This document shows positions 1 to 64,000 of a stretch of DNA of 64,000 nt, piece by piece. The position numbers and the translations under genes were made by a program. The notes under the pieces were generated by a model, which ran no database searches, was not told the DNA's origin, and saw only the letters and a program-made list of their open reading frames with translations. The stretch lies in NCBI RefSeq assembly GCF_002906575.1, contig NZ_CP026313.1:1-64000 (forward strand), in the 5' to 3' direction. Each line of letters begins with the position of its first letter. Within the stretch, counting starts at the first letter, position 1. This DNA comes from Salinigranum rubrum (GTDB lineage: Archaea > Halobacteriota > Halobacteria > Halobacteriales > Haloferacaceae).

Positions 1-279
1 CTGACGAAACACCGGCAGGTTGCGTACGAACGACAGACACTCTCGGAGGAAGACCGTATTACGTCGCGAGTCGAGACGATCGGACGGCTTAGGAATCGAG
101 TTACTGCCGTCGCCGAACGCGCAGTCGCAGAGTTTTCGGAGGCGGATCAATCCACTGAAGACGATGAACATCGCGTTACCGTGTTGGTGCAAGTACATTG
201 TGACCAATGCAATACGCAGTACCCAATCACTGAATTCCTCAGGAATGGGGGCTGTAACTGCCGGTCGGTGGACGACTGA
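1..279 (+). CDS. C-terminal end of an unknown protein (partial)
   Basis: An open frame enters from the left edge and stops with TGA at 277-279, giving 92 residues. The N-terminal part is charged and probably helical (Arg/Glu-rich, coiled-coil-like). The last 25 residues hold a compact cysteine cluster, HCDQCNTQY followed by GGCNC, which could bind zinc. I do not recognise the family. Two tandem palindromes and a decayed IS630 element follow it directly, so its original downstream neighbour may have been displaced. Confidence 0.5.
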   Translation: MTKHRQVAYERQTLSEEDRITSRVETIGRLRNRVTAVAERAVAEFSEADQSTEDDEHRVTVLVQVHCDQCNTQYPITEFLRNGGCNCRSVDD

Positions 280-324
280 CATTCAGTTGTTTTCATTTCA
301 TAGAGTTTCTGTCATCACTATTTC

Positions 325-348
325 TATGACAGCACTAGTGTTGTCATA
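325..348. promoter_or_regulatory. Palindromic operator-like site, copy 1
   Basis: A 24-bp near-perfect palindrome with arms TATGACA and TGTCATA. A further TGTCAT at 310-315 pairs with the left arm, so half-sites alternate with regular spacing. It lies after the stop of the gene ending at 279 and before an IS630 relic. It resembles an operator for a dimeric regulator; the target gene is unknown and may be the SMC-like gene now 1.3 kb downstream. Confidence 0.5.
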
Positions 349-385
349 ACCCAACCGTACTTCAAGTGTTGATATCTGCCTGCTC

Positions 386-409
386 TATGACAGGGATAGT
401 GCTGTCATA
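386..409. promoter_or_regulatory. Palindromic operator-like site, copy 2
   Basis: A second 24-bp palindrome with the same TATGACA and TGTCATA arms, 61 bp from the first copy. The shared arms and length argue for a tandem binding site rather than a chance hairpin. Confidence 0.5.
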
Positions 410-443
410 CTTGAGTTCTGACCGTCGTCAGAGTAGGAAGTGT

Positions 444-1564
444 TATAGTAGCCGGTAGAACTTTTTTGATTGTATATTATATAGGAACTCAATGGACCCT
501 CTCGACTAGATCACTGTTGAGGAATTACAGGAAGCACTTGACGAAGTTGAGGGAAAGAAGCCAACACAGCGGCTCTTAGCAGCGATTACGTACAAGAGTG
601 GTGTGAATCAGAAAGTGATCGCCGAGTGGTACGATGTCGGTCCACGGACGATCTACAAATTGATGATGCGACTTTAATACAGACCGCTTGCGCAGGGTGC
701 CCAAGATGGTCATTGTTCGGGAAGACCACGCAAGCTCACCGATGATCAACAGAAAAATGGAAGAAGTTCTCCATCAGTCACCGACAGATATCGGAGATGA
801 CGAACCGGCGTGGACCACCTCACTTCTCCAAGGCTGGCTCAGAGAAACCTGTGACGCCGAGTATTTTCTTCCGAGTTGTCGTCGACTCATGAAAGAAGTC
901 GAGCTCAGTTAACAAAAACCAAGACGAACCGCCGCAGAAGCTGAGGGAAAAGATCGTGAGACGCTGGGCGCCACGGTAGTCTGTATCGATCAAACCAAGA
1001 AATCCGTGCAAGTTGAGCCGCTAGCCACGCCAAAACCACGCGGTCGAGGGTTGAACTCTCGGGATAACGTGACTGGACGTGTTTGTTGGGCTCGATTACC
1101 GAAAACGGTGATCGATTCTTCTCTCGGTTCGACGAGTACGTCACCGCCAAGCATGCGAAACACCTCATTCTCGCACTCTGTGAAAATCCAAGGAGATCTG
1201 ATTTTTGTGGGACAGGGCACCGTACTTCCGGGCGTCGGCCGTCACGGACCTAGCGGCTCGTGATGATCTTAAGTTTGTTCGATTACCCGCCTACTCTCCC
1301 GAATTGAATTCGATTGAAAAGTGTTGGCGACAGAACAGGCCCTCGGTAATCAGCATCTCTCTTTACCGAGTTAGGACCTTGTTTTGACGCGGTTCAGATC
1401 GTCCGCTACGGCCTAAGCCCAATGAACGAAATTGGATAGAGAAGGACTCTTAGACGGAATTCTGTTCACTCAATAGAGCCACTCACCGACGCCTTCAGGA
1501 GCATCTAATCAAGGCTCCGAGTTAGCATCTCAGATGTCAATAACTACTTCTAACGAATACTATA
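444..1564 (+). mobile_element. Decayed IS630-family insertion sequence
   Basis: The ends carry TATAGTA (444-450) and its complement TACTATA (1558-1564), the same termini as the better-preserved element at 4121-5172. Sequence just inside each end also matches that element. TA at each edge fits the TA target duplication of IS630 elements. It is about 70 bp longer than the second copy. Confidence 0.6.
492..1384 (+). pseudogene. IS630-type transposase, degraded
   Basis: The N-terminal helix-turn-helix part starts at ATG 492 but has a TAG at codon 6 and later frameshifts. Fragments in all three frames align in order with the transposase at 4132-5127: the KPTQRLLAAITYK helix-turn-helix region, the SCRRLMKE segment, the first catalytic aspartate in VCIDQTKK, and the final YSPELNSIEKCWRQ segment with its glutamate. 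The mix of stops and shifts shows it is not functional. Confidence 0.7.
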
Positions 1565-1678
1565 ATTTGGACACATTTTGGACTTGAAGCCTCCGGCAGG
1601 GGGAGTACCGATAGTAGCTATGCATATAAAAGTTGGACGTAGCAACAATTATTTATCGCATGTATACAAGATTAGAGT

Positions 1679-3631
1679 ATGGCAGGACAAAAAGTGACCG
1701 CGTCTCCCGCATTGATTGAGGTCGAAAACATCGGGGGGATCGACGAAGCGTCTGTAGAGATCGAACCCGGCTTAACCGTCCTCACCGGCCGTAACGCGAC
1801 CAACAGAACATCATTTCTTCAAGCGATAATCGCTGCAACCGGAAGTAAAAATGCGTCGCTCAAAGGGGACGCAGAGTCGGGGACCGTCGAGCTGACAATT
1901 AACAGCGAAACGTACACACGGGAACTAACCCGCTCCGAAGGCCACACTACCATGCGTGGCGAACCGTATCTTGACGACCCGACTCTCGCGGATCTCTTCG
2001 CGTTCCTCCTCGAGACTAACGACTGTCGTCAGGCAGTTGCTAACGGTGAGGATCTACAAGAGATTATCATGCGCCCGGTCGACACTGCCGAAATTGAGTC
2101 TCAAATACGCCAACTTGAGTCTGAGCGAAAGAAAATTGATGGTAAATTATCGGATTTAGATGATATGTCGAGTCGGTTGACCAAATTAAATCAGGATAAG
2201 AAGCAAAAAAAGGATCTGATTCGCGAGAAGGAAGAGAAATTGGCGGAGAAAGAGAATGAGTTAGCAGATATAAATAAGAGTGTCGAGAAATCGAGAGCCG
2301 AAAACGAGGAACTCGACGCGAAAATGAGCGAGCTTCAGAACACTCGCAGAGAGCTTCAGTCCGTCAAACACGACATCCGCTCCGAGAAGGAGAGTATCGA
2401 TGCATTGCAAAACGATCTCGAAGAGCAACGCGCGGTCTTCAAGGAGACCGATCCCATCTCCGAGAGCAGTGTCTCCAGTATCGAGGCCGACATACAGCGG
2501 ATGCGAGGGCAGATCGAGGCGATAGATCAGACTGTCAACGAACTGCAGTCGGTAATCCAGTTCAACAACGGATTTCTTGACGAAGGACAGCCTACAGCTA
2601 TCAATGATCTACAACCTGAGGAGGAGACAGACGATGGTGCAGTGACGGACGAATTGTTGGCCGACAACACGGTCAAGTGCTGGACGTGCGGAACCGACGT
2701 ACCGACAGAACAGATTGAGTCGACGCTCGAACGGCTACAGTCGATTCGGAAAGAGAAGATCCAAGAGCGTCAGTCGCTCAAGCAGAATGTACAGGGTTTA
2801 GAGAAAGAAAAAGCTGACCTCGAAGAACAGCAATCGGAGTATCAGCACCTCCAACAACGTATCGAGCAACATGAACGGGAACTTGAAGAACGCGAGGAAA
2901 CGCTTGAAACACTTGAAACAAGGAAAGAAGAACTCGTTTCAAACAAATCTACACTTGAGACGGAGGTCGAGGAGCTACAGAAAGCCGATCATGACGAGAT
3001 TCTCGAGGTACAAGAAGCAGTCAACCGCCTCGAATTCGAACTCGACACCCTTACCAGCGAGCTCTCACGAATCGAAGACGAGATTAATTCGATCGAAGAC
3101 CAGCTAGATGACCGTGAAAACCTCCGATCGAGACGAACAGAAATCGAAACAAAATTAAAGGATCTACGGACTCGAGTGCAGCAACTCCAGTCTCAGGCGA
3201 CCGAAGAGTTCAACAAACACATGGAATCCGTGCTTGATCTCCTCGATTATGACAATCTGGAACGAATCTGGATCGAACAACGGCAAGGTACCGTGCAGGA
3301 GGGACGGCAGAAAGTCCAGCAGAACCAATTCACCCTACACGTCGTTCGCAGCACCGATTCTGGCACTATTTACCAAGATACCGTCGACCATCTGAGCGAA
3401 AGCGAGCGGGAGGTGACTGGACTCGTGTTCGCGCTCGCTGGCTATCTAGCACACGAGGTCTATCAGACAGTCCCATTCATGTTACTCGACTCAATTGAAG
3501 CGATCGACGCGAACAGGATCTCCAAGCTTCTCGATTATCTTGAGGGATATGCTGATTATCTCGTGGTCGCCCTGCTTGAAGAAGACGCAGCCGAACTAAA
3601 CAGTAATCACAATACGATTAGCTCAATATAG
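1679..3631 (+). CDS. Archaea-specific SMC/Rad50-related coiled-coil ATPase
   Basis: A 650-residue protein with SMC-like architecture. Near the N-terminus (37-45) is GRNATNRTS, in the place of the Walker A loop but with N-R-T instead of G-K-S/T. Long Glu/Lys/Gln-rich coiled coils follow (about 135-330 and 350-530), split by a CWTCG hook (C335, C338). The C-terminal half-ATPase has a Walker B-like FMLLDSIEAID near 600. This matches the haloarchaeal 'archaea-specific SMC-related protein' group. The altered P-loop seems typical of that group as I recall it. A TATA-like ATTATTTATC lies about 25 bp before the ATG, suggesting a leaderless transcript. It probably acts on DNA structure or maintenance; its exact role is unknown. 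Confidence 0.75.
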   Translation: MAGQKVTASPALIEVENIGGIDEASVEIEPGLTVLTGRNATNRTSFLQAIIAATGSKNASLKGDAESGTVELTINSETYTRELTRSEGHTTMRGEPYLDDPTLADLFAFLLETNDCRQAVANGEDLQEIIMRPVDTAEIESQIRQLESERKKIDGKLSDLDDMSSRLTKLNQDKKQKKDLIREKEEKLAEKENELADINKSVEKSRAENEELDAKMSELQNTRRELQSVKHDIRSEKESIDALQNDLEEQRAVFKETDPISESSVSSIEADIQRMRGQIEAIDQTVNELQSVIQFNNGFLDEGQPTAINDLQPEEETDDGAVTDELLADNTVKCWTCGTDVPTEQIESTLERLQSIRKEKIQERQSLKQNVQGLEKEKADLEEQQSEYQHLQQRIEQHERELEEREETLETLETRKEELVSNKSTLETEVEELQKADHDEILEVQEAVNRLEFELDTLTSELSRIEDEINSIEDQLDDRENLRSRRTEIETKLKDLRTRVQQLQSQATEEFNKHMESVLDLLDYDNLERIWIEQRQGTVQEGRQKVQQNQFTLHVVRSTDSGTIYQDTVDHLSESEREVTGLVFALAGYLAHEVYQTVPFMLLDSIEAIDANRISKLLDYLEGYADYLVVALLEEDAAELNSNHNTISSI

Positions 3632-4120
3632 GATCGCGAGGAACTCGGCTTTTTGTCAAGTCGCTGCTTTACTGTTTTGTCGGCCAGACATGATTCCGGG
3701 TTATCACTACGTAGAATTGTCAGCGCGTCTTACAACCACATGAATAATTAGGGACAGTACTTCCCTTTCATCAACGAATTTCCGAAGTCGAATGTTGATA
3801 TAACCACTATTTACTTTATTTTCTGGGAGTGTATTTCCGATGATTTCAACGATGACACAGAGGGTATCGCCGGGTACACCGGTTCTATAGTCGGATTTCG
3901 TTCGTCCTTCTACCGCCGGCACTGTATAGTGTTGTTTCAATCGTCAATTGAGACGGGATCGAGCCTGCGGGTTTTCTTGACAATTCAGCCATATTTTCCA
4001 GTGACAGGCCGAGCTATGATTCGACACCTCTGAATGATCGCCTCACTCGCTGGGCTGAAATCGGATGTCCGGATGGCTTCGGCAACGTGTTTCCGAGCAA
4101 AACAAGCATGACGTTGTTAT
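3632..4120. other. Intergenic region with no clear gene
   Basis: This 489-bp gap between the SMC-like gene and an IS630 element is AT-richer than its surroundings. It contains only a weak 77-codon minus-strand frame (3707-3940) whose product I cannot relate to any family. It may be remnant DNA between insertion events. Confidence 0.4.
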
Positions 4121-5172
4121 TATAGTAACAATCAAAAATAGTTGCTCGTGTTTGGAACAACAACTCGATCGAGTGCTTTGTCGATCGCTGCGGTTAGTTC
4201 GTCGAGAGAGTCAAAGAATCGATTGCCGAGAGCGTCTTTCAGTTGTCTCCAACACTCTTCAACTGGAGTGAGTTCGGGAGAATACGCCGGGAATCTCACC
4301 AGGGCGAGGTCGTCACGGGCCGTTAGGTCCGTGACGGCCGACGCCCGGAAGTATGGCGAACTATCGAAGACGACGATTAGATCTCCTTGGAATTCTTCGC
4401 ACAGAGCGAGAATGAAATGCTTCGCGTGTTCGGCGGTAACGTATTCTTCGAATCGGGAGAAGAAGCGATCACCGTCCTCGGTGATCGCGCCAAGCACGCA
4501 CGTCCAGTCACGCTGACCAGAAAGTTCGACCGACGGCCGCGTGCCGCGCGGAAACCACGCGGCACGCCTCGGTTCGCACAGATTTCATGGTCTGATCGAT
4601 ACAAACTACTGTGGCGTCCATCTCTCGTCGCTTTTTTTGAGTTCGTCGTGGAACTTGTCTCGGTCCTCAGGCTCAGTTTCGGCGGCTGTTCGACGAGGCT
4701 TCTGATAACTCAATCCCGCTTCTTTCATTATCCGCCGACAGCTGGGGAGTGAGTAGTCAACGTCGAACGTTTCTTCGAGAAATTCGTCGAGAAGCGCCGG
4801 CGTCCACGCCGGCGCGTCAATTCCTGCGTTAGTGGGTGGCTGCTGGAGCATTTGTTCCAACTGCTTTTGTTGTTTTTCGGTGAGCTTCCGCGGTCTTCCT
4901 GACCGATGATCGTCTTGAACAGCCTTCTCAAGGGGCTCTGTTTCAAGCCGCTTGAGCCAGCTGTAAATCGTTCGTCTCTGCACACCGTACCACTCGGCAA
5001 GCTCGGTTTGTGTGACACCGTTTTTGTACGCAATCGCTGCTGTCAGCCGCTGTGTCGGCTTGTTTCCCTCAACGTTGTTGAGTACGTGTTGAAGTTCCTC
5101 GACAGAGATCTCATCGAGATGATCCATAGTTAACCACTAGTGTCTGGGTAGAAAATTCTAACGCCTACTATA
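4121..5172 (-). mobile_element. IS630-family insertion sequence
   Basis: A 1052-bp element bounded by TATAGTA (4121-4127) and TACTATA (5166-5172), with TA at each edge as expected for IS630 target duplication. It carries one transposase gene on the minus strand. Removing the element and one TA restores the integrase frame to a natural TAA stop immediately after codons ALN, so the insertion hit the stop codon of the neighbouring integrase relic. That makes the boundaries well supported. Confidence 0.75.
4132..5127 (-). pseudogene. IS630-type transposase, interrupted frame
   Basis: The first part (5127 down to 4606) encodes a 173-residue N-terminal region with two HTH segments (AEWYGVQRRTIYSWLKRLE). 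It ends shortly after an A-run CTCAAAAAAAGC, a typical -1 slippage site that would open the frame with the first catalytic Asp (VCIDQT). A second discontinuity around 4580 is not at a slippery site. Beyond it a frame reads AAWFPRGTRPSVEL and on to the DDE C-terminus (4497-4132) with VFDSSPYF, FPAYSPELTPVEECW. One programmed shift plus one disabling indel is the simplest reading, so it is probably inactive, but a two-ORF element cannot be excluded. Confidence 0.65.
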
Positions 5173-5790
5173 GTTGAGCGCCCGTTCAAGCCGCTCTCGT
5201 CTCTCAATGACGTTCTGTTCGCGGTAGGACTTGTGAGTGGTCTCAATCGACTCGTGGCGGAGGAGTTCTCGAGCGAGCTCGGCATTCTGTGCGTAGGGGT
5301 CACTTCCCAGTCCACGTCGGCCACCATGGGGTTTGAGATACTCTCTGTCGATATCTATATCAGCAGCGTTACAAAGCCGTTTCATCAGGGATTGCGCTCC
5401 GTTCTTCGAGAGCGCCGGCGGCGTGATTTCGTGTTCTCGGAGGACCTCCATCGATGTCGAGGCTGCCGGCGTCGCCTCGATGTCGTCCGTGTCCAACCCT
5501 TGGGCTTCGAGGCCCTCTTTGACGGGCTTCGCGAGTGAGGCGTGATGCCGTGTCGGGAACACCGGCCAGTCTTCGTTCGCCGGGTCCAAGACCCCCTCTT
5601 GTACCGCTCAAGACTCTCGACGACGCGATCGAAGCCCCGGATCAGTGCCTCCCGATTTCTCCGCTTCCTCGATGACCGGCTGGACAAACTGATTGAGGCC
5701 TGATTCATCCGAATTCGCCCGACTGCAAGAGCCATCGATACCCAGTCACGTTTCTTACTCTCCGATTTGTTGTTCAATCATGAGTATACC
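5158..5790 (-). pseudogene. Tyrosine recombinase (integrase), broken
   Basis: The final 143 residues (5589-5158) hold the recombinase catalytic end: HGGRRGLG with the active-site Arg, then LLRHESIETTHKSYRE with the second Arg/His and the nucleophilic Tyr. Upstream coding similarity continues to about 5790 but in different frames, with a shift near 5600 and an in-frame TGA. The N-terminal half is missing. The last codons (YSRR) come from the IS630 end; the original protein ended at ...ERALN. It is a relic of an integrative element. Confidence 0.65.
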
Positions 5791-5799
5791 AAGTAGATT

Positions 5800-6163
5800 A
5801 CGTGAATTCTGAGAAGCAGACCGGCCTTTTTGGGTGACTGAGCTTGTGTGTCAGCAATTCGGATGCACAGAAATTCACTCGATCGCAACTACAGAGAATA
5901 CATTATCTATAGCGATATGCAGTTTATCCACCACAGCTATCGATTGAGCGGATATTGTGTTGTTATGGTTTTCTGGATTAGAAAACGGCACACCACAACA
6001 TCTAAGTGAACTTGGATTATCGCTCTATCCACCGAAAACCCAGGGCTTAGAATCAGGGGTACACACAGCAAGTCGCCTTCCGTCGCGCGATTTCGTTCAT
6101 CAAGATCGGAAGACCGAACTCAACGTTGCTCCACTCGGTGCCCCGTCACGACCGCAATCATCC
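5800..6163. other. Intergenic region upstream of the integrase
   Basis: No convincing gene. The open frame of the following recombinase extends back to 5957, but that extension is unlike haloarchaeal protein (few acidic residues) and a better start exists at 6164. Confidence 0.4.
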
Positions 6164-7444
6164 ATGTCCACAGAAACTACCACCGACTCACCACGCTACA
6201 GCACGATGGATCTCGAGGACTGCGAGGCCTTCTATCACGAGGAGGTCACCCAGGAGATGCGGGCTGACGGGCTCAATCCGGACTACGAAACGCCGACCTA
6301 CGCGTGGCTGAGTAACCACTATCGGGGCTTCATCGCGCATCTCTCCCGGAACTTCGACCTCTCACCCGGGGACTTCTACGCCGAGATCGGGGTTCCGCCA
6401 ACCGACGAAGACGACGACAGTCCGTTCGCGTTCGTCGACGATCAGGAGACCCGTCAGGCGCTCGAATCCTACCTGCGTGAGCTCCGGAACCGGCAGGGGC
6501 GTGCCGAATCGACGGTCGCAACCCGTCGCTCGGTCCTTCGCCGCTACGTCGAGACCTACCAACAAGTGAACGACACCGACGACCTGCTCTCACCCCTCCA
6601 GTCTGAACGGGGGAGTTCCGAAGAAAAGGCCCGTGTCGCAGACACCTTCGACGTCCTTCGACGCCTCGACGAGACGCTGAACACGCACGCGTCGCGTCGC
6701 AAGTACGTCCAAGAGGTCCGGCAGTTCTACCAGCACCGCGTCGACTTCGGGAAGGCTGATTACGACCCGACGACGCGGCTGGAACGTCGATTCGGATGGG
6801 ACTCGGCCCCGAACTGGGACAATCCAGCCCTCGAGGCCGACCAGATTCAGTCGCTCTACCGGACGGCCGAGACGCCAGCTGACCGCCTTCTTGTCGTTGG
6901 TGTCTGTGGATGGGGACTGCGGCCGAGCGAGGCCTGTGCGCTCCATACACGCCAGCTCACGCTCACTCCTGAGGAGGACGACCCCGAGGGTCCAGACCCG
7001 TACATCGACTTCGATGAGGACGAACGCAAAAACGGGCCGGGAACAGTCGCGTTACTGGTTGGCGTCGAGGAACTCGAGTCACGGATCGACGATCTCCACG
7101 ACGAGCTCGGTGACGACTGGAACGGCTATCTTCTGCCGTCATCCTCGTCGAAATCCGGTCATATATCGACGGAAACCGCCCGGCGGCACTTCCGCGACCT
7201 CGCTGAGGAAGCTGGGGTTGCCGTCGACGGGACAGCGCCGACGCCGAAGATGGGGCGTCGATACTGGTACACTGCCTACGGGGCGGCGGTCAAACGAATG
7301 GCCGATCGGTTCGCGGATATCGCAGAAGAACAGGGCTCGAAATCAGCTAAGGTCGTCCTTGATAACTACCTCTCGAAGCCCGAACGACGTCGCCATCGCC
7401 GGGATGAGATGCGTGACGACCTGGTCGAGCTGTTCGATTCGTGA
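6164..7444 (+). CDS. Tyrosine recombinase / integrase family protein
   Basis: 427 residues from the ATG at 6164, chosen because the acidic, conserved-looking sequence begins there. The N-terminal two thirds include a SAM-like core-binding domain (about 100-220: ETRQALESYLRELRNRQ..., RRSVLRRYVETYQQ). The catalytic part has the first Arg in CGWGLRPSEACAL (about 250) and a C-terminal PKMGRRYWYT...DNYLSKPERR. The usual HxxR and final Tyr are only partly recognisable (RRYWYTAYGA, DNYLS), as in divergent haloarchaeal XerC/D-like proteins. Its role may be plasmid resolution or integration. It diverges from the broken integrase at 5158. Confidence 0.7.
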   Translation: MSTETTTDSPRYSTMDLEDCEAFYHEEVTQEMRADGLNPDYETPTYAWLSNHYRGFIAHLSRNFDLSPGDFYAEIGVPPTDEDDDSPFAFVDDQETRQALESYLRELRNRQGRAESTVATRRSVLRRYVETYQQVNDTDDLLSPLQSERGSSEEKARVADTFDVLRRLDETLNTHASRRKYVQEVRQFYQHRVDFGKADYDPTTRLERRFGWDSAPNWDNPALEADQIQSLYRTAETPADRLLVVGVCGWGLRPSEACALHTRQLTLTPEEDDPEGPDPYIDFDEDERKNGPGTVALLVGVEELESRIDDLHDELGDDWNGYLLPSSSSKSGHISTETARRHFRDLAEEAGVAVDGTAPTPKMGRRYWYTAYGAAVKRMADRFADIAEEQGSKSAKVVLDNYLSKPERRRHRRDEMRDDLVELFDS

Positions 7445-7489
7445 CGCCCTCTTGCTGCTCTACCGGGTAACAGGGGCATAGGGCTGAAA

Positions 7490-7670
7490 GCGCGTATTCT
7501 CCACGCCGTCTGGGATGTAGATCATCCGGCAGCTCCACTCGTCCTTGATGCTCGTTTTGTTCGTTTCTTTCGTTTCGCTCGGTTAATTCGTTTCCTGTGT
7601 TCCAGTTGTTGAACTGGTTTCAGTCGTTTCGGTCACCTCGCTCGTCTCGGTGGTTTCCACCCATCGGTAT
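7490..7670 (-). pseudogene. Decayed duplicate of the ParA-partner gene N-terminus
   Basis: The sequence matches the 9200-9360 part of the small gene downstream of parA almost base for base, including the Thr/Ser/Glu-rich linker and the IYIPDG segment, but has indels and no open frame. It indicates a local duplication or recombination between two partition loci. Confidence 0.55.
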
Positions 7671-7742
7671 CAGTAGGATTCGTCTTCGATAGCGAAGGCG
7701 CTGCTCAACTCTCCGATCACCGATTCTCGCCTCGGATCGACG

Positions 7743-8270
7743 TTACCGAAATTCGTTGGCCGTAATCGTCTCGAGATATTCGACGCTGACGTACCGAAAT
7801 TCGATACGGTCGCTGAAGCCGTGCTGAGGCAGCAGCGTCTCGGCCGCTCGTCCTGCTGGTTTGTCGGTTGTCAGAAGAATGACGTAATCCGCCTCTCCGG
7901 TGTCGAGAACCTGTGCAGCAAGCCCAACGAGGGCCGTGTCCGTTTTCTCAGTGATGTCTTCGTCGCGGTCGGTCTCGTTGGCGATAAACCGGCGCGCTTC
8001 GTCCATTACTGTCGAAACGAGTGGATTAGTGTAGTCGAGTTCGTCGGCGACGACGATCCAGCCCTCCTCAAATCCACCGGGATAGGGAATGTTCCCCGAG
8101 GGATACGCGTCCGCTGTAGGATCCCCTCCGAGCTCTTCGTAGACGCGTTGTGGGATACGCAATGAGACACCGGCCTGTCGAACTGCTCGGCGAAGCCGTT
8201 GGAATTTGTCTTTGTCCGGCCCGCCACATCGTACAAAGACGCCGGTATCGGCGATATAGACCGTCGTCAT
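7743..8270 (-). CDS. PIN-domain-like toxin of an HTH-PIN pair
   Basis: 175 residues. The first acidic position is in IADTGVFVRCGG, then the conserved RVYEELGGDP (Glu), and a DTALVGLAAQVLDTGEADYVILLTTDKPAG segment with Asp residues, matching the order of PIN nuclease metal ligands. PIN proteins cut RNA, and in haloarchaea such genes often pair with an upstream HTH protein. Its start overlaps the stop of the HTH gene by 4 bp, so translation is coupled. A relic of a related PIN gene lies at 43577. Confidence 0.7.
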   Translation of the reverse strand: MTTVYIADTGVFVRCGGPDKDKFQRLRRAVRQAGVSLRIPQRVYEELGGDPTADAYPSGNIPYPGGFEEGWIVVADELDYTNPLVSTVMDEARRFIANETDRDEDITEKTDTALVGLAAQVLDTGEADYVILLTTDKPAGRAAETLLPQHGFSDRIEFRYVSVEYLETITANEFR

Positions 8271-8803
8271 GCTACCGCGTCAGCGTATTCGGTAGCAACT
8301 GGCTCCAGCGCTTGGAGGATGATCTCAGCTTCAAGCGGTGAGAGATCGAGTTCCCGGGCCGCAATGCGATGGTTGACCGTGCCGTCGACGTACTCGTAGG
8401 CGTACTCCAGGGCGACAGCAAGGCCGTCGAGGCCATGGCGCTCTATGTAGACATCGACGTCCTTGTTCTCGTCGCGACAGGCGACGGCTGCGATAAGTGC
8501 CGGCGTGATCGTTTGGGTCTCACCGTCCGTCGAGAGCGTGAGTGCAATCGACTCCGCGTCGTATTCGTACGGGCGCTGCTCACGGGTTTTCTCCACTAAG
8601 CCAGCGGTTTCGAGGTTCTGCACGTAGTCGTAGGCGGTCCCCTGCGGGATGTCGATCTCATCGACCATCTCGGAAACGGTGACCGGACCGTGTTGCAAGA
8701 TGTGGGCGTACAGTCGAGCTAGCGCCGGCGTGTCGAGGAGATCAGCGACCATCTGCAGTTGTTGAATAGGTGATCGATCTGACCGGGGAGGGGAGTGCGC
8801 CAT
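8267..8803 (-). CDS. Winged-helix antitoxin/regulator paired with PIN
   Basis: 178 residues. The N-terminal 85 residues form a winged helix (LARLYAHILQHGPVTVSEM, IPQGTAYDYVQNLETAGLV), resembling TrmB/ArsR-type DNA-binding domains. The C-terminal half (SLEPLEAEIILQAL-like) is helical and probably binds the toxin. It is the first gene of the two-gene operon with the PIN protein. A perfect palindrome 8 bp upstream (8811-8830) is a likely autoregulatory operator. Confidence 0.7.
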   Translation of the reverse strand: MAHSPPRSDRSPIQQLQMVADLLDTPALARLYAHILQHGPVTVSEMVDEIDIPQGTAYDYVQNLETAGLVEKTREQRPYEYDAESIALTLSTDGETQTITPALIAAVACRDENKDVDVYIERHGLDGLAVALEYAYEYVDGTVNHRIAARELDLSPLEAEIILQALEPVATEYADAVA

Positions 8804-8810
8804 CTCAATT

Positions 8811-8830
8811 ACGAATTATTCATAATTCGT
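8811..8830. promoter_or_regulatory. Palindromic operator of the HTH-PIN operon
   Basis: ACGAATTATTCATAATTCGT is a perfect 20-bp palindrome ending 8 bp before the start codon of the HTH gene. Position and symmetry suggest binding by the HTH dimer, the usual autoregulation of toxin-antitoxin operons. Confidence 0.6.
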
Positions 8831-9016
8831 GATAAGGGTTCCGGCGGCATATGGACCATGCGACTAATGTTCAGGAAATCTGTGTGTAGAGCTCTCTTTG
8901 GCCCGAAATCAGACTATGTGGAATGCGCAGATTACATTTCGCGATATCCAAGTCCTCTGGGAGCACCGAACCGTTCCTCAAGCGACGTAGACCGACACCA
9001 TCTCCAGTCCCGGTAG

Positions 9017-9418
9017 CTAGTCCTCCCCGAGATCGGAGAGGCGCATTTGAATTTCATCAGCATCAGCGTCTGAGAGCGCTTCGAGGCCGAACTGCACGAG
9101 GAGTGGGTAGAAATGCCGGTTCTTTTTGAACTCGTCACGACCCGCTTTCCGGAGTTTCAGCTGGGACTCAAGATACGTATCCTCCATGTCGTTGAGGATG
9201 CCGTCCGGGATGTAGATCGTCCGGCCGTTCCATTCGTCCTTGATGTTCGTTTTGCTCGTTTTCTTCGTTTCGCTCGGTGAGCTCGTTTCTTGCGTTCCAG
9301 TCGAGGGTCTGGTTTCAGTCGTCCCGGTCACCTCGCTTGTCTTGTTCGTTTCCTCCGCTTCCTCGTCGTCATCATAGTTGCCTTCGATACCTGAGGCGCT
9401 GCCCCAATCGTCGCTCAT
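9017..9418 (-). CDS. ParA-associated small protein (putative centromere binder)
   Basis: 133 residues: a Thr/Ser/Glu-rich, disordered N-terminus (1-60) and a C-terminal folded part beginning at DEWNGRTIYIPDGILNDMEDTYLESQLKLRKAGR, which resembles a short strand-helix-helix DNA-binding module of partition adaptors. Its start overlaps the parA stop by 4 bp (ATGA), so the two genes are translated together. By context it is the likely adaptor that binds the TTCGTT repeat field upstream of parA. A partial duplicate lies at 7490-7670. Confidence 0.65.
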   Translation of the reverse strand: MSDDWGSASGIEGNYDDDEEAEETNKTSEVTGTTETRPSTGTQETSSPSETKKTSKTNIKDEWNGRTIYIPDGILNDMEDTYLESQLKLRKAGRDEFKKNRHFYPLLVQFGLEALSDADADEIQMRLSDLGED

Positions 9419-10233
9419 GCTTCAACCTCCGTCGGCGGGGTTTTCTCGAAGGTCTCGTCAAGCAGGTCGGCGATGTCGTTGAACAGCGAGCGGGCGTCTT
9501 CGACGCGCTTGTTCTCCTTGCTGAAGCCGAAGATCGATACGCCTTCACCGATCGATTGCGAGAGATCCGTCCGCTTTGGGATCTCGAAGAGAGGCAGCGA
9601 GTATGCAGATCCGATTTCCTCGATCGTGCGCCGATGTTCGGCGTTCTGCTCGACTCGATTGCACACGATAGCCAGGCGGTTGATGTCTCCGTAGGCTGGT
9701 TCGAGGGACTGGAGCTGTTTCGCGAAAATTCGGAGACTATTGGCGTTGAGCTTCTCGGGGAGGACTGGGATGATAACGTTCCCTGTCGCAACGAGGGCGT
9801 TGTCGGTGAGAACATTGAGCGACGGTGGAGTGTCGACGACGATATAGTCGTAGTCCGTCTCGAGCTTGTCGAGAGTCATTCCCAGACGCTCTCGGCTCTT
9901 GGGCGCTTCGAGCAGCGTCTGGATGTTCTTATTGTTTGCGAGCTTCTCGCTGGCGGGGAGAATATCGAATTCTTCGTGCTCGACGATGATGTCGTTCACC
10001 GACTCCATCTGATCGAAGTCGAGCACGTCGAAGAGCGTGGTCCGATCGGTATCGTAGTACAGGTCGCTGTAGCCAAGCGAGCATGTGAGCCCACCGTGGT
10101 AGTCGATATCGACGAGAAGTACGTCGTGTCCTCGCGCGGCAAGTGCGCCGCCCGTATGGATGACGTCCGTTGTTTTCCCCGCACCTCCTTTCTGATTTGC
10201 TACGGTGATTCGTGAAGTGTTCGTATCGCTCAT
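9415..10233 (-). CDS. parA: ParA/Soj-type partition ATPase
   Basis: 272 residues from the ATG at 10233. A frame extending to 10362 also exists, but its extra residues are encoded by the repeat field and are low-complexity. The deviant Walker A ANQKGGAGKTT (12-22) with the signature Lys, the DIDYHGGLT switch (about 47), and DYIVVDTPPS (about 123) define a plasmid-type ParA. The ATPase drives segregation of DNA bound by its partner, encoded directly downstream. Repeats 5' of the gene are the candidate centromere. Confidence 0.9.
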   Translation of the reverse strand: MSDTNTSRITVANQKGGAGKTTDVIHTGGALAARGHDVLLVDIDYHGGLTCSLGYSDLYYDTDRTTLFDVLDFDQMESVNDIIVEHEEFDILPASEKLANNKNIQTLLEAPKSRERLGMTLDKLETDYDYIVVDTPPSLNVLTDNALVATGNVIIPVLPEKLNANSLRIFAKQLQSLEPAYGDINRLAIVCNRVEQNAEHRRTIEEIGSAYSLPLFEIPKRTDLSQSIGEGVSIFGFSKENKRVEDARSLFNDIADLLDETFEKTPPTEVEA

Positions 10234-10540
10234 ATCGTTCGTGTCCCGTGGTGAGTTCGTTATATTCGTTTTGTTCGTTTCGCTCGTTTCTCTCGTTATG
10301 ATCAGTGCGTTCGGTGCGAGTGTTTCGCTCGGTGAATGGAATACTATCCTGTTAAAACCCACCGTTCGTTACACTCACTGAACGAAATGAGTTCGTTTCC
10401 ATCAATACGTTCGTTACGCTCATTTTATTCGTTCCGCTGTTGGGATCTGGCCCTATCTCGGATTTCAGTGAACTCGTTTATCCCAATCCATTCGTTTTGT
10501 TCGTTTCTCACGGTGCGTTCGTTCCCAATGGCACCGGCCA
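10234..10540. repeat. Centromere-like TTCGTT repeat field
   Basis: About a dozen TTCGTT or close variants (CTCGTT, TTCGCT) and their complements occur within 300 bp upstream of parA, many spaced by about 10 bp, such as TTCGTTTTGTTCGTTTCGCT. No other gene fits here. Dense short iterons next to parA are typical of parS/parC sites and also overlap the parA promoter, so they may mediate autoregulation. Confidence 0.55.
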
Positions 10541-10628
10541 TGATGTCAGTGAGCCGTAGCCACGCACGGGAGAGAGCAAGGAAGCGTTAGCAGAATTGAG
10601 ATTCTAGTAACTCTTTTAACTGTTACTG

Positions 10629-10645
10629 GATTATTGGTAATAATC
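10629..10645. promoter_or_regulatory. Palindrome upstream of the HTH gene
   Basis: GATTATTGGTAATAATC has 7-bp inverted arms and ends 2 bp before the ATG at 10648. A second small inverted repeat, AGTAAC/GTTACT, lies at 10606-10627. Together they look like operator sites for the HTH protein encoded downstream. Confidence 0.45.
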
Positions 10646-10647
10646 AG

Positions 10648-11321
10648 ATGTACGAAGTGCTCGACGACACGGCGGCCCGGGTCATCCTCGCCATCGAGAG
10701 TGGCGATTCCATCCGTCGCGTCGCACAGCACCTTCACACACCCTACGAGACGGTCAGGCAGGCAGTAAACAGGCTCGAAGACGCAGGCTACATACGCTAC
10801 GACGATGGCCTCTCCGTTGTCAACACTCGCGTGCGCGACGCAGCGCGCGAGCTGGTCGCTGCGAGCGCCGGCGTGAGTCCGCCATCGATCGAGGAGGCGT
10901 ACGTCATCCCGCAGTTCGGTGACTGGCCGTTCGCGTTCACGCGAATCGACGCGGTCTACGTCTGGACCCAGGGCGGCTACCAGGTCAGCCGCAATCCCGA
11001 CGACTATCCGCTGTTCATCGCTGTTCGCGAGCAGAACGTCGACGCCTGGGAAACGTTCTTCGAATCGTTCGGGCTGCCAACCGCCTTCGAGCGCCAGCCC
11101 AGAGACGAACTGGATGGGCCACTACAGATCGTCCTCGATCCACACCCATCGCTCGAAATCGAGGACGTGGAAGGCTATCCGGTCATCCCCGCGAGGATAC
11201 AATCGAGTACATGCACGAACATTACGCGACCTTCGAGTCGGCGCTGGCGATGCTCGACAGGATGTACGAGGACCTCGACTTCGGCGTCGCCTACCGAGAT
11301 ACCGAGCGAGTCCAGTCATGA
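10648..11321 (+). pseudogene. HTH regulator of a nucleotidyltransferase pair, frameshifted
   Basis: The N-terminus has a clear helix-turn-helix (SIRRVAQHLHTPYETVRQAVNRLEDAGY), followed by a domain (VIPQFGDWPFAFTRIDAVYVW) found in haloarchaeal antitoxin-like partners of nucleotidyltransferases. Near 11195 one C appears to be missing from a C run. The correct C-terminus (EDTIEYMHEHYATFESALAMLDRMYEDLDFG, shown in parts) continues in another frame to the TGA at 11319-11321. The stop overlaps the next gene's ATG, so the pair was an operon. It is either a real loss of function or a base-calling error in a homopolymer. Confidence 0.6.
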
Positions 11322-11508
11322 GTTTCAGCAATCGGAGTGACGCGCTGATCGAACTCCTCGAAGAGCTCACCGAGAGCGGCCACCAGTACGTCCTCGTCGG
11401 TGGCTATGCCGTCTCGGCATTCGACGTGCGTTTCTCGACCGACCTCGATATCGTCGTTGCCTCGGACTCCAAAGAGGAGTTCGTCGCGTTTCTCGAAGCG
11501 CATGGATC
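11318..11508 (+). pseudogene. Nucleotidyltransferase N-terminal fragment (AbiEii/MNT-like)
   Basis: About 64 residues of a toxin-type nucleotidyltransferase remain: VLVGGYAVSAF followed by STDLDIVV, the GG...DxD motif of the fold, then FVAFLEAHG. After that the sequence switches to DNA polymerase. The catalytic core beyond the DxD and the C-terminal region are lost, so it cannot work as a type IV-like toxin. The frame runs on to a stop at about 11604 through unrelated sequence. Confidence 0.6.
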
Positions 11509-11898
11509 CTCGTCGCCTGCTTCGGTTATCAAGGATTCAGCAATGCGAAGTTCGGGCGCATCGACCACGAGGCAATCAACGCCTTCGCTCGCGAAATTTT
11601 GCTGACGGCGAAACAGCGGCTGGAAGCCGGCGGCTGGCGCGTCGTCCATGGCATTGTCGACTCCATCTGGGTGACGCCAGATCCCGACGTCGACGACGAG
11701 AAGCGGTCCCGAGAATGGGTTGCGTTGGCTCACGAAGAAATCAACTCGTATGATCCATCGTACTATGAGACGGAGCTCGTCAGAGCTGTCGAAAGTCTGC
11801 TGGCGCCGATTGGCTGGGATCGGTCGAAGATTCGTCGAGAACTCGCGGAGACACGGGTGCCGGAGTTGACGGTGTTCGCGAATACCGAGCAATATTAA
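11509..11898 (+). pseudogene. Family B DNA polymerase fragment
   Basis: In a different frame from the nucleotidyltransferase, 129 residues match the palm of a family B polymerase: FGYQGFSNAKFGRI (motif B region), EAINAFAREILLTAKQ, then HGIVDSIWVTPDPD, the motif C position with VDS in place of the more usual DTDS, and a thumb-like tail to a stop at 11896. N-terminal exonuclease and motif A are absent. The join with the nucleotidyltransferase fragment points to a deletion that fused two genes. Confidence 0.65.
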
Positions 11899-11936
11899 CC
11901 AACACGGGAGTCAGTTGGCGGAGGTGTGTTGGTTAA
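11895..11936. repeat. TTAACCAACA inverted repeat, copy 1
   Basis: Arms TTAACCAACAC (11895-11905) and GTGTTGGTTAA (11926-11936) with a 20-base centre. The left arm overlaps the stop codon of the polymerase fragment. It is one of five full copies in the window, all 41-42 bp long. Confidence 0.65.
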
Positions 11937-11960
11937 ACACGGTTCTCACGATGGCGAACC

Positions 11961-12640
11961 CCCACACCCCGTGTGCGATATGAAATCGGGAAGACGACGG
12001 GAGGGGGTGTCGGAGAGAGAAACCACGAAACACTAGGAATCCACGATTTCCCGGAGGAGAGGTTTCAAAGACAGCAATATCGAGATTGGCTATGATTCAG
12101 GAAAATCTTTATATAGCCACTCTGTCAACCAAATCCGTAATGGAACTAGAGTCGGTCGAAACGAAACAATAAGTTTCGTGATATGACCGTCCTCGTCTGT
12201 ATTTTTCCTCCCTTGTTGGCTGAGTGTCTTCGTCGGTTCTACGCCTTCTCGTGGACTCTCTCGCCAATTGCTCGAGTTCTTCGGATCGTTCGTCCGTGCC
12301 CACCCTCTCGTCAAATTCATATCGCACACGGGGTGTGGGGGTAACTTACCGGTGAGATCCGATTCCACTCAGGATCGTCAAGAGATATTCTCGGAAATAT
12401 CCGGACCGAGATCACGTCCGGTGTTTCATCTTGCACACGGGGGTGCCTCCGCCGAGTTCTTCTGACTCCCCTCGGTATCGACGGCTGTTCGATGAACTAT
12501 CCGGGATTTCATATCGCACACGGGGAGTCACTACGGCTAATTGATTTCGCCCGCGGTTACCATGTTCTACTAACTACCCTCTCCAAGAATGCCTCTATCG
12601 ACAGAATTCGGATGATTTAACCTCGCACACGGTACCCCAT
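11961..12640. repeat. Replication origin, upstream half: five ORB-like boxes
   Basis: Boxes matching TTCAYNTCGCACACGGGG occur at 11961-11986 (inverted), 12315-12341, 12424-12447, 12507-12525 and 12614-12638 (all forward). Several continue as GTGTGG. The first box is inverted with respect to the rest, typical of an origin that loads initiator from both sides. AT-rich stretches (around 12090-12180 and 12640-12660) could be unwinding elements; the latter also holds the TATA-like sequence for orc1. No convincing gene lies in this 775-bp gap. Confidence 0.75.
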
Positions 12641-12673
12641 ATTTATTTATAGTCTCGACTTAACTGCGCAAAC

Positions 12674-14020
12674 ATGGCTGACGGCGACGATCAACAATCC
12701 CTCTCACAATCTATCAAGGGCCGTCTTCAGGAGGGTGTTCAGAATTCTGTTTTTCGAGATAAAGGACTTCTCGACCCGGATGCCGTCATCGACGAGGATC
12801 GGATCGTCGGTCGTGATGACCAGCTGGACGACATCATCACCTACCTTCGACCGGCATTGCAGGGCAACCGCCCTCCTAACATGCTCCTCTACGGGCCGTC
12901 GGGGACCGGGAAATCGCTCATCATCAATGCGGTCTGTCAACAGGTTCTCGAACTCGCGAACTCTCAGGGAGACCGGTTCGGCGTTATCAAAATCAACTGC
13001 CAGACGATCAAATCGCACGACCGGGCAGTCTATCGCTTGGCGAAGAATGCAGCTGACGAAGCTGGTGTCGATGTCGGCATTCCTCAAAGTGGCATCTCGA
13101 CGGACCAGAAGCTCAATCGGTTCTACGAAATTCTGAGCAACAATTTCGACTCGGTCATTATAATCCTCGACGAGGTTGATCTTCTGGTGGGCCGGCAACG
13201 AGATCCGAACGACGAGCCAGCGTATTCGAAACTGCTCTACCAGCTGTCGCGAGCATCACAACTCGGTCGTATCGAAGGACACGTTTCCGTCGCTGCGCTC
13301 ACGAATGATCCCCGGTTCATGGAGGATCTCGACGGCCGAGCCGAGAGTTCGTTCAATCCACAGGATGTCGTTTTTCCGGACTACGATGCGAACCAACTAC
13401 AATCAATTCTCGAACGACGTCGTGACGCATATCAAGATGATGTCCTAGAGGACGGTATTATTCCGCTGAGTGCCGCGTTCGCCGCTCAGGACCACGGCGA
13501 TGCTCGAAAGGCTATTGATATGTTTAGGAAAGCTGGTGAGATCGCAGATCGAGCCGGTGAAGACACGATTCGTGAAGAGCACGTTCGTGACGCTCAAAAA
13601 GAAGCCGAACGCGACCGGACGTTAACTCAGATGCAGGGACTATCGACACAAAAGAAGCTCTCGCTATATGCCACCGCGATCGTCCCCGTTCACTCGAAGC
13701 GCAACCTGAACGCTGTTCCCAGCACCGTTGCATACCGCGTATATCAGTACCTTACTGACCTGCTCGATGCCGATGAGAAATCACGGGACTCCTACTTACG
13801 GTACATGAGTGAAGCCGAGACCTACAACTTCGTCACGTCGGCGAAACGAGGGCGTGGCTACGGGAGTGGCGTCCACAAAGAGTACACCTTCGTCGACGAC
13901 CCAGAAGTGGTCGCTGAAACGCTTCAAGCTGATATTCGACTCGAAGAGGTAGTACACGACGAAGATTTGATCCGGTCTGTTGTCAACGCACAGATAGAGG
14001 ACTTCTTCGAGGGCAACTAA
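12674..14020 (+). CDS. orc1: Orc1/Cdc6 replication initiator
   Basis: 448 residues. AAA+ ATPase with Walker A GPSGTGKS (about 75-82), Walker B IIILDEVDLL (about 161-170), sensor-like VAALTNDPRFMEDLDGR and a C-terminal winged helix (about 340-440). ORC/Cdc6 proteins bind origin recognition boxes and load the MCM helicase. The gene sits between two clusters of the same box, the usual haloarchaeal arrangement in which each orc gene is adjacent to its own origin. It is probably the replicon initiator. A TATA-like TATTTATTTATAG precedes it at about 12640, so transcripts start close to the ATG. Confidence 0.92.
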   Translation: MADGDDQQSLSQSIKGRLQEGVQNSVFRDKGLLDPDAVIDEDRIVGRDDQLDDIITYLRPALQGNRPPNMLLYGPSGTGKSLIINAVCQQVLELANSQGDRFGVIKINCQTIKSHDRAVYRLAKNAADEAGVDVGIPQSGISTDQKLNRFYEILSNNFDSVIIILDEVDLLVGRQRDPNDEPAYSKLLYQLSRASQLGRIEGHVSVAALTNDPRFMEDLDGRAESSFNPQDVVFPDYDANQLQSILERRRDAYQDDVLEDGIIPLSAAFAAQDHGDARKAIDMFRKAGEIADRAGEDTIREEHVRDAQKEAERDRTLTQMQGLSTQKKLSLYATAIVPVHSKRNLNAVPSTVAYRVYQYLTDLLDADEKSRDSYLRYMSEAETYNFVTSAKRGRGYGSGVHKEYTFVDDPEVVAETLQADIRLEEVVHDEDLIRSVVNAQIEDFFEGN

Positions 14021-14048
14021 CTCGAAGAGTCCTCGACGCCGGCGACGT

Positions 14049-14277
14049 ATTCATCTCGCACACGGGGTGTGGTCTCGGGAGAAAAGCAATCAATTTTATT
14101 ATAGGTGTCTGACAAGGGTGCGCAAGATTTCACTTCGCACACGGGGTGTCTCTCCCCGTGATCTATCATTCGATTCACCTCTCACACGGGGTCCTCAACG
14201 ATGAGGGCAAATTCATCTCGCACACGGAGGGTGCAGACTCGACGCCCTCGGCTAATTCACTTCGCACACGGGGAGTG
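14049..14277 (+). repeat. Replication origin, downstream half: five ORB-like boxes
   Basis: Forward boxes at 14049-14072, 14127-14150, 14173-14194 (less conserved), 14211-14233 and 14255-14277 share TTCAYNTCGCACACGGGG. They lie between the orc1 stop and the convergent small gene at 14308, at spacings of about 40-80 bp. Together with the upstream cluster they enclose orc1. Confidence 0.75.
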
Positions 14278-14307
14278 ATTCCTTCGAAACTACGCCAGCT
14301 ACCCTTC

Positions 14308-14631
14308 CTACGCGTCGGGATTGACTGGTCCTTTATACTTGGATTTGATTTTTTCTCCCTCCCGCCACTGCCAGTAGTAGTAGCGATTGTCGTTGATTTC
14401 CTTGATCGTGATCGTCGCTTTGGCAGGGACATCGTCCGGGAGGTCGTCTGGTCGCTCCTCCACCTCGTCTTGGTCTGCCTCCTCCTCGAGACGGGCCTCC
14501 CGCTCCTTGTGTTCGGCTAGCGCTTCGGCGTACGTTGCAACGTCTCGGAGCCGCTCCGGAGTCGACTCGTTGAGTGAGCTGAGGATTTCCGTCGGAAGAT
14601 TCGCCGGCGGGGTCGGGGGTTCGTAGGGCAT
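14308..14631 (-). CDS. Small DUF6788-like protein
   Basis: 107 residues from the ATG at 14631. The N-terminal part is acidic and helical. The C-terminal part (ATITIKEINDNRYYYWQW, then GEKIKSKYKGPV) is the aromatic/basic module I associate with DUF6788, found in small haloarchaeal plasmid proteins. It may bind nucleic acid, but function is unknown. A TTAACCAACA inverted repeat lies 15 bp upstream of its start. Confidence 0.6.
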   Translation of the reverse strand: MPYEPPTPPANLPTEILSSLNESTPERLRDVATYAEALAEHKEREARLEEEADQDEVEERPDDLPDDVPAKATITIKEINDNRYYYWQWREGEKIKSKYKGPVNPDA

Positions 14632-14645
14632 CGGCTGTTCTCGTG

Positions 14646-14686
14646 TTAACCAACACACTCCGCTTACCCATAGTTTTGTTGGTTAA
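14646..14686. repeat. TTAACCAACA inverted repeat, copy 2
   Basis: TTAACCAACA (14646-14655) and TGTTGGTTAA (14677-14686), 15 bp upstream of the DUF6788-like gene, where an operator or 5' leader stem would lie. Confidence 0.65.
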
Positions 14687-14761
14687 GACGAGAGGGTCGG
14701 CCCTCCAATCTCACCGTCTGTAACATTAGTCGAAACTTGTTTATAAACTAGTTTCGTACTG

Positions 14762-15691
14762 TGTTACATCGTACTCCGGCGCATCGAACTCGAGGTCCTC
14801 GCGATCGTCGAACGCGGCGACACGATCTCCGAGCTCGCGACAAAGCTCGACCACAGCGAGAGCTACCTCTCACGTGCCGTCGGTGAACTCGTCGAGAAGG
14901 GGCTTGTCTACACGGAACGCGACGGCCGCCGAAAACGGGTCATCCCGTCGGATGCTCGTGCCGTCGAACTATACCAGGACCTCGTCCGTCAGCACTCCCA
15001 TATCGAGTTCCCTGAGCTGTTGACCGGGAAGACTCTCGAGGTACTCTACTATCTCGACCAGCCGAGAACTGTCGCCGACATCGCCGACCGGACCGACAAC
15101 TACCGCAATACCGTCAACCGCATCCTGAAGCGGTTTCGCGACCGTGGTCTCGTCGGGTCGGACGAGGGCCGCTATGACTTCAACGCTGACTTTGACCGCC
15201 TCCACGAGTTCGCTCGTGAACTTGTACACCATTCACATCGCCAACGCCTAGAATCCGTCGCCCCGAAGGGCACGATTCTCTGGGAGAACTACGACGAATT
15301 TCTCGCGCAGACCGAGACGGAGATCGACGTGGAGGGGTTCCACGAAACCGGCCTCGCTCGGTTTGCCGTGTTCGACCTCCAGTTCCTGCTCACCAGCCAC
15401 CGCTACTACCTCTTCTCCGAGGAACTCGACGTAGTCTCGCCGGCGGAGCTGTGCTGTCACACGCTGCTCATCGACGATGGCAGTCGCTACCGCTCGTACT
15501 GTCTCCTCCTGCTCAGCCACGTCGACGTCGACGAGGACGACCTCCGAGAGCAGGCGGCGAAGTATGGTCTCGAAGACGAAATCCACGCTCTGCTCCGGTA
15601 TCTCGAGACGCACGGCGAGGTTGATGGCGAGCGGCTCCCTGAGTGGTCCGAGTTCCAGAAGCTGGCGGCTGACTACGAAATCGAACAGTGA
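14762..15691 (+). CDS. Double winged-helix transcriptional regulator
   Basis: About 310 codons. Two successive winged-helix segments are visible: IELEVLAIVERGDTISELATKLDHSESYLSRAVGELVEKG (shown in part) and EVLYYLDQPRTVADIADRTD with NRILKRFRDRGLV. A C-terminal domain of about 150 residues (TILWENYDEFLAQTETEIDV) resembles haloarchaeal regulators linked to nucleotidyltransferase-like folds. No ATG begins this frame. A leaderless GTG at 14761, 20 bp after TTTATAAAC, is out of frame, so either an indel near 14780 has damaged the start or a non-canonical start is used. TTG 15020 would remove the first HTH. Confidence 0.6.
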   Translation, partial: CYIVLRRIELEVLAIVERGDTISELATKLDHSESYLSRAVGELVEKGLVYTERDGRRKRVIPSDARAVELYQDLVRQHSHIEFPELLTGKTLEVLYYLDQPRTVADIADRTDNYRNTVNRILKRFRDRGLVGSDEGRYDFNADFDRLHEFARELVHHSHRQRLESVAPKGTILWENYDEFLAQTETEIDVEGFHETGLARFAVFDLQFLLTSHRYYLFSEELDVVSPAELCCHTLLIDDGSRYRSYCLLLLSHVDVDEDDLREQAAKYGLEDEIHALLRYLETHGEVDGERLPEWSEFQKLAADYEIEQ

Positions 15692-15724
15692 TCGAGTGCT
15701 GACACGGTGCCGATTCTGCAGGAG

Positions 15725-16138
15725 TTACGCGCCGTCCGGGCGGGGGGCGTTCTCGTACTTGACCATCTTCTCGGGCTTGTCAGCGATAGTGTCGTAGATT
15801 TGCTGGAGCGTCTCCTCCGCGGCGAGTAGGTTGTGCTCGTCGAGGAAGGTTCGGCCCTCCTCTGTGAGGCCGTAGAACTTCCAGGGGTAGCCCTGCCGTC
15901 GCTGATCGCCATCGAGGGCGACCTCTTTGACGATACCTGCGTCGATCAGCTTCTGGATGTGTTTGTAGACAGTAGCGTCGCTCACGCTGGGGTTGAGTTC
16001 CTCGAGTTCGTACATCGAGGGGAGTTGCTCGGGATGCTGGAGGATATTGTTGATCAGCGCGAACCGCGTCTGTTGGGTAACGAAGTGCACGAGTTCGCGG
16101 GATTCCATCCCTTCAGCAGTCCCCAAGTCAGTGCTCAT
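15725..16138 (-). CDS. PadR-like winged-helix regulator
   Basis: 137 residues from the ATG at 16138. The core is a winged helix (RFALINNILQHPEQLPSMYELEELNPSVSDATVYKHIQKLIDAGIV, in part), then YPWKFYGLTEEGRTFLDEH, typical of PadR/ArsR-like haloarchaeal regulators, and a short helical tail. It is divergent from the gene at 16266, and the shared spacer has two AGTAAA-type inverted repeats, so it probably represses itself and its neighbour. Confidence 0.7.
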   Translation of the reverse strand: MSTDLGTAEGMESRELVHFVTQQTRFALINNILQHPEQLPSMYELEELNPSVSDATVYKHIQKLIDAGIVKEVALDGDQRRQGYPWKFYGLTEEGRTFLDEHNLLAAEETLQQIYDTIADKPEKMVKYENAPRPDGA

Positions 16139-16169
16139 ACGACACAGTACATGCCCTGACGGGAAGTAG

Positions 16170-16227
16170 TTTACTCTTGAGTAAACCACCCCAGAGTAAA
16201 TCACAATGGGTTACTTGGTAATTTACT
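16170..16227. promoter_or_regulatory. Divergent promoter with AGTAAA inverted repeats
   Basis: TTTACTCTTGAGTAAA (16170-16185) is a palindrome, and AGTAAAT (16194-16200) pairs with ATTTACT (16221-16227). Both lie between the divergent regulator (start 16138) and the gene at 16266, as expected for operators of that regulator. Confidence 0.55.
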
Positions 16228-16265
16228 TCATAAACCATATCGTGTGGCGCTGAGAGAGACAATGT

Positions 16266-16814
16266 ATGTCCGACGAGGAGCCGCCAGTCCCCGAGGAGGT
16301 CCTGAAGAGTGCGAAGGACCAACTCGACAAGGAGGAGATTTCACTGGCGGACAACGAGGAGATTCTACACGCATTGAGTGAGCTGACGCCCGTCTACGAG
16401 AACGACCGGTCGTACTTCGTGCTGGGAAACTACGACCGGGAGCCGATCCGGCGGCTGAACCTCGTGGTCGACCGACTGAACCGGCGGCAAGACGCCTACG
16501 CCTTCCGGATGGTCGACATCCGCGGGGAGTGGGACAACAGCATCCAGAAGTTCTGCCTGATCGCCGACATCGTGACATACCTTGTCGGCGTCGCCGAGAA
16601 GGAACCGAGCGACTTTCTCGTCGAGCAGGGGCTGCTCGTCGGCACGACGGAGTACTTCGCGAAGAGTCACGTTCTCAAGCGAGAGTATGAGGACGAAGAG
16701 CACCCCTTCGGCTGGATGCAAGACGGCGTCTTCGAGCTATTCGACCAGGACGGACGGTTGTATCGGTGGCAGACCGAGGAGCAGCTCGTCGACGTGACTG
16801 CGGAACTCCCGTGA
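16266..16814 (+). CDS. Conserved haloarchaeal protein of unknown function
   Basis: 182 residues, strongly acidic, with no signal peptide or membrane segment. It has an alpha/beta-looking core (SYFVLGNYDREPIRRLNLV, AYAFRMVDIRGEWDNSIQKF) and a C-terminal region ending in a tryptophan-containing segment (YRWQTEEQLVDV). I do not recognise a catalytic motif. It is divergent from the PadR-like regulator and likely controlled by it. Confidence 0.6.
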   Translation: MSDEEPPVPEEVLKSAKDQLDKEEISLADNEEILHALSELTPVYENDRSYFVLGNYDREPIRRLNLVVDRLNRRQDAYAFRMVDIRGEWDNSIQKFCLIADIVTYLVGVAEKEPSDFLVEQGLLVGTTEYFAKSHVLKREYEDEEHPFGWMQDGVFELFDQDGRLYRWQTEEQLVDVTAELP

Positions 16815-16910
16815 TGGTGGGTAGGTCAGCATTTTGGGTGGAGGAGTTTACATACTGTCTGCGTTACCCAACGCAGGCGGTGACAGAAGTGACCTGTTGG
16901 GTATACGGGA

Positions 16911-17732
16911 TTAGTCGGCAACAGCTGGGAGTCGACCGTCTGGTCGGGGAACACGGCCCCGTTTGATTTCGTGATCGACGCGACGCAGGTGCTTACAGCC
17001 ACCCTCGGGTGAGCGCTGTTGCCAGTCGGGACAGGTACACGACTCGTCGATGACGTCGACTTCGTACCTGTTGCCGGACGCGGACTGCACCTCGTAGCGG
17101 CCACCTTTCGAGAGGAGCGAGACGTCCATCGCTTCGTCGACGGCACGCTTCGTGCGGGGCTCGAGGTCGTCCTGCGACTGTGCGTTCTCGTCGACGACCA
17201 GCCGATCGCGAACGTCGCCCGTTCGGCCACCGTCCGGAGCGACGGCTTCCGCAGGGCCACTGAGCCGCTCGTGGAGTACTTCTTCCACCGGATGGCCTTC
17301 CGGCCACAGGTAATGGACCTCGCGGCGCTCGCGATGATCGTAGGAGCCGCACGCGGCTGCGCTGCCGGTCCAGACGCGCCAGGCACCGAGCGCGCCCATC
17401 ATGTCCACGATGGTACATGGAACTGTCTGGTGGTCGTCCGAGAAGAACACCCGGAATCGGGTACACGCTTCTTGCGGCGGGACGATTTCCCACCAGTCTA
17501 CGCTGGAGCCCCAGCTGTCGAACATCGCACCGTCGCTGCCGTAACCGACAGTAATGCCGTCCATCGGCGTCCAGTCCGTCGGCAGGTGGTCTGCCTGTCC
17601 TTCGAGTATCCGGAGGACGGCGTAGCGAAGGTACTCGTGAGCTTGGTTATCCACCGTTCGAGCGACCTGGTCGTGCCGCTCGGCGACGTGCTCGGCTTCC
17701 TCGAGGACCGTCGTGAGATAGTCGTCAGTCAT
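16911..17732 (-). CDS. SWIM zinc-finger protein
   Basis: 273 residues from the ATG at 17732. The C-terminus has a SWIM finger, CTCPDWQQ followed by GGCKHLRR (CxCx(n)CxH, about 230-248), a module that binds DNA or proteins. The preceding region (GNRYEVDVIDE) is the usual short strand lead-in. The N-terminal 200 residues are haloarchaea-specific and include a helical start and a Trp-rich segment (SSVDWWEIVPP). A hairpin and a TTAACCAACA inverted repeat lie upstream of the start. It may regulate plasmid functions, but no enzyme activity is evident. Confidence 0.7.
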   Translation of the reverse strand: MTDDYLTTVLEEAEHVAERHDQVARTVDNQAHEYLRYAVLRILEGQADHLPTDWTPMDGITVGYGSDGAMFDSWGSSVDWWEIVPPQEACTRFRVFFSDDHQTVPCTIVDMMGALGAWRVWTGSAAACGSYDHRERREVHYLWPEGHPVEEVLHERLSGPAEAVAPDGGRTGDVRDRLVVDENAQSQDDLEPRTKRAVDEAMDVSLLSKGGRYEVQSASGNRYEVDVIDESCTCPDWQQRSPEGGCKHLRRVDHEIKRGRVPRPDGRLPAVAD

Positions 17733-17753
17733 GATTCGACGGAGGTCTGAATG

Positions 17754-17784
17754 CGCCTCCGCCCCTCGGCGGGCGCGTAAAAAC
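17754..17784 (-). promoter_or_regulatory. GC hairpin with GTTTTT tract, copy 1
   Basis: On the minus strand GTTTTTACGCGCCCGCCGAG precedes a GC stem, 22 bp before the SWIM gene start. A divergent member of the hairpin family described for 27201. Confidence 0.4.
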
Positions 17785-17826
17785 TTAACCAACGACACGG
17801 CTGGCCCCCGGCGAACTGTTGGTTAA
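17785..17826. repeat. TTAACCAACA inverted repeat, copy 3
   Basis: TTAACCAACG (17785-17794) and CTGTTGGTTAA (17816-17826), between the ArdC-like stop (17832) and the hairpin upstream of the SWIM gene. Confidence 0.65.
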
Positions 17827-17831
17827 CCGAA

Positions 17832-18770
17832 TCAGCAAGCGGACGATTCTTCGAGAACGTCGATGAGTTCCGCTGCCGTTCGGCTGATTCGTCCGAGACG
17901 TTCTCGAACGACTTCGGGATCATCCGACTCCCAGGCAGCCAAGTAGAACGCCGAACCACTGGTGTCGAGTTCGCAGTACCGCCCGACGACGTACGCGACA
18001 GCTTCGGCTTCGACTTCGCGTTTCGACCGCTCGGTATCGTCGTCGACGTCGAAGTGGAGCAGGGTGTGCGCGTACTCGTGGATCAGCGTTCGCGCAAGGT
18101 CAGCCTCGTTCTCCCGATCACGCACCTCGACGAGCGGCTGAACATCGACGAGACTGAGCTGCTCGCAGATGCCCTTTGCCTCACCGTGCGCCCACTCCGC
18201 TTCCGGAACGATCCGAACCGTCACACCAAGCTCATCCGCGGCATCGGTCAGCCGATCGACGAGGTCGTCGGCGTCGCCGATCGCTTCCGTATCGAGTTCC
18301 GGAAGCGGCTCCCCATCGGTCTGGGAGATGTCGAAAACCGATGCGGGTCTGAACCCAACGAGTCCCTTCGACCACTCCTCGGGTGGTGTCTGGTCATAGT
18401 CACAGTCACTGTTCTCGTGATAGCTCGGTGAGTTCTCGCACTCCGGGCACTGTTTCGTGATGATCGGTGCCCAGATCCAGATCGCGCTTTCTCCCTCCTG
18501 GACGTACCGGTCAAAGTCTTCTTGCCATGTCCGATAGCCAGCGACGCGGGTCGCCTCGGGGCACTGGCGCTTGATCAGGAGCGTATTTCGGTAGGAATAG
18601 TCGTGGAAACGACTCTGGACATCGAGCCATTCCTGGAACTCCTCGCTGGCCTGAGCGTCGTCGACGCCGGCGACGAGGTCGTCGACCCACTGTTCGATTG
18701 TGCTGTTCATCTCGTCGGATCGGGTGTCGGTCTCGTCGAAGGAGACCGACGAGTCACTGGTCGTAGCCAT
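17832..18770 (-). CDS. ArdC-like antirestriction protein with zincin protease motif
   Basis: 312 residues. The N-terminal half (FHDYSYRNTLLIKRQCPEAT, YRTWQEDFDRYVQEGE, AIWIWAP) is the ssDNA-binding ArdC N-terminal domain found in plasmid-transfer proteins. The C-terminal half contains LIHEYAHTLLH (HExxH near 231), with a later Glu in the EAEAVAYVV helix, typical of zincin/ImmA-like metallopeptidases. ArdC proteins protect incoming plasmid DNA against host restriction. The location, next to plasmid maintenance genes, agrees with that role. An internal CPEC...CDYD insert may bind a metal ion. Confidence 0.8.
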   Translation of the reverse strand: MATTSDSSVSFDETDTRSDEMNSTIEQWVDDLVAGVDDAQASEEFQEWLDVQSRFHDYSYRNTLLIKRQCPEATRVAGYRTWQEDFDRYVQEGESAIWIWAPIITKQCPECENSPSYHENSDCDYDQTPPEEWSKGLVGFRPASVFDISQTDGEPLPELDTEAIGDADDLVDRLTDAADELGVTVRIVPEAEWAHGEAKGICEQLSLVDVQPLVEVRDRENEADLARTLIHEYAHTLLHFDVDDDTERSKREVEAEAVAYVVGRYCELDTSGSAFYLAAWESDDPEVVRERLGRISRTAAELIDVLEESSAC

Positions 18771-18813
18771 AATTTCACTGAACCGGATTCACCGCAACCG
18801 CGTCAATTCAGAA

Positions 18814-18841
18814 CGCGCCGCATCCTTCGGGGCGCAAAAAA
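18814..18841 (-). promoter_or_regulatory. GC hairpin, copy 2
   Basis: GCGCC/GGCGC arms and an adjoining A-run (T-run on the minus strand), between the gene ending at 18857 and the ArdC-like start at 18770. Confidence 0.4.
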
Positions 18842-18856
18842 CAACCTCCCTGAGTG

Positions 18857-19204
18857 TCACCGGGGTTCGTGTGGTTCGTCCGCGAGCCCGACTGTAACGA
18901 GGTACTCGAGATACTCGTCGAACTGCTCTACGTCGCTGGGCGTGTCTGTCACGAGGTGCCGTGCCCACTCGATGGCCCACTGGAATGCGGGGTCGGTGCC
19001 ACCCTTTCCGTGGATGTACCACCAGCGGGCCGCTTTCAGTACGACGAGCGGATTCGTCGGTGGATGCTCGCTTGCTAGTCCACAGGTGATCGAACGGATC
19101 TCCTCGGGAACGTCTGCTGGATCTACCTCGGACGTCTGGGTGTTTGGTAGGTCGATTGGAATCTGATCGATTGAGATGTCACTCGGATGCTGCTGTTGAC
19201 TCAT
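18857..19204 (-). CDS. Small haloarchaeal protein of unknown function
   Basis: 115 residues. The N-terminal third is polar and probably disordered; the rest is helical with a Trp-rich segment (VVLKAARWWYIHGKGG, FQWAIEWARHLV). No known motif. It is first in the minus-strand run that continues with the ArdC-like and SWIM genes and is preceded by a member of the hairpin family. Confidence 0.55.
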   Translation of the reverse strand: MSQQQHPSDISIDQIPIDLPNTQTSEVDPADVPEEIRSITCGLASEHPPTNPLVVLKAARWWYIHGKGGTDPAFQWAIEWARHLVTDTPSDVEQFDEYLEYLVTVGLADEPHEPR

Positions 19205-19237
19205 GTAGAATCACTCTCTTGTAGGCTCTCTTTCTAG

Positions 19238-19264
19238 CCCTCACCCCTTCCGGGGATGAAAAAC
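19238..19264 (-). promoter_or_regulatory. GC hairpin, copy 3
   Basis: CACCCCTTCCGGGGATG followed by AAAAAC on the plus strand; on the coding strand GTTTTTC then the stem. About 34 bp before the start at 19204. Confidence 0.45.
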
Positions 19265-19326
19265 TGCTAGCTGTACATATTCGTGGCTACCTCCACCCCT
19301 GCCGCTTCAGACTGTGAGTTATCTGA

Positions 19327-22300
19327 ATGAATTTACGCTACCGAGGTGCTTCGTATGAGGGTAAATTCACACAAGACTATATGAACGGTTGTTTCGTGGG
19401 TGGCAGTATGGTCTCTCGATATTCGGAAGCTGCTCTTGATGTCGATGCTAACCGGTGGTACTGCACGAAATTTTTCGCTGAATACTACCGCTCGGACGTT
19501 GATTGGGAGGGTGTCAGATCGAGGCACGAGCAGACTGCAGAGGTCGTTAAAAATCTCTTATCCGCATATACTCAAGCAGGGGTGTTTTCAGACGATGAAC
19601 TCACCGCCCTGAAATCGGCTGTACAGATACCAAGTACCGTCGGAAAGGAGAGAACGATTGAACAAATTCGAGATACACAAGGAGATCCTCAACTGATTGA
19701 GAAAGCCATCGAACTCCTCGAGAAATATGATGAAACTGGGATTGTTGGTGGCACCGCTTATCCGGCTAGCGTTCCTGATTCAGAAACAGAGGACCAACTG
19801 CTGTCCATCTTTGAGAAACTTCTTGATTCAGATTCGTCGGATTCTGAATTAGATGAGGAGGTTGAAGCCCTACTTAGTCTTTCTCTGAAGAACGTCAGCC
19901 TGGGTACTTTGACACCAGTACTCAGTCTACTTTACCCAACGCGATATCCGATCATCAACGAACAAACTCGGACAACACTACGTGTGTGTCTAGATATCCA
20001 TTTATCTGATTATCTCGAAGCGGTCTCCATTTTTCAGAATGTTCGACGAGATTTCGATTTCGAACCCCATCTACGCCATTTAGATTTCTTTTGCTACTGG
20101 GCTAATGAACAAACTGACGTCACACGGTGGTTTGAGGAGAACAATATTGCTGGACGCGATGTTTGGCAACTGAACGCCGGGCATCAAAATGATGGAGGTC
20201 CCGAAGCTCTTTGGCCAGCATGGAAGGAGCAGGGTGTTTGTTCAATCGGATGGGACATTGGTGATCTTTCGGAACTTGATGCCGAAGAAATTGAAGAAGC
20301 AACTGAAGATACTAAGAGTCAAGAAGCAGGCGACTATCTACGCCGATTTAAAAACGACCTGTCCTCTGGAGCGCTTGTACTGGCGAAAGATGGCGACACA
20401 CTCCTCGGAATTGGAGTGCTGCAGAACCCCGGCTACCAGTATTCTCCTGGATTTCTAAATCAACACGTACCAGATGTATCTGTCAGCCACCCTCATATTC
20501 GTCCAGTTGATTGGATTGCAGTCCCCCATGCAGATCATCCTCCAACTGGGGAGTGGGACATTGAAACTGGACTACTTGCACGGAAGACGCTCGTCCGAAC
20601 GAAAGCGTTTGAAGCAATTCGATATACCCTCGCGAAACAAGAGCCAGAACTGCTCCCCAACTTAATTGATATTGAACGGAACGTGTCCAATCCCGGAGAA
20701 CACGTACTGGTAAAAGAGTATCAAGATCAAACGCCTATTGACGAAGAACCAGTATCAGAAACTGCACCGTATTACTGGGTCGTTCAAAACAACAATCCCG
20801 AAGAAATCGAGAATGAATATCTACAGGCAGAACGTGATAACCATCCCCATCACGATCTGCGAAAATTAACACCGGGCGATACGATATTCAATTTCCGAAA
20901 GGGAGAGATCCTTGGACATTCAATTGTTGCTGCAGACCCGTATGTCATCGAGGAAGACGAGACGGAATTCATACGAGTTGATGTTAGCTTTCATGCCTAC
21001 TCGAATCCGGTGCAGTTTGGGGAGGTATTTGCGTACTTGAACAGAGACGACGTTCGTTTGGATAAGTACTATCCGATTTACCATTCTGGTGTAAATCAAA
21101 AATACCTGTTCAACTTAAGTGCTGATGCTGGAGAATACCTTCTCAAAAAGGGGAATCGTCAGCGTGATCGGGAGCGTCTCGAACAGCGTCTATCAATTCC
21201 TCAGATGGAACCAACTCTCCCCACCAATCTCTATTTCCCGCCCGAGCAAGCACGACAGCTTCGGTCCCAGATTACAGCAGCCATCAATTCGGGAAAACAT
21301 GTTGTCTTTACTGGTCCACCGGGAACAGGGAAATCGAAACTTGCCGAGTCGCTCTGCGAGCAAGCTGTTTCCATGAGCCCTGTAGACGATTGGAAATTCA
21401 CAACGGCGACTGCGGAGTGGACCGCCTATGATACTGTTGGCGGCTATATGCCAAGCCGTGAGGGTGACACCGATGCCCTTGAATTTTCGCCAGGCCAATT
21501 CCTCCAGTGTTTCCGCGACCGAGATGGAACAGTAGTGAATCGATGGCTAATTATTGATGAGCTGAACCGGTCTGATATTGACAAAGCGTTCGGGCAACTG
21601 TTCTCCGTACTTGCTGGTGATTCTGTCGAGCTTCCATACGAGAGAAACGGCGACGAGGGAGGGCCGGTACAGATCGAGTGGGTCGACCAGGATGAAGTGA
21701 AAGCAGCCCGTGATCGAATCGCTACTGACCCAAACAGATATCCAATCACGCCGGCATGGAGATTGATTGGCACGATGAACACCGCTGACAAGGCTTCGCT
21801 CTATGAGATGTCGTATGCTTTCATGAGACGGTTTGCGTTTATTCATGTTGGAATTCCTCGAATCAAAACCGAAGATGGTCACGCGAATCAGTGGATGCTT
21901 GATCCGGGCTATAACACATCTGAACGAGATCCACAGAATTACGCTGCGGCATGGCTCGAGAGTGTAAATGGAAGCACCCGAGAACAGCTCCGAGAGACCC
22001 TATCAACCGTTGCACCTCAGCTTACGGTTCTATGGGCGAATCTGGATGGTGAGAGAGCGATTGGACCCGCAATTATCCACGACATCGTCTCGTATATTGC
22101 TGCGTACGATTCGGAAGCAGACACTGGGGCCGCGCTCACTGATGCAGTGATCGCACTCGTGTTCCCACAGCTTGAGGGGATGAGGCCCGAACAACAACGG
22201 ACACTGATTCAAGGACTGGATACTGCACGACGGTGTGTTGAACATCCTCTGAGAACAGACGAGGAAGGAAACCAGACACCTGCGATTATTCCGGATGCTC

Positions 22301-22392
22301 CACGAGCACCGGGACTTGAGACTAACCGACTCTATCGTACCGCTGAAGACATGTTCGGGATTGAGATTCTAAATGACGAAGACGAGTCGTAA
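19327..22392 (+). CDS. McrB-like AAA+ restriction GTPase with EVE-like domains
   Basis: 1021 residues. The N-terminal 250 are family-specific. Residues about 275-460 (VWQLNAGHQNDGGPEALWPA, GVCSIGWDIGD, IRPVDWIAVP) look like an EVE/PUA-type modified-base reader, and a related segment follows (YYWVVQNNNPEE, LTPGDTIFNF). The C-terminal 360 are an McrB-type AAA+ domain: GPPGTGKSK (about 663-670), WLIIDELNRSDID Walker B, and the McrB signature GTMNTADKASLYEMSYAFMR. McrB translocates DNA and activates McrC cleavage of modified DNA. It overlaps the next gene by 20 bp. GC is lower than the Argonaute block, consistent with separate acquisition. Confidence 0.85.
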   Translation: MNLRYRGASYEGKFTQDYMNGCFVGGSMVSRYSEAALDVDANRWYCTKFFAEYYRSDVDWEGVRSRHEQTAEVVKNLLSAYTQAGVFSDDELTALKSAVQIPSTVGKERTIEQIRDTQGDPQLIEKAIELLEKYDETGIVGGTAYPASVPDSETEDQLLSIFEKLLDSDSSDSELDEEVEALLSLSLKNVSLGTLTPVLSLLYPTRYPIINEQTRTTLRVCLDIHLSDYLEAVSIFQNVRRDFDFEPHLRHLDFFCYWANEQTDVTRWFEENNIAGRDVWQLNAGHQNDGGPEALWPAWKEQGVCSIGWDIGDLSELDAEEIEEATEDTKSQEAGDYLRRFKNDLSSGALVLAKDGDTLLGIGVLQNPGYQYSPGFLNQHVPDVSVSHPHIRPVDWIAVPHADHPPTGEWDIETGLLARKTLVRTKAFEAIRYTLAKQEPELLPNLIDIERNVSNPGEHVLVKEYQDQTPIDEEPVSETAPYYWVVQNNNPEEIENEYLQAERDNHPHHDLRKLTPGDTIFNFRKGEILGHSIVAADPYVIEEDETEFIRVDVSFHAYSNPVQFGEVFAYLNRDDVRLDKYYPIYHSGVNQKYLFNLSADAGEYLLKKGNRQRDRERLEQRLSIPQMEPTLPTNLYFPPEQARQLRSQITAAINSGKHVVFTGPPGTGKSKLAESLCEQAVSMSPVDDWKFTTATAEWTAYDTVGGYMPSREGDTDALEFSPGQFLQCFRDRDGTVVNRWLIIDELNRSDIDKAFGQLFSVLAGDSVELPYERNGDEGGPVQIEWVDQDEVKAARDRIATDPNRYPITPAWRLIGTMNTADKASLYEMSYAFMRRFAFIHVGIPRIKTEDGHANQWMLDPGYNTSERDPQNYAAAWLESVNGSTREQLRETLSTVAPQLTVLWANLDGERAIGPAIIHDIVSYIAAYDSEADTGAALTDAVIALVFPQLEGMRPEQQRTLIQGLDTARRCVEHPLRTDEEGNQTPAIIPDAPRAPGLETNRLYRTAEDMFGIEILNDEDES

Positions 22393-23731
22393 CATACTCG
22401 TCGAGAACGTCCAGCGCGAGCTCATCGCCTATCTCGGTAGCGGCCGCCCGATCAATTCTGCTGAAGTCGCTAAAGCAATTGATCCAACTGGACTTGATAT
22501 CGATGACTTAGACCGTCTCCTACGGATTCGGTTTGCACTTTCAGACCCTGTACAAGCCTACCTCGACAAGCTTCCCCAGCGACTTCGTCGCATTCAGACG
22601 GCAAATAATGTCTCACGAGACCGAGTTCGGGGTGAAATCCGTGGGGCAGTAGACTGGGGACAAACTGTTCGCCTACGCTATGAAGAGAACCCAAAAGATC
22701 GCTCGACATTTGTCACACGCACACCATATACTGAATACGGTCTCCCAGAGAACATTCTGGTTAAGACCTTACTTAGTATAATCTCAGAGATCGCCCTTAG
22801 CGACTTACGGGCAATCGACCAGCAGTGGCGCCGTAGCCGGTGGGACGATGATGCGATAGCATCGTTTGACCGCCGGTTCACAAAAAACGTCCACCTCAAC
22901 AGAATCGCAGCTGACTCAAGTACGCAAATTCGAGGCCGTCACTTGGAGGCAGCTCGGAGTGCGAGAAAACCGCTCTATTACAAGGCTTACGACTTGTACC
23001 GTTTGTATGAGCGATTATTGAACAAATCGTTTGAAGATACTGATGCACAGGCGGTCCTCTACGACACAATAACAGTCCCCAACACTGACAAGCTATTCGA
23101 ACTTGCCTGTATCTTCCGTTTACTCCGACAATTTCAGTTGATACTAGATGTCCGATTACAACCTATTGAGGCTGGTAGTGATCCAATCGCACGGCTCAAG
23201 AACGAACAGTGGGAAATAGATGTCTTCCATGATCAGAATGGTCCACTCAAATTTCACGAACGGCTACCAGAACATCCGACTGACGCCTACCTCAAACAGT
23301 ACGAGTCGATCCTAGACAAGCACAAGGCTTTCCTCGATCGTAACTCTCGGAAAGCATTGTTCAGTGGACGACCGGATATTGTTATTATCGCTACTGAGCG
23401 GTCCAAACCAAGTTCTCTCCCATCCCATGTGATCTTGGGAGAGATTAAACACACCAGTCATAAAAACACATTTTCTACGGGAGTGAAGGAACTCTTTGAG
23501 TATCTAGAATTTGCACGACCCCGCGAAGGAACTATTCGTAATTGGGGGACTGGGAATTATCTGACGGCCATTGACTCTACACAGCTTCATGGGCTAATCC
23601 TCACTGATGGCATTCAGAAAAAACCGGCAATTGACAATGTCTCTCACTGGAACTATAACCAAATCGAAAATATAGACCCGACGACCTGGCTGTCTGAGGA
23701 TGCTCAACGAGATAATTCTGAGTCAGCATAG
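22373..23731 (+). CDS. McrC-like nuclease subunit
   Basis: 452 residues, overlapping the McrB-like gene. The middle and N-terminal parts match the helical McrC scaffold (LVKTLLSIISEI, AYDLYRLYERLLNKSF, LFELACIFRLLRQF). The C-terminal part has a PD-(D/E)XK core: GRPDIVIIATE, then HVILGEIKHT with the E-x-K and a preceding Asp, followed by FEYLEFARP. This is the expected endonuclease partner of McrB, cutting DNA recognised by the EVE-like reader. Confidence 0.8.
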   Translation: MTKTSRNILVENVQRELIAYLGSGRPINSAEVAKAIDPTGLDIDDLDRLLRIRFALSDPVQAYLDKLPQRLRRIQTANNVSRDRVRGEIRGAVDWGQTVRLRYEENPKDRSTFVTRTPYTEYGLPENILVKTLLSIISEIALSDLRAIDQQWRRSRWDDDAIASFDRRFTKNVHLNRIAADSSTQIRGRHLEAARSARKPLYYKAYDLYRLYERLLNKSFEDTDAQAVLYDTITVPNTDKLFELACIFRLLRQFQLILDVRLQPIEAGSDPIARLKNEQWEIDVFHDQNGPLKFHERLPEHPTDAYLKQYESILDKHKAFLDRNSRKALFSGRPDIVIIATERSKPSSLPSHVILGEIKHTSHKNTFSTGVKELFEYLEFARPREGTIRNWGTGNYLTAIDSTQLHGLILTDGIQKKPAIDNVSHWNYNQIENIDPTTWLSEDAQRDNSESA

Positions 23732-23804
23732 TTTGTAATCAAGGTGATCTGCTTCCCCAATTTGACGAAATTGGTAAGTTCACAAGCAGATAACTGCCAA
23801 TTAG

Positions 23805-25175
23805 ATGACTGCCTCGAAGGCTGATTTGTGGACTACCTGGCTTGATGATACTCTCCTTGAAGATATTCGTGACCCGAGCCAGCCGGATCCCGTTCCCTTT
23901 CTCACTACCGTTGATGAAGAACTTGCAACCACCAATGCGCTCGATAGCTATCGGTACGGCAAGAACGACGGCGAATATCTGTATCTGATTTACTTAGCGG
24001 ATGGGCCAATCAATACTCCCTCAGATATCACTCCCGTGTACGTCGGCGAATCCCGAAATATCGGGTCTCGAATCTACCAGCACTACAAGAAAATCGATGA
24101 AGCTCTCCCGGTTGACGACTGGGAAGACGACGGTTCGTGGGGAAGCTTCTCGAAATACGACCACATTGCGGCGGTTCGCGAGGCGGCTCACTCACAACTC
24201 TACGTCTGGATTCTGGACGTCGAGACGCTCGATGCGTGTCCATACGGTGTGGAAACCTATCGGCAGGAGCTCGAGGCGAAACTGATTGGATTCATCTATG
24301 CACACCCGGAGTATCGGCGGACCATGACTAACCGAGAGTTCGTGCCGAATCAAGTCCTTCACGAAATCGGACTCGCTGGCCACAATTGGCTCACGGCTGA
24401 ATCAAGAAAACAAGGGACAGCAGACGTACCTCCTCGATATGATCTTCTCACTGATCATGACTCGAAAGCCGAACTGTGGACCCACTGGCTCAAGAGATAT
24501 GTCTACCCGGACTTTGTAGACGAATCGACGGTTGACCCGATACCACTATTCGAGACCGATGACCAGCTGCAGGTTGCGCTCACTGACTCTAGTCGCCTCA
24601 AACGCTCTGATGCCATCGACGAGCGGATTCGCACAGAGGGACGAAAATGCGTTCACTCCGGTGGGGTCAGGGATGCCGGATATGAGGGGTTACTCTATCT
24701 CATGTTCCAGCTCGTCGATACCGACGGGAGAGACCGACTAACGATAGTCCCGCGTTATATTGGAAAGGCGGAAGCGTACGGGAAAAAGAACGAACTGAGT
24801 GCGAATTTCACAGAAATTGCTGCTGAACGGTCGAGTACCCGGAGCTTCGCTCGGTGGGGCGATGGGAATTACTGGCACGTCGGCGAGCTCTCGATGGCGC
24901 TGTTCGAAGATGATACGCGGAAGGTACCATGGGCGAGCGAACTGTTTGAGCAGGGCACACATCGCCTCAAAGAGCCAGTGTATCTCTGGGTGAAGGCGTG
25001 GAACCAGGAGCTGCATACCGGGCCGTACGGCTACGATGCGTATCTCGCCGAGGTCGAGCCACAGCTGATCGGCGTTGCTCAGGCCGCATTTCCGGATCGA
25101 TTACTGAACAAGAGCGATGTCCCCGACGACGCACCGATTAAGACAACCGAATTCTCCTTCGAGGCAGTCCGATGA
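23805..25175 (+). CDS. Tandem GIY-YIG nuclease-like protein
   Basis: 456 residues with two related halves. The first has YLYLIYLADG (58-67) and VYVGES (78-83), a conserved Arg in NIGSRIYQHY and the Glu in LEAKLIGFIYAHPEYRRT. The second has LLYLMFQLVD, PRYIGKAEAYGK and VEPQLIGVAQAAFPDRLLN. Each begins with a similar lead-in (KADLWTTWLDD, KAELWTHWLKR). These fit the GIY-YIG strand pair, Arg and Glu. It follows the McrC-like gene by 73 bp and overlaps the next start by 4 bp, so it is in the same operon. A duplicated GIY-YIG in an McrBC-type system is unusual. Confidence 0.7.
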   Translation: MTASKADLWTTWLDDTLLEDIRDPSQPDPVPFLTTVDEELATTNALDSYRYGKNDGEYLYLIYLADGPINTPSDITPVYVGESRNIGSRIYQHYKKIDEALPVDDWEDDGSWGSFSKYDHIAAVREAAHSQLYVWILDVETLDACPYGVETYRQELEAKLIGFIYAHPEYRRTMTNREFVPNQVLHEIGLAGHNWLTAESRKQGTADVPPRYDLLTDHDSKAELWTHWLKRYVYPDFVDESTVDPIPLFETDDQLQVALTDSSRLKRSDAIDERIRTEGRKCVHSGGVRDAGYEGLLYLMFQLVDTDGRDRLTIVPRYIGKAEAYGKKNELSANFTEIAAERSSTRSFARWGDGNYWHVGELSMALFEDDTRKVPWASELFEQGTHRLKEPVYLWVKAWNQELHTGPYGYDAYLAEVEPQLIGVAQAAFPDRLLNKSDVPDDAPIKTTEFSFEAVR

Positions 25176-25768
25176 CTAGGGCAGTGATTCTTGACCAGTT
25201 TGCATGCGATGTTGCCGACGTCATTCCACAGATCGACGCAACAGCTGAACACCATCGATGGCAGCCTGGTATCGGTGCGTTTGATGAAGAAGACCAGGTA
25301 GATCGGCTCGTTGAACGACTTGGACAGCAGTCTACCTCGTATGATGTCACGGAGACTGAGGTCCCCTACCCAAACAGCGGACAGCGATGTGACATTCTCC
25401 TCGAGAGCGATGGGTCGAAGATTCCGGTTGAAGCGAAGCTGCTTCGATTCTATCGCGACAACGGTGACATTGAACCGGCAGCCTATTCAACGGTCTACAG
25501 TCCGTTCTCGAATTCGCTTGTTGCTGACGCAAAGAAGCTCGCTGAAAGCGGATTCGAGACCGGAGGCGGACTTCTTGGGCTCTACTACGAGCCGGCTGAT
25601 GGGCCGTTCCCACTGATGGACGCCACGAAACTGGCAGAGAAGGTTGTGAGAGATGTGGCGTACTGGTACGATTTGCCACTCAAAACCCGAACTATCGCTG
25701 AGTTCACGGGATTACGTCACCCAGTCCATCAGCAGGGTTTCGTCATCACCTGGGAGCTCACAGAATAA
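25172..25768 (+). CDS. PD-(D/E)XK nuclease-like protein
   Basis: 198 residues. The core is RCDILLESDGSKIPVEAKLL (Asp, then E-x-K separated by about 13 residues), the hallmark of a PD-(D/E)XK nuclease, with a conserved FYRDNGDIEP loop after it. It is translationally coupled to the GIY-YIG protein through ATGA and is the last gene of the McrBC-like operon. It could cut DNA directly or be a regulatory nuclease-like subunit. Confidence 0.7.
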   Translation: MTRAVILDQFACDVADVIPQIDATAEHHRWQPGIGAFDEEDQVDRLVERLGQQSTSYDVTETEVPYPNSGQRCDILLESDGSKIPVEAKLLRFYRDNGDIEPAAYSTVYSPFSNSLVADAKKLAESGFETGGGLLGLYYEPADGPFPLMDATKLAEKVVRDVAYWYDLPLKTRTIAEFTGLRHPVHQQGFVITWELTE

Positions 25769-25883
25769 GTCGAACCGGTGGTGTTTCTAAGGCTGGAATC
25801 CGAGTAATAACGCTCACCGAAGTAAGAGACTTAGCAATAGCCTGTTAAAAATTAGTGAGAATTTGACAGTGGCTTGTAGACAT

Positions 25884-26390
25884 CTATTTGTTAAGATGAT
25901 TTAACCCGTACAAGATACTACCTGCTACCACAAGACCGACTATCGGTGCATCGTTAACTAGGTGACCAACGGGGTCAATATCTGGATCACACTCATCCCA
26001 GTGAACCGCAAAGAACGATTCGTGATCTTTGATGTGGATTTGACCGATTCGATAATTTGCACGCTGTCCACTGGGTAAACCCATCGTCCGTGTCAGCCCG
26101 ATGTCTTCTGGCTGTGGAACGGCATTTACTGCGACAGCAAGATCTTCTCGAGGACCGAACTCATCCCATACCTTCGCAATAGGGAACGCCCACCTTCCGA
26201 CTGGGCGGCCACATTTCCAGCACTCTGATGCGGGATAGGAGACACTGTTCCCACACTCACAGTATGCGTGAACGTCCCACTGACGCTCAGAAATGGTACG
26301 ATCGCAAGTAGGACAATAGGTTGATAGAAAGTCAACTACACCATCGCAGCCGTAGTGAGGACAGTATTCTCCAGACGGTTCCTTGCTCAT
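25884..26390 (-). CDS. Zinc-ribbon protein with C-terminal membrane segment
   Basis: 168 residues from ATG 26390, preferred over upstream ATGs because the first cysteine pair follows at once. Four CxxC-type pairs are visible (YCPHYGCD, YCPTCD, YCECG, CWKCG), giving two zinc ribbons (residues about 6-60). A central domain of 70 residues follows, and the end (APIVGLVVAGSILYGL) is hydrophobic enough for one membrane helix. Function unknown. A half TTAACCAACA element lies about 95 bp upstream. Confidence 0.55.
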   Translation of the reverse strand: MSKEPSGEYCPHYGCDGVVDFLSTYCPTCDRTISERQWDVHAYCECGNSVSYPASECWKCGRPVGRWAFPIAKVWDEFGPREDLAVAVNAVPQPEDIGLTRTMGLPSGQRANYRIGQIHIKDHESFFAVHWDECDPDIDPVGHLVNDAPIVGLVVAGSILYGLNHLNK

Positions 26391-26480
26391 ACACATCTGT
26401 TGTCTGTGATGAGTCATAATAAGTGTACTTCCAGATTGTTGGCTTGGTGACGGAAAAAACAATAATGGCTCCACCCCACG

Positions 26481-26490
26481 TGTTGGTTAA
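26481..26490. repeat. Half copy of the TTAACCAACA inverted repeat
   Basis: TGTTGGTTAA is present without a left arm within 100 bp, just after the stop of the gene at 26496. It seems a degraded sixth copy. Confidence 0.45.
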
Positions 26491-26495
26491 GCATC

Positions 26496-27176
26496 TCATG
26501 CCTCCGGCTCGACGAGGTCGTTGCTCTCAACAACGAGTTCCTGCACGGCGGGAGCAGGATCCTCCTCAATCGGAACGGTACGTATGTCGAGTGGGACCGG
26601 ATACGCACGGTCGCCCTGCGCACAGAGCAGGAGCAGCCACTCCTCGGTCCCTTCACCGAGGACGACGTAGTGGTCGATGTCTCGCCGCTGGAAGACTGTC
26701 CGTTCTGACCGATTCACGGCACTCCAGTTTACTGGAAGTGAAGGGGTTGGCGTTCCACCATCCGGCGTGAGTGCTTCGTGCTTGTTGACGCCCGCGAATG
26801 CGGCCTCGATGTCATCGCCGGTGAGATGCCAGCAATTGGCTGGTCCACTGCACTCCAGTTGGCTCACCACGTCATCGCGGAACTGGATGTAGTGCTGGGA
26901 GGCAACGGCTTCGTCGTCGTAGTAATCGAGGAGGAGTCCGCAGGCGAGCTGTGCCGAACCGCTGCCAGTGTCGCCCCACTCGAATCTCGGCCTACTCTGT
27001 CGTATGAGATCGAGGCTTCGATCGGGGACAAGTCGCTCGTGTTCAGTGAGATTGAGTATGACCGGTCTGCCATCGACGCGCATCCCTACATACTCGACAG
27101 GGGCTTTGTTCATCGGGCTGGGGTCGCTCGCAGTCTGTACGTCTGTTCTGGGATAGTCGGTCGGATCTGTCTTCAT
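26496..27176 (-). CDS. DUF6166-like protein with C-terminal extension
   Basis: 226 residues from ATG 27176. The core (PVEYVGMRVDGRPVI, PDRSLDLIRQS, FEWGDTGSGSAQLACGLLLDYYDDE) is the DUF6166 module, as I recall it, and is paralogous to the protein at 27815-28219. The C-terminal 100 residues (TVFQRRDIDHYVVLGEGTEE, WLLLLCAQGD) are an extra domain absent from the paralogue. No catalytic motif is evident. A hairpin element lies 25 bp upstream of the start. Confidence 0.6.
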   Translation of the reverse strand: MKTDPTDYPRTDVQTASDPSPMNKAPVEYVGMRVDGRPVILNLTEHERLVPDRSLDLIRQSRPRFEWGDTGSGSAQLACGLLLDYYDDEAVASQHYIQFRDDVVSQLECSGPANCWHLTGDDIEAAFAGVNKHEALTPDGGTPTPSLPVNWSAVNRSERTVFQRRDIDHYVVLGEGTEEWLLLLCAQGDRAYPVPLDIRTVPIEEDPAPAVQELVVESNDLVEPEA

Positions 27177-27200
27177 GTGTCGAACGCGGGTCGTCGAATA

Positions 27201-27229
27201 CCCCCGCACCCCTACCGGGGGTGAAAAAC
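27201..27229 (-). promoter_or_regulatory. GC hairpin with GTTTTTC tract, copy 4 (type copy)
   Basis: On the coding strand: GTTTTTCACCCCCGGTAGGGG, then TGCGGGGG. The stem CACCCC/GGGGTG follows five Ts and ends about 25 nt before the start at 27176. No TATA box lies between it and the upstream gene's stop (27249), so it probably sits in a polycistronic transcript as an intercistronic structure. Confidence 0.55.
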
Positions 27230-27248
27230 AGCCTCCACGAGCAGTGAT

Positions 27249-27470
27249 TCAGTCGTTCTGTGAACGGATTTCGTCGGCCTGCTGCTTGAGCTGGCGAAGA
27301 ATCCGAACACGCTGCTGATTCGCGTTCTCGTACGCGACACATGCTCGCAGCGTTTCCATATCGTGAATCGTCACGATTCCCGCGTTGATGAGTCGCGTGT
27401 TTGGCGATTCGAGTCGCTGTGCTGGCGACAGCCCGTTCGAATCTCGTTCTTGCTCTTCTGAGTTGCTCAC
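27249..27470 (-). CDS. Small helical protein of unknown function
   Basis: 73 residues: a polar N-terminus, then two predicted helices (TIHDMETLRACVAYENANQQ, VRILRQLKQQADEI). No family recognised. It lies 18 bp after the gene at 27489 and likely forms a pair with it. Confidence 0.5.
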   Translation of the reverse strand: MSNSEEQERDSNGLSPAQRLESPNTRLINAGIVTIHDMETLRACVAYENANQQRVRILRQLKQQADEIRSQND

Positions 27471-27488
27471 TGATGATCGCCTCCGCTC

Positions 27489-27797
27489 TCACAGAGGCGA
27501 AATAGACCGCACCTGCTCGCTACTCGTCGTCTTCCCCGGTTGGATCTGGCGGGCGTCTTCGGCGAGATCGTGGATGTATCCCCGAAGGGATTCCATATCC
27601 TCTCGGGCATCCTCGAGCGTCTTGCCTTTCGCTTTCGCGATCACCTCATCCTGATCCCTGGTACCAGTTCCACGCTTGAGCTTCACGGTGAGGGAGACCC
27701 CGACATCGCTTCGTTCGACGTACTCGGTTGGTGCCTGTTGCTTACTGTTCTCGGTCGATTCTGCGTTCGTACGGGACTGCTGGGTGGGTTCTGGCAT
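27489..27797 (-). CDS. Small protein of unknown function (DUF7389-like)
   Basis: 102 residues. The central part (VERSDVGVSLTVKLKRGTGT, RDQDEVIAKAKGKTLEDARE) is a beta-beta-alpha segment that I associate with a haloarchaeal DUF, perhaps DUF7389. The N-terminus is disordered. It stands between two DUF6166-like genes. Function unknown. Confidence 0.5.
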   Translation of the reverse strand: MPEPTQQSRTNAESTENSKQQAPTEYVERSDVGVSLTVKLKRGTGTRDQDEVIAKAKGKTLEDAREDMESLRGYIHDLAEDARQIQPGKTTSSEQVRSISPL

Positions 27798-27814
27798 GGA
27801 TTGCTCTCTGACTG

Positions 27815-28219
27815 TTAGTTGACGGACGGTGCGACTGGTTCATCGACTGTCTCACGAAGGGCCGCATCTATCTCACACCCGGTGAGTCGCCAGCGCTGTT
27901 CGGGACCACTACACTCCAATCGGCTCACGACTTCGTTCTTGAACGCCATGTACTCCGCCAGTGCGACGTCCTCGTCGTCGGTGTAATCGAGCAGGAGGGC
28001 GAGCGCGAGTTGCGCTGGGCCACTCCCCGTGTACCCCCATTCGAAGCCCGAGGGACTGTGGTTCGCCAGATCGAGACTCCGATCTGGGGTCAGTGGTTCA
28101 CGGCCAGGATACTTTTCGATGATTGCGCGGCCTCGCTGTCGGTAGCCGACGTAGACGACGTCGGTCTTATCCGAAGTGTGTGACGCTCCAGATGGATGTG
28201 AATCACTTGTCCAACTCAT
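27815..28219 (-). CDS. DUF6166-like protein
   Basis: 134 residues from ATG 28219. The conserved core VVYVGYRQRGRAIIEKY, PDRSLDLANHSPSGFEWGYT, GSGPAQLALALLLDY is shared with the protein at 26496. The following LECSGPEQRWRLTGCEID is also shared, so the pair arose by duplication within the cluster. A hairpin element lies 30 bp upstream. Function unknown. Confidence 0.65.
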   Translation of the reverse strand: MSWTSDSHPSGASHTSDKTDVVYVGYRQRGRAIIEKYPGREPLTPDRSLDLANHSPSGFEWGYTGSGPAQLALALLLDYTDDEDVALAEYMAFKNEVVSRLECSGPEQRWRLTGCEIDAALRETVDEPVAPSVN

Positions 28220-28248
28220 GGTTCTGTTCGAGGGGGGCTTGTTCGAGC

Positions 28249-28277
28249 ACCCCCGCACCCTTCAGGGGGTGAAAAAC
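28249..28277 (-). promoter_or_regulatory. GC hairpin, copy 5
   Basis: CCCCCGCACCCTTCAGGGGG followed by TGAAAAACT; stem as in the type copy, 30 bp before the start at 28219. Confidence 0.5.
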
Positions 28278-28297
28278 TCCCCAACGAACGCCTCTCC

Positions 28298-28693
28298 TTA
28301 CGCCAAGTGAGACACCTCAGCAGGTTCTTCCATGTCGTTGAATTCACCGCGCTCGACCGGCTCCCAGTCGTCGCTGGGTTCCGGACTCCACCAGTCGACC
28401 TCGTAGGCACCCGGTGCGCCGAGAATCTTCACCCGAGCCGACCCGTCAGGCAGGTCACGACGAAGTTTTTCGTCGACATGTAGATTCCAGGTCGTGTCGG
28501 TATCGAAGCAGATGAGGACCGCTTCCTCGTAGCCACGATCCTCTTGCGACTCTTGGAGTTCCACCTGTGTGTTGCAGTGCTTGCAGAACACGCCCTCGAA
28601 GGGGATGTGGCTGAACACCTCGTGTCCGCAGACAGGACACCAGAGGAACTCGAACAGTGCCTCACTGTGACGGTTGAGTACTTCGAGGCTCAT
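28298..28693 (-). CDS. Zinc-ribbon protein (DUF7567-like)
   Basis: 131 residues from ATG 28693, where the conserved MSLEVLNRHSEALFEFLW begins. A zinc ribbon follows: CPVCGHE and CKHCNTQ (about 19-44). The C-terminal part is acidic with WNLHVDEKLRRDL and VDWWSPEPSDDWEPVE. I associate this with DUF7567. It is adjacent to another ribbon protein, and the two may act together; function unknown. Confidence 0.6.
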   Translation of the reverse strand: MSLEVLNRHSEALFEFLWCPVCGHEVFSHIPFEGVFCKHCNTQVELQESQEDRGYEEAVLICFDTDTTWNLHVDEKLRRDLPDGSARVKILGAPGAYEVDWWSPEPSDDWEPVERGEFNDMEEPAEVSHLA

Positions 28694-28714
28694 CGTTGGA
28701 TCGTCCCGGTCAAA

Positions 28715-28747
28715 CCGGGGCACCCTCTCCTGCCCGGACGAAAAACC
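28715..28747 (-). promoter_or_regulatory. GC hairpin, copy 6
   Basis: CCGGGGCACCC and GCCCGGACGAAAAACC; the stem is shifted but the C-rich block and the GTTTTTC tract are kept, 22 bp before the start at 28693. Confidence 0.4.
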
Positions 28748-28771
28748 AGCTCCTAACGCGTTCTCGATCAA

Positions 28772-29137
28772 TTAGCGCTCGGCGCCGTATACGATCTCTG
28801 AGGCTGCTTCGTATCCACAGTTCCGACACTCGAACCAGCGCTGAACTTTCTCGCGGTCAGCCGTTTTCCCTCTGACGACCACGTCGCCGTTTAGACACTC
28901 CGGACAACTCAGTTCGGGTGCTGGTCTGTCACGGAGCGCGTTCCGAAACGCCGTCGCGCCCTTTGTCTCATACCCTCGCGACCAGACCGGGTAGCCGTCG
29001 ACGAGGATCGCCCCACGCCATTTGTACCGGTAGGAGTCCGGGGCTCGATGCAAAACGGCTCGGGCACCGGTCTCAGTATTCCGATACTCGAGTGTAGGCG
29101 TACGATTTTCCAGTCGCCAGTTCGTAATCCGGGGCAT
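28772..29137 (-). CDS. Zinc-ribbon protein (DUF7568-like)
   Basis: 121 residues. The N-terminal two thirds (NRTPTLEYRNTETGARAVLH, YKWRGAILVDGYPVWSRGY) is a small beta-rich domain. The C-terminus has a zinc ribbon, SCPECLNGDV and WFECRNCGYEA. I associate it with DUF7568. It starts 3 bp after the stop of the upstream gene, so the two are co-translated. Confidence 0.6.
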   Translation of the reverse strand: MPRITNWRLENRTPTLEYRNTETGARAVLHRAPDSYRYKWRGAILVDGYPVWSRGYETKGATAFRNALRDRPAPELSCPECLNGDVVVRGKTADREKVQRWFECRNCGYEAASEIVYGAER

Positions 29138-29140
29138 CTT

Positions 29141-29632
29141 TTAGAAGTGGACATCGGCGGGGACGATCCAGAGATCCTCGCTTTCCTCCAGGATTCGATC
29201 CAACTGTTCGCGATGGCGGATGCCGCTCGCGTGCTGGGTGTACAGGAACACCGATGGCCCGTCGTACGCGCCAACTTGATGGAATGCGTGCCGAGCGAGG
29301 TCCTCGTCGCGCATGATCTCCTCGTCGGAGAGCTCCTCGATAGCGTCTTTCACCCGGTCGAGATTACGTTCGAACTCTTCTTTCGTCGCCTCCCAGCCTT
29401 TCTCGAGGAGCTCCTGGCCGTCCTTGGAGTCGACGGGGGCTGCAGTCGGCAACTCACCCCACCGCGCCTTCCCCGCAACGGACGTGTCCTCCTCATCGAA
29501 ACAGACGTAGTAATCGAAGACGGCGCCGGCGTGTGGGTCCGCGCCGACCAGTCGGTCGAACACCGTCTTTCCGGTGGCCAGGGCGTCGTCGTGGGTCGAT
29601 GCCTCTACGAGGGAGTAAATCACCATGTGCAT
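29141..29632 (-). CDS. Conserved haloarchaeal protein of unknown function
   Basis: 163 residues from ATG 29632. It opens with a beta-strand (HMVIYSLVEA), then a helix-rich region DDALATGKTVFDRLVGADPH, and FDYYVCFDEEDTSVAGKARW. The C-terminal VFLYTQHASGIRHREQLDRI ends in LWIVPADVHF. No catalytic motif is clear. It is nearly contiguous with the DUF7568-like gene and preceded by a hairpin family member 60 bp upstream. Confidence 0.6.
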   Translation of the reverse strand: MHMVIYSLVEASTHDDALATGKTVFDRLVGADPHAGAVFDYYVCFDEEDTSVAGKARWGELPTAAPVDSKDGQELLEKGWEATKEEFERNLDRVKDAIEELSDEEIMRDEDLARHAFHQVGAYDGPSVFLYTQHASGIRHREQLDRILEESEDLWIVPADVHF

Positions 29633-29690
29633 CTCGAACACCTCGAAACGCCAACGCACCCGGAGTCGTTGCTCGCTCGCTCCTGCTGCG

Positions 29691-29718
29691 CCGGCACCCA
29701 TCGCCGGCGCTCGAAAAA
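29691..29718 (-). promoter_or_regulatory. GC hairpin, copy 7
   Basis: GCCGGCACCCATCGCCGGCG then TCGAAAAACC; GCCGG/CCGGC stem with the conserved GTTTTTC tract on the coding strand, upstream of the start at 29632. Confidence 0.45.
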
Positions 29719-29738
29719 CCTGCCTTGGCGGTTGCGTC

Positions 29739-30155
29739 TCAGGATTCGTCCGCTCGGTCGACAGTGATGGTCAGATTCCCGGACTCGTAGTCCGCTTCGA
29801 AATCGACGGTGAACGCGTCCGAGTCGTAGGCGGCGTGGTAGGCGCGGTGACGCTCGAGTGAGCCTGTCGCCTTGAAGTGGAAGAACGCAGCAGACGTGTA
29901 GGGCTTGCTCTGCGTCTCGATTTGCGTCTCCACCGACGCCGGGAGCGCGATCTGGGGCGTCTCCGTGTCGATACTCGCAGCGAACTCCTTCGCTTCCTCG
30001 ACGGTTGCTTGCGAATGTGCCGGTGTCTCGCCGGTGAGGACGTTCACCGGGGTTTCCGTCTCGTCGGTGAACAGGACGTCTTCGAAGGTGTGTGTCCCGA
30101 GAATCGCCTCGGGATCCAACTCGCAGTCGTGAAACGGGTCGTCGTCTGAGGTCAT
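29739..30155 (-). CDS. Acidic protein of unknown function
   Basis: 138 residues, very acidic. The C-terminal half, KPYTSAAFFHFKATGSLERH and FTVDFEADYESGNLTITVDR, looks like a beta-sandwich or lipocalin-like strand series. The N-terminal part (FEDVLFTDETETPVNVLTGE) is polar. No family recognised. It is another single-gene unit preceded by a hairpin. Confidence 0.55.
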   Translation of the reverse strand: MTSDDDPFHDCELDPEAILGTHTFEDVLFTDETETPVNVLTGETPAHSQATVEEAKEFAASIDTETPQIALPASVETQIETQSKPYTSAAFFHFKATGSLERHRAYHAAYDSDAFTVDFEADYESGNLTITVDRADES

Positions 30156-30172
30156 CGAATCACGAGCCTATG

Positions 30173-30205
30173 GCGGGGCTCACCCATTCTGACCCCGGAA
30201 AAACA
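30173..30205 (-). promoter_or_regulatory. GC hairpin, copy 8
   Basis: CGGGGCTCACCC and GACCCCGGAAAAACAG; GGGG/CCCC stem with the GTTTTTC-like tract, 18 bp before the start at 30155. Confidence 0.45.
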
Positions 30206-30229
30206 GGACCTGCCACGAAGCAGATCGAA

Positions 30230-30892
30230 CTAGGAGTGGTTCAGGCTCGCCTTCTCGAAGGGTGACTCTCCGGTCGGAATGAGCAGCTCCTGTCGGTCTC
30301 CGACTCGCTCGGCCAGCTTCCGTTTCAGGTACTGTCTCGCCGTCGACGGCGTGAAGACGCCCTTGTCGAGCATATCGCCGACGACGTCTTTGAGGGCCGC
30401 GAACTGGCCCTGCAGGTGGCCGTCGCCGACCGGCTCGCCGTCGTACCAGCGCACCGTCGCGAGCGCGCCGTTCCCGACTGTCTCTCCCTGTTCGACCGTC
30501 TCCGAGTCGTACTGGAGCCCGAACCACAGCGTCCGATAGGCGGTCACCTCAAACGTCGTCGACACCACGAAGAACGCCTCGTGGTGGAGGTAGTCGAGAT
30601 GGTCCGCGACGATCTCGTCGAGGGTGAGCCCGGTGGCGCGGGGTTTCGGCTCGACGACCGTCGACGGTCGATCCTCGCCAGCGAGGTAGCCGTCGACGGC
30701 ATCTGCCTCGAGGCCATCGGCCAACTCTGCGAGGAGCTGTTTCGCCCACTTGGAGTCGGTGTCGTCGCCACCGAACGGCGATTCAGCCGAAATTCGGCGC
30801 TTGAGCTTGAGGTTTGCTGCACCCCAATGGCTGTAGTGGAGCGTGTACTGTCCGTCTGTGCGTTCGTACGCAACAAGTGCGCGATGTCCCAT
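30230..30892 (-). CDS. DUF6735-like protein
   Basis: 220 residues. The N-terminal MGHRALVAYER and YTLHYSHWGAANLKLKRRI are the start of the haloarchaeal DUF6735 family as I recall it. A later segment has HLDYLHHEAFFVVSTTFEVT and YRTLWFGLQYDSETVEQGE, and the C-terminus is helical and basic (ARQYLKRKLAERVGDRQELL). No function is known. The family recurs on haloarchaeal plasmids next to the other small genes seen here. Confidence 0.65.
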   Translation of the reverse strand: MGHRALVAYERTDGQYTLHYSHWGAANLKLKRRISAESPFGGDDTDSKWAKQLLAELADGLEADAVDGYLAGEDRPSTVVEPKPRATGLTLDEIVADHLDYLHHEAFFVVSTTFEVTAYRTLWFGLQYDSETVEQGETVGNGALATVRWYDGEPVGDGHLQGQFAALKDVVGDMLDKGVFTPSTARQYLKRKLAERVGDRQELLIPTGESPFEKASLNHS

Positions 30893-30928
30893 CGAGCAAT
30901 CACCTCACGGGGCGACCGCGACTGGATC

Positions 30929-30957
30929 GCCCCGCACCCCTCTCGGGGACGAACAAC
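30929..30957 (-). promoter_or_regulatory. GC hairpin, copy 9
   Basis: GCCCCGCACCCCTCTCGGGG followed by ACGAACAACG; strong CCCCG/CGGGG stem, 37 bp before the start at 30892. Confidence 0.5.
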
Positions 30958-31073
30958 GCTACCAGTAGTTGCTATCGAGGCTTCTTTATTCGGGATGAGT
31001 AGTGAAATCGGGGCGGCTAAATCGGTAAGTAGAATTGCTTAGTTATTTGAACGAAGTCAGTGTAAATGCGTGT

Positions 31074-31391
31074 ATGGATATTGACGCCGGCGAGTTCAAG
31101 AAGAACATAGAGAAGGCGTTAGAGGAGCAGTCAGGGCTCCGGATGAACGAGCAGAATGAGATCCCGTTCGAGCAATTGTTCACAGAGGAGTTCATGCAGC
31201 TGTACACAGAATTCGACTCTTTCGAAGCGTTGCTTGAGGCAAGTCAATGGGATGTTGAGGACGAGGACGATTTCGAGGCCATCCCGGAGGATGAGTTCGA
31301 TACCTATGTCGACGAGCACACGGATTTTCCATCGTGGGAAGTTATGTCTCAGACTGCGGCTCAGCGGTTCCTTGAACGTCAATTCAACTGA
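31074..31391 (+). CDS. Small acidic protein of unknown function
   Basis: 105 residues from ATG 31074. A basic-acidic start (MDIDAGEFKKNIEKALEEQS) leads to LFTEEFMQLYTEFDSFEALL and a very acidic middle, ending with QTAAQRFLERQFN. It contains no motif I recognise. It is plus-stranded, convergent with the membrane-anchored gene at 31398. Confidence 0.55.
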   Translation: MDIDAGEFKKNIEKALEEQSGLRMNEQNEIPFEQLFTEEFMQLYTEFDSFEALLEASQWDVEDEDDFEAIPEDEFDTYVDEHTDFPSWEVMSQTAAQRFLERQFN

Positions 31392-31397
31392 AGTGAG

Positions 31398-32237
31398 TTA
31401 CTGACTGACCTGCCGCCCGAGCTTGGTGATCTCCGCCTCACTGTACCCGCCGTCACTCGAATTGATGTAGGCTTGTGTCTCGACGTATCCTTTCTCTCGG
31501 AGCAACCAGAGGTTATGATCCACGACGTCTGACGACCGGCCCACTGCCTCAATCAACTCGTCACGATCAACCCGTGGATAGGTAGGATCCGATCGGTATG
31601 ACTGGAGTAACACGTCCAGGATTTCATCCTGAACCGCGTCATTCAACAAGAGTTCCTCACCCAACTCTTTTGCTCGCCACAGCGTCGTCGGTGTAATCGT
31701 CAGTGACCGCTTCCCTGGCCGCCGCTTGAAGAACCCATCATCCTTTGAGAACCGCCACACCTTATCGATCACGTCCTCATCAACGTCCTCGAATTCATCG
31801 TTGAGATAGCTGCGTAGCCGTTCACCTTGTGGACTCGGCCAGAACGTAAACGGCTGCTCTGTAAACCTACAATATGACTCACGGATCAATTCATTCTGGA
31901 CCCGCCGCTCGGTCGCCGATAACCCCTCTGTCGCACCTACGTCATGCTCCGTCGATACCCCATCTCCATCCCCATTCACCACATCGTCACTGGTATCGGA
32001 CCGATCAGTCCCGTCCACGTACTCGCCAGCGTCCTCCGGCTCGACTCTATTGTTCGACGTGTTGTGGACTTGGATCGCTAGAATACCCAGAGTGCCTAAC
32101 ATACCGATCACACCAGCAATCTCCACGAGCGAAAATGGTGTATAGACGGTTCCGATCCCTGCGAGAATCAAGGCAGCAAGCCAGGCAAGGATGAGCTTCC
32201 CGATGAACCGCTCAGTCACGTACTGCCCAACCGACAT
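31398..32237 (-). CDS. Membrane-anchored winged-helix protein
   Basis: 279 residues from ATG 32237. Two hydrophobic helices near the N-terminus (LILAWLAALILAGIGTVYTP, IAGVIGMLGTLGILAIQV, about 14-55) would anchor it. An acidic linker (to about 105) leads to a cytoplasmic part with helical and winged-helix-like segments (RRVQNELIRESYCRF, DELIEAVGRSSDVVDHNLWL, LREKGYVETQAYI). It could sense a membrane signal or regulate transcription from the membrane. It is divergent from the gene at 32344. Confidence 0.6.
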   Translation of the reverse strand: MSVGQYVTERFIGKLILAWLAALILAGIGTVYTPFSLVEIAGVIGMLGTLGILAIQVHNTSNNRVEPEDAGEYVDGTDRSDTSDDVVNGDGDGVSTEHDVGATEGLSATERRVQNELIRESYCRFTEQPFTFWPSPQGERLRSYLNDEFEDVDEDVIDKVWRFSKDDGFFKRRPGKRSLTITPTTLWRAKELGEELLLNDAVQDEILDVLLQSYRSDPTYPRVDRDELIEAVGRSSDVVDHNLWLLREKGYVETQAYINSSDGGYSEAEITKLGRQVSQ

Positions 32238-32343
32238 CCTATCACTGCAAGTATTCACAGACCAGTATTATAAGTCGTAGGAGAGCAGCCTCAATCAGAC
32301 ATACCCACCTGATTTTTCAAGAGTTGCTGAGAAGTACCGAATT

Positions 32344-33111
32344 ATGAGTCAAAACGACAGGACATCTTGGTTCATCGATTCCGAGGGGCCAAATGAGGAG
32401 GCTGTCGAACTGGCCTTTGCGTGGGTGCAACAGCTCGGTGAGCAGCATGAAGAGAAACGAGATGCTGTCTTGGCAGTAAACACGAAAAAGCAGCTGGACG
32501 GTGTCGTATCTACTGTGATCGGTGACCAGGCAGCAAAGGCGTTGAATAAAAAGAAGCCGGTCGGCGTCGGTGAAGCAGAGATCCAGCTGATGACGAAACG
32601 GATTGATCCATCAGGGTGGCAAAGCGGTCCTGTCCTTGCTATCTACCCAGACAAAGACCTGCTGGACAAGATTGACGGAATGTATGGTGTGACCGATGTG
32701 CTCGTCGTGCCTTGGTCGAAGGACACCGTCCAGTTCTGGATCGATACCTGGGGCGCGTCAGCACTCCAATCAGATGCGAGTGGCGATGCACCAGAAATCG
32801 ATAATCCGGTCGCCAAGGAAGCTGTCGACACGCTCGATGCATTGGTCAACACCTCGACTGGGATCACGCATTCGTCAGATCGTGCTACCTGTATCGAGAT
32901 CTTCAAAACCCTCCATAGCAACGGCATCAGCTTCGATCCTGAAGCAATCAGAGCCTGGTTAGTCGCTGAAAAAGGCTGGGACCCGGATTATGCCGATGAC
33001 GTAAAAGAGGTCGCCGAAGGCGTCCAAACGGGGAAACGCTTCCAGTACGACTCTGGCCGTCTTAGCAACGACATTATGAACCAGTGGAAAGACGCCGCAA
33101 ATGTTAATTAA
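32344..33111 (+). CDS. Conserved protein of unknown function
   Basis: 255 residues, cytoplasmic. Segments VLAVNTKKQLDGVVSTVIGD and VLAIYPDKDLLDKIDGMYGV, VLVVPWSKDTVQFWIDTWGA suggest a Rossmann-like alpha/beta domain in the first 140 residues. The C-terminal part is helical with a segment resembling a helical DNA-binding or TPR-like fold (VDTLDALVNTSTGITHSSDR, KTLHSNGISFDPEAIRAWLV). No catalytic motif recognised. Divergent from the membrane-anchored gene; shared control is possible. Confidence 0.6.
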   Translation: MSQNDRTSWFIDSEGPNEEAVELAFAWVQQLGEQHEEKRDAVLAVNTKKQLDGVVSTVIGDQAAKALNKKKPVGVGEAEIQLMTKRIDPSGWQSGPVLAIYPDKDLLDKIDGMYGVTDVLVVPWSKDTVQFWIDTWGASALQSDASGDAPEIDNPVAKEAVDTLDALVNTSTGITHSSDRATCIEIFKTLHSNGISFDPEAIRAWLVAEKGWDPDYADDVKEVAEGVQTGKRFQYDSGRLSNDIMNQWKDAANVN

Positions 33112-33249
33112 TCCAATATAACTGCCGGAGATCGTTTTCACTCCGTTTGCTCACGTCCCTGTAGTGACCGCTCTGATGCATCTATGCTCTGTACTGACCA
33201 ACTGTTTCAGCTCTCACTCTAAATAAAGAAACAGTATCGGAAACTACTG

Positions 33250-33630
33250 CTACTCGTCGATCGGGTCGGGGGGACTGAGGTCCGCGTGGAGGACTTCGCC
33301 ATCGCGAACGACGTACCGCTTGGCCAGGACTGGGAAGCGGCACTTGGTGAACCCCGCCGTCTGGATATCGAACTCTTCGTCGGCTTCGAGATGGTCAGCG
33401 AGTTCTCGCAAGAACTCGTGGGTCACGATGCCGCCCGCGTAGTCCGGGAGGCCGTTCTCCTGCGCCTCGTACACCTCGAAGTCATCGTACCCCCAGATGG
33501 TGAGCTCGCCCTCCTCAGTGACCTCCCAGTCGAGCGTCCCGAAGCAGTAGCTCTCACAGAGCTCGCGGACTGTCTGCGGATCCGATACGATCGCGCCCGT
33601 CGACGTCGTCGCAGCTTGCAGTGTGGCCAT
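33250..33630 (-). CDS. Small haloarchaeal protein of unknown function
   Basis: 126 residues. ELCESYCFGTLDWEVTEEGE, LTIWGYDDFEVYEAQENGLP and TAGFTKCRFPVLAKRYVVRD suggest an alpha/beta fold with no metal or catalytic motif. It is the first gene of a short minus-strand group and is preceded by a hairpin element. Confidence 0.55.
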   Translation of the reverse strand: MATLQAATTSTGAIVSDPQTVRELCESYCFGTLDWEVTEEGELTIWGYDDFEVYEAQENGLPDYAGGIVTHEFLRELADHLEADEEFDIQTAGFTKCRFPVLAKRYVVRDGEVLHADLSPPDPIDE

Positions 33631-33650
33631 ATCTGGACTTCACGGGGTCG

Positions 33651-33678
33651 CCCCCGCACCCCTGTCGGGGCGATAAAC
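33651..33678 (-). promoter_or_regulatory. GC hairpin, copy 10
   Basis: CCCCCGCACCCCTGTCGGGG then CGATAAACC; CCCCG/CGGGG stem, 21 bp before the start at 33630. Confidence 0.5.
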
Positions 33679-33720
33679 CGACGCGAGACGCACCTCGCTT
33701 GGCGTGGCCGGCGACTCCAG

Positions 33721-33951
33721 TTAGGAGTCTGCGTGGGCGTCTGCCCCGGATCCGTCGCCCGGCCGCGTGAGAAAGCTCACTTCCTCCAGGAGATCTTTCG
33801 CTGTCTCGACTCGCTCTCGATCCGCGTCGTCCAATCGTTCGACGTCAAGTCGGTTGAGATTGCTGAGTACACGATGCATCCGGTAGCCTTGCTTGAACTG
33901 TTGGTCCATCGGAAGCGCCTCACCGCTCGCCGGCGCGGAAAGACTCCCCAT
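33721..33951 (-). CDS. Small helical protein of unknown function
   Basis: 76 residues: MDQQFKQGYRMHRVLSNLNR and LDDADRERVETAKDLLEEVS form two likely helices; the ends are disordered. The start used is ATG 33951; the internal ATG at codon 15 is an alternative. A TTAACCAACA inverted repeat lies 36 bp upstream. Confidence 0.5.
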   Translation of the reverse strand: MGSLSAPASGEALPMDQQFKQGYRMHRVLSNLNRLDVERLDDADRERVETAKDLLEEVSFLTRPGDGSGADAHADS

Positions 33952-33986
33952 CGAGACTGGCGTCGGGGTTGGAGGAAGTCACGACC

Positions 33987-34028
33987 TTAACCAACGAACC
34001 TCGACGGTACTCGCAGTTTGTTGGTTAA
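33987..34028. repeat. TTAACCAACA inverted repeat, copy 4
   Basis: TTAACCAACG (33987-33996) and TTGTTGGTTAA (34018-34028), between the stop at 34048 and the start at 33951. Confidence 0.65.
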
Positions 34029-34047
34029 TCGGCGCTCAGCACTGGGG

Positions 34048-34929
34048 CTACTTGAGACTGGGCCCGTAGCGAGCCGAGCCACACACCCGGCACTCCCAGA
34101 TCGGTTGGCCCGTCCACGCCTCATCTGGGATCGATTCATGGGTCTTGAACCGATGGTCGGTTGCCCGTCCACAGCTCTGACAGTCGAGTTCCTGAGTCGT
34201 CGGTACCGACGACACCTGACGATCAGTCGCACTCTCGCCTGTGGATTCGGTCAACGCCATCGCAGGAACCACCCACACCGCGTCGTCGGCGTCGTCGAGG
34301 ACCTCAGTGAGACGCGACGCGTCGTGGATGCCGTTCCCTCGCTGGTCGTAGAGCCGCGTCGAGGCCTGCTCTTGGCGCTCGGACGCTCCCTGCCCGTGCC
34401 ACCCAGTCCGGTCACGGGCGGCACTGAGAAGCCGCTCTCCCTCCTCTGACGAGACCTGTACCGCATCGGGGAGTGAGGGCCATTGCTCGGCTAGCTGGCG
34501 CGCCGGCGCCTCGTCGAGATCGTAGATGAGCGTGTAGTCGTCGACGGCCGACTCCGCGTCGTTGGCAGTGAGGAGCTTCGCCGCGGCGCCACCCTTCGCG
34601 ACGGCGCCGTAGAACGTGGCCGACTCGACGACCAGGTGGACGATACCGAGGTACGTCGTCGACGCTGACTCGTCCGTGCTGGTGGCCTCACTACCGAGAT
34701 GGTTGGTAAGACAGAACCGGCATTTCGTCTGCCCGTCTGGGACTGACGCCCCACAGGACCGGCACTCGCCGTCGGTGGTCGACGGCTTGTCAGGGTAGCC
34801 ACCCGTGGTCGTCGCGACGCGTTGCCGCCGGGTGTCACCCTCACACCCGTCGTCCAGCCTCTGGTCTGGAATGTGGGACGCCTCGCCGGTCGGCCGCAGT
34901 TCCTCAAAGTCAGAATATCTGTTGTGCAT
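34048..34929 (-). CDS. Protein with two zinc ribbons, unknown function
   Basis: 293 residues. One ribbon, CRSCGASVPDGQTKCRFC, lies near 55-75, and another near the C-terminus, CQSCGRATDHRF and WECRVCGSARYG. The central part (TTYLGIVHLVVESATFYGAV, AARDRTGWHGQGASERQEQA) is haloarchaea-specific. The two ribbons suggest nucleic-acid or protein binding. Function unknown. Confidence 0.6.
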   Translation of the reverse strand: MHNRYSDFEELRPTGEASHIPDQRLDDGCEGDTRRQRVATTTGGYPDKPSTTDGECRSCGASVPDGQTKCRFCLTNHLGSEATSTDESASTTYLGIVHLVVESATFYGAVAKGGAAAKLLTANDAESAVDDYTLIYDLDEAPARQLAEQWPSLPDAVQVSSEEGERLLSAARDRTGWHGQGASERQEQASTRLYDQRGNGIHDASRLTEVLDDADDAVWVVPAMALTESTGESATDRQVSSVPTTQELDCQSCGRATDHRFKTHESIPDEAWTGQPIWECRVCGSARYGPSLK

Positions 34930-35065
34930 CGGTTGGCTCGTAGCTTCTGTCGGTTTCGCATTTCAATGTCCGGACGACTATGCTCGTAACGAACTCTCGA
35001 TTATGCGAGAAGGTACAAACATATATGGGAGTATGGCACGAACCCTGTTGTAAGAGGTGCTAAGC

Positions 35066-35617
35066 ATGTCGGAATCCCCACGGAATGGCGTCCAGTCGTG
35101 GACTGAGTCGATGAGCGCTCGCGACCGTATTCGAGCCGTCGCCGAGACGCTTCGTGAACCCCGGTCGGTTAACTGGATCAGCGAGCAGGCCGCCGCCGCC
35201 TGGAGCACGACCAACGAGGAGCTCCAGGACCTCGTCGACCAAGGCCAGCTGCGCCGCGTCGAGGCCGGCGAGACGACGCGCTACCAGCCGGACTACACGC
35301 GACTGCTCTTCGAGGAAATCCGCACGCTCATCGAGGAGAACACGCGCGAGGAGTTGCGGAACGAATTGGCCGCGATTACCGAGGAGATTGAGGAGTGGCA
35401 GGCGACCTACGACGTCGAGACGTGGGAGGACCTCGAACAGTCGCTCGCCGACGGCGACCTCACAAGTGTCGAGCTCCGAGAACGGCGTGACGTCATCGCG
35501 TTCTGGCGCGAGAACGAGGAGGATCGCCGCCTCATCAAACACGCACTGGAACTCTATTCGGATGTGGAAGCCGCCCGCGAACAGATGACCGACGTAGCTG
35601 ACCGCGCCACGAGCTAA
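35066..35617 (+). CDS. HTH protein (DUF7342-like)
   Basis: 183 residues from ATG 35066, with AAGAGGTG as a ribosome-binding site 8 bp upstream. A winged helix (IRAVAETLREPRSVNWISEQ, TNEELQDLVDQGQLRRVEAG) is followed by helical, acidic coiled-coil sequence (LFEEIRTLIEENTREELRNE). I associate this with DUF7342, a haloarchaeal HTH group that often precedes a second small gene; here the next gene begins 17 bp later. The pair may be a toxin-antitoxin-like or regulatory unit. Confidence 0.65.
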   Translation: MSESPRNGVQSWTESMSARDRIRAVAETLREPRSVNWISEQAAAAWSTTNEELQDLVDQGQLRRVEAGETTRYQPDYTRLLFEEIRTLIEENTREELRNELAAITEEIEEWQATYDVETWEDLEQSLADGDLTSVELRERRDVIAFWRENEEDRRLIKHALELYSDVEAAREQMTDVADRATS

Positions 35618-35634
35618 TCCTCCTCTCTCACAGA

Positions 35635-36123
35635 ATGATCTTTCTTGCCGGTCGGGACCGCTATACACAGCGGACCCTCCTCCGCGACGTTCACGACCGA
35701 TTGACGAGGCAGGCTGGGTGTGAGAACGTGCGCTATCGCCCGTCTCGACGCCGACCCCGGTACGTCATCGCGGATGTTGACCCAACGACGTTCCTGAGTG
35801 ACTCTTACGACGCGGAGACCGCACGGCTGGAGATTCGCTTCTGGTACCCCGCCGGCGTCGACCACGAATACTACCGCATCAACTGGGTCGAACCGGAGCG
35901 GAATCTGATGCTCGGCTTCCACCAAGATGCCGACCATCCAGACCTTGGATCCTGCCACATCCAACTCAATTACGAAGACACGCCTGTCGATCGGCATAGC
36001 GCGACGTTTCTTGATGCGCACCCACTCGCCGTCCTCGATGACCGACTACAGCAGTTCCCGGCGGCGGTAGAGGCAATTCGCTGGGAGAATGGGGCGCCTT
36101 CGCTCCCTACTTGGCCGGTCTAG
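35635..36123 (+). CDS. Partner protein of the DUF7342-like HTH
   Basis: 162 residues. Alpha/beta sequence: MIFLAGRDRYTQRTLLRDVH, LEIRFWYPAGVDHEYYRINW, SCHIQLNYEDTPVDRHSATF. I recognise no catalytic set. It is tightly linked to the HTH gene upstream, an arrangement common in haloarchaeal genomes, and its last bases overlap the convergent TFB gene by 4 bp. Confidence 0.6.
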   Translation: MIFLAGRDRYTQRTLLRDVHDRLTRQAGCENVRYRPSRRRPRYVIADVDPTTFLSDSYDAETARLEIRFWYPAGVDHEYYRINWVEPERNLMLGFHQDADHPDLGSCHIQLNYEDTPVDRHSATFLDAHPLAVLDDRLQQFPAAVEAIRWENGAPSLPTWPV

Positions 36124-37046
36124 ACAGCTAGTTCATCGAGCGTCTCGTGATGCGTCCGAACTGTGGTTGGCGTGACATCCCCGGACTCGGCAACGTCACG
36201 TTGCGTCAGCCATCGCCCCTCCTCGCGACCGGCCTTGTAGAGGCAGGCCGCTGCAAACCCGGCCGGATGGACGCCAGTCGTTACGCCGCGCTCTTCAGCT
36301 TGCTCCGCGAGGGTTCGGGCTCGCTGACGGATCTCGTCCGGACACTCGAGGTCCGAGGCGAGTCGCGGCACGAACATGCTGGGGGAGACGGGCTCAGCGG
36401 GGAGGCCCAGCTCTTCGTTCAGCGTTTTGTACGCGTTCGTGACCCGGGACTCCACGACGCGGGCCACCTCGCTGACGTCATCTACCAACCGCGAGCGACC
36501 GTTGCACCGGCAGGCCCCGTACACGCTGGCCGCGGCGATGGCCTCGATGGATCTGCCTCGAAGCAGATCCTCATTCTGAGCACTCCGAAAGAGCTGACAC
36601 GCCTGGTCACGAACCGAATCAGAGAGTTCGAGGGCGCTCGCCAGTCGGCGCACCTCGCCCAGCCCGTGTGCGAGATTCCGTTCCGCTTTCGACCGCCAAC
36701 GACCACGGGTCTGCTCACGGCGCATTCGAGCGAGTCGCCGCCGCTTCTTCCCGGAGAGTTCGTTCCCCTTCGCGTCGGTGCCACGCCTGATCTCCGTTGA
36801 CAAGCCTCGATCGTGGCGGGCCGCAGTGAGCGGGGCGCCCGTTCGTTCACACTCCTCCTTGTCGTACGCCCGCCACTCCGGGCCGTGATCGATACGCTGC
36901 TCGTCGATAACCAGGCCACAGTCCTCACAGACCGTTTCGACCGCGTTCGTCGTGACCCGTCCGTCGCATTCGGGACACTGGTTCGCACTCGACTCCGTTC
37001 GGACGTCTTCGTCGAAGCCAGTTTCATAGATGTCTCTCGTTGCCAT
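36120..37046 (-). CDS. tfb: Transcription initiation factor IIB (TFB)
   Basis: 308 residues from ATG 37046. The N-terminal zinc ribbon (C24, C27, C40, C43: CPECDG...CEDCG) is followed by the B-finger/linker (GPEWRAYD, RTGAPLTAARHDRGLSTEI) and two cyclin-like repeats (about 110-205 and 210-305), ending in an HTH (RDVAESGDVTPTTVRTHHE). TFB recruits RNA polymerase with TBP. Haloarchaea carry many TFBs, often on plasmids, that shift promoter choice. A hairpin element lies upstream, so it may be co-regulated with the small-gene cluster. Confidence 0.9.
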   Translation of the reverse strand: MATRDIYETGFDEDVRTESSANQCPECDGRVTTNAVETVCEDCGLVIDEQRIDHGPEWRAYDKEECERTGAPLTAARHDRGLSTEIRRGTDAKGNELSGKKRRRLARMRREQTRGRWRSKAERNLAHGLGEVRRLASALELSDSVRDQACQLFRSAQNEDLLRGRSIEAIAAASVYGACRCNGRSRLVDDVSEVARVVESRVTNAYKTLNEELGLPAEPVSPSMFVPRLASDLECPDEIRQRARTLAEQAEERGVTTGVHPAGFAAACLYKAGREEGRWLTQRDVAESGDVTPTTVRTHHETLDELAV

Positions 37047-37076
37047 TGTTCTCACCGAGGGAATTGCTCTATGTCG

Positions 37077-37107
37077 AGCCCCTCACCCATTGAGGGGTCA
37101 AGAAACG
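37077..37107 (-). promoter_or_regulatory. GC hairpin, copy 11
   Basis: GCCCCTCACCCATTGAGGGG then TCAAGAAACG; CCCCTCA/TGAGGGG stem, 31 bp before the TFB start at 37046. Confidence 0.5.
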
Positions 37108-37194
37108 CTATCAAACGGAACGACCCAACGCGGGTGCAGGATTTGAGAATATGCGCGGAACCCTAGCCATGAGGGTGTGAAATCGAACATCGTG

Positions 37195-37840
37195 TTAGTC
37201 CCAGAGGTACTCCCGGCGCTGTTCCATTTTTTCGCGCTCGGTGCGTCGGTCGTAGTGACGATCAAGGACGTCCTGGCTGACGTCTATCCGGTCGCTGACC
37301 ACTTCGACCGGGACGTCTTCGAGCAGGTGTGACGTGATTGCGCCGGAGCGGATGTCGTGCGGGGAACATACCGAGTGACACCCAGTCGGGGCTCCGCTGT
37401 TCGCCGCGTCGCACTCCCCGGGGTCGCGGTTGTGCGGGCACGGGCTCCCAATGTAGCACGGTCGAGTCCAGTGGTAGACGATATCTCGAACCGTTCCCGT
37501 CGCCGGCCAACCCTGTATGGTCGTCAGCAGCGGTTCGCGGCCGTACTCGTCTTCGATATCAATCCGAGGTCCCCGAGATAGTCGTCGAAAATCTCCGTCA
37601 ATCTCAGAGACAGAGCGATGAATCGTTACCCACCGGTCCCATTCTTCAGCGGTGTGTCTTCTTCGGGGTGGTGGACCAGCTCGATGGCGTTGTCGTCTAA
37701 GTCGTAATCATCCAGATCTGTCGCTCGCGCCACCTGTTCGCATTCCCGTGTACCAGAACAGGCAGAACAGGACGCGTGTGACTGCCGTAGTGGAACCCCG
37801 ATCTCCTGAGGCCCTGAAACCAGAGCTCAGCCGAATGTAA
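37195..37840 (-). pseudogene. Tyrosine recombinase relic
   Basis: On the minus strand the C-terminus reads SPHDIRSGAITSHLLEDVPV and then DVLDRHYDRRTEREKMEQRR, with the HxxR box and final Tyr of a phage-type integrase, ending at TAA (37195-37197). Upstream, pieces such as VLFCLFWYTGMRTG, the first-Arg box, and CYIGSPCPHNRDPGEC lie in different frames with stop codons. No N-terminal domain remains. It is a dead integrase. Confidence 0.65.
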
Positions 37841-38015
37841 CGGGAGGCCTCGCCAGAACAATTTTAACAGGATTTTAAGCTATAAGAACTCAATAAGAAA
37901 CACGCTAAGACACAATAAACCAGCAAATATCTAAGTTCAGCTCGGCGAATATAATATTGCAGCGAGAACATACAATTATAATGGCGAACACACAACACCA
38001 CCTGTCTACACAACT

Positions 38016-38261
38016 ATGACGTCTAAGCACGAAGGGACGAAGCAGGCAAGGGGTGAACTAAGCGAAGATCAATTTGAGGAAGCTGCTGAAAAAACGGTTC
38101 AGTTGCTCCAAGATAGCGGGCCGCTGAGTCATGACGAAATTACCTCAAAACTAGAATTTGATGACGAGTTTGTTACTCAAAAATTGATACATGGATTGAG
38201 GAACGAGGGGAAAGTTGCCATTACTCTTGATCGGCGTTACTCTCTAGAGGAAGACGAGTAG
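38016..38261 (+). CDS. Small winged-helix protein upstream of the dGTPase
   Basis: 81 residues: EEAAEKTVQLLQDSGPLSHD followed by EITSKLEFDDEFVTQKLIHG and a wing (VAITLDRRYSLEEDE) form a small winged helix. It lies 24 bp before the dGTPase-like gene and is probably its regulator or partner. The region upstream is AT-rich with TATA-like sequence (around 37950-37980). Confidence 0.6.
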   Translation: MTSKHEGTKQARGELSEDQFEEAAEKTVQLLQDSGPLSHDEITSKLEFDDEFVTQKLIHGLRNEGKVAITLDRRYSLEEDE

Positions 38262-38285
38262 ATACAATCGAGTCCGAGTAAGCTC

Positions 38286-39668
38286 ATGAGTGAATCTTTT
38301 GAACGTTCCCAACGCCTTGTAGGCTCGTCGAAGAGAGACCAGAGAAATGCTTTTCAACGCGATAGAGACCGAATTCTCTATACTCATGCGTTTAGGCGGC
38401 TTTCGGGTGTGACTCAAGTTGCTAGGGTTGGTGAGTCATACACATTTCATGACCGACTGAGCCACTCCCTAAAAGTAGCTCAAATCGGACGGCGTATCAC
38501 CGAGTATTTTCTCAATGAAACCGAAGGTCCTGATGTACCCTCTGGATTAGAGATTCATCCAGACGTTGTTGAAACATCTGCACTAGGACACGACTTGGGC
38601 CATCCCCCATTTGGACATGCGGCAGAAAAAACATTGAACAAAGTCATCACCGAAGACTTTGGTGTCCATGATGGGTTTGAGGGAAATGCACAGTCCTTTC
38701 GAACAGTGGCACGGCTTTCAGCTCATGATGAGGTAGAGGAAGGGCTAAATCTCACGATGGCCTCACTCAATGCCCTAATTAAGTACCCCTGGGAGCGCGG
38801 AGATGACCAATCTGAAAAAAACGAGTGGGGCGTAAACGAATACGATAAATGGGGCCATTACTCGACAGAGACGGATGTGTTTGAAAAAGCACGTACACTA
38901 TCTAGTCAGGAAAAACGTCCCTGTCCTGAAGCCTGTATAATGGACTGGGCAGATGATCTCGCCTACGCGGTTCATGATATGGAAGATTTCTATCGAGCGG
39001 GGATTATCCCGCTAGAACAACTGCTCGAACGCTCCGTTGAGAGGGATGAGTTCCTCGAATATATAGAAAACCATTCAGATATCACATGGGGTAGAGGCCG
39101 AGAGATATTGGATTGGTTGAGAAAAACGGGAGGAGAAACACTACTGACCCCCTACCGTGGAACAAGAAAAGAGCGCAAGCAGCTAGATTACTTTTCATCG
39201 ACATTGATAAACAGGTACGTCGGACGAGAGAAAGAGGGAGTCGCACTGCAGAACACCGCTGACGATGCACCATATTTGGATATTAACGAAAATATGAAAC
39301 AAGAGGTAGAGTTGCTGAAAAAGATGACATATTACTACGTTATAAGCAACCCGTCATTATCCTCACAACAACGTGGAGAGAAAAAGATAGTCGAGAAGTT
39401 GTTTAACATACTATATGGATGCACATTGCCCGATGATAGCGAAGCGCTTGATAAAGTAGAACAAGACTTGATGCCTGAAGATGTTGGAATGGTCCCTTAC
39501 AGATTCAAGCAAGAAGTTAGACATCAAAAAGAAGAAGGAACAAAACAAACGCGTGTTCGTACAGCAGCAGATATCATCTGCAGTATGACTGAGCAGCAAA
39601 CAATTTTGATGTACGAACGTCTTACAGGAAGCGCACCTGGGTCCATTCGAGACCAAATCGTGACCTGA
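38286..39668 (+). CDS. dGTP triphosphohydrolase-like HD protein
   Basis: 460 residues. YTHAFRRLSGVTQV and FHDRLSHSLKVAQIGRRI contain the first histidine; HDLGHPPFGH (102-111) is the HD pair; later MDWADDLAYAVHDMEDF supplies the last Asp. This order matches bacterial Dgt/SAMHD1-like dNTPases, which remove triphosphate from dGTP or other dNTPs. Several Dgt proteins limit phage by depleting dNTPs. The lower GC and A/T-ending codons compared with the neighbours suggest a recent arrival. The small HTH gene upstream may control it. Confidence 0.85.
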   Translation: MSESFERSQRLVGSSKRDQRNAFQRDRDRILYTHAFRRLSGVTQVARVGESYTFHDRLSHSLKVAQIGRRITEYFLNETEGPDVPSGLEIHPDVVETSALGHDLGHPPFGHAAEKTLNKVITEDFGVHDGFEGNAQSFRTVARLSAHDEVEEGLNLTMASLNALIKYPWERGDDQSEKNEWGVNEYDKWGHYSTETDVFEKARTLSSQEKRPCPEACIMDWADDLAYAVHDMEDFYRAGIIPLEQLLERSVERDEFLEYIENHSDITWGRGREILDWLRKTGGETLLTPYRGTRKERKQLDYFSSTLINRYVGREKEGVALQNTADDAPYLDINENMKQEVELLKKMTYYYVISNPSLSSQQRGEKKIVEKLFNILYGCTLPDDSEALDKVEQDLMPEDVGMVPYRFKQEVRHQKEEGTKQTRVRTAADIICSMTEQQTILMYERLTGSAPGSIRDQIVT

Positions 39669-39975
39669 CAAGGGCTTAATTAATCAGTTTAGGAGATATT
39701 ATTCAGTAAATCGTCTCCGTCGACTCCCCCATACTCGTCCGATACTGAAGCCTGAGAACTGGCCTGTTACGACAATCTCTCACATCTTGTGGCGGGTAGC
39801 AGTCCCGAAAGTTCTCCAAGTTCTCACGTGGACTCCACCAAGTGCGTGAGCGCGGCGTCGAGCAAGGCCAACACCGCTGAGTCGCCGTCCATCTAATCAG
39901 TGTTACCGACTCGGTTCTCAGTAACTATCTCGACTTGAGTTACAGCCAATGTTTATTGACACAAGGTGGCACCTC
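39669..39975. other. Intergenic region, possible element remnants
   Basis: No intact gene. A short minus-strand stretch (MDGDSAVLALLDAALTHLVE) around 39870 looks protein-like but ends at once in a stop, so it is perhaps a remnant. Confidence 0.3.
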
Positions 39976-39984
39976 GTGCTTGAT

Positions 39985-40315
39985 GACTGAGAGCTACAAG
40001 CAGCTATATCAGAGAACGTTATCGGGATCTGTCCCAACTGCCACCGTCGAGTACATCACGGGAACGATGGAGAATCATTCAATCGAGAGCTGATTAAGAA
40101 GGCAGAGGGGCGGAATCAACGGTTCGAATCGGTGCTCAGGTGGGTCTCCGCCTCTACCTTTCCTCGGGAAGAGCGCTGTGAATGCTGCGCACGACAGGAA
40201 CTTCCAGACTTCACTTTCACCTCACTTCGGCATCGCTTAAGTCTGTACCTGCCGAAATTGTTCGGTAGAACACGGGTGATTCCTGTTGCCTTGGATTGCG
40301 TATCACAACGATGAA
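39985..40315 (+). pseudogene. HNH nuclease relic
   Basis: AISENVIGICPNCHRRVHHG followed by NDGESFNRELIKKA is the C-terminal part of an HNH/McrA-type nuclease (ENxxxLCxxCHxxxH). The expected upstream half is interrupted by TGA before GAGCTACAAG and is not recognisable further. A downstream tail (EERCECCARQELPDFTF) may be unrelated. It directly precedes the CoiA-like gene. Confidence 0.55.
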
Positions 40316-41482
40316 AAGAAGGCACCAGAGCAGGTGCCCTCGAAAACAGATGTAATCTGTGTTGAGTGTGGGGAACGGATGCGTGTCTGGAGACGGTCAT
40401 CAGACGGTCGCGCTCGGCATTTCAAACATATCGGGGACATTGGAGCTGGAGGAAGCGGTGGGGGGGCAGCGTGTGAATCAGTCGCGGAGTCGGACAAACA
40501 TCTAAAGTGGAAATCGTTGGCGGCCAGTCGGCTCATACAAATCTTTGAAAATGAGATGGAGACTTGTGAGCTGGAGCGCGCATTAGAAGCACCAGTGTCA
40601 TCGAGTAATCGACGTGTCGGAGACGTTGTACTTGAGTTCAAAAGTCCGGACCCACAATTAGGAAAGGGAATTGTCGCAGAGGTCCAGCATAAGAACGTCA
40701 GTAAAGACATCCAAGGTACAACGGCCGACTACATCGCCCAAGAGTTTGCGGTTGTGTGGCTGGATAAGAGCGATTTCGCTCCAGATCGTTGTCGACTCAC
40801 TGAAGTCGACCTTCGAAGCCGTGCACGTGATGCAGTCTGGCCAGAGCACTCACATAGTTCAGATGACTATCCTGCCTATTGGCATGCTTCCCAGTACATT
40901 TTAGAAGATGTTCGGTGGAAACTCGGAGATACGGTGATTCCCGCGAGACTTCCCACAGAATGGTTTGATAGCCACGCTCAGCGGATATGGTCTGAGCAAA
41001 CATGGGAATCACTGTTTAATCCCGGGAAATCAGATCAGTTCCTACTCGAAGCAGCGATTCCTAGTGTAGACGCAGCGCGGAACACAGCCGTAACTTTCCC
41101 GCCGGAGTGCGTTGAAACGCTCGTATATACGAATTCGGACTGGAACGCCCTATTCGACGACCCAGTCGACTGGACAGAAAATACCCCTGTTGAACTCGAA
41201 ATTGATTTTGCACCGTTCTTCTCGACCGAATTCTGGAACAAGGCTTGGTATAGAGGCCGTGATGAGATGGATTCGGGACGTGACGACCTACAACGACCTG
41301 AAACATTATTTGATGATGTTCAATGCCATTCGTGTGGTCATTATATATTTTGGAAGGAAGCGGGCAAAGAGTGTACTAATTGCGGAGAAACATTCGACTG
41401 GTTATGGAATATACGAACAGGACGTATATCGTATGAATCGGTTCCAGAGCATGTTGATATCGGTGGGCGTGTTGAGAGATGA
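40286..41482 (+). CDS. CoiA-like PD-(D/E)XK nuclease with zinc motifs
   Basis: 398 residues from a TTG start; no better ATG precedes the motifs. The order is typical of CoiA-like proteins: a small zinc knuckle CVECGERMRVWRR with a following HFKHIG, then ESDKHLKWKSLAASRLIQIF, RRVGDVVLEF, and GIVAEVQHKNVSKDI (Glu-x-Gln position of the nuclease core). A second zinc ribbon near the C-terminus (CHSCGHYIFWKEAGKECTNC) is an addition. The family is linked to competence in Firmicutes, but archaeal versions may be defence or plasmid-processing nucleases. Confidence 0.65.
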   Translation: MPWIAYHNDEKKAPEQVPSKTDVICVECGERMRVWRRSSDGRARHFKHIGDIGAGGSGGGAACESVAESDKHLKWKSLAASRLIQIFENEMETCELERALEAPVSSSNRRVGDVVLEFKSPDPQLGKGIVAEVQHKNVSKDIQGTTADYIAQEFAVVWLDKSDFAPDRCRLTEVDLRSRARDAVWPEHSHSSDDYPAYWHASQYILEDVRWKLGDTVIPARLPTEWFDSHAQRIWSEQTWESLFNPGKSDQFLLEAAIPSVDAARNTAVTFPPECVETLVYTNSDWNALFDDPVDWTENTPVELEIDFAPFFSTEFWNKAWYRGRDEMDSGRDDLQRPETLFDDVQCHSCGHYIFWKEAGKECTNCGETFDWLWNIRTGRISYESVPEHVDIGGRVER

Positions 41483-41689
41483 AATCTTAACTTCCGTTGT
41501 AGCGGGGACCGTGAATACATATAAAGGTCAATTTTGCTCAGTTGTTCAATCAAAGGCCAAGGGTCGGAACCAGTGGTTCGAATCAGAGACTGTGTAAAAC
41601 TTAGCCACGTCACCCGTTTCTGAATTCCAGATTCGATAGTATAGATATAGATTCAAGTATTCTTCAATGAAGAAGATAATCACAATGGA

Positions 41690-41854
41690 TGGGAATTCAA
41701 GAAGCTATCAAACCACACCTCGCAGAGGGTGAGAAAATCAATGCGGCAAGAGCGAGCGCGTCAGACGCGATCGTCGTAACCGACAGGCGAATCATCGACA
41801 TCCAGCGCGGGGCAGCGGAGCACAAGAGAGTGTGGCAGCGGCTAAGCGCGTAGC
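41690..41854 (+). CDS. Short frame resembling a bacterial PH-like fragment
   Basis: 54 codons: MGIQEAIKPHLAEGEKINAA, ASASDAIVVTDRRIIDIQRG. The VVTDRRIIDIQRG part resembles the strand-rich start of bPH-type domains (LTDRRLI). It ends early and nothing follows it, so it may be a truncated gene. Weak evidence; the end is approximate. Confidence 0.25.
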
Positions 41855-41999
41855 AAATCTCTGTAATAAATGTCAGACCCATATCCGAGGTTGTGGCTGC
41901 GCGCGCAGCGACCTGTGGGAGCGAGCACGGAGCGGAGGGTGGGGCGGCGGGGCCTGGGTCGGTCCGGCACGTAGCAAAAAAGAAGGGTGCGACGACCGG

Positions 42000-42896
42000 C
42001 TACTCCCACCACCGACCGCGTTCGGGGAAATGCACGGTACTCCATCCCGTTAGGGCCACGGAGACGCGCCCATTGTACCAGTTCTTCGCCGCCCCGTGAA
42101 TGCGAACTCGTTCGCCCTCTTCGATCCAGGGTTGGTCACTCGCCACCCACGACGTCAGCTTCGTTTTCCCACTGTCGTCCTCGATGAGGCCGACTTGTTG
42201 AATGGCCGGCGAGCTGCTCTCCCAGAGCACCGTCACACGACCTTCGATGCTCACCTCTTTGCGATTGACGTCTTCGAGCTTTCCGATGGGAACCACCGTC
42301 CCGGGCGCAGTCTGCAACTCTTCGAACACCCCGACAACCGCGCTCATCAGGCCTTTCCCACCGACCACGGCTTCACCCAGCCGCCGACCAATCGCTGCTC
42401 GCGACCAGCCATCCAGCTTCTTCGCCAGCCGCATCGACTGCTTGTTCACCGCCGCCAACTGCTCCTGCGTGAGTTCTGCACGGGGATCACCTCGTTTCGG
42501 GTCAGCTATCGGATTCACGCTCGCCGCCCGCTTCTGGAACTCTGCACGCCGCTCAGCGCTCCGCTTCGCTGCGATATCTCGCGTTCGCTTCTCCCGACCT
42601 TCCTGCGTCCCCAGCTCTGCTTGGGCACTGATTCGCTCCAGCTCTGCCTCCCGCGCTCGAATGCGCTCTTCCTGTTCGAGGGTCGCACCGTAGATCCGCT
42701 CGTCACTGGTGTCGACCATCCCGTCCGGGTGGTTCGCATCGACCTTTGCCTGCACCTCCATCTGCACCGTCGCCTGAAACTCCGGGGTCTCATCGACGAC
42801 CTCGAAGCCGTCTTCGTCGACCGCCGCTTCGTCCGCCTTTTCGAATGCCTGTTCATCGACCGAAACCTCATTACCAAAGACGTTCTTACTTGACAT
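42000..42896 (-). CDS. OB-fold RPA-like ssDNA-binding protein
   Basis: 298 residues. The first 190 are acidic to mixed helical (EQEERIRAREAELERISAQA; ELTQEQLAAVNKQSMRLAKK; LGEAVVGGKGLMSAVVGVFE). The last 105 form an OB fold: EVSIEGRVTVLWESSSPAIQ, QVGLIEDDSGKTKLTSWVAS, EGERVRIHGAAKNWYNGRVS, the pattern of haloarchaeal RPA-related proteins. These bind ssDNA in replication or repair. A 19-bp perfect inverted repeat lies 92 bp upstream. Confidence 0.75.
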   Translation of the reverse strand: MSSKNVFGNEVSVDEQAFEKADEAAVDEDGFEVVDETPEFQATVQMEVQAKVDANHPDGMVDTSDERIYGATLEQEERIRAREAELERISAQAELGTQEGREKRTRDIAAKRSAERRAEFQKRAASVNPIADPKRGDPRAELTQEQLAAVNKQSMRLAKKLDGWSRAAIGRRLGEAVVGGKGLMSAVVGVFEELQTAPGTVVPIGKLEDVNRKEVSIEGRVTVLWESSSPAIQQVGLIEDDSGKTKLTSWVASDQPWIEEGERVRIHGAAKNWYNGRVSVALTGWSTVHFPERGRWWE

Positions 42897-43576
42897 TGGA
42901 TCTCACTGATCCGAAGGCGCTTACGCGCCGACACCGCGATGTTGCACCATCGCGGTTTTCCGACGACAACGACCGACAGAACCATCTGCGCGCTCTCGCT
43001 CGCGCCTTCGCGAGCGCCCCCTGGGGCGCGAGCGAGAGCGCGCCATAGGGAGGCCACACAACCAGCACCGCGCGTCGACCCGCCCGGAGCGAGCGGCCAG
43101 CTTTAAGCCGTTTCTCGTGTCCGGTCCGGACTGCGGGTCCGTGTCCAGGGCGACGGTCGTGAGCACGGCGAGTCGTGGTATGACTCGCCGCGCGGAACGG
43201 CCCAAAGCGCTGGAACGCGAAAGCCCGCGAGGGGCGCAACCGAAAACGCGCTTAATGCTGGCGTCGAGACCAGATTCACTTTAGCCCGGCAGTCCGCCCG
43301 CTACTGCAGGCAGACCGCCCGGAATGGTCGGTCGCGAGCGACGCGGAGGGCGGAATGCGGCGAGCGGTGCGTGCCGTTAGTGAAACACCGTTCAACCGGG
43401 CCTGACGCTCAGTGACACAGCCGATATCCTGGCGGACTCAGAAAGGGCGAGGCCGCCTCGGACGTCCCCCGACCCCGCAAGCACCACAGGCACGAGGCAC
43501 GCAGCGGCGGTCGCGGGACGTCGAGCGGCCGAGGGCTTTCGAGTGTCTTCTCCCCGCGAATCAGGCTTGAATCCCG
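42897..43576. other. GC-rich non-coding region
   Basis: 680 bp with high GC, no acidic protein frame on either strand and only shadow frames. Near its left end is the perfect inverted repeat at 42988-43043. Besides that I see short C/G-rich runs but no iterons or other signal. It could hold a replication or transfer site. Confidence 0.4.
42988..43043. repeat. 19-bp perfect inverted repeat upstream of the RPA-like gene
   Basis: GCGCGCTCTCGCTCGCGCC (42988-43006) and its exact complement (43025-43043) with an 18-base loop. The very stable stem could be a transcription or replication signal, or a single-strand nick site. Confidence 0.6.
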
Positions 43577-43930
43577 TCAGCTGTCGCCGGCGACCAGGTC
43601 CTCGATGAACCGGAAGCCGCTGACGAACGTCACCGAGTCTCCATAGCCCTCGCTCGCGAGCACCGTTTCGGCTCCCTCGCCGGCCGCGATATCCGTCGTG
43701 TAGATGTAGACTTCCGTCACCGTCCCCACACTGAGATGCTGGGCAACCAGCGCGGCGAGCGCGGCGTCGGCGCGATCAACCTCATCCTCAGGCCGGTCGT
43801 CGGCGTTCGCGATGTACCGCTGGACGCCGTCCACTACCCGCGAGACGACAGGCTGGGAGAACTCGAGCGGCGCCGCAACAGTCGCCCACCCCTCGTCGAT
43901 TGGGGTGTCGATGGGCGGGGGTTCGAAACT
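43577..43930 (-). pseudogene. PIN toxin remnant
   Basis: The frame reads PIDEGWATVAAPLEFSQPVV, DGVQRYIANADDRPEDEVDR, ADAALAALVAQHL and VYIYTTDIAAGEGAETVLAS, colinear with the C-terminal half of the PIN protein at 7743. The N-terminal half with the first Asp is missing; the frame opens after a TGA at about 43950. An antitoxin gene is not evident. Confidence 0.55.
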
Positions 43931-44071
43931 GCATCATTCGGACGCCTCGTCGGCGTCGTGTGCGGCCGTCCAGCCTCGGTGGAAGACGGCGAGTTGCGTC
44001 ATTGCCCATTCGATGTCAACCATGGCCGACGAATCGGACGGGGCTGCCAAAACGGTTGCCCGGGGGGCCGT

Positions 44072-45510
44072 TCAGCAGATGTACAGCAGCATCCAGAGTG
44101 GGAGTCGGAGGATGGAGTCGTCTGTTGTGTAGGGGTTGGTGATGTCCTCGCCGGCGACGATGCCTCGGGAGGCGTCGTCTGTTGAGTCGATGAATGCTGT
44201 TACAGCGGCGGCGGCGGCGTCTTCTCCGCGGCGTTGAGTGAGCCCAATGGGTAGGGGGTTGCCTTGGATGTCGAGGACGTATTCGACTGTGTGGCCGCTT
44301 TCGTCCCAGTACTGGACGGGCATGTCGATGTCTCTGTGATAGTTGAGGTTGAATGCGAGGCGGCGGAGGTGGTCGTAGACGACGGCTTCAGTGAGTTGGC
44401 GTCGAACGTCATCCGGTCTCGAGTCAGGATCGGTATCTGAGTAGGTGTTGAGGGCAATCACGAAGCGCGGGTCGATGAGGTACATGCGGAGCGAGCGGTG
44501 CCGTTCGTATCCCCATTTGTACGAGTGCGCGAGGATGAAGAAGTCCTCGAGGATGGCGAGGTATTTCCTGATAGTGCGGCGGTCGGTTTCGAGCAGTTCG
44601 GTCAGGTCGCTGAACTCGAACTCGCTTGTCGGGGTTTGCGCGACGAGTCCACAGAGCGTGTAGAGGTCGCCGGGGTCTTCGATCGAGTAGAATTCCAGGA
44701 CGTCGCGGAAGATCGTGAGTTGGAGTGCTTGCTTGATCGGGGCTTCTCCGCTCTCGTCTCGGAGTCCGCTTTCGAAGCGGTAGTTCTCGACGACCGACCT
44801 GGGGTGTGTGTCGGTTTCGGCGAGCTCGTTTTGGAGGGTCAAGCAACGGTCGACGACTGATGCGATATCGACGTCGTTGGAGCTGTCGAGCGAAGCGCGG
44901 ATCGGGTAGATGTAGTCGTCTTTATCGGGTTTGGGGACGCCGTGTTCGGCGTTGGCGTAGTCGATGAATTTCGGCGGGCGGAGGATCGAGTTCGTATGCT
45001 CGGTGTGCGATTCGAATCGGTCGAGGGTATCGTCTTTGACGGGGAGGGTGATCGCGAAGTGCGTGTCCGTAGTGTTCTTGAGGAGGGACTCGATCTGGTC
45101 TGCCCATCCGGCGATGTGGTGGGCGTCGTCGAGCAGGAAGTAGGTCGGTTGGTCGGTTTCGCTCGCGTTCCGCTTGATGTACGAGGAGTACCAGTCGTGG
45201 ACGTCGAGGATGAATCGGTCGTCATCGGTGCCGTAAAGGGGTTGTCGAGCGAGACGTACACGACGTTCGTGGGGGCCGCTTCTTCGTTGACGATGAGGTC
45301 GTGTATGATCTGGTAGAGCGTCGAGGTCTTTCCGGCGCCGTGCGCGCCTACGAGCGCGTAGAACCGTTCGTCCCGGACGAAGTCGTAGTGGTAATGGTAG
45401 TCGCTCCGGCGGGGTTTGCGGTAGGGCGTGTCGGCCGCGGTCGGGGGCTGGCTCGTTTCCCACCACGGGTTGTACAGCGGTAGGTCGCGCTGCAACCGTA
45501 CTGTCGACAT
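44072..45510 (-). pseudogene. DUF4143-type AAA+ ATPase, one frameshift
   Basis: The N-terminal 90 residues (from ATG 45510) contain FYALVGAHGAGKTSTLYQI (Walker A) and NVVYVSLDN. Near 45238-45241 one base seems missing from a C run (on the coding strand). The rest, from FILDVHDWYSSYIK, PTYFLLDDAHH (Walker B), through LTELLETDRRTIRKYLAILE (winged helix) to the C-terminal DUF4143-like nuclease-fold domain, stays open to 44072. With the base restored, the protein is about 480 residues. It is divergent from the Argonaute gene, only 110-310 bp away depending on start, and may be part of that locus or a neighbour. The break could be real or a base-calling error. Confidence 0.6.
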
Positions 45511-45621
45511 AGCGGTGCTAGTCAGTACGGCATCTTATGCTTTATGATGAGTCTATATTTTGTTCTTATATATTGACGTGACGCTATCTATTCAATAATA
45601 ATATTCTCTTGTTGCACTCTG
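45511..45621. promoter_or_regulatory. Divergent promoter region between ATPase and Argonaute
   Basis: AT-rich 110-bp spacer in a GC-rich neighbourhood. It contains TATATTTTGTTCTTATATAT (45552-45571) and further TATA-like AATAATAATATTC. A TATA-like box about 45 bp before the upstream ATG (45622) would serve the Argonaute operon, with the ATPase promoter on the other strand. Confidence 0.5.
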
Positions 45622-45822
45622 ATGCACCTAATCCGAACATTTATGCTCCCCGGTGCATTTGGTGCCGAGTATGCATCGTCACCAACCGACCTGGCTGGAC
45701 GCTCGGTTCCGGAGCACACAGCCCGCCTGGACACCGAGTCCGGCGAATCAAGCGGGCTGCGTGCCGATCCGGTTCGGCCGGTCTCGTGGCGTGGGGCGCG
45801 CACCCGCTCGAGGCAATCAGGC

Positions 45823-48437
45823 ATGAAGACGAAGACAGACATCGTCGACGGCGAACAGCTCACGATCACGCTCAAACTCACGGACGTCATCGAGATCGAC
45901 AAGGGCTCTCTCGCCCGGAAGGTCCTCTTCGAGGACGCCGACGGCGCGTCGGTCCCGCTCGTGGTATTCGAGAGCAACGACTGCGCGGCCTACGAGTGGG
46001 ACCGCGGCAGCTGGTACACGCTCACAGCAGCGAAGGGGAACTACTACGGCCCGTGGAACGAGCTCCAGCTGGTGCCGTCGTGGGACTTCGAAATCGAACG
46101 ACTCGACGAAGCCCCGGACGCGGCAAACGACACCGGCCCCCAGTGGAAATCGGCAGTGACGAAGGCACCGACGACGAGTTCGTGCCGGCGTCCTCGATGC
46201 GGAAGACCGAGCAGCCGACCGCCGACGGCGGCAACTCGCTCACCGGTCAGTTGCTCGCGCCTGGGAACTACCTCCTGCACTTCCCACTCGGTGACCTCTC
46301 AACGCTCGACGTCTACGCCTATGACCTCGACGTCCCTGGCGGGCTCGACCCCACGGACGACGACGTCCAGAACGGCGCGCTCGGGTTCACCGCCCGAGTC
46401 GCTGCGAACTACCGCTACCGCTCGGGCGCGCCCGTCACGGCGAACGGCCCGCTTAGCCTGTACGCCGTCGAAGAACTCACCGACGAGCTGTCGGTCGGCG
46501 ACTACACCGTGCGTCCCGAACGGCGGGACACCGAGACGCTCGCGGCGCAGTCGTTCGACGACCGCGAACCGCTCTGCGAACTCGTCAAGCAGGACATCAA
46601 GTCGGCGTTGAACGGGTCGTACGAGGTGAACGCGATCAACTCAATCGTCGAGCACTCGCCGCATTTTAGCGCGCCAAGCGGCGACTTCACTGCGTCGCGC
46701 GAGTACAAGTGCCGGGTCTGGGTCGACCCGGACGGTACCGTGCTGTGCGGCGTGGACGTCGGGTTCCACCTCGCCTCGACGTTCTCCGCCGCCGAATACG
46801 TCCGCCGGGGCTACGATATCGAAGGCGTCAGGGTCGAACACGACACCGAGGTCTACGCGAACTCCGCGACCGGGACCGTCGCCGAGCTCGCCGACACCGG
46901 CTACACCGACCGCGTCCCGGAGATGGGGTCGTCGATCGCGGCGTACCACCGCGACCACGGCTACGTCGATCCCGCAGTGATCGACAGCCTGACCGCCGGC
47001 GACCCTACCATGGCGCGCATCGACTACGGCTCGGCCACGGGGCTTCAGGTCCTCGAGCTCTGCCGCGTCGTCCCGTCGCTCGACCAGCTTAAACGCGTCG
47101 ACGCCGACTTCCACAGCCAGTTCCAGCGAAGGACTCGGCTCGCTCCGAAACAGCGGTTCTCGGCCGCATCGTCGTTCGTCGAATCGATCGGGACCACGCC
47201 GGCGCTCGGCCTCACCCTCGAGGCGCGCCCGGTGAACGACTGCTACTCCGAGCTCGCCGTCAACACCGGAACGAACAACCTGCGGTTCCGCGCCGACCGA
47301 ACCGCGTCGTACGGATTGCGCGGCCTGAACGACTACGGCGTCTACCAGCGCCCCGAGTCGTTCGACCTGCTCGCGGTCTACCCGGACCAGCAGGAAGAAG
47401 AGAGCCAGGAGTTCTTGCGACTCCTCATCACGACGCTGAACGATTACGGCGCGGACCCGACCAGGCTCGACCAGGAGGCGTACACGCTCGGGTCGGAGTT
47501 CGAGTACACGCACGTCGCGTCGGACGCCGCGGAGTACGACGGCGTCGTCGCCGTCGTTCCCGACCCCGACTGGCTGGCGCAGTACCCCGATATCGCCGAT
47601 CCGTACCCGGAGTTCAAGCGGCAGTGGGGGCAAGCGAAGGTCCCGTCGCAGATGGTGCTGGTGTCGAACCTCGACGAGGAGCGGTACCAGGCGAACATCG
47701 CGTCCGGTCTGGTCGCGAAGTGCGGCGGCATCCCGTGGCGTATCCACGACGTCCCGGGCGACACAGACGTCTTCATCGGGCTCGACGTCACGTACGACCT
47801 CGACACCGGCCTGCACCGTGGCGCGAGCGCGAACGTCGTGCTCGCCGACGGCACGATCCTCGCGTCACAGACCGTGTCGCAGCAGGCCGGCGAGACGTTC
47901 GAAGTCGACGACGTCGTCGACATCATCAAGACCCTCCTGAAGGTGTACGCCAGCGAGGAGAACCGCTCGCCGAACCACATCGTCATCCACCGCGACGGCC
48001 AGTTCTACCTCGACGTCGACGACCTCGTCGACCGGCTCGACAGGGGCGGCGACCTGATCCCGAAGGTCGACCTGGTCGAGATCCGCAAGAGCGGGAACCC
48101 CCGGATTGCGAACTACACCGGCGACGCGTTCGAGGTCGCGAACAAAGGTACGGGATTCGTCTCGAACCACACCGACCACGCCTACCTCGCCACCACGGGC
48201 AAGCCCGAACGCCTCCCGGGGACGCCACAGCCGATCCAGCTCATCAAGCGGCACGGCTCGACCGACCTACAGACGCTGACGCGGCAGGCGTACTGGTTGT
48301 CGGAGGCGCACGTCGGCTCGGTGAGCCGCTCGACGCGGCTCCCGATCACGACGTACTACGCGGATCTGTGCGCCGACCACGCCCGCAAGGGCTACCTGCT
48401 GAACGGCGAGCTCATCCGCGGGGTGCCGTACGTATGA
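45823..48437 (+). CDS. ago: NgAgo-like long Argonaute with N-terminal OB fold (frame broken at 46137)
   Basis: The N-terminal 95 residues (from ATG 45823; an alternative ATG at 45622 adds a poor-quality leader) are an RPA-like OB fold: LKLTDVIEIDKGSLARKVLF and DRGSWYTLTAAKGNYYGPWN. A C run at 46137-46141 then puts the rest one base out of frame. The core runs from 46142 to 48437, with a long open PAZ/MID part, then PIWI. PIWI tetrad candidates all remain: VFIGLDV (Asp 47784-47786), GETFEVDD (Glu 47892-47894), IHRDG (Asp 47994-47996) and TYYADLCADH (Asp 48363-48365). Joined, it is about 871 residues, close to 887 for NgAgo as I remember it. It would bind guide nucleic acids and cut matching DNA. 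ATG 46197 could start a separate core. Head of the operon. Confidence 0.8.
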
Positions 48438-48545
48438 CGACGCGACGCCAGCGCGCCGGCCCGTCGTGCGGCGGCGGATTCGGGTCGGGTCTCGTTTCGG
48501 TGCGAGGCGTTTTGCCGACCGGTACGCGAGGTGGACCGAACTAGT

Positions 48546-51500
48546 ATGGCGTCGGTCCCGCTCCGTCCGCCAGCCGAGATCCCGGACGACGTGGCGGCGA
48601 AGCCGTCGGTCGCGCCGTCGCGGCTCGGACGGTTCGTCAACCTCGACGGCTGCCCGCAGTGGTTCCAGTACGTGTTCGACGACAAGTACCGCAACGAACG
48701 GAGCGCGGAGCACGACTACGTGGAGGCATTCCGGCCGCTGAACATCCTGCTCGCGAAGGACGGCAACGACTTCGAGGACGACGTCGTCGACGCGCTCCGC
48801 GAGCACGCCAACGTCCGCGACCACGACGACATCGGGGAGTGGGCCGACTCCAGAGGAATGCTCCTGGATGCGTTCGACGCCGCGTTCGACGCCGGCGACG
48901 ACCGGACGCCCGTGGCCGTGACGCAGGCCCGACTCGGCAACCACCTCGAAGCCTGGCCGGTGACGGGCGACGCCGACGTCCTCGCGTGCTGGCGCCTCCC
49001 GCCCGACGATGACGACAACCAGACCGACCGCGTCGGGCTGCGGTTCCGCGTGCTCGACGTGAAGGCCGCGCACGAGGAGAAGACGTACCAGCAGATCCAG
49101 GTCGCGTGCTACACGCTCCTGCTCCGGCAGTTCCTCGAACACGTCGGCGTGGACTACCCGTACGTAATCGAGGGCGGCATCATCCTTCGGACCGACGAGT
49201 TCGACGACGCCGCCCCGGACACGCTGCCGTCGTTCGACCTCGAGCACCGCGAACTCGACGTCCGCCGACTCCTCGAAGCGGGCGGCCCGCTCGACAAGCT
49301 CTTCGGCGAGGCCCCGGGCGACGTGCGGTACCAGCTCGACGGGAAGTGCTTCGGGTGCGCGTACAAGGAAGCGTGCTTCACGGAGTCAATCGAGTCAGGG
49401 TCGACGGCGCTGCTCGGGCTGTCTCGGAACGACCAGGCCGTCCTCGCCGACCACGGCATCGACACGGTCGAGGACCTGGCGCGGCTCGCGTATCCGGAGC
49501 CGGACGCCGAGCCGTACGATTACGACGACCTCGAACCGGCGATGGCGCACCGCGAGACGTATCGTGCGTTGCTCGACGAGCCCGGGATCTCCGAGCGGCT
49601 CCAACGACACATCCAGGAGGCGCAGTCGTTCATGGGGCAGTTCGCGCCCGGGACGACGTTCGCTGCTGGCGGGACGAACCCGGTCTGGCTGTCAGGGAGC
49701 GGCAACGGCCACCTCCCCGAGGACGACCCGCCGTTCGAGATGGAGCTCCCGTTCGAGCGCGGCTCGATGATCCGTGTCTACCTGAATGTCCAGCGCGACC
49801 ACCGGTACGACCGCGTCAACGCCGTCGGCGGGTACGTCTCGGTCTCGAACGTCGACCACCCAGTGACGTTCGGCCACCTCGCCGCCGCGGTCCCGGACAC
49901 GGTCGCGGACGCCACTAACCTCGAAGCCGACGTCCTCGGCGACGCGCTCGGAAGCCTGTTCGACGCGATCGACGCACTCGGTGCCGCCATGGAGACAGAC
50001 GACGCGCCGGTGCATTTCTACCTCTACACGAACAGCGAGTACGAAGCGCTCGTCGAGGCGCTCACGCGGCACGGCGACGTCGACGGCGCGCCCGCGCTCC
50101 GCGACCTGCTCGGTCAGCGCGCCACCATCAGTGGCCGCGGCGACGACGCGTTCGACCACGACGAGCAAGCGATGGTGTCGATCGTGCAGCGCGAGCTCCG
50201 CGAACGACGCGCGCTCGGCGTCCCGACGGCGGGGCTGCTGCCCGCCCTCCGCGTCTGCGGCGGCGGCGAGGACGCACTCTACCGCCGCAACTGGACATAC
50301 ACCCGGTCGACCGGCGAAGAAATCGACTTGCAGCGCGCGTTCCGGTTCAAGCTGTTCGACCACCTGGTGAGGGCGCGACGCGACCCGCCAGGGCTCGCGA
50401 TGTACGCCGACGACGACCGCGACATGATGTATCCGTCGCGGCCACGCGACCGCGGCGAAGTCCCGCTCGAATACGTGTGGGCGGCGTACGATGTCCTGAC
50501 GCCTGACTGGGCGGAGGAAGTCCAGGAGGCGTCCGGGATAGTCCAGCCCGTCGACCCGTTCCGGTGGGTCGACGAAGACGAACAGGAGACGCGGATCGCG
50601 CCGGAGGACGTTGAGGCGCTCGTGGCGCGGTTCGCGCACGCGGTCGCCCACATCGAGCGGTCGATCACGCGGCGGAACTACCGCCTCCCGAAGCGACCGC
50701 TCCGACTCGGCGACCTCCGTGCGTTCACGCTCGGCGAGAGCCACACGGCGCGCGCAGCCGACGAGTTTCTCGCCCTCGAGTACCGCTCCGGTCGGCACGA
50801 CCAGCTCCGGACGTACGGCCTCCCGATGCGGCAACGCGTCCAGAACGGCGACGCGATCCCGATGGTGGTCACGGACGCCTGGGTCGACGAAGACGACGGC
50901 ACGCTCCACGTCGACGGCCACCTCCCGTACGACTCGGACCTGTTCGAGGACGGCGACAGGGTCGCTCGGGCGTGCCGGCTCAAAGGGACGTCGGGGTCGA
51001 CGATGGGGTCGTGGGTGGTCGCGAACCGACTCGACGGCAACGGCGACCCGCTCGACTCGACGGATCCGCGGAACATCGAGCACGGCCCGGCGCTCACGGT
51101 CGAGGAACTCGACATCGAGGCGCGGTCGATCCACCTGACCGCGTTCCCGGGCGGGAGCGGGCAGACCGAGTTCCAGACCTGGCACCGCGCCTGGACCGTC
51201 GACCCGAAGGAGGCGGCGGACACGAACGCGGTGCTGTTCGCCGAACGCGAGGTGTTCGTCCTCGACAAGCAGACCGACGACCTCGTCGCCCAGCGGTCGT
51301 ACAACCTGCTGCGCGAAGCACGGCACAACCCGCTCGCCGGACTGCTCGACGACCTCGCCGACGGCCGCGTAGTGTCCCCGACCACGGACACAGTCTCGGA
51401 AGCGGCACTCGCGGACTACGTCGACTGGGCAGTCCCGGACGGCGACGGCGGCGCGGAACGGTGGACGGCGGACCCGCCGCCGAATCAGGGGCAGCGCCGG

Positions 51501-53021
51501 TTCATCGGCGAGCACCGCGCCCGGTTGGCGCTCCTGCAGGGCCCGCCGGGGACGGGCAAGACGTCGGGTGCGCTCGCTCACGCGACGCTCGCCCGCGTCC
51601 GGTCGTTCGCGGCGGACGGCGCCGGCTGTACGGGCGTGGTGGCGGGCGAGTCGAACAAAGCCGTCGACGAGGTCCTCGAGGACGTCCACGACGCCTTGGT
51701 CGCGTACCGGAACCAGGGCGACGAAGCCCACGACACGGGGTGTGACGACCTCCTGGACGGCCTCGAGCTCGTGCGGCTGACATCCGACGTCCCAGAGGAC
51801 GACCTCGCGCACGTCACGTACCTCGACTACCACGAGCACGACGACGAACTCCGCCGCATCGTCGAACGGGTCCGGACCGAGACCGACGACCTCACGCTGG
51901 TGTTCGCGACGCCGGCGCGGCTCTACAAGCTCGTCGATTCGTTCTCCGCGGACACGTCGCCGGCGGAGTGGCTCGCGGGCGGCGCGTCGTTCTTCGACCT
52001 GCTCGCGGTCGACGAGGCGTCGATGATGCGGCTCCCGTCGTTCCTCACCGTCGGGGCGTACCTCCGCGACGACGCCCAGATCCTGGTGGCGGGCGATCAG
52101 CGGCAGATGTCGCCGGTTCGACAGCACGGCTGGGACGACGAGTACCGCCGCACCATCCAGGAACGCGTGCCGTACCTGTCGGCGCTCGACTACTGCCGGT
52201 TGCTCCGCGGCGACGACGTCGACGACGTCGGCGACGACCACTGCGTCGTCCGCGGGACCGCGGAGTTCCCGCTGTACCAGCTCGAGCGGAGCTACCGGTG
52301 TCACGAAGACGTCGCGGCGTTCCTCGCCGAACACGTCTACGCGCAGGACGGCATCCCGTACTACTCCGAGGAGGACGCGACCGTGCGGCAGCCCGCGGCC
52401 GTGAGTGACGGCGTCGCGCGTGTGCTTTGTGACCCCGACGTTCTCGACGCGTCGGGCGATGAGCCGCACGCGCTCACACTCATCATTCACGACGAAGCCG
52501 CGTCGCGGCAGTCGAACGCGGTCGAAGCCGCGATCGGGGCGTCCGTCGCCGAAGCATCGCACGCTGACGACGCGGTCGGGATCGTCACGCCGCACAACGC
52601 CCAACGCGGCCTCCTCGACACGTACCTCGACGACGTCGAATGCGACACGGTCGAGCGGTACCAGGGCGGCCAACGCCCGGTCATCTTGGTGTCGGCGACG
52701 GCGTCCGACCCGGACTTCGTCAAGGTCGAATCGGAGTTCCTCCTGAACCCGAACCGCCTGAACGTCGCGATGTCGCGGATGCAGCGCGGCCTGATCGTCG
52801 TCGCCTCCACACAGGTGTTCGACGTGATCCCGCCGCACGTCGAGGAGTACGAACGAGCCGGGCTTTGGAAAGGCCTGTTCGCCGACCTCGGCGTCCTCGA
52901 CCGCGACCCGGCGTGGGCCGGCACGCTCGACGAGTTCGTTGGACCGACCGACCTCGGCGGGCTCGACCCCGCACTCGACACCGACCTCGAAGTCTACACA
53001 CTCACCCAGGACCACCCATGA
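48546..53021 (+). CDS. RecB/Cas4-like nuclease fused to Dna2-like SF1 helicase
   Basis: 1491 residues from ATG 48546, with GAGGTG 13 bp upstream. The N-terminal 320 carry a RecB-family nuclease with an iron-sulphur cluster: C36 in DGCPQWF, the motif VLDVKAAHEEKTYQQIQVAC near 168, and GKCFGCAYKEACF near 266-276, as in Cas4, AddB and Dna2. A TM0106-like HhH-type linker follows (VLADHGIDTVEDLARLAYPE). The C-terminal 500 form an SF1B helicase: GPPGTGKTSG near 1000, FDLLAVDEAS near 1155, VAGDQRQMSPV near 1183, and TVERYQGGQRPVILVS plus NRLNVAMSR. It likely unwinds and degrades DNA ends. It follows Argonaute by 108 bp; Mre11 follows 127 bp later. Confidence 0.85.
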   Translation: MASVPLRPPAEIPDDVAAKPSVAPSRLGRFVNLDGCPQWFQYVFDDKYRNERSAEHDYVEAFRPLNILLAKDGNDFEDDVVDALREHANVRDHDDIGEWADSRGMLLDAFDAAFDAGDDRTPVAVTQARLGNHLEAWPVTGDADVLACWRLPPDDDDNQTDRVGLRFRVLDVKAAHEEKTYQQIQVACYTLLLRQFLEHVGVDYPYVIEGGIILRTDEFDDAAPDTLPSFDLEHRELDVRRLLEAGGPLDKLFGEAPGDVRYQLDGKCFGCAYKEACFTESIESGSTALLGLSRNDQAVLADHGIDTVEDLARLAYPEPDAEPYDYDDLEPAMAHRETYRALLDEPGISERLQRHIQEAQSFMGQFAPGTTFAAGGTNPVWLSGSGNGHLPEDDPPFEMELPFERGSMIRVYLNVQRDHRYDRVNAVGGYVSVSNVDHPVTFGHLAAAVPDTVADATNLEADVLGDALGSLFDAIDALGAAMETDDAPVHFYLYTNSEYEALVEALTRHGDVDGAPALRDLLGQRATISGRGDDAFDHDEQAMVSIVQRELRERRALGVPTAGLLPALRVCGGGEDALYRRNWTYTRSTGEEIDLQRAFRFKLFDHLVRARRDPPGLAMYADDDRDMMYPSRPRDRGEVPLEYVWAAYDVLTPDWAEEVQEASGIVQPVDPFRWVDEDEQETRIAPEDVEALVARFAHAVAHIERSITRRNYRLPKRPLRLGDLRAFTLGESHTARAADEFLALEYRSGRHDQLRTYGLPMRQRVQNGDAIPMVVTDAWVDEDDGTLHVDGHLPYDSDLFEDGDRVARACRLKGTSGSTMGSWVVANRLDGNGDPLDSTDPRNIEHGPALTVEELDIEARSIHLTAFPGGSGQTEFQTWHRAWTVDPKEAADTNAVLFAEREVFVLDKQTDDLVAQRSYNLLREARHNPLAGLLDDLADGRVVSPTTDTVSEAALADYVDWAVPDGDGGAERWTADPPPNQGQRRFIGEHRARLALLQGPPGTGKTSGALAHATLARVRSFAADGAGCTGVVAGESNKAVDEVLEDVHDALVAYRNQGDEAHDTGCDDLLDGLELVRLTSDVPEDDLAHVTYLDYHEHDDELRRIVERVRTETDDLTLVFATPARLYKLVDSFSADTSPAEWLAGGASFFDLLAVDEASMMRLPSFLTVGAYLRDDAQILVAGDQRQMSPVRQHGWDDEYRRTIQERVPYLSALDYCRLLRGDDVDDVGDDHCVVRGTAEFPLYQLERSYRCHEDVAAFLAEHVYAQDGIPYYSEEDATVRQPAAVSDGVARVLCDPDVLDASGDEPHALTLIIHDEAASRQSNAVEAAIGASVAEASHADDAVGIVTPHNAQRGLLDTYLDDVECDTVERYQGGQRPVILVSATASDPDFVKVESEFLLNPNRLNVAMSRMQRGLIVVASTQVFDVIPPHVEEYERAGLWKGLFADLGVLDRDPAWAGTLDEFVGPTDLGGLDPALDTDLEVYTLTQDHP

Positions 53022-53148
53022 ACTCCAACCACACTACCACGACACCGACGGACGCACAGCCAACCCGACCACACACCCGCGACGCCCCGACCTCGGTGGC
53101 GGTGCCGCCCGGTCGTTCCGGCCTAGAGGCGGGCGCGGAGGTGGTTCG

Positions 53149-54408
53149 ATGACGGTCGTGCTGCACACCTCGGACACCCATCTGGGCTACCAACAGTACC
53201 ACCTCGAGGAGCGCGCCGCGGACTTCGCGGCGGCGTTCGAGGCTGTGATCGACGAAGCGGTCGAGCGCGGAGTCGACGCGGTCGTCCACAGCGGCGACAT
53301 GTTCCACGACTCGAACCCGCGGATCGGGCCGCTGCTCCACGCGATCCGGCAGCTCCGCCGGCTCGCAGACGCCGATATCCCGTTCCTGATGGTGTCCGGG
53401 AACCACGACACGACGCGCGATGACGCCTGGGTCTCGGTATTCACCGAGGTCGCGGACGCGGTCCACCTCGGCCGCGACCCGACCGTGGTCGGCGACGTCG
53501 CGCTGTACGGCCTCGACTACCACACGCCGACGTACCGCGACCACCTGACGTACGAGTTCGAGTCGAACGACGCCGACCACGCCGCGCTCGTCGCGCACGG
53601 GTCGTTCTCGCCGCTGGTCGCGTACGGCGACTGGTCGATCGAGGACGTGTTGTCGTCGTCGACGGTCGCGTTCGACGCCGCGCTGCTCGGCGACGACCAC
53701 ACACCGATCTTCGAAGAGGTGGGTGGGACGTTCACGACGTACCCCGGTTCGACCGAGCGGACGATGGCGGACCAGCGCGACGACCGCGGGTTCACGCTCG
53801 TCAGGTTCGACGACGACGCCCGACCCGAGAGCGACCGCATCGACCGCGACGCGGTCTGCCCGCCCGGCGTCTCGTACGATCGGGTCCCGCTCGACACTCG
53901 GCCGCACGTCTACATCGACATCGAGGCTGAGGAAGACGACGCGGTGGCCGAACGCGTCCGTGACGAGCTCGGCGATCACGACGTCGCGGGCACCGTGGTC
54001 GCGGTCACGATCGACGGGGAGGGCGAGCCGGTCGCGGCCGGTCCGCTCGAAGCGTACGCGAAAGAGGACCTCGGCGCCCTCGAAGCGCGCGTGTCGGATC
54101 GGCGGCGCCGCGGGAGCGACCGCGTCGCGATAGACGTGTCGTTCGCCGACCCGGACGACGCCGTCGAACGCCGCCGACGCACGCTCGGACTGAGCGCTGT
54201 CGTCGACGAACTCGAGCAACAGGTCCGCGCCGACACCCCGGTCGACTCGAACCTCCGCGACCGTGTCGAGGAAGACGTCGAGGACCGCATCGAGGACGAC
54301 CCGGCGGCGTTCGACCCGGTCGAACCGGAGGTCACCGAAGAAGAGCTCAGAGAGCAAGCGGACGGCCTCGCCGTAGACGCGAGCCAACCCACCACCCAGG
54401 AGGACTAA
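53149..54408 (+). CDS. mre11: Mre11-like (SbcD-type) nuclease
   Basis: 419 residues from ATG 53149 (GGAGGTGG is 5 bp upstream). Calcineurin-like phosphoesterase motifs are complete: HTSDTHLGYQQ (about 6-16), VVHSGDMFHDSNP, MVSGNHDTTRDD, ALVAHGSFSPL and LLGDDHTPIF. Mre11 is the manganese-dependent exo/endonuclease of the MR complex, here directly followed by Rad50 (3-bp gap). The last 130 residues (EEDVEDRIEDDPAAFDPVEP) are acidic with a helical stretch suited to Rad50 binding. The normal haloarchaeal chromosomal mre11 is expected elsewhere; this copy is dedicated to the Argonaute block. Confidence 0.9.
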   Translation: MTVVLHTSDTHLGYQQYHLEERAADFAAAFEAVIDEAVERGVDAVVHSGDMFHDSNPRIGPLLHAIRQLRRLADADIPFLMVSGNHDTTRDDAWVSVFTEVADAVHLGRDPTVVGDVALYGLDYHTPTYRDHLTYEFESNDADHAALVAHGSFSPLVAYGDWSIEDVLSSSTVAFDAALLGDDHTPIFEEVGGTFTTYPGSTERTMADQRDDRGFTLVRFDDDARPESDRIDRDAVCPPGVSYDRVPLDTRPHVYIDIEAEEDDAVAERVRDELGDHDVAGTVVAVTIDGEGEPVAAGPLEAYAKEDLGALEARVSDRRRRGSDRVAIDVSFADPDDAVERRRRTLGLSAVVDELEQQVRADTPVDSNLRDRVEEDVEDRIEDDPAAFDPVEPEVTEEELREQADGLAVDASQPTTQED

Positions 54409-54411
54409 CCC

Positions 54412-57087
54412 ATGGAGTTCACACGCATCTCGCTCGAATCGTTCAAGTGCTTCGTCGACGAGACGATCGACCTGACCGGCGGCGTCACGGCGATGCACGG
54501 CGCGAACGGCGCGGGCAAGACCACCATCCTCGAAGCGTGCTTCTTCGCGCTGTACGGCGCCGACGTCCCCGACGTCAATCTCACCGACGTCATCGAGAAA
54601 GGGACGGACGAAGCCGTCGTCGAGCTGTGGTTCACGCACCTCGGCGAGGAGTACTACATCCGCCGCCGCGTCCGCGAGTATTCGTCGCAGACGACTCACG
54701 ACGTCGAACTCCGGACGCCGAAAGCAACGATCGAAGGACCCGGCGACGTCGCTGACGCAATCAAGTCGCTGTTCCGGCTCGACGCGAACGCGTTTCTGAA
54801 CTGCGCGTACGTCCGGCAGGGCGAGATCAACAAGCTGATCGGGGCGAGCGCGAGCGAGCGGCAGAACATGATCGACTCGCTGCTCCAGCTCGGCAAGCTC
54901 GACGACTACGAAGACCGGATGACGATCACGCGGAACGGCGTCCGGAGCATCAAGGACGCGAAGGCCGGGGAGCTGAAAAACGTCGAGGGAGACATCGCCG
55001 ACCTCGTGGAACGTGACCTCGAAAAGCAGCTCGGGCGTATCGTCGCCGAACTCGATGGGCTCAACGATGAGATCGACGAGATCGACGACGACATCGAAAC
55101 GGTCACTGAGGAGCAGCGCGACGCGACGAGCGAACTCGAAGAGATCGAAGAGCTGGAGGAACGGATCGACGACCTGGAGCAAGAGGTCGGTGAAGCAGAC
55201 GAAAAGGTCGGAGAGTTGAAGGACAGAAAGGAGGGCCTCGAATCCGATCGGGAAGCGGCAGCCGAGCGTCTCAACGAGCTCGAAACGGAGGCCGAACACA
55301 AGCTGGAGGACACCTCGGTCGAGGACCTCGACGGTGACGCCGTCGAAGAGCGCCTCGAGGACGTTATGGAGCGGCATGGTCGGATCGATTCAGCGCTTGT
55401 GGAAGCTCAAGAACAGGTGTCGCGCTTCGAGGAGGCTGTAGCAAACGCTCGGGACGAAGCGAGTGACCTCGACGACGAGGCTTCAGGCCTCGAAGCTGAT
55501 GCTGAGGGGCGTCGGGGCGAGGCTCGCGGACTCGAAGAGGACCTCGCTGACCCACGCTCCCGGCTCGACGAGGTCGAGGATGAGATGGACGAGATCGAAT
55601 CATCGTTCGACGAGAGCGCCACGAATCGCGACGAGGTGGAGGCGTTCGTCGAGTCGAAGAACGAACAACTCGAGGCAGCCGAAAGGCGGTATGGGGAGAT
55701 CCGCGATGAGCGAAGCGGTGTCAAAAAACGCATCGAGGACGCCGAAGAACTGCTGGAGGAGGGTCTGTGCCCCGAGTGCGGCCAAGAAGTTCACGGCGCT
55801 CCGTCTGTCTCGAACCTGGAGGACGACCGCAAAGCCCTCGAGGAGCTCGAAGACGACCTGAGCGAGGCGGAGGACACCGTTGAGGAGCGAGAGGAAGCGG
55901 TCCGTACGGCGCGCGACCTCGAACAGCAGGCGTCCCGGTACGAGGAACTCGAGGAACGTCGGGGCGACCTGAATCGCGAAATCGAGGCTAGCGAACAGCG
56001 GATCGAGTCAATCAGGAACGAAGTGGATGAGTTCGACGCCGAGGCCGCGGCGGTTCGCGAACGCGCTGGGTTCCACCGTGCGGCGATCCCGCATATCGAA
56101 GCGCGGAAGGAGCGGGACGACCGGGCGCAAGAGTACCTCAAGGACGAGGCTCACCAGTTGCACAGGGAGTGGCTCGCGCTCGAAGCCGCTGACGGGGCGC
56201 TCGGTGAGGCGGAACAGAAGCGCGACGAACACGAGCGACTCGGTGAACGACTCACTGACGACGTCGAACCACAGATTGAGTACTGGGAAGACGAACGAGA
56301 CGAGCTCGAAGGCGAACTTGATGACGCACGGGCTGAGCTGGACCCGAGCCGGGTCGACCGTCTCGAACGTCGTCGTGAGGGTGCTGCACGCTGGCGTGAC
56401 GTGCTGGAGCGACGGCGCGAACGCCTGGGTGACGATCGAACAGAATTGCAGTCCGAGAAAGGCGGGGTCGAGAACCAGCTCGAAGAACTCGGCCGGAAGC
56501 GCGAGCAACGAGACGCCCTCGAGACGCAAGTCGATCGGTTAGCGGCAGCCGTCCAGCAGTGCGACGACGTCGAGCAGATGTACCGCGAGCTCCGCGAGGA
56601 TTTGCGGACGCGGAATGTCGACGAGCTCGAACGGCTCCTCAACGAGCTGTTCGACCTGCTGTACCAGACGGATTCGTACGAGCACTTCGAGCTGTCGGAC
56701 TCGTACGAACTGACGGTGTACGAGAAGTCCGGCGAGGCGCTCGACCCCACCGACCTGTCGGGTGGCGAGCGCGCGCTCTTCAATCTCGCGCTGCGGTGCG
56801 CGATCTACCAGCTCCTCACCGAGGGGCTGAGCGGGCAGGCGCCGCTCCCGCCGCTCATCCTCGACGAACCGACGGTCTACCTCGACTCCCAGCACGTCAA
56901 CGAGTTAAAGTCGCTGATCTCGCGGATGGAGGAACTCGGCGTCGACCAGATCATCGTGGTGTCGCACGAGGACGGCCTGCTCAACCAGGTCGGCGAACGC
57001 GTCGAGATCCAGCAGGACAGCTCGACGAACCGCTCTCACGCCACCACCGAATCGCGCGACCTCCTCACCTCGGGGCTCGAAGAATGA
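54412..57087 (+). CDS. rad50: Rad50-like SMC-family ATPase
   Basis: 891 residues. N-terminal half ATPase with GANGAGKTT (about 31-39) and the Q-loop region ending VRQGEINKLIGA. Long coiled coils flank a zinc hook, CPECGQEVHG (about 452). The C-terminal half has the signature LSGGERALFNLALR (about 781) and Walker B LILDEPTVYLD (about 816). Rad50 dimers tether DNA ends and license Mre11. It starts 3 bp after mre11. The operon ends here: the next gene lies on the other strand and overlaps the last 52 bp of this one. Confidence 0.92.
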   Translation: MEFTRISLESFKCFVDETIDLTGGVTAMHGANGAGKTTILEACFFALYGADVPDVNLTDVIEKGTDEAVVELWFTHLGEEYYIRRRVREYSSQTTHDVELRTPKATIEGPGDVADAIKSLFRLDANAFLNCAYVRQGEINKLIGASASERQNMIDSLLQLGKLDDYEDRMTITRNGVRSIKDAKAGELKNVEGDIADLVERDLEKQLGRIVAELDGLNDEIDEIDDDIETVTEEQRDATSELEEIEELEERIDDLEQEVGEADEKVGELKDRKEGLESDREAAAERLNELETEAEHKLEDTSVEDLDGDAVEERLEDVMERHGRIDSALVEAQEQVSRFEEAVANARDEASDLDDEASGLEADAEGRRGEARGLEEDLADPRSRLDEVEDEMDEIESSFDESATNRDEVEAFVESKNEQLEAAERRYGEIRDERSGVKKRIEDAEELLEEGLCPECGQEVHGAPSVSNLEDDRKALEELEDDLSEAEDTVEEREEAVRTARDLEQQASRYEELEERRGDLNREIEASEQRIESIRNEVDEFDAEAAAVRERAGFHRAAIPHIEARKERDDRAQEYLKDEAHQLHREWLALEAADGALGEAEQKRDEHERLGERLTDDVEPQIEYWEDERDELEGELDDARAELDPSRVDRLERRREGAARWRDVLERRRERLGDDRTELQSEKGGVENQLEELGRKREQRDALETQVDRLAAAVQQCDDVEQMYRELREDLRTRNVDELERLLNELFDLLYQTDSYEHFELSDSYELTVYEKSGEALDPTDLSGGERALFNLALRCAIYQLLTEGLSGQAPLPPLILDEPTVYLDSQHVNELKSLISRMEELGVDQIIVVSHEDGLLNQVGERVEIQQDSSTNRSHATTESRDLLTSGLEE

Positions 57088-57299
57088 GTCTCAGTGCGAA
57101 GACGAGGAAGCGAGTCAACCGCCCGTATCCGGGGAGTGACGACATCTGCGTCGATGAGGTCGTCGACTAAGCGACGGGCCGTCGTGTCGTCGACGTCCGC
57201 CGTGTCGACGCCGGCGGTGTCGCGGTCCTGGGCGAGCTGTGCTTTCTCGAACTGTTCGTGGTCGGCACTGGTGTCGTCGTGAGGATCGGGACCAGTCAT
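57036..57299 (-). CDS. Small protein with apparently truncated C-terminus
   Basis: 87 residues. The N-terminal 60 are acidic and natural-looking (DHEQFEKAQLAQDRDTAGVD, ARRLVDDLIDADVVTPR). From about residue 58 the frame overlaps the Rad50 end and gives Arg/Ser-rich sequence (SSSPEVRRSRDSVVA), an antisense artefact. The original 3' end was thus probably lost when the Argonaute block arrived. It is preceded by a hairpin element and a TTAACCAACA repeat, so it belongs to the small-gene cluster. Confidence 0.5.
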   Translation of the reverse strand: MTGPDPHDDTSADHEQFEKAQLAQDRDTAGVDTADVDDTTARRLVDDLIDADVVTPRIRAVDSLPRLRTETHSSSPEVRRSRDSVVA

Positions 57300-57309
57300 G
57301 GTGAATCAT

Positions 57310-57356
57310 GCCCCGCACGCTGTCGCGGGCTGCACGCCTCCCGGCGCCGATAAACA
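57310..57356 (-). promoter_or_regulatory. GC hairpin, copy 12
   Basis: CCCCGCACGCTGTCGCGGGC and later GGCGCCGATAAAC; a longer, divergent member 11 bp before the start at 57299. Confidence 0.35.
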
Positions 57357-57466
57357 ACTCATGGCGTGAAGATTCCGCATTTCCTTGGACCACCCGGCCG
57401 CCAGGGTATACCCACTCGAGGAGTAGGGCGGTAGGTGGGGGCGAGGGAGTGGATCCTGCTCCAGCG

Positions 57467-57508
57467 TTAACCAACACTATGCCAGCACCGGCCGGAAATG
57501 TTGGTTAA
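57467..57508. repeat. TTAACCAACA inverted repeat, copy 5
   Basis: TTAACCAACA (57467-57476) and TGTTGGTTAA (57499-57508), between the stop at 57517 and the gene at 57036-57299. Confidence 0.65.
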
Positions 57509-57516
57509 GTCGGCCC

Positions 57517-57957
57517 CTACGGCGTTCGGAGATCTCGAACTGGCTTCACCGCGAACGTGTCTGGCTCGCTGGCTGCTTCATCACTTGGCCGCTCCGCCGA
57601 TGTCGAATGCGACCGCGTGAGCTGGGTGATGAGCTCATCGCGAACGGTTCGTCGAGGAACGGTGGTCTCGTGCCAGCCCAGCCGGTCGTCGAAGTGCCGC
57701 TTCTGAAACTGCTCGCCGACGTCGTCGCCGGCGACGTATTGCGTCCGCGTCGACCGTCCGACCTGCCGGGAGACGAAGACGGCGCCCACGGCCTCGTGCG
57801 TCAGCTCGACGAGGGCACACTCCACGAGGGCGACGACTGACGCGTGATCCCGGTTGGTCGGGACGGTCACCTCGAGGTCCGCCCACGGCGCCTCATCGTC
57901 GTCGGTTGTTCCTGCGTGATACGTTTCCCGTGTCTTGCTGCGTCGTTCCGAAGCCAT
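57517..57957 (-). CDS. Haloarchaeal protein of unknown function
   Basis: 146 residues. N-terminal DDEAPWADLEVTVPTNRDHA, then VALVECALVELTHEAVGAVF, an alpha/beta stretch, a conserved-looking HFDDRLGWHETTVPRRTVRD, and a polar C-terminus. No motif recognised. It is preceded by a hairpin element and followed by a TTAACCAACA repeat, which places it in the same small-gene cluster although it stands 20 kb away. Confidence 0.55.
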   Translation of the reverse strand: MASERRSKTRETYHAGTTDDDEAPWADLEVTVPTNRDHASVVALVECALVELTHEAVGAVFVSRQVGRSTRTQYVAGDDVGEQFQKRHFDDRLGWHETTVPRRTVRDELITQLTRSHSTSAERPSDEAASEPDTFAVKPVRDLRTP

Positions 57958-57980
57958 CGTCTATCAGGGACACGTGATGT

Positions 57981-58012
57981 GCCCCGCCACCCTCTCGCGG
58001 GGGCGACAAACA
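57981..58012 (-). promoter_or_regulatory. GC hairpin, copy 13
   Basis: GCCCCGCCACCCTCTCGCGG then GGGCGACAAAC; CCCCGC/GCGGGG stem, 24 bp before the start at 57957. Confidence 0.45.
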
Positions 58013-58499
58013 TCACCGGGATACACCCGTTCACTCTATGCGCTAAATCTGACACATCTGAGAATCCCGTATCCCTGTGATGGCCCCTCGGCCTGAGAGA
58101 GCCGGCGGCCTTCGCACATTGCATATCGCCTCTTTCTTTGGACGAAACCCGCGATATGCAAGGCTCTATGACGCCCTCAAATCGAAGGAGAACCCCGTCG
58201 GGTCGATTTGAGGGCGTAGAAATCACCTCGACGGGTACGAGGATGACTCGCCGATTTCAAAAATTGCTCGACGGAGGGGTAATGGAGGTGATATCGGGCG
58301 TATCAGGATTTACTAGGGCCACTGCTTCACCTGTTCTGAGTCTCTTGAGGTCTTCCGGCTCGGCACTTCGAATCGTGAAATGCCCCCAATTCTCCCAATT
58401 TCGGTTGTGTTAGCCGCTAAAAATTGCTCGACGGGGATTCTGAAGAGACTGCCTTTGGTCTGCAACACAATTCTCGAATATCTGAGAAAAGGCTATGAT
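58013..58499. other. Non-coding region with inverted repeats after the primase pair
   Basis: No credible gene. Two inverted repeats stand out: TTGCATATCGC (58119-58129) with GCGATATGCAA (58151-58161), and a perfect 15-bp pair ACGCCCTCAAATCGA (58171-58185) with TCGATTTGAGGGCGT (58203-58217). AAAATTGCTCGACGG occurs at 58259-58273 and 58420-58434. This could be an origin, a structured RNA or a regulatory site. Confidence 0.5.
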
Positions 58500-60023
58500 T
58501 TAGAATTGCTCTGCGGGGCCGGCGGAATGCTCGTCGACTTGCTCGTACATCTCATCAGGGAACGGGAGGCTGCCCCAGATCGAATAGGGACATTGGTCTT
58601 GGCCAATGCAGTAGCGCTGCATATCGTCGTTATCGCAGTTCATCGGCAGCGGCGTGTTGCCGCCGATAGTGTTCGAAAACTCGTAGCGGACCTGGTATTC
58701 CGTCTCCTGTTCGTCGTACCACGGCCACCGGGAGAAGACGTCCTTGAGATCTGCGACAATCTCGTCGAGGCTGCTGTCCTGATACTGCGGGAGCCACATC
58801 ACCATCCGCGCGAAGTTGTAGAGGTCCTTCCGGACCGGCTTCTTCTCGTGTAGCCGTTCCTCCATATTCGCCATACAGGGGAGTTCGAAGAGGTCCTCGA
58901 TCTCTCGCACCTCAATCTGTTCGGCGCCAGTCCCGGCTCGCCCGATTCGATACGTATTGACGCGCCCGTCGCGGTCGATCGTGACCGCCGAATGTGACTC
59001 GTGGTCGGCCAGCGTCTTTGCGAGACTGCTCGGGCTCGAAATCCAATCCGTCACAGATGATTCCCAGTCGTCCTCGGCCGCGTACGCCTCGACTGCTCGA
59101 TAGAGCTCTTTCGCTGAATGGTACTTCCCCTTCTGGGCGACGTCGTCGGGCGCATCACTCAGGGCCCGGCGGAGGACGCGGATCGTCCGTTCGCCACGGT
59201 CCCAGTTCCGCCAGATCCGCTCGTGATGCCCGGTTTCGAGAAAGCGGTCGATCCGTTCCGTGATTGCCGACTCGTTCGTGGTCAACCACGTCAGCTGGTC
59301 GTCCGAAAGACCGTCCTCCTGAACCCGCAAGAGCTTCTTGAACGCCCGCTCGGCGTAGTCACGATACTTGCTATCGAAATCACCCACCGGGACGTACAGG
59401 TTGTTGTCTTTCACTCGCGTCAGTATCTCCCCGCCACCGCCCGTCCCCGTCCACGCCTCGTCCTCTCGAACGAGGCATTTGCGTGACGCCGCCGCCATCG
59501 GGATTTCGAGGTACAGGCCGTCTCCGAACTCCGGCTTCTCTATGATGCCCGTACAGACCCGACCAGGGTGTGGGCCATCCTCGCCAGGTTCCTTGCTGTA
59601 CAGCACCTCGGCGATGTCCTGCTGGAGCGAACCATCACCGTGGGTTCGGATGAGTGAGGCGAGATTGTTGACGTACAGCTCTCGGATGTCGTAGAGCACC
59701 TGGATGTTCCGGGGCGACGCGTGCTCGAACTTCGGGTGTTCCTTCACGCAGATCGCACTCAACGTCGCGAGCACGGCGAGCGTCGCGGGCTCGTCGACGA
59801 ACGGCTCCTCGGCGGCGTCGGCACGAACCTGCTCTTTGAACGCCGCGGTGCCGAACCGCTCGATGTCGTTCACGAGGTCCTCGGGCTGGTCCTCGCCGTC
59901 GACGACGTATCGATTGTAGCCACGCGTAAACAGCTGGTTGATACGGGTGTCACCGTACTCAGGTGGGAGTGACGCAACCCGATACGCCATGTCCTCGTCG
60001 TCCGTGGGTGTTCTCGGACTCAT
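58500..60023 (-). CDS. PriL-like primase-associated protein
   Basis: 507 residues. The N-terminal half is helical and acidic (EYGDTRINQLFTRGYNRYVV, YVNNLASLIRTHGDGSLQQD). The C-terminal quarter resembles the PriL iron-sulphur domain: LPCMANMEERL, then PMNCDNDDMQRYCIGQDQCP, giving four cysteines that could hold a 4Fe-4S cluster. PriL is the large subunit of archaeal-eukaryotic primase. Its start overlaps the stop of the PriS-like gene by 4 bp, so the two subunits are produced together. They probably prime replication of this replicon. Confidence 0.75.
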   Translation of the reverse strand: MSPRTPTDDEDMAYRVASLPPEYGDTRINQLFTRGYNRYVVDGEDQPEDLVNDIERFGTAAFKEQVRADAAEEPFVDEPATLAVLATLSAICVKEHPKFEHASPRNIQVLYDIRELYVNNLASLIRTHGDGSLQQDIAEVLYSKEPGEDGPHPGRVCTGIIEKPEFGDGLYLEIPMAAASRKCLVREDEAWTGTGGGGEILTRVKDNNLYVPVGDFDSKYRDYAERAFKKLLRVQEDGLSDDQLTWLTTNESAITERIDRFLETGHHERIWRNWDRGERTIRVLRRALSDAPDDVAQKGKYHSAKELYRAVEAYAAEDDWESSVTDWISSPSSLAKTLADHESHSAVTIDRDGRVNTYRIGRAGTGAEQIEVREIEDLFELPCMANMEERLHEKKPVRKDLYNFARMVMWLPQYQDSSLDEIVADLKDVFSRWPWYDEQETEYQVRYEFSNTIGGNTPLPMNCDNDDMQRYCIGQDQCPYSIWGSLPFPDEMYEQVDEHSAGPAEQF

Positions 60024-60955
60024 TCGTCGATCACCTCCGGAGTTGCCGACTGCACGTCGAAACCAGGGCTCTCTATTGGTTGGACGATGCTGCAGACGTC
60101 GGCGTGGAGTGAGTAGGGCAGGCGGGCGACACGCCGGCGGTCGGCAGTCACGACGGGGTCGATCGGGATGTCGTACGTCTCGAGGAGGAGGTCGTTCAAT
60201 ACCTCACGACTCTGTTCGTCGTATCGGTGCGCCGGGTCGGTATCCAGCAGGTAGACGTGAACCCCCTGCCCGCTGTACACGACCATCGTCTCCTCGGCGT
60301 CAAAATCATCCTGGAAGATGTCGCGCACCTCGAATCCGTACTCGATGGCCTGGTCGACGTCTTCGAAGGCATACGGATATCCGGCTGGCTCGGCGTCGAG
60401 GATGCCGGCGGCGTCGAGGAGTGTATCGTCGTCCCGGTCGTCGGCGTCGTCCGAGACGGCATCCGTGGCTCGTTCCCGAGCGATTTTCTTGGCGTCGATA
60501 TCGACGAGGAGAACCCACGGCCGCTCCCAGTGATCGAGCGCGTAGTAGACGGCATCGGGGCGTGGATCTGGTTGCTCCAAGACTTCTGGGTCAGCGAGTG
60601 CGAATTCGCTTCGGCCGAGTGGGTCGTTCCGTGCGGGATGGCGAACGAACTCAACGACGTCCTCGAAGCTACTGAACTCCGCCGTCGTCCGATCGCCTGA
60701 TGGATCCGTTTGCCACGTATCCCGCCGGATGAAGTCCTTGTCCGGCACCTCGTCGTTGCGTACCGGATGGGACTCTCGGAAGGCGACGGCGTACTGCTTC
60801 GGGCCCGTCGCCGATATGAAGTCCGGCAGGTCATCGACATAGCGGGGAAACTCCTCGGCGTAGTAGGCGTAGATCTCTTCACGAGTTGCCTGTCGCCACT
60901 TGACATCCTCCTCACGGCCAACGCCGTGCGATTCCTCGCGTTCGGGGTCTGCCAT
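60020..60955 (-). CDS. PriS-like DNA primase catalytic subunit
   Basis: 311 residues from ATG 60955. Residues about 150-160 have WVLLVDIDAKKIA, the DxD of the PriS metal site, and about 225 SGQGVHVYLLD, the S-G-x-G-x-H motif of AEP primases; ARLPYSLH near 285 fits the third. The N-terminal YAYYAEEFPRYVDDLPDF is the usual PriS start. The gene is the first of the two-gene primase operon. It is distinct from the orc1 locus 46 kb away, suggesting a second replication module. Confidence 0.8.
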   Translation of the reverse strand: MADPEREESHGVGREEDVKWRQATREEIYAYYAEEFPRYVDDLPDFISATGPKQYAVAFRESHPVRNDEVPDKDFIRRDTWQTDPSGDRTTAEFSSFEDVVEFVRHPARNDPLGRSEFALADPEVLEQPDPRPDAVYYALDHWERPWVLLVDIDAKKIARERATDAVSDDADDRDDDTLLDAAGILDAEPAGYPYAFEDVDQAIEYGFEVRDIFQDDFDAEETMVVYSGQGVHVYLLDTDPAHRYDEQSREVLNDLLLETYDIPIDPVVTADRRRVARLPYSLHADVCSIVQPIESPGFDVQSATPEVIDE

Positions 60956-60985
60956 TAGCGCCACCCCGACGTGAGCGAGATTCTC

Positions 60986-62248
<1,263 letters not shown>

Positions 62249-62437
62249 CAGGCATTCTTTGGCCGGAATGGCATATAAATCTGAAACACCGGTATGGACT
62301 CCCTCGGAAGTGGCTGTTTCTTGAATGAGAGTTCCGAATCCGGGAACAGACGCCAGAGTGAATACTGTCGGGAATCACTATGGAAGGATTGACACCCAGA
62401 CCATTCGTCAAACTAGGTAGCTTCCGCTCGTTACCGG

Positions 62438-64000
62438 TCATTCGTTGAGTTCCTCTTTGAGATTTTTGAAGCCTCGAACGGTGCTCAGGCCGTCAGCATC
62501 GAGTTCGTCGACGGCATCTCTGATGTTCGCGAACGACCGCGCCGACCGCCCACTGACACGCTCGTCGATCCTGTCGGCGTCTGCCAGCGCGTCAAGCACG
62601 TCGATAGCCGTCTCCCGAGTGTTGAATGCCCAGACTGCGTCACCGTCCACGGCGCTGAGCTTGTCGTAATCCTTGACCGGAGCGTGCCGATTGTTACTCG
62701 CAAGTTCTGCTTCACCAGCCCAGACGAGGTCGCCCTCATCGTCGAACCCAGCCACATCCAGCACCGTTCCATCGTCGTACTCGTAGTACGGCTCGACGCG
62801 AACAACGTCGTCCTGCTGCTGGATCCACAACTCAAGGAGCCGGATGCCAACCTTGTGCGGGGTTTTCTCGCCGAGGTCACCCTTGCCGGGGCCGGTGTGA
62901 AGTTCTCTACCGAGGAGGTCTCGCCCGGCCGGGAGAACGGTATAGGACTTGCGCCCCGCTGCAGATCCCTCTTCCAGTAGGTCCTGGTCTGTGAGCCGCT
63001 CCACATGGAGGTCGTCGTAGTCGTTCCGCAGCTGGCGCATACTTTTCAAGAGCGTGTACTCGTCGTCCTCTCTGTTCATCACGTCGAGGACCCGACCCAG
63101 GAATCGGACATCGTCGCGACTGAGCCCGCGTTCTCGAAGCTCGTCATCGGGAACGGGCACGCCGCTGTCCTGAACGGGTGTTGATCCGTTCGCCGGTTGC
63201 TCTGGCTGGTCGCCAGCTGGGTCCTCGTCGCTATCAATGGGTTCCCCGAACAACGAACTGACCTCCCCGTGGTCGCCATCGGACTCGTTGTCCGTCTCGG
63301 GTTGGGTGGTCGACGCCGACCCGTCCTCGGTCGTCGCGTGGCTGATGAACGCAGATTGGGTCGGGTCGCTCCCCGTATCTTCATCTTCCGACGAGACCAC
63401 CGTGCCGGCTCCTGAACTTCCCCAGCCAGTCTCCTCCGGAGCAGGGCTCGATTCAGCCGTCGTTGTCAGTCCGTGCTGGGCCGCTGTGCGCTCGACCATC
63501 CGTGGCCGGGTCACGGACTCGAAATGGTCTACCTGCGGCTCTGTGAGCGGCTGGTCGCTTTCTGGATGCCCCGGTGCAATCGGGAGCGGCTTGAGCGAAA
63601 ACGGCGGCGGCCCAGTCTCCCCGAACGACGGGCTCGGGAGCTGGGCGATCCACTCGCCGCTCGGAAGCGTGTTGATCCGGTTGCGGAGTTCGGTCGGGCT
63701 GAGGTCCTCGTGGGCGAGCGACTCCGCGAGATCGCGTTCAATCGAGATGTTGCCGATGAGCTTCGTCTTGATATTGTTCAGCACCTCGTCGTAGGCGCGT
63801 TCGTTCCGATTCCGCACCTGCCCGGGGAACTGCATCACGAGCCCCATACTCAGGCCGAACGACCGGCCCTGCGGCAGTAGCTGCTCGGAGACGAGCTTCG
63901 TCGACGCGACCGGCGCCGCCTCCTCGATGATGAGGTTGGTGAGCTTCTCGTAATCCGTCTGACCGTCGCGTCGGCGTACCTGGACGGCGTCCCAGAGGTT
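62438..64000 (-). CDS. HerA/VirB4-like conjugation ATPase, C-terminal part (partial)
   Basis: The frame is open to the right edge (521 codons) and ends at 62438. In the part nearest the edge, YEKLTNLIIEEAAPVAS looks like the Walker B of a HerA/TraG/VirB4-type ATPase; ..LLPQGRSFGLSMGLVMQFPG follows. A disordered, acidic linker (about 63600-63150) joins it to a C-terminal winged-helix/PD-(D/E)XK-like domain (LLKSMRQLRNDYDDLHVERL, DVVRVEPYYEYDDGTVLDVA, LVWAGEAELASNNRHAPVKD). Such proteins drive plasmid transfer or DNA translocation. The missing N-terminus would decide the subfamily. Confidence 0.7.
   Translation of the reverse strand, partial: NLWDAVQVRRRDGQTDYEKLTNLIIEEAAPVASTKLVSEQLLPQGRSFGLSMGLVMQFPGQVRNRNERAYDEVLNNIKTKLIGNISIERDLAESLAHEDLSPTELRNRINTLPSGEWIAQLPSPSFGETGPPPFSLKPLPIAPGHPESDQPLTEPQVDHFESVTRPRMVERTAAQHGLTTTAESSPAPEETGWGSSGAGTVVSSEDEDTGSDPTQSAFISHATTEDGSASTTQPETDNESDGDHGEVSSLFGEPIDSDEDPAGDQPEQPANGSTPVQDSGVPVPDDELRERGLSRDDVRFLGRVLDVMNREDDEYTLLKSMRQLRNDYDDLHVERLTDQDLLEEGSAAGRKSYTVLPAGRDLLGRELHTGPGKGDLGEKTPHKVGIRLLELWIQQQDDVVRVEPYYEYDDGTVLDVAGFDDEGDLVWAGEAELASNNRHAPVKDYDKLSAVDGDAVWAFNTRETAIDVLDALADADRIDERVSGRSARSFANIRDAVDELDADGLSTVRGFKNLKEELNE

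What the first reader, a model, noticed from the sequence alone, without database searches (positions are those of the whole stretch)
45511..57087. Argonaute-nuclease/helicase-Mre11-Rad50 operon: a candidate guide-directed defence module
Four co-directional, closely spaced genes encode an NgAgo-like Argonaute with OB fold, a 1491-residue RecB/Cas4-like nuclease joined to a Dna2-like helicase, Mre11 and Rad50. Spacing is about 108, 127 and 3 bp. Their very GC-rich composition and complete active-site motifs set the block apart from its flanks. By inference, Argonaute would nick or cut invading DNA with guides, and the helicase-nuclease plus MR complex would resect ends, destroy DNA or make new guides. 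Dedicated extra copies of Mre11 and Rad50 tied to an Argonaute are the unusual feature. I do not know of a described system with this exact set.
Basis: partly seen in the sequence, partly recalled or inferred. Interest (0 to 1): 0.95.

Follow-up and report, generated by a model that had tools for sequence, protein, structure and literature searches.

The report
Argonaute operon with dedicated break-processing enzymes
A plasmid of a salt-loving archaeon carries one gene cassette joining a DNA-guided cutting protein (Argonaute) to its own helicase-nuclease and to spare copies of the Mre11-Rad50 DNA-break machine; the same cassette sits on an unrelated plasmid of another genus, which suggests these parts work together, most likely to destroy invading DNA.

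Summary
44072-57087 carries a divergent ATPase, an NgAgo-type long-A Argonaute with an ssDNA-binding OB domain, a Cas4/RecB-like nuclease fused to a Dna2/Upf1-like helicase, Mre11 and Rad50. Spacings of 108, 127 and 3 bp are exact, and motifs are complete. One correction: in this assembly the Argonaute gene (45823-48437) is frame-broken between the OB domain and the rest, and the ATPase is frame-broken too. Both are intact in a relative. The Mre11/Rad50 copies are accessory; the genome has a separate chromosomal pair (48%/39% identical). The whole five-gene cassette recurs on a 138-kb plasmid of another haloarchaeal family (58-72% identity), with unrelated flanks, so it moves as a unit. Among 47 Argonaute-bearing haloarchaeal genomes, 12 of 20 accessory Rad50 loci lie within 20 kb of Argonaute; no housekeeping copy does. 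Three separate Mre11-Rad50 lineages were recruited, one inside a seven-gene operon. In the Argonaute tree the window's closest relatives carry instead PLD nuclease (AgaP), often with AddAB-like helicase-nuclease, so the accessory set looks swapped. Best reading: a guide-directed anti-DNA defence system with interchangeable end-processing machinery, a new variant of haloarchaeal pAgo systems (APAP is the closest described). Guides, co-transcription and activity are untested.

The parts
44072..45510 (-). Divergent AAA_14/DUF4143-type ATPase of the cassette; frame-broken at about 45229-45244 in this assembly
   Evidence: Pfam; two frames matched by the intact 479-aa relative of G238; the same family occurs in 23 loci of the haloarchaeal set, mostly beside Ago
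45511..45822 (.). Divergent intergenic region between ATPase and Argonaute; holds an archaeal TATA-like stretch (TTATATATT near 45568)
   Evidence: sequence; inference that it is the promoter region
45823..46131 (+). Argonaute N-terminal OB domain, first reading frame
   Evidence: 69% identical to G238 Ago residues 1-103; OB-fold model pLDDT 91 and Foldseek hits to archaeal OB/POT1/RPA/SSB
46140..48437 (+). Argonaute body (N-PAZ-MID-PIWI), second reading frame, in-frame ATG at 46197; DEDD tetrad present
   Evidence: 71% to G238; Piwi 1.8e-19; closest solved structure CbAgo 6qzk; tetrad in alignment
48546..53021 (+). RecB/Cas4-like nuclease (Fe-S cysteines C36, C268, C271, C277; E77, D144, D171-V-K173, QxxxY) fused to a Dna2/Upf1-like SF1 helicase (Walker A 999-1006, DEAS 1156)
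   Evidence: alignment of 12 homologs; PDDEXK_1 in 12 of 12; profile hits SMUBP-2/UPF1/DNA2; 70-72% to G238
53149..54408 (+). Accessory Mre11 (419 aa)
   Evidence: Mre11_Halo 2e-125; motifs DTH, GD, GNHD, H, GDDH; tree
54412..57087 (+). Accessory Rad50 (891 aa): Walker A, zinc hook CPEC, signature, Walker B
   Evidence: Rad50_Halo 1.4e-232; motifs; tree

Best explanation
It is a mobile, plasmid-borne pAgo defence cassette (ATPase | Ago - RecB/Dna2 helicase-nuclease - Mre11 - Rad50). The long-A Argonaute, loaded with short guides taken from multicopy or replicating foreign DNA, finds and nicks matching DNA; its OB domain would hold exposed single strands. Breaks and ends made by Argonaute or by replication are recognised by Mre11-Rad50. 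They are then unwound and degraded by the Dna2-like helicase with the Cas4/RecB-like nuclease, which destroys the invader and sheds short fragments that can be loaded as new guides. Mre11-Rad50 plus helicase-nuclease thus takes the place held by the PLD nuclease (AgaP) and an AddAB-like machine in the closest Argonaute relatives. Shown: gene content, catalytic motifs, cassette conservation, accessory status of Mre11/Rad50, recurrent linkage, and a partner swap on the Argonaute tree. Inferred: co-transcription, guide type, order of steps, target, and that the output is defence.
For: The five-gene cassette is conserved at 58-72% (ATPase 56%) on an unrelated plasmid of another family (G238 C4), flanks not shared, Ago and ATPase intact there. 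Purifying selection on Ago, RecB-Dna2, Mre11 and Rad50 since the split, dN/dS 0.10-0.19 with dS near saturation. Accessory Rad50 lies within 20 kb of Ago in 12 of 20 loci over 47 Ago genomes, against 0.2 expected under uniform placement; 7 of 15 after removing near-copies; no housekeeping copy is near Ago. Three separate Mre11-Rad50 lineages are linked to Ago: the RecB-Dna2 type, the NurA-HerA type (G083: Mre11-Rad50-NurA-HerA-AgaP-DUF2797-Ago co-directional, several genes overlapping by 4-8 bp), and an SbcDC-like pair after Ago-AgaP (G141). Window and G238 Agos branch with Agos that carry AgaP or AgaP plus AddAB-like genes (95/91 and 99/98 support). The AgaP relatives restrict plasmids and a virus (PMC11442185). 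pAgo guides in E. coli arise during RecBCD processing of breaks, CbAgo cleavage feeds RecBCD, and TtAgo co-precipitates with AddAB (PMC10269773, PMC10164581). The nearest solved structure to this Ago is CbAgo.
Against: Argonaute and ATPase are frame-broken in this very copy. The exact set is known from only two plasmids. None of the 10 closest haloarchaeal Ago hits in the plasmid collection (nor the divergent eleventh) has Mre11-Rad50 beside it in the annotated stretch. The RecB-Dna2 protein occurs in 40 of 391 genomes, mostly without Ago, and RecB-Dna2-Mre11-Rad50 occurs without adjacent Ago in G337. Under a harsh null that confines accessory genes to 200 kb of mobile DNA the linkage is only marginally significant (P about 0.02). 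No transcript, guide or phenotype data.
Confidence: 0.55

Rival explanations
1. Two independent defence modules side by side: Argonaute with its ATPase, and a stand-alone RecB-Dna2-Mre11-Rad50 DNA-destruction module. They travel together in plasmid defence islands without mechanistic coupling.
For: RecB-Dna2-Mre11-Rad50 without adjacent Ago in G337; RecB-Dna2 alone in many genomes; accessory Mre11-Rad50 on plasmids without Ago.
Against: The same order and the divergent ATPase are kept in two unrelated plasmid backbones; other Mre11-Rad50 lineages also join Ago, in one case in a tightly packed operon; the cassette replaces AgaP/AddAB-like partners on the Ago tree.
Confidence: 0.22
2. A plasmid-maintenance or recombination system: Argonaute helps finish replication or resolve catenated plasmids, and Mre11-Rad50 with the helicase processes the resulting ends, for the benefit of the plasmid.
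For: The cassette is on plasmids with Orc1/Cdc6 and primase-type genes nearby; TtAgo, SeAgo and LrAgo have decatenation or replication-completion roles (PMC10269773).
Against: Close haloarchaeal Agos restrict plasmid and virus DNA (PMC11442185); the family also occurs on chromosomes.
Confidence: 0.13
3. In this organism the locus is decaying: Argonaute and ATPase are real pseudogenes, and only the helicase-nuclease-Mre11-Rad50 part still works. (Compatible with any of the other readings for the family as a whole.)
For: Two frame breaks within about 1 kb; Ago genes are frame-broken in 6 of 47 loci against 2 of 162 partner genes (Fisher P 0.002).
Against: No further stops and low dN/dS downstream of the break; both breaks could be sequencing indels; an in-frame ATG at 46197 could still give an OB-less 746-aa Argonaute, a length like natural OB-less relatives of 747-752 aa.
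Confidence: 0.3

Closest known systems
APAP (haloarchaeal long-A pAgo + AgaP PLD nuclease; Cheng et al. 2024, PMC11442185)
   Same: Same Argonaute family with complete DEDX tetrad, same haloarchaeal plasmid setting, often the same divergent ATPase family
   Different: No PLD gene in the window; in its place RecB-Dna2, Mre11 and Rad50. The paper mentions only a helicase near some operons and never mentions Mre11 or Rad50
DdmDE (pAgo DdmE + helicase-nuclease DdmD), acting with DdmABC/Lamassu (Rad50/SMC-like)
   Same: Works-like parallel: pAgo plus helicase-nuclease, helped by a Rad50-like complex against plasmids (PMC10586767, PMC12904381)
   Different: Not shown to be homologous as a system: here the Ago is long and catalytically complete, the nuclease is Cas4/RecB-like, and a true Mre11-Rad50 pair is in the same cassette. 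DdmDE and DdmABC/Lamassu are described as two separate systems
CbAgo/TtAgo cooperation with RecBCD/AddAB
   Same: A pAgo and a double-strand-end helicase-nuclease act on the same DNA and on guide production (PMC10269773, PMC10164581)
   Different: There the repair enzyme is the host's own and not linked; here it is encoded beside Ago
Archaeal Mre11-Rad50-HerA-NurA end-resection operon
   Same: End-resection components; the accessory NurA-HerA form beside other haloarchaeal Agos
   Different: Window has no HerA/NurA but a RecB-Dna2 fusion; housekeeping haloarchaeal Mre11-Rad50 is elsewhere in the genome
Mokosh (MkoA/MkoC) and DpdJ helicases
   Same: Best PADLOC matches of the helicase part
   Different: Match limited to the SF1 helicase region; other parts of those systems absent

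Membership tests
Long-A prokaryotic Argonaute (NgAgo-type) | PIWI domain with DEDX catalytic tetrad | tested here: met
   GLDVT, GETF, HRDG, YYAD aligned with relatives
Long-A prokaryotic Argonaute (NgAgo-type) | Full-length N-PAZ-MID-PIWI body with N-terminal OB domain in one reading frame | tested here: not met
   Both parts present but in different frames in this assembly; one frame in G238
APAP | AgaP PLD-family gene beside ago | tested here: not met
   No AgaP-like protein in the window
APAP | Argonaute of the same haloarchaeal clade | tested here: met
   Nested with PLD-carrying Agos at 95/91 and 99/98
Mre11-Rad50 complex | Mre11 phosphodiesterase motifs; Rad50 ABC ATPase with zinc hook; adjacent genes | tested here: met
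Mre11-Rad50 complex | Housekeeping ortholog | tested here: not met
   Separate from the housekeeping copies, which group roughly by family; scores below equivalog cut-offs; chromosomal pair present
Dna2-like nuclease-helicase | Cas4/RecB-like nuclease with 4-Cys Fe-S site fused to SF1 helicase | tested here: met
   Invariant C36, C268, C271, C277, E77, D144, K173, Q185, Y189; DNA2/UPF1 profile hits
DdmDE | Short, inactive DdmE-type pAgo and DdmD helicase | tested here: not met
   Ago is long-A with tetrad; no Ddm-named model among the listed PADLOC hits
Lamassu | LmuB SMC-like with LmuA effector | tested here: not met
   Rad50 scores far higher to Rad50_Halo (774.7 bits) than to LmuB (128.7 bits); nuclease partner is Mre11 and no LmuA-type hit among the scanned cassette proteins
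Defence system | Protection against virus or plasmid | not testable with these tools
   needs a host assay

The most novel reading that the evidence does not exclude
Haloarchaeal Argonautes are front ends of a modular immune pathway whose second half is an exchangeable double-strand-end resection machine: AddAB-like, Mre11-Rad50-NurA-HerA, SbcDC-like, or, as here, Mre11-Rad50 with a RecB-Dna2 helicase-nuclease. This machine both makes guides and destroys the target, so Argonaute immunity and break resection form one dedicated pathway independent of the host's repair enzymes.
Probability: 0.4. Interest if true: 0.87.

Novelty: new variant of a known kind. Interest (0 to 1): 0.74.

Why it matters
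How pAgos obtain guides and destroy double-stranded DNA remains broadly unsettled, and studies lean on host RecBCD/AddAB. A mesophilic system that brings its own resection machine in one cassette would make guide production and target destruction testable gene by gene. It would also extend Mre11-Rad50, a universal repair complex, into prokaryotic guided immunity, parallel to the cooperation of DdmDE with Rad50-like Lamassu.

Tried and rejected
Structure prediction of the NurA-like protein gave pLDDT 31 and was discarded; identification rests on Pfam NurA in 3 of 5 members. Viral contigs: no relative of Rad50 or Argonaute found, and only four weak helicase-region matches for RecB-Dna2, so no sign of a virus-borne cassette. 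A programmed frameshift in Ago was considered because six loci are broken, and rejected: the break positions differ (about residues 105-120, 214, 261, 342). A PDB sequence search with the nuclease domain profile gave nothing significant. Whole-genome searches for window-type Rad50 across the class failed twice, so the frequency of accessory Mre11-Rad50 in Ago-less genomes is unmeasured. The dN/dS line for the ATPase is mis-framed and ignored. Bacterial-type promoter and terminator scans do not apply to archaea. Literature searches found no held paper that joins prokaryotic Argonaute with Mre11-Rad50 as one system; only open-licence papers were searched. The Ago tree has some long branches, so deep joins are not relied on.

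Full report
What is there. The window is the first 64 kb of a 129-kb contig (C5) in a 4.97-Mb haloarchaeal genome. A plasmid is likely: an Orc1/Cdc6 gene at 12674-14017, primase-type genes at 58.5-61 kb and a TFIIB gene at 36 kb. They encode an NgAgo-type Argonaute, a 1491-aa nuclease-helicase, Mre11 and Rad50. A divergent AAA/DUF4143 ATPase (44072-45510) precedes them.

Quality of the genes. Argonaute has the DEDD tetrad and is closest in sequence to CbAgo among solved structures. Its first 103 residues form an OB fold like POT1, RPA and SSB domains (model pLDDT 91; Foldseek E 1.6e-5 to an archaeal OB domain). The nuclease-helicase has the four cysteines, GxxxE/FE, D, DxK and QxxxY elements of Cas4/Dna2/AddB nucleases and all SF1 motifs, with the key residues invariant in 12 relatives. 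All 12 match PD-(D/E)XK, and the helicase part hits SMUBP-2, UPF1 and DNA2. Mre11 and Rad50 have full motif sets.

A correction. Argonaute is not one open frame here. The OB part (45823-46131) and the body (46140-48437) are in different frames, and the ATPase is broken near 45240. In the relative G238 both are single intact genes of 882 and 479 aa. The rest of the sequence still looks selected: dN/dS window versus G238 is 0.19 for Ago, 0.14 for RecB-Dna2, 0.10 for Mre11 and 0.17 for Rad50, though dS is near saturation. I cannot tell a sequencing error from a recent inactivation. Across 47 haloarchaeal loci Ago was frame-broken in 6 and partner genes in 2 of 162. An ATG at 46197 would give an OB-less Argonaute of 746 aa.

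Dedicated copies. The genome has exactly two Rad50 and two Mre11 matches, the cassette and one chromosomal pair at 39% and 48% identity. In trees the chromosomal pair groups with the same genus, while the cassette pair groups with G238 and, less firmly, with G337 and other accessory copies.

Conservation of the cassette. One search found Piwi in 47 of 391 haloarchaeal genomes. One, G238 (other family), has on a 138-kb contig the order ATPase | Ago - RecB-Dna2 - Mre11 - Rad50, running across the contig ends; joining the ends gives an intact 522-aa Mre11, so the contig is most likely circular. Identities are 72, 70-72, about 69 and 58 percent (ATPase 56 percent). Outside these five genes the neighbourhoods read are unrelated, apart from one regulator-like gene placed elsewhere. 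The unit of conservation is therefore the five-gene cassette, 44072-57087.

Wider pattern. Among the same 47 genomes I counted 20 accessory Rad50 loci, 12 within 20 kb of Ago; about 0.2 are expected under uniform placement (P about 4e-19; dereplicated 7 of 15, P about 1e-10). If accessory genes are confined to 200 kb of mobile DNA per genome the dereplicated P is 0.018. No housekeeping Rad50 is near Ago. The accessory copies fall in three lineages. Lineage I is the window type. Lineage II comes with NurA and HerA; in G083 the order Mre11-Rad50-NurA-HerA-AgaP-DUF2797-Ago is co-directional with several overlaps of 4-8 bp. G279 and G061 are similar without AgaP, and in G003, G065 and G269 the two halves are convergent. 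Haloferax volcanii has no HerA-NurA (PMC7776575), so these sets are extras. Lineage III is an SbcDC-like pair following Ago-AgaP in G141. About fourteen further loci carry Ago-AgaP with a UvrD-like protein, a PD-(D/E)XK nuclease and an AddA-like helicase. On the Ago tree the window and G238 sit with Agos that carry AgaP, alone or with the AddAB-like set (95/91), inside a larger clade that mostly carries AgaP plus AddAB-like genes (99/98). The simplest reading is a partner swap in which one end-processing machine replaced another.

Counter-evidence. The exact set is found twice. RecB-Dna2 is a free agent present in 40 of 391 genomes, often next to queuosine-type (Dpd-like) genes, mostly without Ago. 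RecB-Dna2-Mre11-Rad50 stands without adjacent Ago in G337. None of the Ago loci in the plasmid collection has Mre11-Rad50 in the annotated stretch. A looser defence-island explanation is not excluded.

Mechanism. Close haloarchaeal Agos with AgaP restrict plasmids and a virus (PMC11442185). Small DNA guides of SeAgo and LrAgo in E. coli are produced while RecBCD processes breaks, TtAgo co-precipitates with AddAB, and CbAgo cleavage feeds RecBCD, although RecBCD is not strictly required for guide biogenesis (PMC10269773, PMC10164581). The cassette supplies an end binder (Mre11-Rad50) and a helicase-nuclease next to Argonaute. The most likely function is guided attack followed by resection and degradation, with the fragments reused as guides. 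Co-transcription, guides, contacts and the defence output are inferred.

Known or new. APAP is the nearest described system, but the PLD gene is absent here and Mre11/Rad50 are not mentioned in that paper nor in the main text of the pAgo census (PMC6299218). DdmDE with DdmABC/Lamassu is a functional parallel (PMC10586767, PMC12904381). I rate it a new variant of a known kind.

Noticed in passing
L022, L046, L060, L112, L113 and window 46131-46197: Argonaute genes are frame-broken in 6 of 47 haloarchaeal loci, partner genes in 2 of 162 (Fisher P 0.002). Break positions differ, suggesting repeated inactivation of Ago rather than programmed frameshifting.
   Followed up: partly
L003, L023-L028, L030, L031, L033, L041, L110: Ago-AgaP is followed co-directionally by a UvrD-like 690-aa protein, a 300-aa PD-(D/E)XK nuclease and an AddA-like helicase-nuclease: an AddAB-like machine in the extended APAP operon.
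   Followed up: partly
L114:2167-15649: Operon Mre11-Rad50-NurA-HerA-AgaP-DUF2797-Ago with several overlapping genes, i.e. the NurA-HerA resection set joined to an Argonaute and its PLD nuclease.
   Followed up: partly
L011, L045-L048, L050, L112, L114: A DUF2797 protein is encoded directly upstream of one Argonaute clade, often overlapping its start; role unknown.
   Followed up: no
L146, L147, L154, L155, L156, L159, L160: Relatives of the RecB-Dna2 protein stand beside QueC/QueE-like genes, suggesting use with 7-deazaguanine DNA modification systems; assignment from sequence starts and memory, not from a family search.
   Followed up: no
L038, L039, L010, L006, L119, L018: DEAD helicase plus HHH-RNase_H_2 protein pair recurs near Argonaute and near accessory Mre11-Rad50.
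   Followed up: no
window 60989-62248: IS605 OrfB/TnpB-type gene (Cas12f1-like TNB domain) downstream of the cassette.
   Followed up: no
window 1679-3628 and 38286-39665: An AAA_23 SMC-like ATPase and an HD/HD_assoc phosphohydrolase on the same plasmid; other possible defence genes.
   Followed up: no

What the first reader, a model, noticed from the sequence alone, without database searches (positions are those of the whole stretch)
46137..46141. Argonaute frame breaks at a C run exactly between OB fold and core
The OB-fold frame and the Argonaute-core frame meet at GGCCCCCAG, where one extra C (or a -1 slip) restores a single 871-residue protein. The break falls in the linker and not in a domain. 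ATG 46197 could start the core separately, so OB fold and core might be two proteins. All four PIWI residues stay intact, which argues against long-term decay.
Basis: partly seen in the sequence, partly recalled or inferred. Interest (0 to 1): 0.7.

Follow-up and report, generated by a model that had tools for sequence, protein, structure and literature searches.

The report
Argonaute frame break, probably assembly error
A haloarchaeal plasmid-type contig carries a normal OB-fold-fused Argonaute gene whose apparent split is most likely a single cytosine lost from a C run during assembly: the same genome shows many such one-base losses, and the closest relatives have one uninterrupted gene.

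Summary
The frame break is in the sequence as described. The OB-fold frame (from ATG 45823) and the Argonaute-core frame (to 48437) meet near the C5 run at 46137-46141, one base short of a single 871-residue protein. Biologically it is most likely not real.

(1) The closest homologue found (G377: OB 69%, core 72% identical, same operon) has OB and core in one open frame. So do nearly all other OB-bearing relatives. None breaks in the linker.

(2) The same assembly carries 16 other homology-confirmed one-base-missing breaks in 680 kb of chromosome, 10 of them at G/C runs of 4 or more. They fall inside ABC transporter, Lhr-type helicase and AI-2E permease genes. A congener's assembly shows 4 in 1,795 kb. 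At that rate three are expected on this contig, and three were found.

(3) The divergent ATPase gene 0.9 kb away is broken in the same way; its G377 homologue is intact.

A genuine recent frameshift remains possible. Programmed slippage and two separate proteins are poorly supported. The protein is a catalytically complete (DEDD), OB-fused haloarchaeal long pAgo, a known kind. Its downstream partners are unusual: a Dna2-like nuclease-helicase and a second Mre11-Rad50 instead of AgaP.

The parts
45823..46140 (+). N-terminal OB-fold domain of the Argonaute, OB frame (106 aa up to the break)
   Evidence: Aligned with 11 relatives. AlphaFold2 model pLDDT 87, five strands with a helix between strands 3 and 4. 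Foldseek hits are OB/ssDNA-binding proteins: 2ken (MM0293 OB domain), POT1, hSSB. PDB profile hits 2kbn and Sulfolobus SSB.
46137..46141 (+). C5 run where the frames meet; one base short of a continuous frame
   Evidence: The linker between OB residue 103 and core residue 2 is 68 nt here (not a multiple of 3) and 102 nt in G377.
46142..48437 (+). Argonaute core (N-PAZ-MID-PIWI) in the second frame, ending at the stop codon
   Evidence: Pfam Piwi E 1.2e-19; PADLOC pAgo PDLC02388 E 1.4e-273 over 19-746; PDB CpAgo and CbAgo-like chains; invariant DEDD.
46197..46199 (+).
   Evidence: Present here; no Met at this place in intact homologues.
44072..45510 (-). Divergently transcribed AAA/DUF4143-type ATPase gene, also frame-broken at 45238-45241 (one C short at AACCCCTTT on the minus strand)
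   Evidence: the G377 homologue is in one 491-aa frame.
48549..53021 (+). Dna2-like protein: RecB/Cas4-like nuclease part plus SF1 helicase
   Evidence: Pfam AAA_12/AAA_11; NCBIfam TIGR03491 and TIGR00376 weak; 72% homologue beside the G377 Ago.
53152..54408 (+). Second, divergent Mre11
   Evidence: NCBIfam Mre11_Halo 416 bits, below its 550-bit cut-off; the canonical copy is at C1:1052908-1053993, 624 bits.
54412..57087 (+). Divergent Rad50
   Evidence: NCBIfam Rad50_Halo 775 bits, below its 1000-bit cut-off.

Best explanation
The split is an artefact of the genome assembly. The cell most likely has one continuous gene for an 871-residue OB-fold-Argonaute, and the assembly lost one C, most simply from the C run 46137-46141. 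Shown: the frames, the intact homologues and the genome-wide excess of one-base losses at G/C runs. Inferred: that these losses, including this one, are consensus errors and not mutations. The protein is then an ordinary active-site-complete long pAgo. Its OB domain probably binds ssDNA and its PIWI domain cuts guided targets (inferred from family knowledge).
For: Closest homologue G377: OB at C4:7851-8159 and core at C4:5514-7748, both minus strand, in phase and in one 938-aa open frame. Other OB-bearing relatives are fused in one frame. Census: in 680 kb of this genome's chromosome, 17 homology-confirmed mid-gene breaks, 16 with one base missing and 10 with a G/C run of 4 or more at the site (14% expected by chance). 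In the congener G166, 7 breaks in 1,795 kb, 4 missing and 3 extra. The excess of missing-base breaks has P about 1.5e-6, and the run association P about 2e-5. Broken chromosomal genes carry single Pfam domains across the junction (ABC_tran, DEAD, BPD_transp, AI-2E). At the chromosomal rate about 3.0 breaks are expected on this 129-kb contig, and three were seen: Ago, the ATPase, and a MaoC-like gene at C5:112408 with an A6 run. Literature: deletions after runs of 4-5 bases are the typical gene-breaking error of long-read assemblies (PMC12007338).
Against: No reads could be inspected, and the sequencing method of this genome is unknown to me. Slippage in C runs is also a common natural mutation. 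Two of the three breaks on the contig lie within 0.9 kb, in neighbouring, probably linked genes. Argonaute genes in a few other haloarchaea are broken at other places, so real loss does occur in this family. About 40% of the chromosomal breaks are not at long runs.
Confidence: 0.78

Rival explanations
1. The frameshift is real: a recent one-base deletion in the C run inactivated (or trimmed to a short OB peptide plus an unexpressed core) the Argonaute of this strain. The neighbouring ATPase was lost the same way, so the module is decaying.
For: Two breaks in adjacent, divergently transcribed genes. Broken Argonautes exist elsewhere: Halosimplex carlsbadense and Halarchaeum acidiphilum break in the core, G046 has an in-frame TAA, and G075 and G121 are fragmented.
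Against: No stop codons in either frame and no substitutions at catalytic sites. Both breaks are single missing Cs, exactly the error type enriched genome-wide. The density on this contig equals the chromosomal background. The downstream genes are open.
Confidence: 0.17
2. OB domain and Argonaute core are made as two proteins, the core starting at ATG 46197.
For: ATG 46197 exists in frame. A sister clade of haloarchaeal Argonautes (G080, G025, G023, G120, G056, G161) has no OB domain and starts at the core, so an OB-less core is viable.
Against: All closer relatives are fused. No Met is conserved at this place. In-frame coding signal continues upstream of ATG 46197 back to the C run. The OB frame would run on for about 157 non-conserved residues before its stop at 46611.
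Confidence: 0.03
3. Programmed -1 frameshifting at GGCCCCCAG joins the two frames during translation.
For: A P-site tRNA on CCC could re-pair with CCC one base back.
Against: Not a canonical X XXY YYZ heptamer. The downstream fold is unremarkable (z -1.2 and -1.6). Every intact relative encodes the fusion in one frame, so the event would be unique to this genome. The same loss is seen at many unrelated genes here.
Confidence: 0.02

Closest known systems
OB-fold-bearing long prokaryotic Argonautes (Ryazansky et al. 2018, PMC6299218, which lists 8 long pAgos with an N-terminal OB-fold, SSF50249)
   Same: N-terminal OB domain fused to a long pAgo with PAZ, MID and a catalytic DEDX PIWI
   Different: Here the two parts are in different frames in the assembly; the relatives are continuous
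Haloarchaeal APAP systems (pAgo plus PLD protein AgaP, Cheng et al. 2024, PMC11442185; Natrinema pellirubrum)
   Same: Homologous Argonaute with an intact tetrad; same divergent ATPase neighbour in many loci
   Different: No AgaP here; a Dna2-like protein, Mre11 and Rad50 follow instead
G377 locus (Halobacteriales, other family): ATPase, OB-Ago, Dna2-like, Mre11
   Same: Same gene order and 56-72% identity
   Different: Both Ago and ATPase genes are in single open frames
Homopolymer deletion errors in long-read assemblies (PMC12007338)
   Same: One base missing after runs of about 4-6 identical bases, breaking genes
   Different: The sequencing platform of this genome was not established here

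Membership tests
Long catalytically active pAgo | PIWI domain with DEDX tetrad | tested here: met
   Pfam Piwi 1.2e-19; D530, E566, D600, D723 invariant
Long catalytically active pAgo | Full-length N-PAZ-L2-MID-PIWI core | tested here: met
   PADLOC pAgo model aligned 19-746 of 746; CpAgo structure aligned 153-724; individual PAZ and MID subdomains not modelled
OB-fused haloarchaeal pAgo | N-terminal OB domain | tested here: met
   AF2 model and Foldseek hits
OB-fused haloarchaeal pAgo | OB and core in one reading frame | tested here: not met
   Frames differ in this assembly; met in G377 and others
APAP system | Adjacent AgaP (PLD) gene | tested here: not met
   The next gene is a Dna2-like protein, not a PLD protein; AgaP is present in most relatives
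Programmed -1 frameshift gene | Slippery heptamer plus downstream structure, conserved in relatives | tested here: not met
   No canonical heptamer (read), fold z -1.2 to -1.6, relatives in one frame
Assembly homopolymer error | Genome-wide excess of one-base losses at runs | tested here: met
Assembly homopolymer error | Reads contradict the consensus at the site | not testable with these tools
   No reads available

The most novel reading that the evidence does not exclude
The break is real in the strain and functional: OB domain and Argonaute core are separate, or occasionally fused by slippage, decoupling ssDNA binding from cleavage.
Probability: 0.04. Interest if true: 0.55.

Novelty: not a real feature. 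Interest (0 to 1): 0.13.

Why it matters
It removes a false lead (a 'split' or frameshifted Argonaute). It also warns that apparent pseudogenes in this genome should not be trusted without reads, since roughly one conserved gene per 40 kb appears broken by a single missing base. What remains worth attention is the operon behind it: an OB-Argonaute next to a Dna2-like nuclease-helicase and a second Mre11-Rad50.

Tried and rejected
1) Programmed frameshift: no heptamer, fold unremarkable, not conserved. 2) Separate start at ATG 46197: not conserved. 3) A first frameshift census by direct two-hit tblastn between the congeners was too noisy, because antisense shadow frames and leader read-through gave pairs in both directions. 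It was replaced by the codon-model switch plus homology across the junction. 4) Local placement of the lost base by alignment works for most chromosomal breaks but not for the Ago linker, which is too variable; coding score was used instead. 5) Homopolymer length spectra of the two genomes are similar and uninformative. 6) The first genome-contig scan with the core alone found nothing; the alignment-based scan worked. Viral contigs gave no match. 7) No paper naming the sequencing method of this genome was found.

Full report
WHERE IT IS. The window is the first 64 kb of contig C5 (129,442 bp) of a 4.97-Mb, 6-contig haloarchaeal genome. Its genus is that of G166, whose contig C4 has the length (145,366 bp) and the match coordinates of the Salinigranum marinum ZS-10 plasmid in PLSDB.

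OBSERVATION. The OB part is read from ATG 45823 in one frame, and the Argonaute core is read in the frame one base back, to the stop at 48437. A codon-usage model trained on both genomes switches frame at 46143. Both frames stay open far beyond the switch, 465 nt and 562 nt. Coding score alone allows a break anywhere in about 46118-46150, and the C5 run is the natural site. One additional base gives 871 codons. The catalytic residues D530, E566, D600 and D723 of the core are invariant in an 11-member alignment.

WHAT THE PARTS ARE. The core is a long pAgo: Pfam Piwi, the best PADLOC pAgo model over the whole core, and CpAgo and CbAgo-type structures. The N-terminal part is a true OB fold. AlphaFold2 gives pLDDT 87 with five strands and a helix between strands 3 and 4. 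Foldseek finds the M. mazei MM0293 OB domain, POT1 and SSB proteins. OB-bearing long pAgos have been described (PMC6299218), and haloarchaeal pAgos of this kind act in defence with a PLD partner (PMC11442185).

HOMOLOGUES. In the family search, relatives G166, G038, G138, G035 and G004 (52-54% identity) and G040, G132, G042, G071 and G013 (about 40%) carry OB and core in one open frame of 843-895 aa. A scan of GTDB genomes gave 24 loci. All with an OB domain are continuous across the linker; one of them (Halosimplex carlsbadense) breaks inside the core. Halarchaeum acidiphilum, without a detected OB match, also breaks inside the core. The closest homologue, G377, was found by its Dna2-like neighbour. 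Its core is 72% and its OB 69% identical. The two hits lie in phase (8159 minus 7748 is 411 nt, 137 codons) in one 938-aa open frame. Its divergent ATPase is also in one 491-aa frame, with the N part at 8495-8758 and the C part at 8753-9925, while the window's ATPase is broken. The fusion is therefore the ancestral and general state, and the break is private to this genome.

THE SAME FAULT ELSEWHERE IN THIS ASSEMBLY. The ATPase break lies at SLDNP|LYGTDDDRF, where AACCCCTTTACGG is again one C short. I then took 680 kb of the chromosome and, as control, 1,795 kb of the congener G166. I looked for frame switches whose joined product aligns across the junction to another single-frame sequence. 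This genome has 17 on its chromosome, 16 with one base missing. Ten have a G/C run of at least 4 at the best-fitting site; 14% would be expected. G166 has 7, of which 4 are missing and 3 extra. The excess has P about 1.5e-6 for missing-base breaks, and the run association P about 2e-5. The genes hit are conserved and otherwise intact: sugar and ribose ABC permeases, ABC ATPases (broken inside the LSGGQ motif at GGGGG), an Lhr-type DEAD helicase and an AI-2E permease. Single Pfam domains span the junctions. A third break on C5 is in a MaoC-like gene at an A6 run. Three on 129 kb equals the chromosomal rate, which predicts 3.0. Deletion at runs of 4-5 bases is the known gene-breaking error of long-read assemblies (PMC12007338). 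The caveats are that a few of the 17 may be natural gene fusions or fissions, that the comparison sets are incomplete, and that no reads or method statement were available.

MECHANISM. The best reading is that one C was lost in the consensus, and the gene product is one OB-Argonaute. A real frameshift cannot be excluded, since Argonaute loss is not rare in haloarchaea: H. carlsbadense, Halarchaeum, G046 with an in-frame TAA, G075 and G121 fragments. Two-protein and programmed-slippage readings lack conservation, a conserved start codon, a slippery heptamer and a notable structure.

VERDICT. As biology it is probably not a feature. The unusual thing nearby is the operon itself. No AgaP follows; instead there is a Dna2-like protein and a second, divergent Mre11 and Rad50 (below NCBIfam cut-offs, while the chromosome holds a canonical Mre11). 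The Ago, Dna2-like and Mre11 part of this arrangement is shared with G377.

Noticed in passing
44072-45510 (-): The AAA/DUF4143-type ATPase gene is also broken, one C short at 45238-45241; its G377 homologue is in one frame.
   Followed up: yes
46142-57087: Ago is followed by a 1490-aa Dna2-like nuclease-helicase and a second, divergent Mre11-Rad50 instead of AgaP. G377 shares Ago, Dna2-like and Mre11; G425 has Dna2-like plus Mre11 with its Ago on another contig. A possible Argonaute coupling to DNA-end processing, not found in the papers searched.
   Followed up: partly
C5:112224-112758 (L035, outside the window): MaoC-like dehydratase gene broken at an A6 run, another one-base-missing break.
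   Followed up: partly
G000 chromosome, e.g. C1:143834, 156388, 196730, 762905, 2548555, 2550728, 2562894: Many conserved genes apparently frame-broken at or near G/C runs; the whole assembly needs polishing before pseudogene claims.
   Followed up: yes
L175 and L196: Argonaute cores of Halosimplex carlsbadense and Halarchaeum acidiphilum are frame-broken at different places (about residues 226 and 250 of the core query used).
   Followed up: partly
L023 (G121) 878-1357: An OB-like ORF lies directly upstream of, and out of frame with, an Argonaute ORF that is itself interrupted; possibly an independent split or decayed gene.
   Followed up: no
42000-42896 (-): RPA-like OB-fold protein (NCBIfam replication factor A, E 5.5e-15) near the Argonaute operon.
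   Followed up: no
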